Origin: Bacteroidota bacterium
Lineage (GTDB): Bacteria; Bacteroidota; Bacteroidia; CAILMK01
Assembly: GCA_026391915.1 (NCBI GenBank)
Contig: JAPLCZ010000232.1
Location: 1-41,401 of the forward strand
Length of the DNA: 41,401 bases
Direction of reading: 5' to 3'
Made by a program: the position numbers and the translations under genes. Numbering within the stretch: the stretch's first letter is position 1; every line of letters starts with the position of its first letter. Of this stretch, positions 1-41,401 are shown in pieces. The notes below the pieces were generated by a model. The model worked only from the letters and a program-made list of their open reading frames with translations, was not told the origin of the DNA and ran no database searches.

Positions 1-224
1 TTTTTTTCTGAGCTATGAAGGGCTCAAAAAAATTTAGAATAACTTTTTCTACTTACACACTTTGAGGGATAGTACCTAATAACCACGTTTGGCAACGGGA
101 TACTTTTGCCGTTTCCATCCAGCAGCGCCAAAGAATAGCCAACGGAAATCCCCGATTACTCATTCTTTTGCAAGGAGTACCGACATTTTGGCGGGGAATG
201 CTCAAAAAGTCGGACGGAATGGCC

Positions 225-371
225 ACTCCCCGCAATTGAATGACCACTCCCCGCAACCGATTTACTACTCCCTGCAACGAAATTATCACTCGCTGCAAAA
301 GAATGAGTACTCCCCGCAACCGAATCATCATTCCCTATAAAAGAATGGCTACTCCCCACAGCGGATTAACA
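225..371. repeat. Seven tandem 21-bp repeats
   Basis: Seven consecutive 21-bp units start at 225, 246, 267, 288, 309, 330 and 351. Most begin with ACTCCCCGCAA or a close variant and end in a more variable half. There are no spacers between units. Because 21 is a multiple of three and the unit lacks stops, several frames stay open and encode heptapeptide repeats such as LRGVVIQ on the minus strand. That openness is a by-product of the repeat and is not by itself evidence of a gene. More degenerate related sequence may extend left to about 200. Function unknown. Confidence 0.85.
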
Positions 372-474
372 ATTCTATAAAATAAAAATGACATTCCTGC
401 ACCTAGGTTGATGGCACACCAACCGGAAATAATATGCGTTTGGTTTGCCGCTAACCACGGCAGCTGACAAAACA

Positions 475-507
475 AAACCTCGTAGGTTTTGAAAACCTAC
501 GAGGTTT
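475..507. repeat. Perfect palindrome, likely terminator of lolA
   Basis: The arm AAACCTCGTAGGTTTT (475-490) is followed by one base and its exact reverse complement (492-507). On the minus strand the hairpin is followed by TGTTTTG, so it can serve as a rho-independent terminator for the ftsK-lolA unit ending at 559. I recall similar palindromes scattered through Bacteroidota genomes, which suggests a dispersed element co-opted as a terminator. That is recollection, not a search result. Confidence 0.75.
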
Positions 508-525
508 ATAGATTGCTTTCTTGAA

Positions 526-557
526 GTGTCGGGACTGGCAGTGCCAGGCAATGACAC
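526..557. repeat. Hairpin abutting the lolA stop codon
   Basis: Nested inverted repeats: an outer GTGTC (526-530) pairs with GACAC (553-557), and an inner CTGGCA (535-540) pairs with TGCCAG (542-547) across a one-base turn. It ends one base from the lolA stop codon. It may help protect or terminate the minus-strand transcript, or be another dispersed palindrome. There is no T tract directly behind it on the minus strand. Confidence 0.55.
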
Positions 558-558
558 C

Positions 559-1200
559 CTATTTAGTAAGGTCAGTAACAATCACCTTGGGGAATTTGGT
601 TTTATCAAAGATGAAGAAGGCATTGTTTAGCGGGAAGTTGGGGGTAAAAGTGGTGATTTCGTAAGTGAAATTGCTGCCGTCTTTCTGAATTATTTTAGCG
701 CGGCGTATGTTACTGTTTATTTTATCAATAAAAAGTTTTACTTTAAAAATGCTTTGGGTTTTGTCCTTAGGGGTTAGCTCCACCAATTGCAATCCACCCT
801 CATCACCCATATAGGCATATATGTATCCTTTTTCGTAGATGGTAAAAATCTCAGCGGGGTTCAGTCCGTTTTTAGGGTTGAAGTTATCAATCTGCACTTC
901 GTTGGCTTCTTTTACGTACGTCCAAACTTTTTTGCCATCCGAGGTAATGGTTTGTGCGCCCATATCCACTTTATATTTGTTGGAATTGCTGCGTAGAAAG
1001 AAAGTGCCTTTTTGCTCTAAATTAATTTTGTCCTGCGGGCTATTCATCACTGATTTAAAGTCAGCTTTTACGGTAGTATAGCTTTTGTATTTCTTGCTTA
1101 CTTTGGCAAGTATTTCTTTGCCTTTATTGTAATCTTGGGCTTGTGTTTGGGTGGATAAAATGGAACTGAAAACGAAAGAGAAAAGTAAAAATTTATTCAT
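559..1200 (-). CDS. lolA: LolA-like outer-membrane lipoprotein carrier protein
   Basis: A 213-residue periplasmic protein of the LolA/LolB-like fold, which ferries lipoproteins from the inner to the outer membrane through a hydrophobic cavity. Residues 1-21 form a signal peptide ending TQAQ. The mature part begins with the typical helix (DYNKGKEILAKVSKKYKSY) followed by alternating strands such as KGTFFLRSNSNKYKVDM and SDGKKVWTYVKEANEVQI. Length and pattern fit Bacteroidota LolA homologues. It lies 24 bp downstream of ftsK on the same strand, a common arrangement in this phylum, and is probably co-transcribed. Two hairpins follow the stop codon. Family assignment rests on the overall strand pattern and context, since LolA has few invariant residues. 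Confidence 0.85.
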   Translation of the reverse strand: MNKFLLFSFVFSSILSTQTQAQDYNKGKEILAKVSKKYKSYTTVKADFKSVMNSPQDKINLEQKGTFFLRSNSNKYKVDMGAQTITSDGKKVWTYVKEANEVQIDNFNPKNGLNPAEIFTIYEKGYIYAYMGDEGGLQLVELTPKDKTQSIFKVKLFIDKINSNIRRAKIIQKDGSNFTYEITTFTPNFPLNNAFFIFDKTKFPKVIVTDLTK

Positions 1201-1224
1201 TCTGATAGTAAAAAACGGCGTTTA

Positions 1225-2130
1225 TTATTGACGTAGCTTTTTCAAAAGGTGTTCCAAAGAAACATCATCAGGGATTAAAACCTCACGGGGTTTACTGCCA
1301 AGGTTTTCGCCTACAATGCCGGCTTGTTCCAGTTGGTCCATCAGCCTGCCGGCGCGGTTATACCCTAAGTTCATGCGGCGTTGCAACATGGAAGTGGAGC
1401 CTTGCTGTGTGCGCACTACCATGCGGGCTGCATCATCAAACATGGCATCCATATCACCGCTATCAAAGTCAGCTCCTCCACCTTCTTCTCCCTCTTCAGG
1501 AATCAACTCTAAGCGGTAAGGCTCTGGGTAAGGCTGGTGTTTTATATGGTCAGTGATGCGGTCAATTTCATCCGTATCCAAAAATGGGCATTGCAAACTT
1601 ATAATGTCATTCCCTCTGGAGAAAAGCATATCTCCTCTACCAATTAGTTGGTCAGCGCCACCACCATCTAATATGGTTCTGCTATCCACTTTGGAGGAAA
1701 CTTTAAATGCAATACGTGCCGGGAAGTTGGCTTTAATAACCCCCGTAATAATATTTACGGATGGGCGCTGAGTTGCCACTATTAAATGGATACCTATTGC
1801 CCTAGCTAACTGCGCCAAACGGGCTATAGGCATCTCCACCTCTTTGCCTGCGGTCATCATCAAATCAGCAAGCTCATCTATCACTAATATTATATAGGGT
1901 ATGCGTTTATGGATGGTGGCATCCAACTGCCCGTGTTCAATTTTTTTGTTATATTCTTTGATATTGCGAACCTCAGCATCCTTGAGTTTGTCATAGCGTT
2001 CATCCATCTCAATACAAAGAGATTTAAGCACATTAACCACCAATTTAGTATCTGTGATAATGGCTTCTTGCCCATCCGGCAACTCAGGGAGGAAGTGTTT
2101 TTCTATATGTTTATAGAGGGATAGCTCCAC
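1225..2130 (-). CDS. ftsK: FtsK DNA translocase, C-terminal fragment (frameshifted)
   Basis: This 301-residue open frame holds the rest of the FtsK/SpoIIIE motor. It contains the Walker B region ILVIDELADLMM, the segment THLIVATQRPSVNIITGVIKANFPARIAF, and a C-terminal winged-helix gamma domain (about 240-290, DDAARMVVRTQQGSTSMLQRR) that in other FtsKs recognises KOPS/SRS polarity sequences. Homologous reading in this frame really begins upstream of the GTG at 2130, at GAC 2142 (DPKKVELSLYKHIE), which sits inside the preceding fragment's frame. About eleven codons expected before this DPKK are missing, giving a net deletion of roughly 31 nt. So this is not an independent gene but the distal half of a broken ftsK. 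It is unlikely to function alone because it lacks the Walker A loop and membrane domain. Confidence 0.9.
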   Translation of the reverse strand: MELSLYKHIEKHFLPELPDGQEAIITDTKLVVNVLKSLCIEMDERYDKLKDAEVRNIKEYNKKIEHGQLDATIHKRIPYIILVIDELADLMMTAGKEVEMPIARLAQLARAIGIHLIVATQRPSVNIITGVIKANFPARIAFKVSSKVDSRTILDGGGADQLIGRGDMLFSRGNDIISLQCPFLDTDEIDRITDHIKHQPYPEPYRLELIPEEGEEGGGADFDSGDMDAMFDDAARMVVRTQQGSTSMLQRRMNLGYNRAGRLMDQLEQAGIVGENLGSKPREVLIPDDVSLEHLLKKLRQ

Positions 2131-3584
2131 CTTTTTTGGGTCTTCTTATATAATATAGATGCAATGATGGTATTGATACCAACTGATTTCCCCTGGCCTG
2201 TTGCACCTGCCATTAATAAGTGGGGCATGCCTGCAAGGTCTGCCACATACACCTCATTGCTGATGGTTTTGCCCAACACAATAGGCAAATCAAAATTATT
2301 ATTGATGAATTGCTTGGAGGAGATAGCATCTTTAAAAGACACTATTTCTGGGTGTTGATTAGGGACTTCAATCCCTATAGTTCCTTTGCCTGGCATAGGC
2401 GCAATAATGCGGATACCCAATGCGGCAAGACTAAGGGCAATATCATCTTCAAGGCTTTTGATTTTAGAAATGCGAACTCCTGCAGAGGGGATGATTTCAT
2501 ACAGCGTAACGGTTGGGCCTATAGTAGCCTCAATTTTATCAATGCTGATTTTATAATTGAGGAGGGTTTCCACAATCATGTTTTTGCGTTCTTCCAACTC
2601 TGCTTTATCCACCACTGCTTTGCCGCTGTTGTGGTCTTTTAATAAATCAACGGTTGGGTATTTATACCATGAGCCAGAAGAAGGCATTTCCTCATTTAGG
2701 TTTTTAGGAGAGCTGCTTTCAGTTTTGGCAGCTGGCTTTATTTCAAGGCTTATATCTGTAGGTAGGTGCGCATTTTTAAGTCTTGATTTCCTATCCAATG
2801 GTGGGGTTGGAGTATCATCCTTTTTAGATAAAACAAAATCATCGGGGTTGGGCTCATCTTCTATTACATCAGCATCCTTCATTACTTCATTAGGGATAAA
2901 TCCATCATAGTTGCTACCCAATTCTGCCCCATCTGATTCTTCTTTTTTATTGAAGATATTAGCAAGATTAAAACTGATATCATATCTGATGACTAAGAAA
3001 CTCATGAGTACTGCAATCAGCACAATGGCGACCCCAATATTACCTACCAACATCCTTATCCAACTAAATAATTCAAAGCCTAAAACCCCACCTAAATAAT
3101 CCAATTCAGAAAAGGATTGGGTGACATATGCCATAGTAACGCTGAGGAAAACCACTGAGAAAATCAACAAAACAAAAACCTTATTGCTGGCAATAAGGGA
3201 TGTGCCAAACATGAGTTTATATCCTAATAAAAAGATAAGAGGCAGCAATAAAAAACTCGCCACACCAAACCATGAATAGATAAACCAATGCCCGCTTATA
3301 GCACCCAGCAAGCCCATAAAATTTTCTATTTCCTTATGCTTACCACTAAAAAACTGCCCGAACTCCAATGCCGTAACCACACTCTTATCCACCTGCCACG
3401 TAAAAAGGTAGGATACAAAAGAAAGAAACAGAAAAAACGAAAGCAGAATAAGAACAATCCCCCCAATTTTGCGTTCTCTTTGCCAATCCCGCACAGGGGT
3501 TTCCACTTTTTTCTTGCGCCCCTTTTTAGGCTTTTCCTCTTGGAAATCTTCTCTAATCGTATTTTTAAGGGTATTCTCTGCCAT
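2103..3584 (-). CDS. ftsK: FtsK DNA translocase, N-terminal fragment (frameshifted)
   Basis: FtsK couples divisome assembly to chromosome dimer resolution. This 493-residue part carries a basic N-terminus, about four membrane helices (residues about 35-210), an acidic/proline linker (220-320), and the start of the RecA-like motor with the FtsK alpha domain and Walker A loop GATGQGKSVG (about residues 465-474). Soon after ASILYKK the frame changes (plus-strand about 2142-2146). It continues for about a dozen unrelated residues to a stop at 2103. The distal motor lies in another frame (1225-2130), so the full gene should be about 1225-3584. A TAnnTTTG element at 3598-3605 lies just upstream of the ATG. 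If real, only the membrane domain would be functional. An assembly or sequencing deletion is equally plausible. Confidence 0.92.
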   Translation of the reverse strand: MAENTLKNTIREDFQEEKPKKGRKKKVETPVRDWQRERKIGGIVLILLSFFLFLSFVSYLFTWQVDKSVVTALEFGQFFSGKHKEIENFMGLLGAISGHWFIYSWFGVASFLLLPLIFLLGYKLMFGTSLIASNKVFVLLIFSVVFLSVTMAYVTQSFSELDYLGGVLGFELFSWIRMLVGNIGVAIVLIAVLMSFLVIRYDISFNLANIFNKKEESDGAELGSNYDGFIPNEVMKDADVIEDEPNPDDFVLSKKDDTPTPPLDRKSRLKNAHLPTDISLEIKPAAKTESSSPKNLNEEMPSSGSWYKYPTVDLLKDHNSGKAVVDKAELEERKNMIVETLLNYKISIDKIEATIGPTVTLYEIIPSAGVRISKIKSLEDDIALSLAALGIRIIAPMPGKGTIGIEVPNQHPEIVSFKDAISSKQFINNNFDLPIVLGKTISNEVYVADLAGMPHLLMAGATGQGKSVGINTIIASILYKKTQKRWSYPSINI

Positions 3585-3597
3585 GGGTTTTCAATGG

Positions 3598-3605
3598 CAA
3601 AAGTA
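3598..3605 (-). promoter_or_regulatory. -7 promoter element of ftsK
   Basis: Read on the minus strand, TACTTTTG matches the Bacteroidota -7 consensus TAnnTTTG exactly. It lies 13 bp before the ftsK ATG, implying a very short leader. I see no convincing -33 TTG at the usual distance. Confidence 0.5.
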
Positions 3606-3646
3606 CGGATTAAAGGTTTTTAAAATGTAGAATGAAATGATAAAGC

Positions 3647-4093
3647 CTAATAGGTTGACGCACCTGTAACATCTCCATATTGCCTTTGTAATTCTATAAT
3701 AGCCTCCCTGCACTTTTTTTCTAACGTAATTACTTTTGGCAAAACATCATCCATGGTAGCACCTCCTCTAAGCCTTACTTCAATATCATTAGCAAGACTC
3801 TTAGTCTCACCTGATACCCAATTTTCAATGTTTGATCTTATCTTATAAACACTATTGGCAAGATCTTCTGTATTTTTCTCATTGATTAATTTTAGAATGT
3901 CATCTAATTGTGTGGGTGTATAAGTCAACATTATCTCAACCAATTCTTTCATCATGCTTGGGTCATCATTGGTCAAATTCCTCAGTGTAGATAGGTCTAT
4001 TATATTTGTCAATGTTTGTATTTTTGATGAGTGATTCAGTAACTTGCACCTCTTTGGAAAAAGAGATATTATTTGTTCGCAAATTACTATCAA
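3647..4093 (-). CDS. Degenerate Hpt-like protein
   Basis: A 148-residue, mainly alpha-helical protein. From about residue 33 it reads like a histidine phosphotransfer (Hpt) domain: DLSTLRNLTNDDPSMMKELV followed by PTQLDDILKLINEKN and a helix where Hpt proteins carry the phospho-accepting motif (A)HKLK. Here that motif is VYKIR, so tyrosine (about residue 83) replaces the histidine and phosphotransfer is not expected. It is divergent from the response regulator starting at 4116, with only 22 bp between, which suggests functional linkage, perhaps as a receiver-domain partner. The start is uncertain: the frame opens with TTG at 4093 and a second TTG at 4012 (giving 121 residues) fits the Hpt domain boundary better. 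I see no in-frame ATG before the domain. The Hpt assignment is from pattern only. Confidence 0.6.
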   Translation of the reverse strand: MIVICEQIISLFPKRCKLLNHSSKIQTLTNIIDLSTLRNLTNDDPSMMKELVEIMLTYTPTQLDDILKLINEKNTEDLANSVYKIRSNIENWVSGETKSLANDIEVRLRGGATMDDVLPKVITLEKKCREAIIELQRQYGDVTGASTY

Positions 4094-4115
4094 TCAGAGG
4101 AAATATTAAATACTA

Positions 4116-4499
4116 ATGGGAATGAAAATTTTAGTTGCTGAAGATGAACCTCTTTTACGTAGGTTGATTCAAATCCGTCTTGAAAAGGATGGTTATGAAA
4201 TCTTAACAGCCAAAAATGGACATGAAGCAATTGAAGTAATTACTAAAACTGATGACATTGATTTAATAGTAACGGATATTTTAATGCCATTTATGACAGG
4301 TTTAGAGCTTGTTAGTATTCTTAAAAGCATGAATAAAACAATTCCTATCATTGTTCTTTCATCCATGAGTGTTGAAAAGACAGTTTTAGAGGCTTTTAGA
4401 TTAGGAGCTAATGATTTTATCACAAAGCCATTCAGCCCTAATGAGTTAGCGGCTAGAGTTAAGCGCGTGCTTGAGGAAGTGGGTAACACTACCAAATAA
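4116..4499 (+). CDS. Single-domain response regulator (CheY-like receiver)
   Basis: A 127-residue stand-alone REC domain. The acidic pocket E9-D10 (LVAEDE), phospho-acceptor D54 (IVTDILMP), switch Ser82 (VLSSM) and conserved Lys104 (ITKPF) are all present, so the receiver should be phosphorylatable. There is no output domain, so it must act by protein-protein contact. It is divergent from an Hpt-like gene lacking its histidine and lies upstream, in the same direction, of a putative exopolysaccharide operon. This is consistent with control of polysaccharide synthesis or secretion. The partner kinase is not in the window. A second ATG at 4122 is an alternative start. Confidence 0.92.
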   Translation: MGMKILVAEDEPLLRRLIQIRLEKDGYEILTAKNGHEAIEVITKTDDIDLIVTDILMPFMTGLELVSILKSMNKTIPIIVLSSMSVEKTVLEAFRLGANDFITKPFSPNELAARVKRVLEEVGNTTK

Positions 4500-4582
4500 T
4501 AATACACTCTGCTTTCATGCAGTTTTTAGATTGTTTTATCATAACTTCTTACACTTTCGTAAAAACACTATTTATTTATTCT

Positions 4583-4611
4583 TTTGCTCTACTTTCATGA
4601 GGGTAAGTTTG
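4583..4611 (+). promoter_or_regulatory. Candidate promoter of the polysaccharide operon
   Basis: TTTG at 4583-4586 and TAAGTTTG at 4604-4611 match the Bacteroidota -33 (TTTG) and -7 (TAnnTTTG) elements with a 17-bp spacer, the short end of the accepted range. Transcription would start near 4618, leaving a leader of about 75 nt before the ATG at 4692. Confidence 0.5.
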
Positions 4612-4631
4612 CATAAGGTTTTTTAAATCTG

Positions 4632-4658
4632 TCTATAAGCCTGTTTTATAGATTTTTT
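4632..4658 (+). terminator. AT-rich terminator or attenuator-like hairpin
   Basis: TCTATAA (4632-4638) pairs perfectly with TTATAGA (4646-4652) across a 7-nt loop and is followed by six T residues. The stem is AT-only apart from one G-C pair, so it is weak. If the promoter at 4583-4611 is used, this hairpin lies in the leader of the 4692 gene and could attenuate it. Otherwise it may terminate the response-regulator transcript. Confidence 0.4.
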
Positions 4659-4691
4659 GAAATGCTAGTTTTTGAAACCAATAGAAGCTGA

Positions 4692-6527
4692 ATGAGGAAT
4701 AACACTACACTAAAAGGTAAATTCTATTTACTTTACAAACAGATTGAATGTCGGAAAGGATTTTTGAAAGGAGTTTTCATAGCTGCTTTTATACTATCTC
4801 TTCTTTTTAGTTTGCTACATCCAAGTATTGTAAAAGGAGGAGTTGCTTTAAAAAAGCATAAGGTAGCCCGTAAAGAAACACTATATAGTATTTCTACAAA
4901 ATATCACGTTAGTGTATCTGAAATACTTAAAGCTAACAATTTAAATTTATCTTCAAAAATTGATACGGGGCTACTTCTGATAATACCTTCAACGCAGCCT
5001 TCAAATGTTGACAGGGGTAATACAATAATTTATCATACAGTTGCAAAAAAGGAAACATTATTTAAGATTGCCACTAAATATGGTACTACCCCCAATAATA
5101 TAATTCAATTAAATAAACTTACAGGAAATAATTTGGAGGTGGGGGTAACATTAATTGTTGGATATAAGAATAATCAAATAACTCAACCCTTAAATGAAGC
5201 TGTAGTTCTTCCTCAGAAAGATAATACCGGAGATGGCAATTCTGTTAGCAACACTGCCACAGAAGTTGCTGATAAAATTGTTGGATTAGGAGAACCTGAT
5301 AAGGGTAAGAATAGGCAAGTAGAAGAGAAAGACCCTAACGGAGGCAGAACTCATGAGGTAAAAACAAGAGCTCCTCAAGATGACCCTAGAAATAAAAAGG
5401 GAGAATACAGAAACCTTGGAGACTATTTTAAATACTCTTCGCTTCCATTGTTGATTCTAAGAATTGGAGCTATTCTTTTCATTTTAGCTATTGTAATAAT
5501 TGCTGTTGTAATTCTAACCATGAGAACTAATAAAACTATTGATGATAATAAAAAACAGCAATTTGATAAGTTTTTTCAGGATTTAGTAGCTCAAATTATT
5601 TTTACTGATAAAGAAAATGAAACGGATGAATTTGAGGAGGAATTTACACACGAACAAGCAAAATTAATAGAAGAATTTGAACGCGAATTTTTAACTATTC
5701 CGTTTTTTCGACAAGTTGCTATAGACCGGTTAATTGAGGTTTATAAAAGCCTTAGCGGCCTTGCTGCCAAGAGGGTTGAAAACCTCTATTATGAATTTGA
5801 TTTGGTAAACGACACACTTCGTAAAATTAAAAGTGCTAGGTGGGAAGAGAAAGTTCGTGGAATTCGTGAGGTTGAACAAATGCATCTTCGTCAGGCATAT
5901 AAACAGGTATATGGATTAATTAACCATCCTAATGAAATGCTCAGATATGAAGCACAATTAGCGGTTTTAAGTCTTCGTAGGGCACGTCACCTCTCATTTC
6001 TTGAGAAACTTGACACACCACTTTCTGCATGGCAGCATATGAATTTAGTTGCAAAGCTTAAAAAGATTCCTAATTATGATGTCAGGAATTTAAATAAACT
6101 TTTAGACAGCCCAAACCCAAGCGTAAATGTTTTTGCTATCAGAATGATTCAAGATTTTAATATGGTGAAAAATGTACCTGAAGTGCAACGTATGCTTGAC
6201 CACCCAAATGAAGATGTAAAAGTGGCAGCGATTAAAACTTTAAGCTACTTACACAATGATAAGAGTATCCTTAAACTGCTATCTGCCTACCCGGGTGAAA
6301 GCGAAAGAGTACAATCAGAGATTTTAAAATATATTGGAGTAACGGGTTCTGGTGAGCATGGTGGAATGTTGAGGCAGCTAATAGGCAGCAGTAATACAAA
6401 TATCTCACACGCCGCCCAAGAAGCTTTAGCATTAATGAGCTATCAACCTCTTGATGAACTTAACCTTTTGCTTGATTCGAAAACTACAGAATCAACAAAA
6501 GCGTTACCTGAGTCAGGAAATATATAA
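4692..6527 (+). CDS. Membrane protein with LysM pair and cytoplasmic HEAT repeats
   Basis: A 611-residue protein with unusual architecture. After a short basic N-terminus there is a membrane helix (about 24-47) and two LysM domains (about 55-98 and 114-156, e.g. HKVARKETLYSISTKYHVSV). A low-complexity linker follows, then a second membrane helix (about 251-276, LILRIGAILFILAIVIIAVV) and a long helical region with HEAT-like repeats (about 390-600). With two membrane passes the LysM part would lie in the periplasm, where it could bind peptidoglycan or glycan, and the HEAT part in the cytoplasm as a scaffold. It heads a run of four same-strand genes (gaps 30, 9 and 19 bp) with a glycosyltransferase and an outer-membrane barrel. 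It is therefore a candidate linker between the cell wall, the synthase and the upstream response regulator. That role is inference. Confidence 0.8.
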   Translation: MRNNTTLKGKFYLLYKQIECRKGFLKGVFIAAFILSLLFSLLHPSIVKGGVALKKHKVARKETLYSISTKYHVSVSEILKANNLNLSSKIDTGLLLIIPSTQPSNVDRGNTIIYHTVAKKETLFKIATKYGTTPNNIIQLNKLTGNNLEVGVTLIVGYKNNQITQPLNEAVVLPQKDNTGDGNSVSNTATEVADKIVGLGEPDKGKNRQVEEKDPNGGRTHEVKTRAPQDDPRNKKGEYRNLGDYFKYSSLPLLILRIGAILFILAIVIIAVVILTMRTNKTIDDNKKQQFDKFFQDLVAQIIFTDKENETDEFEEEFTHEQAKLIEEFEREFLTIPFFRQVAIDRLIEVYKSLSGLAAKRVENLYYEFDLVNDTLRKIKSARWEEKVRGIREVEQMHLRQAYKQVYGLINHPNEMLRYEAQLAVLSLRRARHLSFLEKLDTPLSAWQHMNLVAKLKKIPNYDVRNLNKLLDSPNPSVNVFAIRMIQDFNMVKNVPEVQRMLDHPNEDVKVAAIKTLSYLHNDKSILKLLSAYPGESERVQSEILKYIGVTGSGEHGGMLRQLIGSSNTNISHAAQEALALMSYQPLDELNLLLDSKTTESTKALPESGNI

Positions 6528-6557
6528 GTAGAAATAAAATACTAAAACAAACCAAAA

Positions 6558-8042
6558 GTGGATTTAATACTTGAGTTTATAATTCAGCTAATAATAAACA
6601 GTATCCTTGTTTATTCAATAGCTATTTGTGTAGCATATGCTATTTTGGCCATCATATCAGCCATCAGTATTTCGGACTATTTGCGAAGGAATAAATACAT
6701 TGATTATTCTTCAATTCTTTCCTCATCATTAGCACCTTCAATTTCTATTGTAGCACCTGCGTATAATGAGGGTATGACAATTATACAAAATGTTCGTTCA
6801 CTTTTGAACCTGCAGTATGCTATTTATGAAGTTATAATTATTAATGATGGCAGCAAGGATGATACCTTGGAGAAATTGATGGAGGAATATGATTTGGTTC
6901 CAGTTGAAATACTTCCTGAATACGATTTACCTACTAAACAAGTGTATGGCGTTTATCAATCTAGGAATGCAGCTTTTGGAAAGTTAAAAGTTATTGATAA
7001 GCAAAATGGTGGAAAGGCAGATGCATTGAATGTTGGGTTAAATTACGCTACTCATAAAATAGTTCTATGTGCTGATGTTGATTGTATTATAGATGATTTA
7101 GCACTTTTGAAAGTTGTTAAACCTTTTATGGAAGATAGGAAACGATTAATAGCTTCTGGCGCCGTGGTTTCAATTGCTAATTCTTGTAAAGTTGAAAAAG
7201 GGAGATTGATGGAAGTTCATGTTCCCGAGAATTTTTTAGCGCGTGTACAAGTTCTTGAATATTTACGTGCATTTTTAATGGGAAGGATGGCATGGAGTAA
7301 ATTAGATGGATTATTACTTGTATCCGGAGCATTCGGATTATTTGATAAAGAGATAGCAAGAAACGCTGGTGGGTACGATACTGAAACGGTTGGGGAAGAT
7401 ATGGAGTTGGTAGTGAGAATGAGAAAATATATGATTGAAAATGGACTTGAGTATTCAGTGATTTATGTTCCTGACCCTCTTTGTTGGACAGAGGCCCCGT
7501 CATCCTATAAAGTATTGGGAAATCAACGTAGCAGGTGGACTAGAGGAACAATAGAAACATTGCTAAAACACAGGAAAATTTTCTTTAATCCTCAATTTGG
7601 GTTTTTAGGAATGGTTAGTTATCCTTTTTGGTTTTTCTTTGAATGGTTGGCTCCCTGGGTTGAAATATTTGGACTATTGTTTTTCATAGTTTTGGCACTT
7701 TTAGGATTTGCATATTGGTCATTCTTCTTTTCACTTTTGGCAATCGTATTTAGTTATGCTACTACGCTAACTTTATTATCAATCCTATTTGAAGAAATAT
7801 CATTTAACCAATATAAAGGCAAACGCGATATTGTTAAGCTTGCACTTACAGCACTTGTTGAGTCGTTTGTTTATCACCCGCTTACCGTATACTGGTCAAT
7901 TCGTGGAAATTATCAATTCTTTTCAGGGATGAAACAATGGGGAGAAATGATAAGAACCGGATTCGCAGAACAAAATACAAAAAGCCAGGAGACAGAGATT
8001 CACACTGTACCTGATGTGAACCTTCATCCATTAAACGGATAA
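6558..8042 (+). CDS. Processive family-2 glycosyltransferase (exopolysaccharide synthase)
   Basis: A 494-residue membrane glycosyltransferase of the cellulose/poly-GlcNAc synthase type. It has an N-terminal membrane segment (about 8-40) and a GT-A domain with the UDP-sugar motif IINDGS (D97), KQNGGKADALN (148-157) and the metal-binding ADVD (172-175). The catalytic-base region is GED (E280-D281), and the QRSRW motif (323-327) marks processive enzymes. The C-terminal part has several membrane helices (about 345-425). It probably polymerises a beta-linked polysaccharide at the inner membrane and moves it across. Sequence alone does not tell GlcNAc from glucose polymers. The start is GTG at 6558, 30 bp after the LysM/HEAT gene. 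The next gene encodes a TPR/beta-barrel protein suited to export. No PgaD- or BcsB-like partner is seen. Confidence 0.9.
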   Translation: MDLILEFIIQLIINSILVYSIAICVAYAILAIISAISISDYLRRNKYIDYSSILSSSLAPSISIVAPAYNEGMTIIQNVRSLLNLQYAIYEVIIINDGSKDDTLEKLMEEYDLVPVEILPEYDLPTKQVYGVYQSRNAAFGKLKVIDKQNGGKADALNVGLNYATHKIVLCADVDCIIDDLALLKVVKPFMEDRKRLIASGAVVSIANSCKVEKGRLMEVHVPENFLARVQVLEYLRAFLMGRMAWSKLDGLLLVSGAFGLFDKEIARNAGGYDTETVGEDMELVVRMRKYMIENGLEYSVIYVPDPLCWTEAPSSYKVLGNQRSRWTRGTIETLLKHRKIFFNPQFGFLGMVSYPFWFFFEWLAPWVEIFGLLFFIVLALLGFAYWSFFFSLLAIVFSYATTLTLLSILFEEISFNQYKGKRDIVKLALTALVESFVYHPLTVYWSIRGNYQFFSGMKQWGEMIRTGFAEQNTKSQETEIHTVPDVNLHPLNG

Positions 8043-8051
8043 AAATTGAAG

Positions 8052-9371
8052 ATGAAAACTGCTTATAAATTTAATGTCCTTGCTCTTATATTATTGTTCA
8101 GTGTATTGGGCAGCTATAAAGTTCAAGCGCAGGCTGATTCACTATTTACCAAGGCAAGAGATTATGCTTTTGTTGACAGTATGAAGAACAGAAACAAATC
8201 AAAAGAACTTTGTAAAAAAGCGTTGAAAATTTCACCCAAATATGCAGATGTTTCTGTGTTTTTGGCAAGGCTTTATTCTTGGGATGGAGATTATGATTCT
8301 GCAAGGCCGATACTTAAAGACGTAATTGAAAGAGACTCTTCTAATGAAGATGCTATCAATGCAATGTTTGATGTGGAATATTGGTCTGACCATCCTATTG
8401 GCGCAGAAGATTATGCCAATAAAGGCCTAAATATCAACCCCAAATCTAGAGAATTTCACATCAAAAAAGCAAGGGCTATTGCAGATCAAAAAAGGCTTAA
8501 GGATGCAATAACAGTCATTGATACTTTTCTTGTAAAAAACCCAGGGGATAAAGCAGCTGTAGATTTAAGAGAGACGCTACTTGAAAGAATGCGAGTTCAT
8601 AAAGCCGGTATCTCATATGATATTGATATTTTCAGTAATACCTTTACAAGCCCTTGGCACTCTTTATCCTTATATTATAGTAAACCTACCCCCAAATTAG
8701 GTACTGTGGTAACTCGTTTAAATATGTTTCAGAGATTAAATGAACCAAACTCAGTTCGTTCAGGACAACTTGAAGTGGACGCTTATCCATCGCTATCACC
8801 AAAAGCCTATATGTATTTAAATGCGGGTGTGTCATTTGATAAATGGATGTTTGCTAATAGTAATACAAGCAAGCCTTTTCCATATTACCTACCTTTATAC
8901 AGATTTGGAGCTTCTTACTACCGCAGTTTACCCCGTAGTTTTGAAGGTGAGCTAGGTTTCAGATTTTTAGGATTTGAAACTCCAGTAATCATTTTTACTG
9001 GGTCACTTGGTTGGTATTACAAAAATTTCTGGTTTTCAGCACGACCATTCATTACGCCCAACAGCCAATTCCCAAGTGTGTTTTCAAGATCAATCAATCT
9101 TTTAGGTAGGTGGTATTACACAGGAGAAGGGTTGGATTATTTTACAATATACTTAAGTACTGGATTATCTCCAGATGATCATATACCCGATATTGGTACC
9201 ATTAAGGGTACTCCACCGTTACATTCCTATAAAATTAGACTAGACTTTCAGAAAAAAGTTGGCAAAAGATATTTAATTGGGGGTAAGGTGGCTGATGAGT
9301 ATTTAGAATTACCGTTTAAGAAAATTAGATACGATTATACCTTTGGGGCTTACATCGATTATCTGTTTTAA
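8052..9371 (+). CDS. YaiO-like outer-membrane protein with TPR domain
   Basis: About 439 residues. A signal peptide (about 1-27, ending VQAQA) is followed by TPR-like helical pairs (about 40-180, e.g. ALKISPKYADVSVFLARLYS). A C-terminal beta-barrel half is rich in aromatic alternating strands and ends in phenylalanine (YIDYLF). This is the plan of YaiO-family proteins and of PgaA/BcsC exporters: periplasmic TPRs recruit the polymer and the barrel conducts it across the outer membrane. I chose ATG 8052 over the in-frame TTG at 8046 because it leaves a cleaner signal peptide start (MKTAYK). It begins 9 bp after the glycosyltransferase, so translation is probably coupled. The barrel here is smaller than PgaA, so a sensory or accessory role is also possible. 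Confidence 0.82.
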   Translation: MKTAYKFNVLALILLFSVLGSYKVQAQADSLFTKARDYAFVDSMKNRNKSKELCKKALKISPKYADVSVFLARLYSWDGDYDSARPILKDVIERDSSNEDAINAMFDVEYWSDHPIGAEDYANKGLNINPKSREFHIKKARAIADQKRLKDAITVIDTFLVKNPGDKAAVDLRETLLERMRVHKAGISYDIDIFSNTFTSPWHSLSLYYSKPTPKLGTVVTRLNMFQRLNEPNSVRSGQLEVDAYPSLSPKAYMYLNAGVSFDKWMFANSNTSKPFPYYLPLYRFGASYYRSLPRSFEGELGFRFLGFETPVIIFTGSLGWYYKNFWFSARPFITPNSQFPSVFSRSINLLGRWYYTGEGLDYFTIYLSTGLSPDDHIPDIGTIKGTPPLHSYKIRLDFQKKVGKRYLIGGKVADEYLELPFKKIRYDYTFGAYIDYLF

Positions 9372-9390
9372 TTGAAGAAAAAAATCAACG

Positions 9391-10566
9391 ATGAGAAGCA
9401 AATTTTTTAGAGTACTTTTTTATGTAATAATACTTACCCCATTATGGATGTGGTTAATATGGATGATAACACCCAAAAAGCCATTAAGGGTTTGTTTTGT
9501 AGATAAAACAGTTTTATCTACATTATGCCGTGAACACTCTTCATTTGGATGGGTGCTAAAATACAAAAGATTTTGTAGGCCTAATCACAATTGGTATAAC
9601 AAAAAGACAGACTATTACGGGTTTTTTCCAAAGGAGGATAGAAAGTTTTTGCTGCAAGATATTGATCATATGCAACAGGAACAAATTGACAAAGCATCTG
9701 ATAAGTATGATTTATTTTATTATACTGACACCTACGGTATTTATAGTAATGAGTGGTATGGGGATACTTTAATCAATGAACGGTCACGCCTAGTATATGG
9801 TGGGATGTCAAGCCATGATTTGAGTTTATTGAAAAGAGCAAAGGCAAGGCACAAACTAATTATCGCAGAGTTTAACACTATTGCAACTCCAACAAAAGCT
9901 GGGATTCGACATGAATTCGAAGACATGTTTGGCGTTAAATGGTCAGGGTGGGTAGGTAAATACTTTGATGTTCTAGACACTAATATTAATTACGATTTGC
10001 CATTATGGCTGTACAGAAACTATAAAAAACAACACAATGGTCAATGGCCTTTCAAGAGATCAGGAATTGCATTTGTAAATATTGATGACCACGTCGAAGT
10101 GTTGGAAAATATTAAAGATTTAAAAGTAGAAGTGCCGTATATTGTTACAGCCAAACGTGCTAACCGTGATAGATTCACAATACCTAGAAGGATGAAATAC
10201 CCTTACTGGTTTGACATCATGTACACTTCGCATAGGAACAATGTAATAAGTACCTATCTTATTGAACCTACCAAAAGGGGTGATTCAATTCTTAAACACT
10301 GGGGGATACTTAAAAAATTCCCTGCTGTTATTGAACATATAGATACCAATTATAGATTCTATTATTTTTCAGGGGATTTTTGTGACAACCCAATCCGTGA
10401 CCGCTTAAACAGCTTTAAAGGTATATGGTATTTTAAACCACTTTTTTATAATAAAAAGGAAATTGGAGAAACTGAAAGTTTTTTCTGGAAATTTTACATG
10501 CCCATGGTAACTCAAATCCTTGATGAATACTATCCAATTGTGAATTCCAAAAGGCATGAAAAATAG
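9391..10566 (+). CDS. Unrecognised membrane-anchored protein of polysaccharide operon
   Basis: A 391-residue protein I do not recognise. One N-terminal membrane helix (about 7-27, no cleavage motif) anchors a large domain probably facing the periplasm. Conserved-looking patches include DLFYYTDTYGIYSNEW, LIIAEFNTIATPTKAG and VKWSGWVGKYFD. The AEFN...P segment and the two-lobed alternation vaguely recall type-1 glutamine-amidotransferase-like or carbohydrate-active folds seen in other polysaccharide operons (PelA-like modules), but no catalytic triad can be assigned by eye. It is the last of four tightly spaced genes, 19 bp after the YaiO-like gene and convergent with the next gene. By position it might modify, trim or guide the polymer, the slot filled by PgaB in the Pga system. 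Function is unproven. Confidence 0.6.
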   Translation: MRSKFFRVLFYVIILTPLWMWLIWMITPKKPLRVCFVDKTVLSTLCREHSSFGWVLKYKRFCRPNHNWYNKKTDYYGFFPKEDRKFLLQDIDHMQQEQIDKASDKYDLFYYTDTYGIYSNEWYGDTLINERSRLVYGGMSSHDLSLLKRAKARHKLIIAEFNTIATPTKAGIRHEFEDMFGVKWSGWVGKYFDVLDTNINYDLPLWLYRNYKKQHNGQWPFKRSGIAFVNIDDHVEVLENIKDLKVEVPYIVTAKRANRDRFTIPRRMKYPYWFDIMYTSHRNNVISTYLIEPTKRGDSILKHWGILKKFPAVIEHIDTNYRFYYFSGDFCDNPIRDRLNSFKGIWYFKPLFYNKKEIGETESFFWKFYMPMVTQILDEYYPIVNSKRHEK

Positions 10567-10586
10567 TGGGGATTTAAAGTGCTAAC

Positions 10587-11243
10587 CTAATTTTGGTTAA
10601 ATACAAACTGGATAATATTAGCGCCAAACTTTAAGGCTTCTTGGCGCTTTTCTTCGGGGTCTTTATGTACCTCAAAATCCTCCCATCCATCACCAATATC
10701 TGTTTGGTAATTGTAAAGGCAAATCAACCTGCCATTATAAACCAACCCAAAAAGCTGAGCAGGTTTTTTATCATGCTCATGTATTTTAGGGATGCCATTA
10801 GGGAAGTTATATTTTTGGTGATATACAGGATGATTATATGGAATTTCTGCAAGAGTTAACTCCGGAAAAACTTTCTTTAGTTCATTACGGATAAACATAT
10901 CCATACCATAGCTATCATTAATGTTGAGGAAGCCACCACCCAATAAATAAGAACGAAGATTCGCTGCCTCAGCAGGGGAGAAAGTTACATTGCCGTGCCC
11001 TGTAAGATGTATTAGTGGGTAGTTGAAAATCTCTTGACTACCAACTTCTACCACATCCTCCTGAGGAGAAATATTAGTATTTAGATTTTTATTACAGTAG
11101 GCAATAAGATTGTTGAGGGAGGTAGGGCTGCAATACCAATCTCCACCACCATTGTATTTAAGGCGTGCTATTTTTATAGTAGGTTGGCTTGAGGAGAAGG
11201 ATAATAAAACCGATGAAAGAAGAATCAAAAACAGCTTTTTCAT
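10587..11243 (-). CDS. DUF4159 domain protein
   Basis: A 218-residue exported protein with signal peptide 1-20 (MKKLFLILLSSVLLSFSSSQ) and a single DUF4159 domain. Signature stretches are ARLKYNGGGDWYCSPTSLNN near the N-terminus, HLTGHGNVTFSPAEAANLR and GGGFLNINDSYGMDMFIRNE. The fold is expected to be class-I glutamine-amidotransferase-like, but the family has no established function. It is convergent with the polysaccharide operon (20-bp gap) and lies 36 bp downstream of prs on the same strand. A near-consensus -7 box (CACTTTTG) lies just upstream, so it may have its own promoter. Confidence 0.88.
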   Translation of the reverse strand: MKKLFLILLSSVLLSFSSSQPTIKIARLKYNGGGDWYCSPTSLNNLIAYCNKNLNTNISPQEDVVEVGSQEIFNYPLIHLTGHGNVTFSPAEAANLRSYLLGGGFLNINDSYGMDMFIRNELKKVFPELTLAEIPYNHPVYHQKYNFPNGIPKIHEHDKKPAQLFGLVYNGRLICLYNYQTDIGDGWEDFEVHKDPEEKRQEALKFGANIIQFVFNQN

Positions 11244-11279
11244 GGTTCGGCGTTTTGCAAAAGTGTTACCGTAAATCGG

Positions 11280-12266
11280 CTACAATGTTTTCAAATCCAA
11301 CTCAGTTTGTACACCGTTATCAGGATTGAAAAGAGAACTGATAGACCCATGTTTATAAACCAAATTAATAGCTGCGGCAAATAAGGGTGCTACACTCACA
11401 ACTCTAATTCTGCTTTCATGTGCATTAGGTGGGATAGGAATAGTATCACAAACCACCAACTCTTTTAATTGTGAGTTACGAATGGTTTCAAATGCTTTAC
11501 CAGAAAGCACGGGGTGTGTACAAAAAGCCCTCACAGTAAGAGCACCTTCTTTCAGCATTAAATCAGCAGCTTTGGCGAGTGTGCCTCCTGTGTCAATAAG
11601 GTCATCAATCAGTACTATATTTTTACCTTTCACATCTCCAATCAGGCGCATCTCATCAATCTGGTTAGCACGTTTGCGGTGCTTATCACAAATTGCCAAA
11701 TCAGCACCTAAATGTTTTGAATAATATCTGGCTCTTTGAGAGCCGCCCATATCTGGCGCAGCTATGCATAGGTTATCCAATTGCATTTTCCGTATCTCAT
11801 TTATAAAAACTACAGAAGCCTCAAGATGGTCAACAGGTACTTCAAAGAAACCTTGAATTTGTGCTGCGTGTAAATCCATAGTCATAATGCGATGGATGCC
11901 AGCCGCTGTTAAAAGATTTGCCACCATTTTGGCACCAATTGCCACGCGGGGTTTGTCTTTTCTATCCTGCCTTGCAAATCCAAAATATGGAATCACTGCA
12001 GTAATGTAATGTGCAGAGGCGCGTTTTGCAGCATCAATCATCAGTAATAATTCCATTAAGTTTTCAGCAGGTGGCATGGTGGATTGAATAAAGAAAACAT
12101 CACACCCACGCACTGTTTCCAATATGTTAGGCTGGAATTCTCCATCACTAAAATGTGTAACTGCTAACTCCCCTAAAGATTGTCCGTAATGGGTAGCAAT
12201 TTTTTCTGACAATACTCTGGAACCACTTCCTGAGAATATTTTTACTGGGTTAAAGCCTGATGGCAT
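11280..12266 (-). CDS. prs: Ribose-phosphate pyrophosphokinase
   Basis: Makes PRPP from ribose 5-phosphate and ATP for nucleotide, histidine, tryptophan and NAD synthesis in the cytoplasm. At 328 residues it is the usual length plus a short C-terminal tail. Visible family motifs are FSDGEFQPNILETVRGCDVF, the flexible catalytic stretch FGFARQDRKDKPR (about residues 96-108), MTMDLHAAQIQGFF, and the PRPP-binding loop NIVLIDDLIDTGGTL (about 215-229). It lies 35 bp downstream of the DUF3467 gene on the same strand, and the pair may be co-transcribed. Confidence 0.97.
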   Translation of the reverse strand: MPSGFNPVKIFSGSGSRVLSEKIATHYGQSLGELAVTHFSDGEFQPNILETVRGCDVFFIQSTMPPAENLMELLLMIDAAKRASAHYITAVIPYFGFARQDRKDKPRVAIGAKMVANLLTAAGIHRIMTMDLHAAQIQGFFEVPVDHLEASVVFINEIRKMQLDNLCIAAPDMGGSQRARYYSKHLGADLAICDKHRKRANQIDEMRLIGDVKGKNIVLIDDLIDTGGTLAKAADLMLKEGALTVRAFCTHPVLSGKAFETIRNSQLKELVVCDTIPIPPNAHESRIRVVSVAPLFAAAINLVYKHGSISSLFNPDNGVQTELDLKTL

Positions 12267-12301
12267 ATTGTGGTTTTATTGTTTTTTTTGAATCATGTTC
12301 T

Positions 12302-12625
12302 TTACGCCATACCAGTTGGACCACCGAACTGCATCGGGAAGCCAACAGTAGTTTCATTGTCTTCTATCTTGCCATTTTGCTGCTCATATTTGGTGATGTT
12401 TTCTCCCAACGCATTCAGCAACCTTTTAGCATGTTGTGGCGTAAGAACAATCCTTGATTTTACTTTAGCTTGCGGCACACCCGGCATAATGCGAATAAAA
12501 TCTACCACAAACTCAGAGTGCGAGTGGGTGATGATAGCAAGGTTACTATAAATGCCTTCGGCAACTTCCTCAGGCAATTCTATATTAAGTTGATTTGGGT
12601 TTTCAGGATTGTTGTTGTCTTCCAT
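12302..12625 (-). CDS. DUF3467 domain protein
   Basis: A 107-residue soluble protein matching DUF3467. The core is NIELPEEVAEGIYSNLAIIT, then HSEFVVDFIRIMPG and AKVKSRIVLTPQHAKRLLNA, with a Gly/Met/Pro-rich tail. The family is small, widespread in Bacteroidota and of unknown role. Its pattern of a short beta-sheet followed by a helix resembles phage-type structural or regulatory folds, but nothing firm can be said. It has its own -7 element at 12645-12652 and lies immediately upstream of prs. Confidence 0.9.
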   Translation of the reverse strand: MEDNNNPENPNQLNIELPEEVAEGIYSNLAIITHSHSEFVVDFIRIMPGVPQAKVKSRIVLTPQHAKRLLNALGENITKYEQQNGKIEDNETTVGFPMQFGGPTGMA

Positions 12626-12644
12626 GTCTGTAGTTATTTACTGG

Positions 12645-12652
12645 CAAAATTA
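12645..12652 (-). promoter_or_regulatory. -7 promoter element of the DUF3467-prs unit
   Basis: Minus-strand TAATTTTG is an exact TAnnTTTG match 20 bp before the ATG. No clear -33 TTG is seen at 17-23 bp. Confidence 0.45.
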
Positions 12653-12799
12653 GTTGAATGGAATTGGAAAAGGTTTCCAGTAAATAGTTTTTATTTCTCA
12701 CCTCAGAATCTCAAATTGAAAGTTCTCTTTAACACCAAGTTTTTTAGGTGCCTCTATTTTTACAACATAAAAAATAATATTATATTTTATGGCTAATCA

Positions 12800-12832
12800 T
12801 TTGGCAATACCAAAAACATTCATTTAAATTTG
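12800..12832 (+). promoter_or_regulatory. Promoter of the giant surface-protein gene
   Basis: TTTG (12800-12803), a 21-bp spacer and TAAATTTG (12825-12832) match the Bacteroidota sigma consensus at both elements. The start site should be near 12839, giving a leader of about 28 nt without a Shine-Dalgarno. The rest of 12626-12866 shows only this promoter and the divergent one for the DUF3467 gene. Confidence 0.7.
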
Positions 12833-12866
12833 TAAGTTACTAATTATAAAACTCAAACACAATAAT

Positions 12867-15800
12867 ATGAAAGTCAACATTTACGCAAAACAAACGGCTG
12901 GTATTCTAAGGAATATTACCCTTGCACTTGTCGCATTATTAGCTGTAAATACTGCTCAGGCTTCCCTAAGCGGTACTTATACTATTAACCCAAGTGCTTC
13001 GGCATCCTCTACCAACTACAAAGATTTTACTAGTGCAGTAGGAGACCTAATCAGCGGAACACGCGCTGATGGAGGAACTGCCAACGGCTCCGGCGTGTCG
13101 GGTGCCGTTACATTTAACGTTGCCAAAGGCACGTACAAAGAAGTTGTAGATATTACCGCCATCACAGGTGTATCATCAACCAAAACCATTACTTTTCAAT
13201 CGGCATCTGGAACTAATACAGATGTTATTCTGATTGATAATAGTGCCACAACTGGTACTGTACACACTGTTCATCTTGATGGTGCAGAGTACATCAACTT
13301 TAAAAACATGACTATTGCTAATACAAGCAATGGAGCTCACGTAATTGAAGTTGATAATAGCTCTAACATGAATAGCTTTACAAACAACTTATTGTTGATG
13401 CCTACAGCTACCGCAAATACAAATTACCCATCGGTTATTTACTCACCAAATGGTTCTTTTGATACTTCTAATACTTTTACAAATAATTATTGTAAGGGTG
13501 GTTATTATTGTGTTTTCTGGATTGGGGCAAGTGGAACTCCTGAAACTTATAATGTTTTTGAAGGTAACACTTTTGACTCAGCCTATTACTTAGGTGTTTT
13601 ATTAGATTATCAAAACTGGATGACCTTTAATAATAACACTATTAAAAACATTCAATATCTTTATGGTTATGGTATGTATATTTATTACGATGGCCCTGGT
13701 TGTAAAATAACTAATAATAAATTGAATCTTGAGAACTACATGGGGATGTATTTTTATCGCAGTGCTGGTGACGCTACTAATCCAATTCTTTGTGCTAATA
13801 ATTTCATCTCTAATAGTAGCACTTACTCATACTATGGTATGTATAACTATGGAACAGATTACATAAACTATTTCCACAACACAATTTATATGGGGGGGAC
13901 CAATACCTACTCATATGCATTTATGATGTATGGTACCGGTTCTAATATAGGTGATAGCGTATATAATAATAATATCTACAATAATCAACCTACCAATGGT
14001 TACGCAGTTTATTTATATAATGCGGGTGTTGATAGCATGGATTACAATAATTTATACGTTAATTCTTCTACAACAAATCTTGGATATTTCAATGGCTCTA
14101 ACTGTGCCACTTTTTCTGATTGGCAGCTAACTTCAAGTTGGGATCCTAATGGTCAAAATGTTGACCCAGGATTTAAATCAAGTACTAATCTGCATGTTAA
14201 AGCTATACTATTAAACGGAACTGCAAGACCAAGAAGCTTGGCTGGGGTTTCTGTTTTAAAAGATATTGATGGCGATACAAGAGATTCAAAAAACCCTGAT
14301 ATAGGTGCTGATGAATTCTTCCCTGCGCCAAATGATGCCGGTGTCGCTTCTATTGATAGCCCTGGTGTTGGCATTTGTGGAGGTAAGCAAGATGTTTATG
14401 TTACTGTTAGTAATAATGGAACAAATGCATTAACCAGCTTTACTGTAAACTGGAAAGTTAATGGAACTTCACAGACTGCATATTCTTATTCCAATGCTAC
14501 CGGTGTAGCTGTTGGAGGTAGCATACAAATTTTACTTGGTAGTTATACTTTTAGCAAAACATCTATTGATAACATTTTTGCAACCACAACAAAACCTAAT
14601 GGAACTACAGATGCTAACCCTATTGATGACTCTATGAGCCGTTCTGTAAGGAGTGGAATGCAGGGTACATTTACAATAGACCCTTCCAAATCAGCAAGTG
14701 CTACTAACTACCAAACATTTAACACAGCTCTTGCTGATGTAACTACAAGAGGTGTTTGTGGCGCTACTACATTTAATGTAGCAAATGGCACCTATACAGA
14801 ACAATTAAATGTTACTCCTATTGGTGGTGCTTCTGCTACTAATATGGTTACTTTCCAAGGTACTGATAGCACCAAAGCAATCCTTACCTGGCCTTTTGGT
14901 AGTGCAGCTAAAAACTATACAGTATCCTTTAATGGTAGTAGCTGGGTTAAGTTTAATAAATTAACAATTAGCCGTACTGGTTTTAGCACTACAACAGGTG
15001 CTACAAATGGTATTGCAGTAGAAGTTAAAAATTCCTCTAATGCAAATTGGGTAACTAATAGTATCATCTTAACTAACGTACCAACTTCAAGTAATTATTA
15101 CTATACTTATTATGCTATATATTCTCCACAAGGGAGCATTGATTCTGGTAATGTATTTAAAAATAATATCATCCGTGGTGGTGGTTATTATGGCATTTAT
15201 TGGATGGGTGGTAGTACAACTACCCTTGAACCTAATAACGTATTTGACCATAACCTTATAGACAGCGCTTACTATTATGGTATGCTATTATACTATCAAG
15301 ATGGTCTTAAATTTACAAACAATACTGTTCATGGAGGTATGTATACATATTCTATGGGTATGTATTGCTACTATGGTTATAGCCATATTATTACAGGAAA
15401 TAAAATATCAACACCTGGTTACTATGGCATGTATCTTTACAATTGCAATGGCGTATCTGGTGGCGATACAATGGTGGTAGCCAATAATTTCCTTACTGTA
15501 GAAGGTACCTATGCCTTTGGTTATGGAATTTATATGGGCTATAATGCTGATGTAATTCGCTTTGCTTATAACAACGTATTGATGCTAACTCCTGCAACTA
15601 CTAACTCAGCGTTATACATTGGAGGCTCTGCAGGTACGGTTGATATATTGAATAATTGCCTTTATAACTATGGTGGTGGATATGCAATTTATTATAGTAG
15701 CAGTTCTTTATTTGCTACAACTAACCATAACAATTTATATACTTCAGGAAGTAATTTAGGTTACCTTTCTGGTGCTCAGGCATTACTTTCTGATTGGCAA

Positions 15801-18800
15801 ACAGCAACTAGTCAAGATGCAAATAGTATTTCAGAAGACCCAGGTTATAAGAAAATGAAATATCCTTATGACCTCCATATTACCAATGTAAATTTAGATG
15901 AGTTAGGTACACCTGTTTATGGCATTACTACAGATATTGATGGGGATAAAAGAGATGCTACTTTACCTGATATTGGGGCTGATGAAATTAAACCTGCTGA
16001 TTATGATGCTGGTATTTCTTTAATTGATAGTCCAGCTGTTGGTTTCTGTGGTGGTACAAAAGATATTTGGGTAACGCTACAGAATTTCGGTAAAAAGACT
16101 TTGACCTCTGCTACTATCAGCTGGAGTGTTAACGGTACTTCTAAAACTTCGGTTTCATGGACTGGTACTTTAACTAAAGGTAGTAAAACTCTTGTTAAAC
16201 TTGGTTCATTATCCTTTACCGGAACTAACCAACACATTTTTGCGAGAACAGATAATCCTAACAGTGTTAAAGATGTAGTGCCAGTTAATGACTCAATAAG
16301 CCGTGATGCAAATACTGCTTTAAATGGCACTTATACAATAGGTGGTACTTCTCCTGATTATACTACTTTTTCTTCTGCAGTTATTGCTTTAAACACTAGA
16401 GGTGTTTGTGGTGCTGTGGTATTTAATGCACGCAATGGGGCCTATACTGAGCAATTATTATTGGGTTTCATTGGTGGTGCTAGTTTGGCTAATACAGTTA
16501 CTTTCCAAAGCCAAAGCGGGGATAGCTCTAAAGTAAATGTTGATTGGCCATCTACTAATAGCTCTAGTTACGCCCTTAGTTTAACAGGTTCAAGTTTCGT
16601 AACTTTCAAGAAATTAACATTTATGAGGTCAGGCACTAGCACAAGTGGTGGTTCTGTTGTTGAGTTTAAAGGTGCAAATAATTGTACAATTACTAATTGC
16701 CGCCTTATTGGAGTTAAAGATAATGCGTATAATCAATCAAACACCGTTATTAACTCAACGAGTTCAAATGATGAATATAATACCATTGCCAACAATAAAA
16801 TATGGGGAGGTTCCTTTAGTGTTTATTGGCAAGGTCCTTCCACGGCTAATATGGAATCTGGTAACACCTTCAGTGGTAACACGTATGATAGCTCTGGTTA
16901 TTATACAAATTATATGGCATATCAAGATTCATTTAAGTTCGTTGGAAATACAATTCAAAATAAATTCTATAGTGGTGGTGCAGCTCTTTATTACCAATAT
17001 ATTTATGGTCCAAGTTGGATTTCCAAAAATAAGTTCATTTTAAATAACACGACTTCTTATGGTCTTTATGGATTCTATTTCCAAGGCAATTCTACAGATA
17101 GTAACTTTATCAGTAATAACATGATTAGCTGTAATAGCTATTACGGCATGCTGCTTTATTACTCCGATTATACCAATTTATATTATAACAGCGTTGTAAA
17201 TAATAGTGCTAACTATACTGTACTTATGTACCACTATACCACAGTAAATAGTTTATTGTGTTATAATAATTCTTTCGTTTCTTTAGGTGGTGGTTATGCC
17301 ATTTATACATACCAAAACAACCCAACTTGGGGTGATTACAATAATCTTTACACTACAGGTAGTAATGTTGGTTCTTATAAAGGTACTGCTTGCCCTACTT
17401 TATCTGACTGGCAGTCCGCTACTGGCTTTGATGCTAATAGTATTACTTTAGATCCTAAACATATTAGTGCTACTAATTTACATTGCAAATCAACTCCACT
17501 AAATGGAAGAGGTGTAGTGTTAAATACTATTAAAGATGATATTGATGGAGAAAGCCGCGGCACAATTGCAACTGATATTGGAGCTGATGAATTCACTCCT
17601 CCAAATGACGATATGTCAGCACTTGCTTTAGAAACTCCAGTTTGCCCAACTTGTGGTGATTCATTTAGTTTAATTAGTGTGAGAATGAGAAACTGGGGTA
17701 TAAATAGCCAAACAAGTGTACCTGTTGGTTTCTCTGTAAAGAGCCCAACTGGTGTTACTACTACCGGCAGTGGAACCTTCTCAGGTACTGTTAATGGTGG
17801 ACAAGATACTAGCTTTACATTCACAACTAAAGTAAATACTTATGCTGGTGGTGTTTTCTCTTTCAAATTATGGACTGCACTAAAAGGAGATAATGATATT
17901 ACCAATGATACATTCACCACTACTGGTGAGTTCATTCCTCATTCTCCAAAACCAGTTGTTACCAACGCACTTACTTGCGGTGCTGGTTTAGCTACCATGA
18001 TTGCTAAAGGCCCTGCTGGTGATTCTGTTTATTGGTTTACAACAGCTAAAGGAACTTCTTATTTCCATGTTGGTGATACTTTAAAACAATCCATCAGCAG
18101 CAATGTTACTTATTGGGTAGAGTCTAAACCATATCTTGATTCAGCCGGTTTGGTTGATAACACTACCTTGGGTACTTCTTATGCGTTAGGCAATTACAAT
18201 TACGATTTAATTTTTGATGCCTTGCAGGATATGGTGATTGATTCACTTACTGTGTATCCACAAAACAATGGTATGTTGCAAATTAATATTAATGATGCGT
18301 CAGGTAAATCAATTGCTATGCGTCAGTTTAATATCACTACATCAACCAATCCTTATGACCCAATTACGGTTCCGGTTAAGCTAAGAATACCAAAGGGCAA
18401 AAATTATCACATAAACCCAGTGGGTAGTAGTGTTGGTAATATGTATTACAACTACTATGGTTCAGGCTATCCTTATTCTTATAAGAACTTAAACAAAAAC
18501 AATAAGATTGTTAGCATAACAGGTAACAGTTTAAATACTGCTATCTATTGGTTCTTCTTCTACAATTGGAGAGTTTCAACCAACCTTGCTTGCGTGAGTG
18601 AAAGAGTTCCTATCACTGCTACCGTGGGTTCTGGTCCTAAACCTACTATTAAGTTTACAGCTACTGCTTCTTGCGTAACAAGCAATGCCGCATTTGTAGA
18701 TGCAAGTACAATAAGTAGCGGAGCTATTGCTTCATGGAAATATGATTTTGGAGATGGTACTTCGTATGTTTCTACAACTTCTGGTACAACTACTCACAAA

Positions 18801-19889
18801 TATGCAAACCCAGGGACTTATAAAGTTACCTTAACTGTTATCTCACAAAAAGCTTGTGGTGATACATTGAGTCACTTCATTACTGTTCATCCAACACCTA
18901 AAGCTAAATTTAATGTTAGCCCATCAACGGTTTGCGAAGGCGGTCAAATTAACTTTGTTGATAGCAGCAAATACAGCGGTGGTACATTAAGTTATGGATG
19001 GGATTTCGGTGATAAAACAACTGATACCAAACAAAATCCAAGTCACGTTTATACTTCCTCTGGAAGCTTCAATGTAAGACTTGTAGCAAACAGTGGTACA
19101 TGTACTGATACTGCATACAGTGTTGTAAATGTTAACCCTGTGCCTAAAGTTGCATTTGGTGTTACTAACCCATGTGCGCAAAGGTTAACTCAGTACATTG
19201 ATTCTTCAACCATTGCTTCTGGTAGTATTAAATCTTACTCTTGGAGTTTAGGGGTTACTGGTATCACTGATACTGTTAAGAACCCTACTTATAAATACTC
19301 TAAAGCAGGTACCTATTCAGTTACTCTTTCTGCAACTTCGGATAAAGGATGTACCAAGTCTATCACCAAAGGTATTAACATTGATGCACCAATTCTTTCA
19401 AGCATTGGCGCTACAATTAAGAATGCTAATACTTATGACTTTGCATCTAACAATACTTCTGATTTCTATTTCTGGGATTTTGGAGATGGTAGCAGCACTG
19501 CATCTAGCAAAGCTGTAACACACTCTTTCTCTAACGGAACTTATACTGTAACTCTTGTTACTATCACTTCTGGTGGTTGCCCTGATACTTCTAAGAAAAC
19601 CTTCACTATCACTTCTATTGATAATGCAGCTTCTTCTGATGTAAATATCAGCGTATATCCAAATCCATTTAAAGAAAGCACCAATATTAATTATAGCCTT
19701 GGCAAAAAATCAAATGTACAAGTAGTAGTTTTTGATGTAATGGGCAGAACTGTTGCAACCCTTGCTGATGGTGTACAACCATCTGGTAATTACAATTTAA
19801 TGTTTAATAATAACACTGCCGGCATCTATATGCTAAAGGTAACTGTGGATGGCAAAACCATCAATAAGCAGATTATTGCTGTGAAGTAA
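12867..19889 (+). CDS. Giant beta-helix/PKD surface protein with T9SS sorting domain
   Basis: A 2340-residue secreted protein. A signal peptide (about 1-32, ending AQAS) precedes three long modules starting near residues 33, 599 and 1152. Each begins with G-T-[YF]-T-I and a (T)F..A...L stretch, continues as a right-handed parallel beta-helix rich in N, Y, G, S and T, and contains a recurring (S)AYYxGxLLxYQ motif. It then reaches an IGADE motif and an Ig-like domain of the type VNWKVNGTSQTAYS; in the third module this domain differs (PTCGDSFSLISVRMRNWG). A further Ig-like region follows, then about four PKD domains (about 1925-2250, e.g. YDFGDGTSYV, WDFGDKTTD). A C-terminal type-A T9SS sorting domain (about 2260-2340) has the typical YPNPF, VFDVMGR and AGIYMLKV blocks. 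It should cross the outer membrane through T9SS and be cell-attached or released. Glycan binding or adhesion is plausible, enzymatic activity unproven. A strong terminator follows. Confidence 0.93.
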   Translation: MKVNIYAKQTAGILRNITLALVALLAVNTAQASLSGTYTINPSASASSTNYKDFTSAVGDLISGTRADGGTANGSGVSGAVTFNVAKGTYKEVVDITAITGVSSTKTITFQSASGTNTDVILIDNSATTGTVHTVHLDGAEYINFKNMTIANTSNGAHVIEVDNSSNMNSFTNNLLLMPTATANTNYPSVIYSPNGSFDTSNTFTNNYCKGGYYCVFWIGASGTPETYNVFEGNTFDSAYYLGVLLDYQNWMTFNNNTIKNIQYLYGYGMYIYYDGPGCKITNNKLNLENYMGMYFYRSAGDATNPILCANNFISNSSTYSYYGMYNYGTDYINYFHNTIYMGGTNTYSYAFMMYGTGSNIGDSVYNNNIYNNQPTNGYAVYLYNAGVDSMDYNNLYVNSSTTNLGYFNGSNCATFSDWQLTSSWDPNGQNVDPGFKSSTNLHVKAILLNGTARPRSLAGVSVLKDIDGDTRDSKNPDIGADEFFPAPNDAGVASIDSPGVGICGGKQDVYVTVSNNGTNALTSFTVNWKVNGTSQTAYSYSNATGVAVGGSIQILLGSYTFSKTSIDNIFATTTKPNGTTDANPIDDSMSRSVRSGMQGTFTIDPSKSASATNYQTFNTALADVTTRGVCGATTFNVANGTYTEQLNVTPIGGASATNMVTFQGTDSTKAILTWPFGSAAKNYTVSFNGSSWVKFNKLTISRTGFSTTTGATNGIAVEVKNSSNANWVTNSIILTNVPTSSNYYYTYYAIYSPQGSIDSGNVFKNNIIRGGGYYGIYWMGGSTTTLEPNNVFDHNLIDSAYYYGMLLYYQDGLKFTNNTVHGGMYTYSMGMYCYYGYSHIITGNKISTPGYYGMYLYNCNGVSGGDTMVVANNFLTVEGTYAFGYGIYMGYNADVIRFAYNNVLMLTPATTNSALYIGGSAGTVDILNNCLYNYGGGYAIYYSSSSLFATTNHNNLYTSGSNLGYLSGAQALLSDWQTATSQDANSISEDPGYKKMKYPYDLHITNVNLDELGTPVYGITTDIDGDKRDATLPDIGADEIKPADYDAGISLIDSPAVGFCGGTKDIWVTLQNFGKKTLTSATISWSVNGTSKTSVSWTGTLTKGSKTLVKLGSLSFTGTNQHIFARTDNPNSVKDVVPVNDSISRDANTALNGTYTIGGTSPDYTTFSSAVIALNTRGVCGAVVFNARNGAYTEQLLLGFIGGASLANTVTFQSQSGDSSKVNVDWPSTNSSSYALSLTGSSFVTFKKLTFMRSGTSTSGGSVVEFKGANNCTITNCRLIGVKDNAYNQSNTVINSTSSNDEYNTIANNKIWGGSFSVYWQGPSTANMESGNTFSGNTYDSSGYYTNYMAYQDSFKFVGNTIQNKFYSGGAALYYQYIYGPSWISKNKFILNNTTSYGLYGFYFQGNSTDSNFISNNMISCNSYYGMLLYYSDYTNLYYNSVVNNSANYTVLMYHYTTVNSLLCYNNSFVSLGGGYAIYTYQNNPTWGDYNNLYTTGSNVGSYKGTACPTLSDWQSATGFDANSITLDPKHISATNLHCKSTPLNGRGVVLNTIKDDIDGESRGTIATDIGADEFTPPNDDMSALALETPVCPTCGDSFSLISVRMRNWGINSQTSVPVGFSVKSPTGVTTTGSGTFSGTVNGGQDTSFTFTTKVNTYAGGVFSFKLWTALKGDNDITNDTFTTTGEFIPHSPKPVVTNALTCGAGLATMIAKGPAGDSVYWFTTAKGTSYFHVGDTLKQSISSNVTYWVESKPYLDSAGLVDNTTLGTSYALGNYNYDLIFDALQDMVIDSLTVYPQNNGMLQININDASGKSIAMRQFNITTSTNPYDPITVPVKLRIPKGKNYHINPVGSSVGNMYYNYYGSGYPYSYKNLNKNNKIVSITGNSLNTAIYWFFFYNWRVSTNLACVSERVPITATVGSGPKPTIKFTATASCVTSNAAFVDASTISSGAIASWKYDFGDGTSYVSTTSGTTTHKYANPGTYKVTLTVISQKACGDTLSHFITVHPTPKAKFNVSPSTVCEGGQINFVDSSKYSGGTLSYGWDFGDKTTDTKQNPSHVYTSSGSFNVRLVANSGTCTDTAYSVVNVNPVPKVAFGVTNPCAQRLTQYIDSSTIASGSIKSYSWSLGVTGITDTVKNPTYKYSKAGTYSVTLSATSDKGCTKSITKGINIDAPILSSIGATIKNANTYDFASNNTSDFYFWDFGDGSSTASSKAVTHSFSNGTYTVTLVTITSGGCPDTSKKTFTITSIDNAASSDVNISVYPNPFKESTNINYSLGKKSNVQVVVFDVMGRTVATLADGVQPSGNYNLMFNNNTAGIYMLKVTVDGKTINKQIIAVK

Positions 19890-19913
19890 TTATTAAATAA
19901 AATAATCTTTTTA

Positions 19914-19942
19914 CGAAAGCCCCGCCTAAAGCGGGGCTTTCG
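19914..19942 (+). terminator. Rho-independent terminator of the giant gene
   Basis: CGAAAGCCCCGC (19914-19925) pairs perfectly with GCGGGGCTTTCG (19931-19942) over a CTAAA loop, with a short T-rich tail. It lies 24 bp after the stop codon. Confidence 0.92.
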
Positions 19943-19975
19943 CTTTATATTGCGCCTGAATTTAAAACCCATACA

Positions 19976-20680
19976 ATGAAAGAAGACAAAATAAGAGAAG
20001 CTTTTGAGGATAAAAGATGGAGTGATATTAAAGCAGAATCATCTTGGCAGATATTTAAAATAATGAGTGAGTTTGTTGATGGCTTTGATAAGCTTAATAA
20101 GATTGGACCTTGCGTTTCTATCTTTGGCTCTGCAAGAACCCCTGCCGATAATAAGTATTATATACTTGCCACTGAGATTGCCGGTAAACTTACCCACGAA
20201 GGCTATGGTGTGATAACCGGCGGTGGCCCCGGCATTATGGAAGCTGCCAACAAAGGCGCAAAACAAGCCGGCGGTAAGTCAGTGGGGTTGAATATTGATT
20301 TACCCTTTGAACAAGACCCCAATCCTTATATTGATAGTGATAAACTCATTAACTTCAATTACTTTTTTGTGCGGAAAGTAATGTTTATAAAATATGCCCA
20401 AGGCTTTGTTGTACTGCCCGGCGGGCTTGGCACTTTGGATGAACTCTTTGAAGCCCTAACCCTTATCCAAACAGAAAAAATTGGTAAGTTTCCCATAGTG
20501 CTTATTGGCGTTGCTTATTGGCAAGGACTTTTTGATTGGATTAAAACAACCATGTTGGATGAGCATAAGAATATATCACCTGAAGATATGGATTTGATTA
20601 TGATAACAGACTCCGCTGATAAGGCAGTTGAGCATATTAATAAATTCTACTCAAGGTATTTGTTATCTCCAAACTTCTAA
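19976..20680 (+). CDS. LOG-family Rossmann-fold protein (TIGR00730 type)
   Basis: A 234-residue protein of the LOG/YgdH-like family. Members cleave nucleoside 5'-monophosphates to base and ribose 5-phosphate; in plants and some bacteria this activates cytokinins. The phosphate-binding motif GGGPGIMEAANKGA (about 82-95) and the family signature PGGLGTLDE (148-156) are both complete, so catalysis is likely. The N-terminal helix is longer than in the shortest LOG proteins. It lies behind the giant gene's terminator and is convergent with rpsA, apparently as a single gene; its promoter is not obvious. Bacteroidota homologues are usually annotated only by family. The physiological substrate is unknown. 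Confidence 0.93.
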   Translation: MKEDKIREAFEDKRWSDIKAESSWQIFKIMSEFVDGFDKLNKIGPCVSIFGSARTPADNKYYILATEIAGKLTHEGYGVITGGGPGIMEAANKGAKQAGGKSVGLNIDLPFEQDPNPYIDSDKLINFNYFFVRKVMFIKYAQGFVVLPGGLGTLDELFEALTLIQTEKIGKFPIVLIGVAYWQGLFDWIKTTMLDEHKNISPEDMDLIMITDSADKAVEHINKFYSRYLLSPNF

Positions 20681-20763
20681 TTTAGTTGATGCTGTATTGC
20701 AAATATCTGAATCATTTGGTATCAATTAACCTTAAAAGACGTTGGTACCACTAAATAAAAAAT

Positions 20764-20787
20764 GCTCCGAAATTTCGGAGCTTTTTT
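20764..20787. terminator. Bidirectional terminator between LOG gene and rpsA
   Basis: The perfect palindrome GCTCCGAAATTTCGGAGC (20764-20781) is followed on the plus strand by TTTTTT and preceded by an A-rich tract that becomes T-rich on the minus strand. It lies between the convergent gene ends at 20680 and 20807. Confidence 0.9.
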
Positions 20788-20806
20788 ATGAAAAATATAT
20801 TTAATA

Positions 20807-23032
20807 CTATTCTTCTTTTTTGGTTTTAGCTGCTGCTTTCTTCTTTGGTTTTTCTTCCACAGAAGCTTCTGTTGCAGGAGCTTCATCTTCCACCTTTTTG
20901 GCTTTGGTAGCTTTCTTTGGTTTTTCTTCCACAGAAACTTCTGTGGCAGGTGCTTCATCTTCCACCTTTTTAGCTTTAGTAGCTTTCTTAGGTTTCTCCT
21001 CTGTTGCTATTTCATCAGCGGCAGGTGCTACAACTTCGGCAACAGGGGCAACCTCTTCATCGGCTTTCTTTTGCATAGAGTCCATTTTAGCAATGGCTTC
21101 TTTTTGCTTCACCTTATCCTGTTGTTCCATTTTAGATTTTAGCTGAGTAAGTACATCAAGCTCATCACCAATAGTGGTTTTTTCCACACCGGTATTTACT
21201 TTACTAATATCTTTCTTTTCGCGTTCTGCTGCTTTTTGGTTTTCAGCATAGTTAACATCATTTGCTGCTCTTTCTGCTTCTTTCCAAATATCAGTATGAG
21301 AAAGAATAATCTTTTTATTGTTTTTATCAAACTCAAGAACTTTAAAATCTAAAGTTTCATCAACCTTAAGTTTACTCTTATCGGCTTTTAACAAATGTTT
21401 TTTAGGAACAAAAGCTTCCACACCATACATCAAACCAACCACAGCACCTTTGTCATCAAAATGATGTACAACACCCTGATGGATTGTACCCTCTAAGAAG
21501 ATAGAAGAGAAAGTATCCCAAGGGTCTTCCTCAAGTTGTTTGTGACCAAGGCTAAGTCTGCGGTTTGTTTTATCAATATCAAGAATAACAACATCCAGTT
21601 TTTCACCTACTTTGGTGAACTCTGCAGGATGGTTATATTTTTTAATCCAAGATAAATCAGAAATATGTACTAAGCCATCAAAACCTTCTTCAAGTTCTAC
21701 AAACAACCCAAAGCCAGTAAGGCTTCTTACAGTTGCATGATGTCTTGAACCTACAGGGTATTTAGTCTCAACATCTTCCCAAGGATCTTTGGTAAGTTGT
21801 TTCATACCTAAAGAAAGTTTCCTTTCTTCCCTATCAATATTCAATACTTTAGCCTGTACTTCATCACCCACTTTTAAGTATTCATTGGGGCTCTTTAGGT
21901 GAGTACTCCAACTCATTTCTGATACGTGAATAAGACCTTCAACACCAGCAGCAATTTCTACAAATGCGCCATAGTCTTCAATATTTACAACCTTACCTTT
22001 GATAATAGAGCCATCAGCAATATCTGCTGACATGCTCTCCCATGGGTGAGGGGTAAGTTGTTTCATGCCCAAAGAAATTCTCTTTTTCTCTTCGTCATAA
22101 TCCAACACAACAATATTGATTTTTTGACCTACCTCAAGAATTTCCTCAGGGTGGTTAATACGTCCCCAAGAAACATCAGTGATATGGATAAGACCATCAA
22201 CACCACCAAGGTCAACGAAAACACCAAAGTTGGTTAGGTTTTTAATCACCCCTTCCAAGATTTGGCCCTTCTCTAATTTACCAAGTATCTCCAATTTTTG
22301 TACTTCTAATGAAGACTCAATAATTGCTTTGTGAGATACTACTATGTTGCGATATTGGGTATTTACTTTAACCACTTTAAGGTCTATAGTTTTCCCTACA
22401 TACTCATCATAATCTTTAATTGGGCGAATATCCAATTGAGAGCCCGGAAGGAATGCATCCAGCCCCATAAAGTCTACCACCATTCCGCCTTTAGTGCGGT
22501 CTTTTATATAACCTTGTACAATAGTTTCTTTTTCGTAAGCATCCATCACAACGCCCCAAGCCCTTTCAGCTTGTGCCTTTTTATGAGAGATAATCATCTG
22601 ACCATTTTGGTCTTCCTTTTCTTCAATGATTACTTCTACCTCATCACCAACTTTAAGCCCCGGCATGTGTTTAAATTCTGATAAAGGCACAAGCCCATCA
22701 GATTTAAAACCGATATTCAGCACCACATCTTTATCTGTGATTGCTGCTACCTTGCCCATAATTACTTCTTTCTCTTTTACATCAGAGAAGGTGTTGGAAT
22801 AAAGGGTTTCCATTTGTGCTTGTTGGTCTTTAGCATATCGGGTTCTACCACCTTCATACGCATCCCAATCAAACTCATCTTTTTTAGAAGCTAAAACTTC
22901 TTCTTTTAATGCTGTCTTATCAATGATGTCAGCACCAATGTCTTTGATTTCATCATCTTCCATTTTAGGAATTGTGATGTCAAAATCATCTTCGTCTTTT
23001 CCGAAATTGTCTGTTTTCTTTTTTTCTACCAT
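20807..23032 (-). CDS. rpsA: Ribosomal protein bS1 with repeated Lys/Glu tail
   Basis: Ribosomal protein S1 binds mRNA on the 30S subunit. The 741-residue protein has an acidic N-terminal extension and six S1 (OB-fold) domains between about residues 88 and 600. Domains 3-5 are the most canonical, each ending in a SLGxKQL motif followed by PW. A low-complexity tail follows (about 610-741) with two 24-residue tandem units beginning EEKPKKATKAKK and a third partial unit. The tail makes it clearly longer than E. coli S1 (557). Promoter elements lie at 23067-23098. Exceptionally for this window, a perfect AAGGAGG precedes the ATG by 9 nt, so translation is probably controlled by the anti-Shine-Dalgarno. 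A shared bidirectional terminator lies beyond the stop. Confidence 0.96.
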   Translation of the reverse strand: MVEKKKTDNFGKDEDDFDITIPKMEDDEIKDIGADIIDKTALKEEVLASKKDEFDWDAYEGGRTRYAKDQQAQMETLYSNTFSDVKEKEVIMGKVAAITDKDVVLNIGFKSDGLVPLSEFKHMPGLKVGDEVEVIIEEKEDQNGQMIISHKKAQAERAWGVVMDAYEKETIVQGYIKDRTKGGMVVDFMGLDAFLPGSQLDIRPIKDYDEYVGKTIDLKVVKVNTQYRNIVVSHKAIIESSLEVQKLEILGKLEKGQILEGVIKNLTNFGVFVDLGGVDGLIHITDVSWGRINHPEEILEVGQKINIVVLDYDEEKKRISLGMKQLTPHPWESMSADIADGSIIKGKVVNIEDYGAFVEIAAGVEGLIHVSEMSWSTHLKSPNEYLKVGDEVQAKVLNIDREERKLSLGMKQLTKDPWEDVETKYPVGSRHHATVRSLTGFGLFVELEEGFDGLVHISDLSWIKKYNHPAEFTKVGEKLDVVILDIDKTNRRLSLGHKQLEEDPWDTFSSIFLEGTIHQGVVHHFDDKGAVVGLMYGVEAFVPKKHLLKADKSKLKVDETLDFKVLEFDKNNKKIILSHTDIWKEAERAANDVNYAENQKAAEREKKDISKVNTGVEKTTIGDELDVLTQLKSKMEQQDKVKQKEAIAKMDSMQKKADEEVAPVAEVVAPAADEIATEEKPKKATKAKKVEDEAPATEVSVEEKPKKATKAKKVEDEAPATEASVEEKPKKKAAAKTKKEE
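20858..21001 (-). repeat. Two 72-bp tandem repeats in the rpsA tail
   Basis: In-frame direct repeats (20930-21001 and 20858-20929), each coding for a 24-residue Lys/Ala/Glu-rich unit starting EEKPKKATK. A partial third unit follows to about 20830. The two copies are nearly identical at DNA level, indicating recent duplication. Copy number could vary between strains. Confidence 0.85.
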
Positions 23033-23040
23033 TTATTAGT

Positions 23041-23048
23041 TCCTCCTT
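23041..23048 (-). promoter_or_regulatory. Strong Shine-Dalgarno of rpsA
   Basis: The minus strand reads AAAAGGAGGA about 9 nt before the rpsA ATG at 23032. This gives the full AGGAGG core at ideal spacing. Starts of other genes in this window show no comparable purine box. Confidence 0.85.
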
Positions 23049-23066
23049 TTAAAGGGATATAAGGTG

Positions 23067-23098
23067 CAAAGGTAATACTAGATGAATGTCTAAAACAA
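23067..23098 (-). promoter_or_regulatory. Promoter of rpsA
   Basis: On the minus strand, TTG (23098-23096), a 21-bp spacer and TACCTTTG (23074-23067) match both Bacteroidota promoter elements. The predicted leader of about 28 nt contains the Shine-Dalgarno. Confidence 0.75.
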
Positions 23099-23172
23099 GA
23101 AATTATTTTATACTTAAAAAGGACTCAAAGAGGTCTTGCATTTTGATATGGTGAATGCAAAAAGATTAATCA

Positions 23173-23180
23173 TACTTTTG
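23173..23180 (+). promoter_or_regulatory. -7 element of the methyltransferase gene
   Basis: TACTTTTG fits TAnnTTTG exactly, 39 bp before the ATG at 23220. A TTTG at 23142-23145 is too far (27 bp) to be a good -33 partner. Confidence 0.4.
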
Positions 23181-23219
23181 CAAACTGATTTCTGTAACAA
23201 TAGTGATTAAATCCCTCTC

Positions 23220-24146
23220 ATGAAAAAATGGATTCTTAAAGCCATCTTGCAAAAGGCAATTTCTTTTTTGCCTTACAAACATCAAATCAATTTTTTCTTT
23301 CAAAAATATATTACCAAAGGCGTTAACCTAGGTGATGATTATTTTTATGACCGCCTTGGTCATGCCCAAAAACATATTGAGAGTTTCTATAAATACTCCA
23401 AAAGCCAAAGCCTGCATACTACGCTGGAGTTGGGTACGGGTTGGTACCCCGTGGTGCCTATTAGTTTCTTTTTAAGTGGCGCTACGCAGGTGTATTCTTT
23501 GGATATTGTACTGCTCACTGATAAAGAAAAAACGCTTACTGCCATCCGCAAAATTCTGGAGGCGGCAGAGAAGGGGAAACTAAAAGCATACATTAATTAT
23601 GATGAGGGAAGGCTACAACTTTTAAAAGATATTTTAGCACAGGAAAAAGCACTTAGTTTTCAGGAGATATTAAAGAAAATAAACCTTGAATACCTTGTGC
23701 AAGATGCCAGAAAAATTAGTTTGCCGGCGCACTCCATAAGCCTCATTAACTCCAACAATACCTTTGAGCATATCTATCCTTTTTTGTTGGTTGATATACT
23801 CAAAGAGTTTAAGAGAATCCTTGCGCATACTGGCGTAATGAGCCATTTTATTGATATGAGTGACCATTTTGCCCACCTTGATAAAACTATTTCAATCTAT
23901 AATTTCCTAAAGTTTACCGAGGCAGAATGGCAATGGATTGATAACACAGTGCAGCCTTTAAATCGCCTCCGTATTTCGCAATACCGAGATATTTATAAAG
24001 AGGTAAATATCCCAGTTTCAGAAGAGATTTCCCGCCCCGGCAAGCCAGAAGAATTGGCTACCATAAAGCTTGCCCCTCCTTTTGATGCTATGAAAAAAGA
24101 AGATGTGGCGGTGAGCCATTCTTATTTTGTTTCGGTGGGGGATTAA
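23220..24146 (+). CDS. Class-I SAM-dependent methyltransferase
   Basis: A 308-residue cytoplasmic protein with a Rossmann-type methyltransferase core. Motif I is LELGTGW (69-75, the SAM-binding glycine loop), and the acidic end of strand 2 is VYSLDI (91-96). A later block, ISLINSNNTFEHIYPFLLVDILKEFKRIL, parallels the motif IV/V region that leads into the helix found in methyltransferase 11/25-like proteins. The helical insertion between strand 2 and motif IV is longer than in minimal enzymes. The substrate cannot be read from sequence. It stands alone, divergent from rpsA, with a possible -7 box upstream. Confidence 0.82.
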   Translation: MKKWILKAILQKAISFLPYKHQINFFFQKYITKGVNLGDDYFYDRLGHAQKHIESFYKYSKSQSLHTTLELGTGWYPVVPISFFLSGATQVYSLDIVLLTDKEKTLTAIRKILEAAEKGKLKAYINYDEGRLQLLKDILAQEKALSFQEILKKINLEYLVQDARKISLPAHSISLINSNNTFEHIYPFLLVDILKEFKRILAHTGVMSHFIDMSDHFAHLDKTISIYNFLKFTEAEWQWIDNTVQPLNRLRISQYRDIYKEVNIPVSEEISRPGKPEELATIKLAPPFDAMKKEDVAVSHSYFVSVGD

Positions 24147-24205
24147 GTAATCTTTTAGCACCAAATCCGTTTGTTCTAAATTGCAGAAGTTTATCTGCCT
24201 ATACT

Positions 24206-24934
24206 TTGGATTTTACTGACCTCCTTTTTGAAAACAGAAATAAAGCCTACGGCGCTTATAACCTCCGCAAATGGTATCATAAAAATGCTGTTACCGGGTT
24301 TGTTATTGCTGTAACTCTGCTTTTACTAATCCTCTTCCTCCCCATGCTTTTTATGCATGATAAAATGTATGATAACCTCAATGGAGTTGGGAATACTTCT
24401 CATTCCACCGCTGTAACTTTACAAACGGATTTGCCGCGTATGCCTGAAACAGAAAATCCCGTTAAGGATAAAGAAATTAAAACCAATAACACCAAAGTTT
24501 TTGTTGCGCCCAAAGTGGTGGCTAAAGCCACCCAAAAAGATAGTGTGGGGTTGGTTAAAAGCACTTCCAACAAAACAGAAAAAACTACTTCCAACTCCAC
24601 TGGCAATAGCGGGGTATATGAAGCAGGAGGGGTGCAAATTCCACCTTCATTCCCAGGCGGGGAGGAGGAAATGAAACATTATTTAAGCCGCAGTATCCAT
24701 TATCCTGATGCCGCCATCAGAAAGAAAAAAGAAGGCAATGTAGTGCTAAGTTTTATTGTGTTGGAGTCGGGTAAACTTACTAATATCTCCATCTCAAAAT
24801 CCCTCTCACCAGAGATAGATGCAGAGGCACTAAGGATTGTAAATGCTATGCCTCTTTGGGACCCCGGCATCCAAAACGGAAAGGAAGTAAAAGTAAGTGC
24901 TAAGTTGGTAATTGAGTTTTCGTTGCCGAGGTAG
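24206..24934 (+). CDS. TonB-family energy transducer
   Basis: A 242-residue protein. The N-terminal MDFTDLLFENRNKAYGAYNL motif is characteristic of Bacteroidota TonB proteins and precedes one membrane helix (about 29-50). A periplasmic linker follows, then a C-terminal TonB domain (about 150-242: PGGEEEMKHYLSRSIHYPDAA, EGNVVLSFIVLESGKL, and the YP/GxV pattern). TonB carries proton-motive energy from ExbB/ExbD to outer-membrane receptors. No exbBD or receptor gene lies nearby. The start is TTG at 24206; the conserved MDFTDLLFENRNKAYGAY motif begins exactly there, and no in-frame ATG fits. It is convergent with purS across a palindromic repeat element. Confidence 0.9.
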   Translation: MDFTDLLFENRNKAYGAYNLRKWYHKNAVTGFVIAVTLLLLILFLPMLFMHDKMYDNLNGVGNTSHSTAVTLQTDLPRMPETENPVKDKEIKTNNTKVFVAPKVVAKATQKDSVGLVKSTSNKTEKTTSNSTGNSGVYEAGGVQIPPSFPGGEEEMKHYLSRSIHYPDAAIRKKKEGNVVLSFIVLESGKLTNISISKSLSPEIDAEALRIVNAMPLWDPGIQNGKEVKVSAKLVIEFSLPR

Positions 24935-25015
24935 AAGACTATTTATTTTGTCACCCTGATGATATAATTACCCAAAATAATCATTCCTGTAGTTGATGAC
25001 AATTGGCTGCAATTA

Positions 25016-25124
25016 GCCTCATCCGTCCTTCGGACACCTTCTCCAAAGGAGAAGAGAAAAAAACTCCTAAGTTGCTGCTTTTCCATCTTACCCCTCTCCT
25101 TGGGAGAGGGGTTGGGGTGAGGTC
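25016..25124 (+). repeat. Palindromic repeat element, intergenic copy
   Basis: A MITE-like sequence between tonB (ends 24934) and purS (ends 25133). It starts GCCTCATCC and ends GGGGTGAGGTC, imperfect terminal inverted repeats. An inner hairpin CTTCTCCAAAGGAGAAG lies near the left end and CCCCTCTCC/GGAGAGGGG near the right. A related element in inverted orientation lies at 36720-36843. The 13-mer TTTGTCACCCTGA occurs close to both copies (24947-24959 and 36705-36717). No transposase is encoded. The rest of 24935-25132 shows nothing else. Confidence 0.75.
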
Positions 25125-25132
25125 ACTTAAAA

Positions 25133-25384
25133 CTAAGCCTCTACCAACTCAAAACTATACTTCTCCATTATCAAATTAGCGAGAAGTTTTTTGCAGGCAG
25201 TATCCACCATTTCGCTGGCTGCGGTTTTATCAGCAGCATCCACCATAAGGGTTATGTGTTTGCCAATGCGCACATCAGCCACGCCGCTTAATCCCAATTT
25301 ATGCAGGCTGCTTGTTACCACCTTCCCTTGCGGGTCAAGGATTTCATTCATCGTCATGATGTCAATATTAGCTTTGTATTTCAT
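25133..25384 (-). CDS. purS: Phosphoribosylformylglycinamidine synthase subunit PurS
   Basis: An 83-residue small subunit of the three-part FGAM synthase (PurL-PurQ-PurS) used in de novo purine synthesis. The sequence (MKYKANIDIMTMNEILDPQG, then LHKLGLSGVADVRIGKHITL) is the typical PurS ferredoxin-like fold with full length. It begins inside the 3' end of pssA, overlapping it by 17 bp, so translation is probably coupled. purL and purQ are not in the window. Confidence 0.93.
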   Translation of the reverse strand: MKYKANIDIMTMNEILDPQGKVVTSSLHKLGLSGVADVRIGKHITLMVDAADKTAASEMVDTACKKLLANLIMEKYSFELVEA

Positions 25385-26144
25385 GGTGTTTTTGTGCAGG
25401 TTTTATGATGATAGAAACTATAATATATAAGATTAGAATTACGGGAATGGCAGCCCACCAAAGCAAAGCTAAAAGGGCAGCACTCACCATTAAAAACAGA
25501 TACAATACTTTGTTTTCTGCAAAGCCGTAAGTCTCCATTTTAAGAGAAAAAAGAGGGAGGTTTGAAATCATTAACAGTGGAAGAATAACGCTTACCCCAA
25601 GTAGCAAATAAGTATTGGTAACCAACTCAGCAAGGTAGAGGGTATTGTTTTTTAGGAAGAAAACATTGTACTCCGCAATCAAAGGCAAAGCGGCTATAAA
25701 CATAGCAGAGGCGGGTGAAGGTAAACCCTTAAAATACTTTGCTTGCTCTGCATCCAGATTAAATTTTGCCAACCGCCACACAGCACCCGCCACTGTTAAA
25801 AAAGGAATTAAACTACCAATTGGGAAATAGGCAATATCTATAACATGTATCCACTCTTGCGTAGAAAAATGTTGAATCATATTGTGGAGAATAAGCCCCG
25901 GCAGCACACCAAAAGTTACGCAATCAGCCAAAGAATCCAACTGCCCACCAATGGGGGAATGTGCTTTAAAAAGTCTTGCTGCTAAGCCATCACCCACATC
26001 AAATAATGCCCCTACAAAAATCATTTCAGCGGCAAGAGGGATGTCTCCCATTCCACAAAAAAGAATGCCCATAAAACCACAAAAAAGGTTGCCTAAAGTA
26101 AATAGGTTAGGTAGGTGTTTTTCTATTCGGATAGCCTTAGCCAT
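25368..26144 (-). CDS. pssA: CDP-diacylglycerol-serine O-phosphatidyltransferase
   Basis: A 258-residue multi-pass membrane enzyme of the CDP-alcohol phosphatidyltransferase family, making phosphatidylserine, the precursor of phosphatidylethanolamine. The signature D-x2-D-G-x2-A-R-x8-G-x3-D-x3-D is complete: D49, D52-G53, A56-R57, G66, D70 and D74, all in the run from DVGDGLAARLF to DSLAD. The following FGVLPGLILHNM and hydrophobic segments through residue 245 give roughly six to seven membrane helices. The N-terminal LPNLFTLGNLFCGF motif is typical of PssA of this type. It overlaps purS by 17 bp. A -7 box lies directly before the start. Confidence 0.92.
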   Translation of the reverse strand: MAKAIRIEKHLPNLFTLGNLFCGFMGILFCGMGDIPLAAEMIFVGALFDVGDGLAARLFKAHSPIGGQLDSLADCVTFGVLPGLILHNMIQHFSTQEWIHVIDIAYFPIGSLIPFLTVAGAVWRLAKFNLDAEQAKYFKGLPSPASAMFIAALPLIAEYNVFFLKNNTLYLAELVTNTYLLLGVSVILPLLMISNLPLFSLKMETYGFAENKVLYLFLMVSAALLALLWWAAIPVILILYIIVSIIIKPAQKHHEIQS

Positions 26145-26151
26145 AGGTGGG

Positions 26152-26159
26152 CAAAGGTA
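26152..26159 (-). promoter_or_regulatory. -7 element of the pssA-purS unit
   Basis: Minus-strand TACCTTTG matches TAnnTTTG exactly, 7 bp before the pssA ATG, implying a nearly leaderless mRNA. No clear -33 element is visible. Confidence 0.5.
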
Positions 26160-26215
26160 GGATGAAGAATGGGAAAAATGAAGGTAGTTGCTTCTAAAGG
26201 ATTTCTGCCATAAAA

Positions 26216-29200
26216 TTATTTATTGATTTTTATGGCTCTTAAAAAATAAACACCTTCATCACTCTTTATTCTTATTAAATACATGCCCTCAGGTAGATTT
26301 ATTAATGACTGATTCAATTGAAGATTATAGTCACCAGCACCTTTGATTCCTTCAGTAAGTTGAATAATTTTATTCCCCATAACATCATAAAGTGATGCAG
26401 AGAAATAAGAGGTTTTATTTAATGAATAGGAAAGATTCAGTTCATCAAAAAATGGATTTGGGGCAATCTTTATTTTAAAATTGGAACTTTCATTTTTCTG
26501 AATTCCAACGGTAGAAAAATCTGCATCCAAAGAGTCAATAGAAGTACAGCCATCTGGATTGGTAACAGTGAGTTTTACCCTATAAGTTTTGGTAAGAAGT
26601 TTATATTTATGAGAAGGAGTTTTTATATTGTCTGCATATCCATCTCCAAAAGTCCAATCATATTTAAATCCTACGCTGCTTGTATCCTCAGGGGTAAGAA
26701 TAACTTTATTGGACGATGAGTCAACATGAAGGATTTTTATTTTAGCAGAGGGCGCAGCATTTATCCTGAATGACTTTTCAGCGGTATCCCCACAACCCCC
26801 ATTGTTCATGAGGATGAGCTTTACTTTATAAACACCAGACTGGTCAAAAATATGGGTAGGGTTTACTGAAGTAGAAGCATTGGTTGAGCTACCAACATCT
26901 CCAAAATTCCATAAATAATTTGTTAGGCTATCTGTTTTGCTGGAATCAGAGAATTTTAATGGAGTCCCTTCACAAAGAATTTTATCATAACCGAAATTGG
27001 CAGTAGGTATTGATGACACCTTAATATATCTCATAATATTTACAGGGCAAGAACCATCAGGGTTTGTAACCCATGCTGTAAGTATAAAAAGGCTATCAGG
27101 GGTATTGATTTTTTTAGGTGAAAATGAGATGGAAAAATCTTTGGAGGATGGATATTGGAGAACAGTATCTGTTGAGGAAATTCCAGTTTTCGTTTTTACA
27201 GATATATTCATAATTTTCCATTTCTTATTATAATCCGAATTAGTGTAACCTGTTGGTGAGGAGATAGAATAGTTGATAGTATTTCCTTGGCAAACCATAT
27301 CAGGGTCCGTTTTAGTTCCGCTTTTAAATGCGCCATTAAACAAACTTCCTTTGCTTACTGAAGAACCAGTAATATTTTTGTTAACATGCGCAGTTACCGC
27401 CACACGGTTTGGTCCTTCACAATCTCCAATTAACGAAACTTTCCAATTATAAAAGTAATAATAAGTGTATTGAGGGGAGGACTTATCTGTACTACCAATA
27501 ACATTTAAAATACCTAGGGTGGTATAAGGATATTTTAAGCTAGACCCAACCTCTGTAAAGAGATTAGGGCTTCCAGAAACTGGGGCATATTGCAAAGAGT
27601 AACTATTGCCCTTTTTTAAACTAAATCCCTTGGTGCTATTTGCCTTATCATACAATGCATACTTAATCTCCTTCCCTTTTGTTTTTGTAATGACGGTAGA
27701 GGTATCCCAACCAATAATATTACCTATGGAGTCAAGAAGATTTATAACAATTTTGCCAGAGGCATCTGGATAAATACTAACCGTATCTAATGAGAAATCT
27801 TGAAACGCCCTGAACATTAAACCAGCTTTGTAGGTATAAAAATAGCTTGAAGTTCCACCTGCTTTGTAGGGTGAACCTGCCTTATAATTTCTTACATTGG
27901 TAACTGAAGCATAGAAAGTAGAATCGCTATTTAAAGATGGTGTTAAAAAGGTATCTCCGCTTGCTAATATGGTTGAGGAAGTAGGACTACTATACCAATT
28001 GATTTTATAGTTTGGATCTTTACCTTTTGCAACAATTTTTACAACACCTGTTGAGCAATTAAATCCATCATAACCATTAGCTGCAATTGGTCCGGGATGA
28101 ATTGGTATGTACTCCAAAAGTGTATCGTTATTATGCAACATATCAGTTGATAAATCAGTATAGGATTTAAAAGAAAGCATCCCACCAGCATAAGTATTTA
28201 TGGTTCCAGAAAAAACTAGGGTATCTGATGCGCCGGGTGCAAGTGTTTTTGTACAAGTGATTTTGGTTGGTGCACCTCCATTTATTTTAGAATAAACATC
28301 AAAATTGGTTTCTGATTTTGTCCCTTCATTTTTTACAATAACCATGAGTTTGCTAAATGAATCACCACAAGAACTTGGTAATGGAAAAATGGTAGAAACA
28401 AATTTTAAATCATGCGGTATAAGTTGATATTCATGTGCGCCTATAAAGGTTATTTTAGTCCCTCTTGGCGAGTTATCAATATCATCTGTTATCCAAATTG
28501 GTTTTCCTTTTTGAACAGAATTCCCTTTAAGGTGTAAATCTGTTGTAGAAACAAAGCCAGGGTCAATGCTAATACTGTTAGAGTCAAAACCTGATTTTGA
28601 TTGAAAGTCTGCAAGTGTTTTATAATAAGCGGAATTAAATAATACCAGATCAGTTCCCTTGCAATAAATATCATTAAAGTCAGATTTAAACAAAGCATTA
28701 GACCCTATGTTTAAAGCAATACTTCCTGTCTTAGCAATAAATAAATTGTTATAAACTACAATTCCTTTTGAACCGTTCCCCTTAAGAGTAACCACGTATG
28801 AAGAATTATTACTACCAGTATATAATACTGAATTATATAAAAGACTCATTCCATTATATCCGCCATAATCCACATAAAGAGCTTTAGGGTTAATGCCAGC
28901 CAAAGAAATAAAGTTGTTATTTACTGCCATGGAATCAGTAGATGAGTTTTTATTTCCGCTTATATATAGACCATTTGAGCAAATTAACCCATTCAATTTA
29001 TTCTTATATATTTTGCAAAAACCCTCAGTGTAATCTATGTATATACCAGCCCCAGATTTATCAAGAATGTTTGTGATGGTATTATTATTAATGGTAAAAG
29101 AATAGTTGTATCGTAAATGAATTCCTTCATCATAAATGCTGTCCATGGTATTAAAACTGATTTCATGAAAAGCATGTGATTCTTTAAAATTGGAGTTGAG

Positions 29201-31276
29201 GTACATATACACCCCAACTGCTCCATACTTCATTAGGTTATTTCTTACTATAATTCCGGTATCACAATCATAGATTGTTTTTGAATAAACATGCGCTTGA
29301 TTCGTTACAGTGCTTGAAGAACTCATTACTATAGATTTCATGATGTTATTCTCAAAAACAAGATTCTTTGTATTGTTATTTAATACAATTATGGATGCAT
29401 AAGTATTGGTAGAAAGAAAGGTTCTTTGCAGTGTCATTTTTCTGAAAACATAATTGTAGGCATGGTCAAAAGATAGCAGATAATTTTTAGTTGAAGTGCT
29501 AGAAGCAGGGTAATAAAGGATCACCTTAGTGCTATCAAGATTTGCGGATTGAAAGGTTATGGTTTTTGTGGGTGAGCTACCTTTAACTTCTAATAAATCT
29601 ACTTGTTCTTTATAGGAGCCATCGGCTACATCAAAAATTATGGAGTTGCAAATTCCTCTGCTTACTACATCAGTTACAGCCGCCGCAAATGTGGTATAAT
29701 TACCTGATGAACCAATAGTATATTTTCCACTGATCCCAATAGAAAGTTTTGTTTTTTCAAGAGTGTCATTTCCTGTATAGCCATCTGCTTTTCCATTAGG
29801 GGAAGAGGAATAAACTTTTACAGTATGGGTTCCTGTACTTCCAAACGAATAGCTTCCAATATTGATGTTTGTTGAAGCACCAAAAGAAAGACTTCCTGAC
29901 CAACTATAAGCAGTTTGAGTTGTGCCATCAACCACCCAATTTATGGTTGCTGATTTTAATGTATCTGTTCCGGCATTTACAAGTTTTATATAAACCGACT
30001 TCCCACATATTACAATTGCAGGACTATCAATGTTTCTTATTTCTGCATCAGTTGCAGCAGGAGAAGTTGCTTTTTGCCATGTTGGTAAGTGCCTATAACT
30101 GTTCCCTGAACTAGAGCTTCCAATATATCCGTAAGTCCCTGGATAAAAACAATTAAAATCACATCTATATAATGTGGAGGAGGTTGATAAACAATATCCA
30201 CTATCCAACATGATACAGTTATTTAATACACTTGTTTTGGAACCCCAAGTATATATTCCATTGCCTCTGTTAGCTAGTATATTATTATTGTAAACACTTG
30301 TATAATAGCAGCTTGATATTGAAATTACATTGGGCATTCCGCTTTTGCGCCAGCAAGAAATCATATTATTAGAAACAACAAGCGTATCCTTTTTATTCAC
30401 TATCCCTGATAAATATATTCCATCTGCTTTTGTTGGAAGTGTAAAACTATTTTTAGATACCACACAAGCACCGGTTGAGGTGTAACCATATAACCCAAAG
30501 CCACCATAAACAATATTGGATATCTTATTCCCTGTAACAGTAAAACTCTTTTGATAACTTAAAACAATTGCGGAGTAAAAAGTACTATCAATGATGTTAT
30601 CTGTTATCACATTGCCATTTTCCCTACTTGTAGTTACTCCAAATAAATAGAAACCATGATAGCCATATTTTATAAAATTATTATGGAAGTTATTAAAAGA
30701 GTCAAAGGAATTTGTCACTTGTGGGGAGGCAATAACGGACTGTTCTGCTGTACCGTAAGTAGTCAGTTTTACACCTATCAATCTACAGTGTGAGATGGTA
30801 TTATAGCCAGACTTATTTCCAATATAAATGACATTTCCATAAGACAGTACTCCTGTCCTTATGATGGTTATTTTATCAAAAACAATTCTTGAACATCCAT
30901 TAAATTCTAATGTATAATTCCCTGATGAGGTTGTGCTGGAAGAAGCATATGTTAATATCACCTTTGTGCTATCATTGCTGGCAGAAGTAAAGGTGATAGT
31001 ATTGGTAGCAGAAGTTCCTGAAATTGCAGGTATGCTTATTTTTTCGGTATAAGTTCCGTCTGCAATTTTAAAAATAACAGCACCATTAACTCCGCTGTCT
31101 TTTAATTGTTTTATTGCGGCACCAAAGGTGGTAAAATTTGTACTGCCACTACCCGAGGCATCAATAGTATAAGTGCCACTAAGTTTTGCGGAGGCATTAA
31201 AAACTAAAAAAAATAAAAGAAGAAAAAGCATCACAAATTTTGAGTGATACAAAATTTTAACAAAAGTATTTTTCAT
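26216..31276 (-). CDS. Second giant beta-helix/PKD surface protein with T9SS sorting domain
   Basis: A secreted protein of about 1686 residues, paralogous to the gene at 12867. It has a signal peptide (about 1-30), then two beta-helix/Ig modules starting near residues 32 and 512 (KLSGTYTIDASGSG; ISGKYTIGSSGNYTTF). The same YQ...F...N.I.N helix motif recurs. A cysteine-containing Ig-like region, a second Ig domain and a sandwich domain follow, then about two PKD domains (YLWNFGDVG; YDWTFGDGYAD). A type-A T9SS sorting domain (about 1605-1686) has IAPNPF, LYDVMGNKI and EGMYLIRI. An upstream in-frame TTG at 31303 lies inside the -7 box, so ATG 31276 is preferred. Compared with the first giant it has one module fewer and greater divergence. 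Role unknown; a surface adhesin or glycan-binding function is inference. Confidence 0.92.
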   Translation of the reverse strand: MKNTFVKILYHSKFVMLFLLLFFLVFNASAKLSGTYTIDASGSGSTNFTTFGAAIKQLKDSGVNGAVIFKIADGTYTEKISIPAISGTSATNTITFTSASNDSTKVILTYASSSTTSSGNYTLEFNGCSRIVFDKITIIRTGVLSYGNVIYIGNKSGYNTISHCRLIGVKLTTYGTAEQSVIASPQVTNSFDSFNNFHNNFIKYGYHGFYLFGVTTSRENGNVITDNIIDSTFYSAIVLSYQKSFTVTGNKISNIVYGGFGLYGYTSTGACVVSKNSFTLPTKADGIYLSGIVNKKDTLVVSNNMISCWRKSGMPNVISISSCYYTSVYNNNILANRGNGIYTWGSKTSVLNNCIMLDSGYCLSTSSTLYRCDFNCFYPGTYGYIGSSSSGNSYRHLPTWQKATSPAATDAEIRNIDSPAIVICGKSVYIKLVNAGTDTLKSATINWVVDGTTQTAYSWSGSLSFGASTNINIGSYSFGSTGTHTVKVYSSSPNGKADGYTGNDTLEKTKLSIGISGKYTIGSSGNYTTFAAAVTDVVSRGICNSIIFDVADGSYKEQVDLLEVKGSSPTKTITFQSANLDSTKVILYYPASSTSTKNYLLSFDHAYNYVFRKMTLQRTFLSTNTYASIIVLNNNTKNLVFENNIMKSIVMSSSSTVTNQAHVYSKTIYDCDTGIIVRNNLMKYGAVGVYMYLNSNFKESHAFHEISFNTMDSIYDEGIHLRYNYSFTINNNTITNILDKSGAGIYIDYTEGFCKIYKNKLNGLICSNGLYISGNKNSSTDSMAVNNNFISLAGINPKALYVDYGGYNGMSLLYNSVLYTGSNNSSYVVTLKGNGSKGIVVYNNLFIAKTGSIALNIGSNALFKSDFNDIYCKGTDLVLFNSAYYKTLADFQSKSGFDSNSISIDPGFVSTTDLHLKGNSVQKGKPIWITDDIDNSPRGTKITFIGAHEYQLIPHDLKFVSTIFPLPSSCGDSFSKLMVIVKNEGTKSETNFDVYSKINGGAPTKITCTKTLAPGASDTLVFSGTINTYAGGMLSFKSYTDLSTDMLHNNDTLLEYIPIHPGPIAANGYDGFNCSTGVVKIVAKGKDPNYKINWYSSPTSSTILASGDTFLTPSLNSDSTFYASVTNVRNYKAGSPYKAGGTSSYFYTYKAGLMFRAFQDFSLDTVSIYPDASGKIVINLLDSIGNIIGWDTSTVITKTKGKEIKYALYDKANSTKGFSLKKGNSYSLQYAPVSGSPNLFTEVGSSLKYPYTTLGILNVIGSTDKSSPQYTYYYFYNWKVSLIGDCEGPNRVAVTAHVNKNITGSSVSKGSLFNGAFKSGTKTDPDMVCQGNTINYSISSPTGYTNSDYNKKWKIMNISVKTKTGISSTDTVLQYPSSKDFSISFSPKKINTPDSLFILTAWVTNPDGSCPVNIMRYIKVSSIPTANFGYDKILCEGTPLKFSDSSKTDSLTNYLWNFGDVGSSTNASTSVNPTHIFDQSGVYKVKLILMNNGGCGDTAEKSFRINAAPSAKIKILHVDSSSNKVILTPEDTSSVGFKYDWTFGDGYADNIKTPSHKYKLLTKTYRVKLTVTNPDGCTSIDSLDADFSTVGIQKNESSNFKIKIAPNPFFDELNLSYSLNKTSYFSASLYDVMGNKIIQLTEGIKGAGDYNLQLNQSLINLPEGMYLIRIKSDEGVYFLRAIKINK

Positions 31277-31300
31277 GTGATTGGTTTTAGAAATTCTAAT

Positions 31301-31330
31301 CAAAGGTAATAGTTTCTGTTTTGAAACAAA
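31301..31330 (-). promoter_or_regulatory. Promoter of the second giant gene
   Basis: Minus-strand TTTG (31330-31327), an 18-bp spacer and TACCTTTG (31308-31301) match both Bacteroidota elements. The predicted start is near 31294, about 18 nt upstream of ATG 31276, which excludes the upstream TTG as a start codon. Confidence 0.7.
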
Positions 31331-31442
31331 TTTTCAGAAGAAATTTTTCTCAGTGATGCAAGAAAAAAGACAGAAGTCAAAGCGACCTTCCACTTTTTAG
31401 ACTCCCAAAAAAGTTGTTAATTTGCACCATATTTAGAGAGTG

Positions 31443-31516
31443 CGGGGTGTGGCGCAGTCCGGTAGCGTACTTGCATGGGGTGCAAGGGGTCGTGGGTTCA
31501 AATCCCGCCACCCCGA
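31443..31516 (+). tRNA. tRNA-Pro (GGG anticodon)
   Basis: A 74-nt cloverleaf. The acceptor arm CGGGGTG pairs with CACCCCG, and the D arm is GCGC/GCGT. The anticodon stem CTTGC/GCAAG encloses ATGGGGT (anticodon GGG at 31477-31479, reading CCC/CCU). The T arm is GTGGG-TTCAAAT-CCCGC. CCA is not encoded. The transcript extends the acceptor stem further with flanking GAGAGT (31436-31441) and ACTCTC (31516-31521). A near-consensus -7 box (TTAATTTG, 31417-31424) lies upstream. The remainder of 31304-31638 shows only the minus-strand promoter. Confidence 0.95.
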
Positions 31517-31638
31517 CTCTCTTAAAAATAGTTTTCAGTAAACAGTTTTCAGTTGTCAGAAAAGAAAGCAAAGGCAACCTGTTTAAAAAAATTTGAACTA
31601 TGTTAGGAATAACATTAAACCTGAAACCTTCAACTTCT

Positions 31639-34600
31639 CTACCCTCCCAATTCCTCAAACACCATCAATGCTTCTCTTACTGTTCTCACTTCATTAATTT
31701 GTAGTGAAACTTCTGACGGGGTTTGGGTGAGTTTGCAGCGGATGGGGTGCAGTTGCAGATAGCTGAGGATTGCCCCAAACTTATCGGTATTAAAGAATTT
31801 CCCTTCTGCCCTTGTAGTAAAGAAAAGGCGCATACGGTTATTCTTTAAAGTAATTTTTTCTACCCCAAAATCTTTGGCTTTAAACTTTAATTCTACACTG
31901 CGCAGGAGTTCGTTTACCTGCTTTGGTAGTTTGCCAAAACGGTCTTCTAAGGATGCAATAAAAGCCACAATATCCTCATGAGTTTTCAGGTTGCCAATTT
32001 TATTATAAAGGTTGAGGCGTTCATTCACTGAGCCTACATATTCATCCGGAATCAGGATTTCAAGGTCGGTATCTATTTGGGTGTCCCGCACTAAAGGCGT
32101 TGGGTTTTCTTCATCATTAAAGAGTTCTTTAAATTCATCTTCCTTAAGTTCTGTCAGGGCTTCATCCAATATTTTCTGGAACATCTCCAAACCAATTTCT
32201 GCAATAAAACCACTTTGTTCTGCACCCAACATATTACCCGCCCCACGGATATCTAAATCCTTCATGGCAATGTGGAAACCGCTACCCAAGGCAGTGTGTT
32301 CTTCCAAAGCGGCAAGGCGTTTTCGTGCCTCAGATGTCACCACACTCATAGGTGGAATCAGCAAATAACAATAAGCCTTTTTATTGCTTCTGCCCACCCT
32401 GCCACGGAGTTGGTACAAATCACTCAAACCAAAATTCTGCGCCTGATTAATGATGATAGTATTGGCATTGGCTATGTCCAATCCACTCTCCACAATATTA
32501 GTAGAAACCAGCACATCAAAGTACCCATCCACAAAGCCAAGCATGGTTTCTTCCAATATGTGCGACTCCATTTGCGCATGGGCAACGGCAACCTTTGCGT
32601 GGGGTGAATTCCGTTTAATCATATCACCCATTTCAAAAATATCTTTAATGCGATTATGCACAAAAAATACTTGCCCGCCACGGGAAATTTCAGCATCCAC
32701 TGCATCACGGATAGTGTCAGTATTATATACCTCCACCCTTGTATTTACTGGCTGCCTGTTTGGTGGCGGGGTGTTGATGACACTCATATCTCTTGCACCC
32801 ATTAATGAAAATTGCAGGGTACGCGGGATGGGCGTGGCAGTGAGGAAAAGTGTATCAATATTCGTTTTTAAACTGCGGAGCTTTTCCTTTGCTTGCACCC
32901 CAAATTTTTGCTCTTCATCAATAATTAAAAGCCCCACATCTTTAAATTTTAAATCTTTGCTTAGGATACGATGTGTGCCAATCAGGATGTCCACTTTGCC
33001 TTCGGTTACTTTGCGCAAAGTTTCTTTGGCTTGTGCTGCAGTTTTAAAGCGTGAGATAAAATCAACAGTGCAAGGGAAATCCTGCAAACGTGCTTTGAAA
33101 GTTTTATAATGTTGCAGAGCAAGGATAGTTGTAGGCACTAAAACCGCCACCTGTTTGTTATCCGCCACTGCCTTAAAAGCAGCACGGATGGCAATCTCTG
33201 TTTTGCCAAAACCTACGTCCCCGCAAATCAATCTATCCATGGGGTAGCTAGCTTCCATATCGCGCTTAAAATCTATGGTTGCCTTGGCTTGGTCGGGGGT
33301 GTCTTCATAAATAAATGATGCCTCCAATTCGGTTTGCATATAGCTATCTCTGCTAAAAGCAAAACCATTTTGGGTGCGCCGTTTGGCATAAAGGGCAATC
33401 AAATCTCTGGCAATATCCTTAACCTGTTTCTTGGTTTTATTCTTTAAAGTTTCCCAAGTATTTGTACCAAGTTTATTGAGCTTTGGCTCTTTGCCCTCCG
33501 CACCAACAAAGCGGGTAATTTTATGCAGGGAGTGGATATTTACATACAATAAATCTCCACCTTTATATTTTAAACGCACTGCTTCTTGTTGCTTTCCCTG
33601 CGCTTCTATTTTCTCTAATCCTGAGAAAATTCCAACCCCATAATCAAGATGAGTTACATAATCGCCGGGCTTTAATTCGTATAGTTCTTTGAGAGAAATA
33701 GCCTCGTTTCTGGAGTAGGCCTTTTTGGTTTTGTACCGCTGATACCTACCAAAAACCTGATGCTCTGTATAGCATGCAATCTTATTTTCATCATCAATAA
33801 ATCCTTCATGCAGGGTTTTATAAATGGGGGTAAAATGGACACCAACCCTCAAATCTTCAAAGATGGCGTAAAGCCTTTCTACCTGTTTGGGCTGGTCAGA
33901 GAAAATGATATTTTGATATTTATTATCCTCATTCCTTTTGAGGTTGGCAGCCAGCAAATCAAAGTTTTTGTTGAAGTCAGGCTGTGGACTAATCTTCATT
34001 TCAAAACTTTGAGAAGATTTAAAAAATTCATCCCCACCCAAGCTGATGCAGCTAAACCTTTCCATGGTTTTCATGATGTTTTTATGGTCATCAAAAAAAC
34101 TTAGGGCTTCCTCATCTTTCAATTTTGTTTTTAATTTCTTTTGCAATTGATGCAGCACCTCTGCCACATAAGTAAAATTTTGCGCAAGGATTAGGGTGTT
34201 GGGAGAAAGGAAATCCAAGAACGGAATTCTGTTTTTATTATTGGTGGGCTCTTCCACATTGGGGATGATGGTTAGCCGCGTTAACCTCCTAGCAGAAAGC
34301 TGGGTTTCGGGGTCAAACATGCGGATGCTTTCCACTTTATCATCATCCAATTGTATGCGGTAAGGCAGGTCATTGGCAAAAGAAAAAACATCTATTATCC
34401 CACCGCGTATAGAGAAACTCCCTGCCTCATACACAAAGTCAGTTCTATCAAAATTGAATTCGGCAAGGAACTCAATCATAAAATCAATATCCAATTTATC
34501 CCCTACTGCAATCTCAAACATTTGCTCTTTTAGCGTTTCAGGGTTAATCACTTTTTCAAACAAAGCCTCAGGATAAGTGACTATGATATGATGCCCTCCT

Positions 34601-34641
34601 TTATTTTCACGGAGGTGATTGAGGACTTCTGTTCTCTCCAA
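31639..34641 (-). CDS. mfd: Transcription-repair coupling factor Mfd, N-terminally broken
   Basis: Mfd removes RNA polymerase stalled at lesions and recruits UvrA. This 1000-residue frame holds the UvrB-like region from the second half of domain 1, the RNA-polymerase-interacting CarD-like domain (about 325-385, GDYVTHLDYGVGIFSG), and the RecG-like motor. The motor has Walker A GDVGFGKTEIAIRA (about 474-487), DEEQKFGV, TATPIPRTL and QLRGRVGRSNKKAY. The C-terminal regulatory domain is also present. The open frame begins at a TTG inside what should be mid-domain 1 (NAILERTEVLNHL). The true N-terminus lies in another frame upstream (34607-34735). I estimate 80-90 codons missing. The motor is intact, but the UvrB-homology/UvrA-binding module is damaged unless this is an assembly error. 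Confidence 0.92.
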   Translation of the reverse strand: MERTEVLNHLRENKGGHHIIVTYPEALFEKVINPETLKEQMFEIAVGDKLDIDFMIEFLAEFNFDRTDFVYEAGSFSIRGGIIDVFSFANDLPYRIQLDDDKVESIRMFDPETQLSARRLTRLTIIPNVEEPTNNKNRIPFLDFLSPNTLILAQNFTYVAEVLHQLQKKLKTKLKDEEALSFFDDHKNIMKTMERFSCISLGGDEFFKSSQSFEMKISPQPDFNKNFDLLAANLKRNEDNKYQNIIFSDQPKQVERLYAIFEDLRVGVHFTPIYKTLHEGFIDDENKIACYTEHQVFGRYQRYKTKKAYSRNEAISLKELYELKPGDYVTHLDYGVGIFSGLEKIEAQGKQQEAVRLKYKGGDLLYVNIHSLHKITRFVGAEGKEPKLNKLGTNTWETLKNKTKKQVKDIARDLIALYAKRRTQNGFAFSRDSYMQTELEASFIYEDTPDQAKATIDFKRDMEASYPMDRLICGDVGFGKTEIAIRAAFKAVADNKQVAVLVPTTILALQHYKTFKARLQDFPCTVDFISRFKTAAQAKETLRKVTEGKVDILIGTHRILSKDLKFKDVGLLIIDEEQKFGVQAKEKLRSLKTNIDTLFLTATPIPRTLQFSLMGARDMSVINTPPPNRQPVNTRVEVYNTDTIRDAVDAEISRGGQVFFVHNRIKDIFEMGDMIKRNSPHAKVAVAHAQMESHILEETMLGFVDGYFDVLVSTNIVESGLDIANANTIIINQAQNFGLSDLYQLRGRVGRSNKKAYCYLLIPPMSVVTSEARKRLAALEEHTALGSGFHIAMKDLDIRGAGNMLGAEQSGFIAEIGLEMFQKILDEALTELKEDEFKELFNDEENPTPLVRDTQIDTDLEILIPDEYVGSVNERLNLYNKIGNLKTHEDIVAFIASLEDRFGKLPKQVNELLRSVELKFKAKDFGVEKITLKNNRMRLFFTTRAEGKFFNTDKFGAILSYLQLHPIRCKLTQTPSEVSLQINEVRTVREALMVFEELGG

Positions 34642-34735
34642 GATGGCGTTCAGAGGCTTCCCGCAGAAATTTTGAGATTTCTGAAACTATATCTGTCCGT
34701 GAATAAGCCTCAAGCAGCTCAGCAATATTGAGCAT
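34607..34735 (-). pseudogene. mfd: Detached N-terminal fragment of mfd
   Basis: From ATG 34735 the minus strand encodes MLNIAELLEAYSRTDIVSEI and a further helix, the usual start of Bacteroidota Mfd. After about 30 residues this frame meets, out of register, the segment NAILERTEVLNHL used by the main reading frame, and it ends at a TGA at 34607. The join lies between about 34650 and 34666. Loss of a net non-multiple of three removed most of domain 1a. The 97 bp between 34736 and dgt show only a weak -7-like box (TAAACTTG). Confidence 0.8.
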
Positions 34736-34832
34736 CCAATTCTGAAAAAGAGTGCAAGTTTAGGGAAAGGAAATGGAGTTTTAAATTCTTAATTTCTATC
34801 TACCCAAAACTGACAACTAATTTCGCCCTATA

Positions 34833-36176
34833 ATGCAATGGGAAAAACTTTTTAGCAGCAGGAGATTAGGGCAAAGTGATAGCAATGAAATTGCGCAGTT
34901 GCGCCCTGGCTTTCATAGGGATTTTGACCGCATTGTTTTCTCCACCGCATTCCGGCATTTGCAAAACAAAACACAGGTGGTGCCCCTACCCGAAACGGAT
35001 TTTGTACACACCCGCCTTACTCATAGTTTGGAGACCTCTTGCGTGGGCAGAAGTTTGGGCAGGATGGTGGGTAAAATTATTATAGAGAGGCAGCCTGAAC
35101 TCAATACCAAATTCAATATTACTGAAGACGATTTTGGAACTGTGGTAGCCACCGCTTGCCTAGCACATGATATTGGCAACCCCCCTTTTGGGCATAGTGG
35201 CGAGGATGCTATTTCCGATTTTTTTAGAGGAGATAAAGCCATAGATTTTATTACAGGATTGCCTGAAAATTTTATTGCAGAACTCCAAAACTTTGAAGGC
35301 AATGCAGCAGGTTTTAGATTGCTGACAAATACCAATGCTGACAAATCGGCACATAGCGGCGGGCTGAATTTAACGGCGGCGGTGCTGGGTGCTTTTACCA
35401 AATACCCAAAGGGGGTTACGCCAAATGCAACCTCAAAAAAGGCAAGTGAAAAGAAGTATGGATTCTTTGCATCGGACAAAGAAAATTTTAAAGAAGTAGC
35501 CACGGCCACAGGCTTAATTACTAATGGAGATTACCAATGGAAACGCCACTCTCTTGCTTTTTTAATGGAGGCTGCTGATGACATTTGTTACCACATTATT
35601 GACCTTGAAGACGGTACCAAACTCGGGTGGGTGGCGCAGGAGGAGGCAGAGGAATTATTGGGTGCAAATACATTGGACAAAAAGGATAAAACCAAACTGC
35701 AAAATATCTTTTCCTCTGATGAAAGAGTCGGCTACCTAAGGGCGAAAATCATCAACCAATTGGTTGATGAAACCGCCACTGCTTTTATCCAAAATATAGA
35801 TGGGATTTTGAGTGGGGATTTTGATGAAAGCCTTACCAAAAATATCCCTTCGCAGAGGCAGATGAAAGAGATTCAAAAAATATCATTAGAGAAAATTTAC
35901 CGCCACCCAAGTGTGTTACAGATTGAGGCAGCTGGCTTTGAGGTTTTGGGTGGATTACTCCAAATATTCTTGGATGCTTTGCTTGGCAAACCCACCCAAC
36001 GCAGAGAGAAAATAAAAATGCTTTTGCCCAATTATTCTATCCTCAATGGGGATATGCAAAACCCAGAAATCATGCAGCAACAAATACATTTAGTAGTAGA
36101 ATTTATAGCAGGAATGACGGACAGAACTGCCATATCTCTCTACCGAAAAATCAGTGGGATTTCCTTGCCATATTAA
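34833..36176 (+). CDS. dgt: Deoxyguanosinetriphosphate triphosphohydrolase (dGTPase)
   Basis: Hydrolyses dGTP (and often other dNTPs) to deoxynucleoside and triphosphate, shaping dNTP pools. The 447-residue protein carries the HD-domain metal ligands H64 (RLTHSLE) and H112-D113 (AHDIGNPPFGHSGEDAI), plus the later helix MEAADDICYHIIDLEDG supplying the fourth ligand. The N-terminal DRIVFSTAFRHLQNKTQV matches bacterial Dgt. Length is normal. It is followed after 2 bp by the PLP-enzyme gene, so the two are probably one transcript. Confidence 0.95.
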   Translation: MQWEKLFSSRRLGQSDSNEIAQLRPGFHRDFDRIVFSTAFRHLQNKTQVVPLPETDFVHTRLTHSLETSCVGRSLGRMVGKIIIERQPELNTKFNITEDDFGTVVATACLAHDIGNPPFGHSGEDAISDFFRGDKAIDFITGLPENFIAELQNFEGNAAGFRLLTNTNADKSAHSGGLNLTAAVLGAFTKYPKGVTPNATSKKASEKKYGFFASDKENFKEVATATGLITNGDYQWKRHSLAFLMEAADDICYHIIDLEDGTKLGWVAQEEAEELLGANTLDKKDKTKLQNIFSSDERVGYLRAKIINQLVDETATAFIQNIDGILSGDFDESLTKNIPSQRQMKEIQKISLEKIYRHPSVLQIEAAGFEVLGGLLQIFLDALLGKPTQRREKIKMLLPNYSILNGDMQNPEIMQQQIHLVVEFIAGMTDRTAISLYRKISGISLPY

Positions 36177-36178
36177 GT

Positions 36179-37276
36179 ATGCTCAACGCCAAAAAACTCC
36201 AACAGATTTTGCTTCCGTTTTTAAGGAGAGATTTTATTTTGCAATCACGGATTCATGAGGCAGGAGGTTATTTTAATCAACCCAAGAGGAGTTTATTTAT
36301 TAAGCGGGAAGATGAATTAAGCTCCGGAATTTGCGGCGGCAAATACAGAAAATTTGCATCATTACTCCAACATATTTCCAACAATAATTATGATGAAGTT
36401 TATGTGATTGGCAGCGCCAACTCAAACAATGTATTGGCGGCAGCGCAACTCTTTATTGAGGCTAAAATTCCAGCAAAGTATTTCCTTTTAGAATCTCATA
36501 ATGAACTGCCATTTGGCAACCACCAATTCTTAAAAATACTGGTTGATGATGGTGATATTTCATACATCAAAAGAGAAGATTGGAAAGAGGTTGAGGAGCT
36601 ATGCCATCAAGAAGCAAAAGCATCTAAGAAAAAGATATTTGTAATGCCGGAAGGTGGCGCAATGGTAGAAGCAATCACCGGGGCAATGACGTTGGCGGTG
36701 GATGTTTGTCACCCTGAAAGACCTCACCCCAACCGCTGGCTTCGCCGAACCCTCCAGGGTTCTCCAAAGGGAGAGGGGCAAGAATGCACAGAAGTAACCT
36801 CGGAGCTTAAAGTCCTCTCCTTTGGAGGGGATTTAGGTGAGGCCAACATCTTCATTGATTCCGGCACAGGCACCTCTGCCATCGGTTTAATACTTGGGTT
36901 AAGTATCATGCAATTGAACCCAAATATCCACATCACCCTTATTGCTGGCAATGAAAAAGAGTTCAGAACCAAACTTGAATTATTCAGAAAAAATATAAGT
37001 GTTTTACTGAAAACTGAAATAGAAATTTCTGCAGAATTGGTGTTTCATAAACCCGCTATTGCCCCTTCATTTGGGGTAGTGAATTCTTCAGTAATTAAAG
37101 AGACAAAAGCAATAGCCCAGCAAGAAGGAATCCTCGCAGACCCCGTGTATTCTGTAAAACATTTTTATACTGTAAAGAAGTTTTTAGAAAAAACTCAATT
37201 GGAAAGCCCTTCTTTAATTATTTACAATGGCGGCAGCTTGGGGTTGGCGGGGTTTCAGGATTTATTAGACTCATAA
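36179..37276 (+). CDS. PLP-dependent D-cysteine desulfhydrase/ACC deaminase-like protein, with inserted repeat
   Basis: A 365-residue fold-type-II PLP enzyme. GGKYRKFA carries the likely Schiff-base lysine (K55). GSANSNNVLAAA is the substrate-carboxylate loop, MPEGGAMVEAITGAMTLAVD follows, and IFIDSGTGTSAIGLILG is the phosphate-binding glycine loop. Together these fit the ACC deaminase/D-cysteine desulfhydrase group. The actual reaction, or a role in sugar-linked cysteine metabolism, cannot be settled by eye. Residues about 177-222, between TLAVDV and NIFIDSGTG, do not look like the family: they are arginine/proline/glycine-rich (CHPERPHPNRWLRRT...) and coincide with a palindromic repeat element in the DNA. 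The loop is about 35 residues longer than expected. The gene stays in frame, so the insertion may be tolerated. It follows dgt by 2 bp. Confidence 0.82.
   Translation: MLNAKKLQQILLPFLRRDFILQSRIHEAGGYFNQPKRSLFIKREDELSSGICGGKYRKFASLLQHISNNNYDEVYVIGSANSNNVLAAAQLFIEAKIPAKYFLLESHNELPFGNHQFLKILVDDGDISYIKREDWKEVEELCHQEAKASKKKIFVMPEGGAMVEAITGAMTLAVDVCHPERPHPNRWLRRTLQGSPKGEGQECTEVTSELKVLSFGGDLGEANIFIDSGTGTSAIGLILGLSIMQLNPNIHITLIAGNEKEFRTKLELFRKNISVLLKTEIEISAELVFHKPAIAPSFGVVNSSVIKETKAIAQQEGILADPVYSVKHFYTVKKFLEKTQLESPSLIIYNGGSLGLAGFQDLLDS
36720..36843 (-). repeat. Palindromic repeat element inside a CDS
   Basis: On the minus strand this reads GCCTCACC at the start and GGGGTGAGGTC at the end, like the intergenic element at 25016-25124. 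It has the same CTCCAAAGGAGA inner hairpin and CCCCTCTCC motif. It lies wholly inside the PLP-enzyme gene and leaves the host frame open across its length. TTTGTCACCCTGA (36705-36717) directly adjoins it. Confidence 0.75.
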
Positions 37277-37293
37277 ACTCATCACCACAATAC

Positions 37294-37317
37294 TTAATGA
37301 TTTTTATCAATGATTAA
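37294..37317. promoter_or_regulatory. Candidate operator upstream of feoAB
   Basis: TTAATGAT (37294-37301) and ATGATTAA (37310-37317) form an inverted repeat with seven of eight positions matching across an 8-bp spacer. It lies about 27 bp upstream of the -7 box of feoA. The AT-rich dyad with NATWAT-like steps resembles Fur/DtxR-type operators and would fit iron control, but no specific family is demonstrated. Confidence 0.35.
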
Positions 37318-37343
37318 AATTAAGTAATAGAACCTACTCCACG

Positions 37344-37351
37344 TACTTTTG
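37344..37351 (+). promoter_or_regulatory. -7 promoter element of feoAB
   Basis: TACTTTTG is an exact TAnnTTTG match. A start near 37358 leaves about 11 nt before ATG 37369, which favours that codon over the TTG at 37360. No good -33 TTG is seen, as expected of an activator- or derepression-dependent promoter. Confidence 0.5.
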
Positions 37352-37368
37352 TAGCCGAATTGTGCCCT

Positions 37369-37623
37369 ATGGAAGTAGCGTTTGAGAACCAGATAATAAC
37401 ATTAGATACTTTAAAGAAAGGTGATGCGGGGGTTATTGAGGAGATTACTGACCCTTGGGCATCATTAAAATTAATAGAAATGGGTTGCCTGCCCGGTGGC
37501 AGATTTATCATTAAAATGCAGGCACCTTTCCGCGACCCTATTGCTATAGAAATAGCCGGAAACTTGATTTCTATTGGCAGGCAAGAGGCAAAAACCATTA
37601 GAGTTCGCAAACAAATATCCTAA
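37369..37623 (+). CDS. feoA: Ferrous iron transport protein FeoA
   Basis: An SH3-like small cytosolic partner of FeoB, about 84 residues from ATG 37369 (87 from TTG 37360). The pattern TLDTLKKGDAGVIEEI, LKLIEMGCLPGGRFIIK, PIAIEIAGNLISIGRQEAK is the complete FeoA fold, including the conserved MG(C/L)xPG turn. It precedes feoB by 10 bp and belongs to the same operon. A dyad and a -7 box lie upstream, suggesting iron-responsive control. Confidence 0.94.
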   Translation: MEVAFENQIITLDTLKKGDAGVIEEITDPWASLKLIEMGCLPGGRFIIKMQAPFRDPIAIEIAGNLISIGRQEAKTIRVRKQIS

Positions 37624-37633
37624 CTAACAACCC

Positions 37634-39745
37634 TTGAAGCCCTCTATAAAAATAGCATTAATTGGCAACCCTAATACGGGTAAGTCATCGCTATTTAATG
37701 CGCTTACAGGCTTAAACCAGAAGATTGCCAACTTCCCCGGTATTACTGTAGAGAAAACTGTAGGGGAGATTTCCATTGCCAAAGATTTTAAAGGGGAAAT
37801 TATTGACATGCCCGGTACCTATAGCCTTTTCCCAAAATCAAAGGATGAGGCAATTCCGTATGAGGTGCTTACCAATCCTCACCATGCGCATTACCCCAAT
37901 ATGGTAATTTTTGTGGCAGATGCCTGCAACCTCAGGCGCAATTTGGTGCTGCTTACACAACTGATAGATTTAAAATTCCCTGTTATCCTTGCCCTCAATA
38001 TGATTGACCAAGCCAAGGCGCAAGGGATTGAGATTGATATTCCGTATCTGGAAAATGCACTTGGGATACCCGTAGTAACTACTAATGCCCGCAAAAAGAT
38101 TGGGATTGATGCCCTCAAAAAGAAGATAGAAGAGGGCATTGGCGTATCCGCAGAGAGTTTTTTGGATGCCACCAAACCCGTTATTGTTCCGTTGGAGGTG
38201 CTAAAATCTCAACTGCATTTGTGCAATAGTTATCAGGCATTGCTAAATGTGTATCAGGATACACTGAACAATAATAAGCTGGTTGATAAAAAGAAAATAC
38301 TTGCAGAACTAAGGGAGCATTACAATTTTGATAGCGGCACTTGGCAGCGCGAGGATTTGCTTTTCCGCTACAAAAAAGTAAATGCCATCTTGCAAAATAC
38401 ACTGAATGTGCAGGTAGGTTCTGCCTTTAAAAGAACACAAGAGAGGTTAGATAAAGTACTGGGGCATCCGTTCTGGGGTTATATTATTTTCTTCGGGATA
38501 TTGTTTGTCATTTTTCAGGCAATCTTTTCTTGGGCAGAGTACCCCATGCATAAAATTGAAGATTTAATAAGTTGGCTACAAGGCATCACAAGAACCAACC
38601 TACCCAAAGGTGTTTTGAATGAATTATTGGCAGAGGGAGTTCTGCCAGGCTTAGGTGGTGTATTGGTTTTTGTACCACAAATCGCTTTTCTCTTTGGCTT
38701 TATTGCCGTGATGGAGGATACAGGCTACCTTGCCCGTGTTGCCTTCCTAATGGATAAAATGATGCGGCGGTTTGGGCTTAATGGCAAATCAGTAATCCCA
38801 TTGATTAGCGGTACTGCCTGCGCAGTGCCGGCAATTATGTCAGCACGTAGCATAGAGCATAAAAAATCTAGGTTGATAACCATACTTGTTACCCCTCTTA
38901 TGAGTTGTTCTGCAAGGTTGCCTGTTTATATTTTATTGATAGGGCTGGTCATCCCCAACCAAGAAGTTTTGGGCGTGATGAACCTACGTGGTTTAACTTT
39001 AATGGGGATGTATCTCCTTGGTTTTTTGGCGGCAATTGGGGCAGGCTTTATTTATAAATTGGTTTTAAACATCAAAGAAAAACAGTATTTCATTTTAGAG
39101 ATGCCTGTGTATAGAATGCCTAATTGGCGCAATGTGGGCACTACTATGTTCCAAAAATCGCGGACTTTTGTTACTGAAGCGGGTAAAGTAATTGTTGCCA
39201 TTTCTGTTATTCTATGGTTTTTGGCTTCCTTTAGTATGCCGGGCAGGTTTGCAGCGGTAGATAAAAAATATCAAAAAATCAGTGTTGAGGGAAACATTTC
39301 ATTAGATTCCCTCAAGGGTAAAATAAAGGCGGAGAAATTAGAGAAATCCTTTGCGGGTATCATTGGCAAAAGCATTGAGCCAGCAATTGCCCCTCTTGGT
39401 TTTGATTGGAAAATTGGGATTGCCATCATCACCTCCTTTGCAGCAAGAGAGGTTTTTGTGGGTACTATGGCTACTATCTATGGTTTAGGTAGTGATAAGC
39501 CTGACTTCAACCAGCTAAAAAACCAAATGCTTAAAGATAGAAACCCCGAAACAGGCGCAAAGATTTATAGCTTTGCAACGGTTTTCTCACTCATGGTGTT
39601 TTATGCTTTTGCCTTGCAATGCATGAGTACCGTGGCAGTAACCTATAAAGAAACCGCCTCTTGGAAATGGACTTTATTGCAGTTTGCCTCTATGGCAGTG
39701 CTGGCGTGGGTGGCAAGTTTTTTGGTAAACCATGGGCTCAGTTAA
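37634..39745 (+). CDS. feoB: Ferrous iron transporter FeoB
   Basis: The 703-residue inner-membrane Fe(II) permease with an N-terminal G domain. The motifs are G1 GNPNTGKSS (11-19), G2 FPGITVEKT, G3 DMPGTYSL and G4 NMID. A guanine-dissociation-inhibitor-like helical spacer follows (about 175-270). The membrane core has the two Gate motifs (GLGGVLVFVPQIAFLFGF; SCSARLPVYI) and about eight helices to the C-terminus. It starts with TTG at 37634; MKPSIKIALIGNPN aligns with the family start. Full length, no damage. It is co-transcribed with feoA. No FeoC is visible. Confidence 0.97.
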   Translation: MKPSIKIALIGNPNTGKSSLFNALTGLNQKIANFPGITVEKTVGEISIAKDFKGEIIDMPGTYSLFPKSKDEAIPYEVLTNPHHAHYPNMVIFVADACNLRRNLVLLTQLIDLKFPVILALNMIDQAKAQGIEIDIPYLENALGIPVVTTNARKKIGIDALKKKIEEGIGVSAESFLDATKPVIVPLEVLKSQLHLCNSYQALLNVYQDTLNNNKLVDKKKILAELREHYNFDSGTWQREDLLFRYKKVNAILQNTLNVQVGSAFKRTQERLDKVLGHPFWGYIIFFGILFVIFQAIFSWAEYPMHKIEDLISWLQGITRTNLPKGVLNELLAEGVLPGLGGVLVFVPQIAFLFGFIAVMEDTGYLARVAFLMDKMMRRFGLNGKSVIPLISGTACAVPAIMSARSIEHKKSRLITILVTPLMSCSARLPVYILLIGLVIPNQEVLGVMNLRGLTLMGMYLLGFLAAIGAGFIYKLVLNIKEKQYFILEMPVYRMPNWRNVGTTMFQKSRTFVTEAGKVIVAISVILWFLASFSMPGRFAAVDKKYQKISVEGNISLDSLKGKIKAEKLEKSFAGIIGKSIEPAIAPLGFDWKIGIAIITSFAAREVFVGTMATIYGLGSDKPDFNQLKNQMLKDRNPETGAKIYSFATVFSLMVFYAFALQCMSTVAVTYKETASWKWTLLQFASMAVLAWVASFLVNHGLS

Positions 39746-39766
39746 ATTAATAAGTTAGAATTAAAA

Positions 39767-40375
39767 ATGGGACTTGAGGCTTTAGATAAATATCTCCCGG
39801 CAGGGGCATACAAAATCATAGAACGGATGATTAAGCCGCATTCTGTTCTTATTAAAATAAAGAATGCACGTGCCACTAAACTCGGTGATTACAGATTGAT
39901 GAATGAAGATTGGAAACATCAAATTACCATTAATAACGATTTAAATAAATATGCTTTCTTAGTAACATTGGTGCATGAACTTGCCCACCTTTATACATTT
40001 GAAAAGCACCGTGACAGGGTAAAACCCCACGGCAACCAATGGAAAAACCAATACGTAACCATGATGTTAAAGTTTGTAGGCAATGATACTTTCCCTACTA
40101 AACTTGAGCAAGCCGTTATTGAGCATTTGGAAAGCCCTTCAGCATCCAGTTGCACAGATTTAAACCTCCACAAAGCACTTAGGAGGTATGATAGATACAA
40201 ATCAGATATTTTTACTATTGAGTCTTTGGAAGAGGGGGAACACTTTATCTGGAACAAAGACCGTGTGTTTAAGAAGGGTGAAATCCTCCGCACCCGCTAC
40301 AAATGTGTGGAGCTAAAAACCCGCAGAGCTTATTTCTTCCATCCACTTACAGAGGTAGAAAAGCACAGCCTTTAA
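39767..40375 (+). CDS. SprT-like zinc metalloprotease-fold protein
   Basis: A 202-residue protein with the zincin motif HELAH (H70, E71, H74) and the downstream PHGNQW (H88 as probable third ligand), as in SprT/Spartan-like proteins. The core from LVTLVHELAHLYTF to KFVG is canonical. The C-terminal part (about 150-195, EGEHFIWNKDRVFKKGEI) forms a small beta-rich region common in Bacteroidota members and lacks an obvious zinc-ribbon cysteine set. Substrate unknown; DNA-protein crosslink repair is known for eukaryotic Spartan only. It begins 21 bp after feoB and ends 3 bp before the next gene. Confidence 0.88.
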   Translation: MGLEALDKYLPAGAYKIIERMIKPHSVLIKIKNARATKLGDYRLMNEDWKHQITINNDLNKYAFLVTLVHELAHLYTFEKHRDRVKPHGNQWKNQYVTMMLKFVGNDTFPTKLEQAVIEHLESPSASSCTDLNLHKALRRYDRYKSDIFTIESLEEGEHFIWNKDRVFKKGEILRTRYKCVELKTRRAYFFHPLTEVEKHSL

Positions 40376-40378
40376 CTC

Positions 40379-41401
40379 ATGCAAAGGCTTTTTACTCTTT
40401 TCTTTTTATTGATGGCATCTTATTCTTTTGGGCAAAATGTAACCCTTGTGCAGATAGAGAGAGCAGGAATTCTCACCAATCGTTTTGTAGATGGTAAAGA
40501 AGTAAGGCTGTTAAAAAATGATGTTGCCTTCCGTCAGGGAGATGTATTTATGACTTGCGATTCTGCCTATCAATATGAGAAGGATAATAAGGTTACTGCT
40601 TTCGGGAATGTGCACATTACTCAACATGACACCCTAAATCTCTATGGGCAGCTATTGGATTATGATGGCAATACAAAATATGCCGTCATCACCCGCAATG
40701 TGAGGATGCAGGATAGAAGAATGACTTTACTTACAGAGAGGCTTGAGTACAATATGAAAAACAAAAACGCCTATTATAGTACTGGTGCTGTAATCACTCA
40801 AGATGATACAAAGCTTACCAGCAAAAAAGGAAACTATGTAGCAGCCACAAGAGATTTTTATTTTAAGGAGAATGTAATTCTCACCAATCCTAAGTATGTG
40901 ATTAAGTGTGATACTCTACAATATAATACTGCAACCAATACTTCTTATTTCCACGGACCTACTAATATCACCACTAAAAACGATTCCATTTATTGTGAAA
41001 CGGGGAGCTATAATACCACCTCAGGCGAGGCACATTTTGGGAAGAATGCATCCCTTACTTCAAAGGGTCAAATACTTTATGGGGATAGCCTTGAATACTA
41101 CCGTGATTTGCAAATGGGCAGAGCAAGGGGCAATGTTAGGATGATTGACACCACCGAAAAAATGACCGCCTTTGGTGCCTATGCTGAGCATTACGAAAAG
41201 ACCAACGAAACCTTTATCACAGGTAATCCATTGGTCAGTAAAAAGTTTGAGACAGATACCGTTTATATTACTGGCGATACTTTGCGCAGCCGTTATGATA
41301 GCATTGGCAAATACAAAATTATCCGTGCCCACAAACATGTAAAGGTTTATGGCAGGCAGTTTCAGGCAAAGTGTGATTCTCTTATTTATTCTTTTAATTT
41401 T
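40379..41401 (+). CDS. OstA/LptA-like protein, 5' part (runs off window)
   Basis: Starting at ATG 40379, 341 codons stay open to the window edge, so the gene is incomplete at its 3' end. Residues 1-19 are a signal peptide (MQRLFTLFFLLMASYSFGQ). The rest is a ladder of short strands with the repeating pattern CDSAYQYEKDNKVTAFGNVH, LTSKKGNYVAATRDFYF, CDTLQYNTATNTSYFHGPT. This is the OstA/LptA-type beta-jellyroll of lipopolysaccharide transport (as in LptA, LptC and the N-terminus of LptD). Bacteroidota homologues are often fused or extended. It follows the SprT-like gene by 3 bp, so it is probably in the same operon. Confidence 0.88.
   Translation, partial: MQRLFTLFFLLMASYSFGQNVTLVQIERAGILTNRFVDGKEVRLLKNDVAFRQGDVFMTCDSAYQYEKDNKVTAFGNVHITQHDTLNLYGQLLDYDGNTKYAVITRNVRMQDRRMTLLTERLEYNMKNKNAYYSTGAVITQDDTKLTSKKGNYVAATRDFYFKENVILTNPKYVIKCDTLQYNTATNTSYFHGPTNITTKNDSIYCETGSYNTTSGEAHFGKNASLTSKGQILYGDSLEYYRDLQMGRARGNVRMIDTTEKMTAFGAYAEHYEKTNETFITGNPLVSKKFETDTVYITGDTLRSRYDSIGKYKIIRAHKHVKVYGRQFQAKCDSLIYSFNF

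Follow-up and report, generated by a model that had tools for sequence, protein, structure and literature searches.

Binding of c-di-GMP to the synthase complex switches the well-studied Gram-negative polysaccharides, for example, cellulose (PMC8461298, PMC11470070). In the type II Bcs system of E. coli (BcsA, BcsB, BcsC, and BcsG), a membrane GT2 is accompanied by an exporter of TPRs and a barrel, and the cellulose is modified by BcsG, which is recruited by the synthase and provides a precedent for a transferase beside a synthase (PMC11470070). The Pga/Ica exporter also consists of TPRs and a barrel. NfrB and NfrA of E. coli, an inner-membrane glycosyltransferase and an outer-membrane protein, stand outside the classic families, and NfrB binds c-di-GMP via MshEN (PMC8669469). 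Finally, in the uncharacterised yaiS-yaiP-yaiX-yaiO cluster of E. coli K-12, which has an IS2 insertion in yaiX, yaiO lies near genes for a GT2 (yaiP) and a putative deacetylase (yaiS). Among the matches listed from part of the open-licence literature, YaiO figures mainly in E. coli PCR markers and in unrelated uses; in that part we found no treatment of YaiO as an outer-membrane family, nor of YaiO together with the outer membrane and HEAT repeats or with YaiP and polysaccharide, which is weak evidence of absence.

The locus analyzed here lies in a window of 41,401 nucleotides, that is, positions 1-41,401 of the forward strand of contig JAPLCZ010000232.1 from a Bacteroidota bacterium (GTDB CAILMK01, assembly GCA_026391915.1). 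We consider it probable, at roughly 0.7, that it encodes a synthase-dependent exopolysaccharide secretion machine of Bacteroidota and their relatives, which is similar to Bcs and Pga in principle, belongs to neither, and is controlled by a phosphorelay instead of c-di-GMP. Gliding had been suggested as another function in the original prediction, made from the DNA sequence, and nothing that we found points to it.

Gene content and conservation of the module

All six open reading frames that had been predicted at 3647-10566 were found in place (Table 1). Five of them, encoding the receiver, the LysM/HEAT protein, a processive-type GT2, the TPR/YaiO barrel, and a protein here called p391, form a tight operon (rec-heat-gt2-yaiO-p391), which is adjoined by the Hpt-like frame. 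The gaps heat-gt2, gt2-yaiO, and yaiO-p391 are 30, 3, and 19 bp, respectively, and the arrangement is therefore operon-like; the rec-heat gap is 192 bp.

Table 1. Features of the locus, in window coordinates
Feature	Position	Strand	Evidence and remarks
Hpt-like ORF, phosphorylatable His replaced by Tyr	3647..4093	-	BarA C-terminal match (4e-5); TTG start uncertain
Stand-alone receiver, proposed synthase switch	4116..4499	+	PF00072 (1e-30)
LysM/HEAT membrane protein	4692..6527	+	PF01476 (two LysM, 4e-22), PF13646 (HEAT_2, 6e-14)
GT2 synthase, processive-type motifs	6558..8042	+	PF00535/PF13641 (~1e-20)
TPR and YaiO outer-membrane barrel, proposed exporter	8046..9371	+	PF19413 (1.6e-43), TIGR04390; ATG at 8052 possibly the true start
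p391, anchored, proposed periplasmic, new conserved family	9391..10566	+	No Pfam, NCBIfam, or PDB sequence match

The original prediction treated these genes as one polysaccharide synthesis and export locus, and the neighborhood survey bears this out, since they co-occur across Bacteroidota and are neither a neighborhood peculiar to this genome nor genes that cluster apart in relatives. All five parts are found together in 45 of the 61 long p391 loci (at least 8 kb on either side of p391). The most constant partner is the YaiO barrel with its TPRs (60/61), followed by GT2 (54/61), HEAT (53/61), and the receiver (46/61). In the reverse search starting from HEAT, the HEAT-GT2-YaiO set was present in each of 20 loci that have no p391. 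The gt2 gene immediately follows heat in 73 p391 loci and in 20/20 p391-less ones, and p391 comes immediately after yaiO in 84 loci. Within the class, HEAT is present in 24 of 25 genomes with p391 versus 29 of 370 genomes without it (Fisher 1e-22), a co-conservation far above chance. The module is one copy of a widespread and apparently undescribed Bacteroidota machine.

The synthase and the proposed exporter

The GT2 of the window carries the DGS, DVD, GED, and QxxRW-type motifs widespread in its family, and by its Pfam matches and these motifs it is a predicted processive-type membrane glycosyltransferase, as expected for synthase-dependent secretion. Its similarity to any characterised synthase is distant: the best NCBIfam model, PgaC/IcaA, gives 125 bits with a cut-off of 422, and CelA gives 32 bits with a cut-off of 699.

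The product of the next gene belongs to the YaiO barrel family, as both family models score above their curated cut-offs (149 bits versus 24 for PF19413, 114 bits versus 32 for TIGR04390); the PgaA model gives 22 bits versus 367. In its AF2 model (pLDDT 88.8), 14 main strands form a barrel behind the TPRs, and the nearest solved structure found by Foldseek is E. coli BcsC. The modeled protein therefore has the layout of an outer-membrane barrel exporter with periplasmic TPRs.

The absence of PgaB, PgaD, and Bcs partners, initially noticed in the locus, holds genome-wide. The studied genome is a MAG of 325 contigs and 95.6% complete, and it yielded no PgaD (PF13994) or PgaB glycosidase domain (PF14883), though the E. 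coli control was matched, and no BcsB (PF03170). GGDEF and PilZ domains were likewise not detected in this genome, whereas the positive controls were. These data bear on the reading of the locus as a Pga (PNAG) or Bcs (cellulose) system that has diverged and been stripped of its recognisable partners, for which speak PgaC as the best named model for the GT2 and an exporter layout like that of BcsC and PgaA. We find this reading improbable, because the PgaC, PgaA, and CelA scores all fall far below the cut-offs, the dedicated Pga and Bcs proteins are missing, and the partners conserved across the class are instead HEAT, p391, and LtaS-like proteins. Nothing in Bcs corresponds to HEAT, the receiver, or p391, and the accessory set differs from that of Pga/Ica as well. 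The annotated yai cluster of K-12, compared in one E. coli genome, supports our reading in that it too combines a YaiO-family barrel with a GT2 and a putative polymer-modifying enzyme, but genes for HEAT, a receiver, p391, and an LtaS-like protein are all missing from it. The resemblance of synthase and barrel to Pga, pointed out in the original prediction, we take as one of general design.

In the proposed secretion machine, the GT2 would polymerise a nucleotide sugar at the cytoplasmic side, and the chain would leave through the membrane channel of the GT2 itself; YaiO, with its TPRs in the periplasm and its barrel, would then take it across the outer membrane.

Signaling genes and the LysM/HEAT protein

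The receiver has no output domain detectable by Pfam. In addition to the p391 loci, it occurs in 17 of the 20 p391-less loci. In 42 p391 loci and in 11/20 p391-less ones, its gene lies immediately upstream of heat and in the same orientation. Hybrid kinases and Hpt proteins adjoin many of the loci, in agreement with the signaling link proposed originally.

The Hpt-like partner without a histidine, another element of the original prediction, was confirmed in part. When the window frame is aligned by eye with the canonical Hpt of a related locus (L011), VYKIRSNI falls opposite AHKFLSNA, so that the phosphorylatable His is replaced by Tyr. The Hpt frames adjoining the relatives' loci retain the His, and its loss is seen only in the window. 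The assignment itself is weaker than had been supposed, as the frame matches the Hpt end of BarA (NCBIfam) but not the Pfam Hpt profile.

The receiver and Hpt could also be an unrelated regulator that merely adjoins a polysaccharide operon. Receivers are common genes, they are missing from 15 of the 61 long p391 loci, and the His of the window Hpt is lost; the former absence and this loss, together with the lack of an LtaS-like enzyme in the window, also count against our main reading, as do the distant similarity of the GT2 to characterised synthases, the weak fold match of p391, and the division of the MAG into 325 contigs. Nevertheless, rec is paired directly with heat across many families and in differing gene orders, which makes a chance neighbor unlikely.

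The likely switch of the synthase is, we suggest, the stand-alone receiver, which would take its input from hybrid kinases and Hpt proteins and act by protein contact on the cytoplasmic HEAT domain. Switching by phosphorylation is probable because this genome apparently lacks the c-di-GMP signal that controls comparable machines. NfrB, compared by its description, binds c-di-GMP (PMC8669469), whereas here receiver and Hpt genes are found and GGDEF is not. Since a genome without detectable GGDEF and PilZ domains has a conserved synthase operon with receiver and Hpt genes, on/off switching of the matrix is directly testable in culturable genera, the cultured relatives including Pedobacter, Mucilaginibacter, Zunongwangia, and Spirosoma.

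As judged from hydrophobic segments and flanking charges, the LysM domains of the HEAT protein are proposed to be periplasmic and its HEAT repeats cytoplasmic. Most HEAT proteins, however, lack LysM and have 350-390 aa and a single membrane segment. The only HEAT proteins on which LysM exceeds the Pfam cut-off (window, L007, and L008) belong to the window's own family, and LysM is weak in L138; SPOR occurs on the GT2 of L055 and L148. The LysM/SPOR matches of L204 and L138 lie under the Pfam cut-off, and a SPOR-like look of L011 and L058 had no Pfam support and was not counted. Since LysM and SPOR decorate only few members, the peptidoglycan-sensing scaffold at the core of the original prediction was dropped as a general feature, LysM being a lineage-specific decoration. 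In the window's lineage, the LysM domains may tether the HEAT scaffold to peptidoglycan.

p391 and the LtaS/OpgB-like component

An LtaS/OpgB-like transferase (PF00884) is encoded in 53 of 63 long loci. It was not part of the original prediction, because the window lacks the gene. In the window genome, the search for a homologue found no close one; the best match, at 24% identity, was too distant to be counted as the partner. The component has a hydrophobic N-terminal half and a PF00884 domain with LtaS-type motifs, the GRTF motif being present in 71/71 proteins. In about ten loci it is fused to the GT2 and in one to HEAT. Like BcsG (PMC11470070), it is a membrane transferase of the alkaline-phosphatase fold, which in most relatives either accompanies the synthase or is fused to it. 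The enzyme would add a phospholipid-derived substituent, as BcsG does on cellulose, and the fusions suggest a phosphate-substituted polymer.

It differs from LtaS and OpgB proper in scoring far under the equivalog cut-offs and in its association with a GT2, as a neighboring gene or as a fusion. The weak matches to these models, and the LysM and SPOR domains that tie some subunits to peptidoglycan, would also suit an envelope-retained glycan, osmoregulated-glucan-like or teichoic-like, made by the GT2 and the LtaS-like enzyme, with YaiO not its exporter. The constancy of YaiO, its structural closeness to BcsC, and the lack of the LtaS-like enzyme in the window leave this reading with little probability compared with secretion.

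The anchored protein not recognised in the original prediction, p391, is indeed without a known family: the window protein has no match in Pfam or NCBIfam, its relatives (299 in one scan) do not match any Pfam family consistently, and a PDB sequence search found no relative. Its AF2 model is confident (pLDDT 90, pTM 0.90), and residues D38, K39, H49, E160, and D329 are invariant. The best Foldseek matches include GH42, Agd3, and ThuA (GATase1/ThuA-like) with E of 1e-4 to 1e-3 and TMq of 0.23-0.35, a TM of about 0.5 or more being taken to indicate the same fold; the likeness may go no further than an alpha/beta core common to these proteins. With this weak likeness and no PDB sequence relative, assignment to an enzyme class was dropped, and an enzymatic role is a guess. 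Anchored beside YaiO, p391 might bind, trim, or modify the chain in the periplasm.

More tentatively, at somewhat less than even odds, these are a distinct family of exopolysaccharide systems found in Bacteroidota and Ignavibacteria. In this reading, the synthase would be switched directly, after translation, by a phosphorelay working via a HEAT adaptor in place of c-di-GMP, and p391 and a synthase-fused phospholipid-headgroup transferase would finish the polymer. The loci give a first functional context to the strongly conserved and unnamed p391 family (~300 members in that scan), and also to the poorly studied YaiO barrels and to the synthase-transferase fusions. Near some of the p391-less loci, GH16 or DUF4838 proteins are encoded.

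Composition and conservation of the module

The features analyzed here are listed in the table below, and the original reading of the genes at this locus was confirmed. The source is a Bacteroidia assembly, treated as a metagenome-assembled genome (3.29 Mb in 325 contigs, 95.6% complete), in which the window is contig C288. Five genes transcribed in one direction form the operon, with intergenic gaps of 30, 3, and 19 bp between heat, gt2, yaiO, and p391; searches of Pfam, NCBIfam, and PDB sequences gave no match to p391, the anchored protein. The nearby ftsK is broken into two ORFs that overlap but lie in different frames; this apparent frameshift, in a gene that is usually essential, is likely an assembly or sequencing error.

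Features of the window and of selected related loci (L-numbers)
Locus	Feature	Position (strand)	Size	Details
Window	ftsK	1225-3584 (-)		ORFs 2103-3584 and 1225-2130
Window	Hpt-like ORF	3647-4093		divergent from operon; Tyr at expected His position
Window	five-gene operon	4116-10566
Window	receiver (rec)		127 aa	first gene; no output domain
Window	HEAT protein (heat)		611 aa	N-terminal membrane segment, two LysM, second membrane segment, HEAT repeats
Window	GT2 synthase (gt2)		494 aa
Window	YaiO protein (yaiO)		441 aa	TPR and YaiO barrel
Window	p391	9391-10566 (+)	391 aa	anchored
Window	DUF4159 protein	10587-11243 (-)		PF13709, 4e-68; convergent with p391
Window	giant predicted secreted protein	12867-19889 (+)		beta-helix and PKD repeats
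Window	giant predicted secreted protein	26216-31303 (-)		beta-helix and PKD repeats
L055	GT2 with C-terminal SPOR	6120-8330 (+)		over Pfam cut-off
L148	GT2 with C-terminal SPOR	11209-13374 (-)		over Pfam cut-off
L205	DUF4838 or GH16 protein	826-3051 (-)		p391-less module
L210	DUF4838 or GH16 protein	13168-15375 (+)		p391-less module
L193	DUF4838 or GH16 protein	8868-9653 (+)		p391-less module
L059	membrane protein	7122-8243 (+)	373 aa	between receiver and p391 genes

The p391 gene is present in 25 of 395 Bacteroidia genomes and in 299 stretches of the genome-contig collection. The 80 stretches kept for study come mainly from Bacteroidota, plus Ignavibacteria/Melioribacter; p391-bearing Bacteroidota include Pedobacter, Mucilaginibacter, Daejeonella, Gillisia, Zunongwangia, Spirosoma, Chitinophaga, and others. 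Among 61 p391 loci flanked on both sides by 8 kb or more, partners within nine ORFs are YaiO (60/61), GT2 (54/61), HEAT (53/61), and the receiver (46/61). The complete set is found in 45 of these loci; a few near-duplicates (e.g., L059/L147, L133/L134, L082/L087) make the independent number slightly lower. Counted over all 104 p391 loci regardless of length, the immediate gene successions yaiO-p391, heat-gt2, and rec-heat occur in 84, 73, and 42 loci, respectively.

A reverse search with the HEAT core across these 395 genomes gave strong matches (at least 90 bits, tallied by hand) in 53. They comprise 29 genomes without p391 and 24 of the 25 with it (Fisher's test for co-occurrence, 1e-22); the one p391 genome not matched, G241, retains only p391 remnants. 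All 20 p391-less HEAT loci examined contain GT2 and YaiO, and 17 the receiver. Thus the core is HEAT-GT2-YaiO, usually with the receiver, and p391 is a frequent extra subunit tied to YaiO, outside this core. The module has a broad distribution and can be tested directly.

Relation to known exopolysaccharide systems

By predicted function, the module follows the same working plan as Bcs and Pga: a synthase, periplasmic modification, and export through a TPR-barrel. However, PgaC, PgaA, and CelA scores in the window are far under the cut-offs, and, consistent with the reported absence of Pga and Bcs partners, no PgaD, PgaB glycosidase domain, or BcsB was detected across the window genome. By these sequence criteria, the module belongs to neither system. 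Its proposed role in exopolysaccharide synthesis and secretion is well supported by gene content, conservation, and models. No paper describing this gene combination was found among the open-access papers searched. In E. coli K-12 yaiO is clustered with the GT2 gene yaiP, so the barrel-GT2 pairing extends beyond the module described here.

In the YaiO model (pLDDT 88.8), TPR-forming helices precede 14 main strands. Among PDB entries E. coli BcsC matches best (4.8e-13), and OmpG, a 14-stranded porin, is matched too. The best PDB matches of the confident p391 model (pLDDT 90, pTM 0.90) are GH42, the ThuA-like GATase1 fold, and Agd3, with TMq of just 0.23-0.35, hence the predicted fold is of a remote or elaborated alpha/beta type. 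The 26 invariant columns in an alignment of 24 p391 sequences, including D38, K39, H49, E160, W184, W187, and D329, fit a putative active or binding site.

An LtaS/OpgB-like transferase

A further component, encoded in 53 of 63 long p391 loci, is a PF00884-domain protein of ~680 aa whose N-terminal half is hydrophobic. It is a relative of LtaS and OpgB, scoring far under both equivalog cut-offs. When proteins were selected by the metal-site motif TGDH, all 71 retained the motif GRTF, the counterpart of the LtaS nucleophile region. Fusion of the transferase to the C terminus of GT2, as a single polypeptide of ~1,120-1,220 aa, is seen in about ten loci (L061, L062, L096, L103, L105, L106, L121, L130, L133, L134), and fusion to HEAT in L058; these arrangements point to the synthase product as the likely target of the transferase. 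Its closest working analogy is the phosphoethanolamine transferase BcsG, which has five membrane helices and is recruited by BcsA (PMC11470070). The gene is absent from the locus in the window and in the sister loci L007 and L008, whose genomes encode homologues elsewhere; no close homologue was found in the window genome. Away from the module, two sister genomes within the window's family contain two LtaS-like genes in tandem (~694 and 465 aa; L216, G001:C18; L217, G002:C69).

Signalling, peptidoglycan binding, and other neighbours

Hybrid kinases and Hpts adjoin many module loci, and the window genome has canonical Hpt matches outside the operon. Neither GGDEF nor PilZ was found in this genome, whereas the positive controls were detected. 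Judging from gene content, the likeliest scheme is direct control of the synthase by phosphorylation, in which the receiver would act on GT2 through the HEAT protein. The emphasis originally placed on the His-less Hpt does not generalize, as Hpts beside related loci keep the His; the window's copy may be a decoy or a copy decayed in one lineage.

The suggested peptidoglycan sensor is likewise not general. Among the proteins scanned, those with clear extra length, LysM exceeds the Pfam cut-off solely on HEAT proteins from the family to which the window belongs, and SPOR is found on the GT2 of L055 and L148, where it links a polysaccharide synthase to peptidoglycan. Two unrelated peptidoglycan-binding domains on two subunits suggest an occasional benefit of tethering; such binding lies outside the core, and sensing is not indicated by the domain data. 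The gliding role also considered is unsupported.

CotH-kinase genes occur in some other loci (L051, L054, L056, L057), and the GH16 or DUF4838 neighbours are possible clues to the sugar of the polymer. The L059 membrane protein, without a Pfam match, carries a phosphatase-like motif HCxxGxxR (HCYLGVDR). In L011, too, a DUF4159 homologue is found, ~6 kb upstream of the p391 gene. Both giant predicted secreted proteins of the window end in C-terminal sorting tails (PF18962) and are surrounded by ordinary housekeeping genes.
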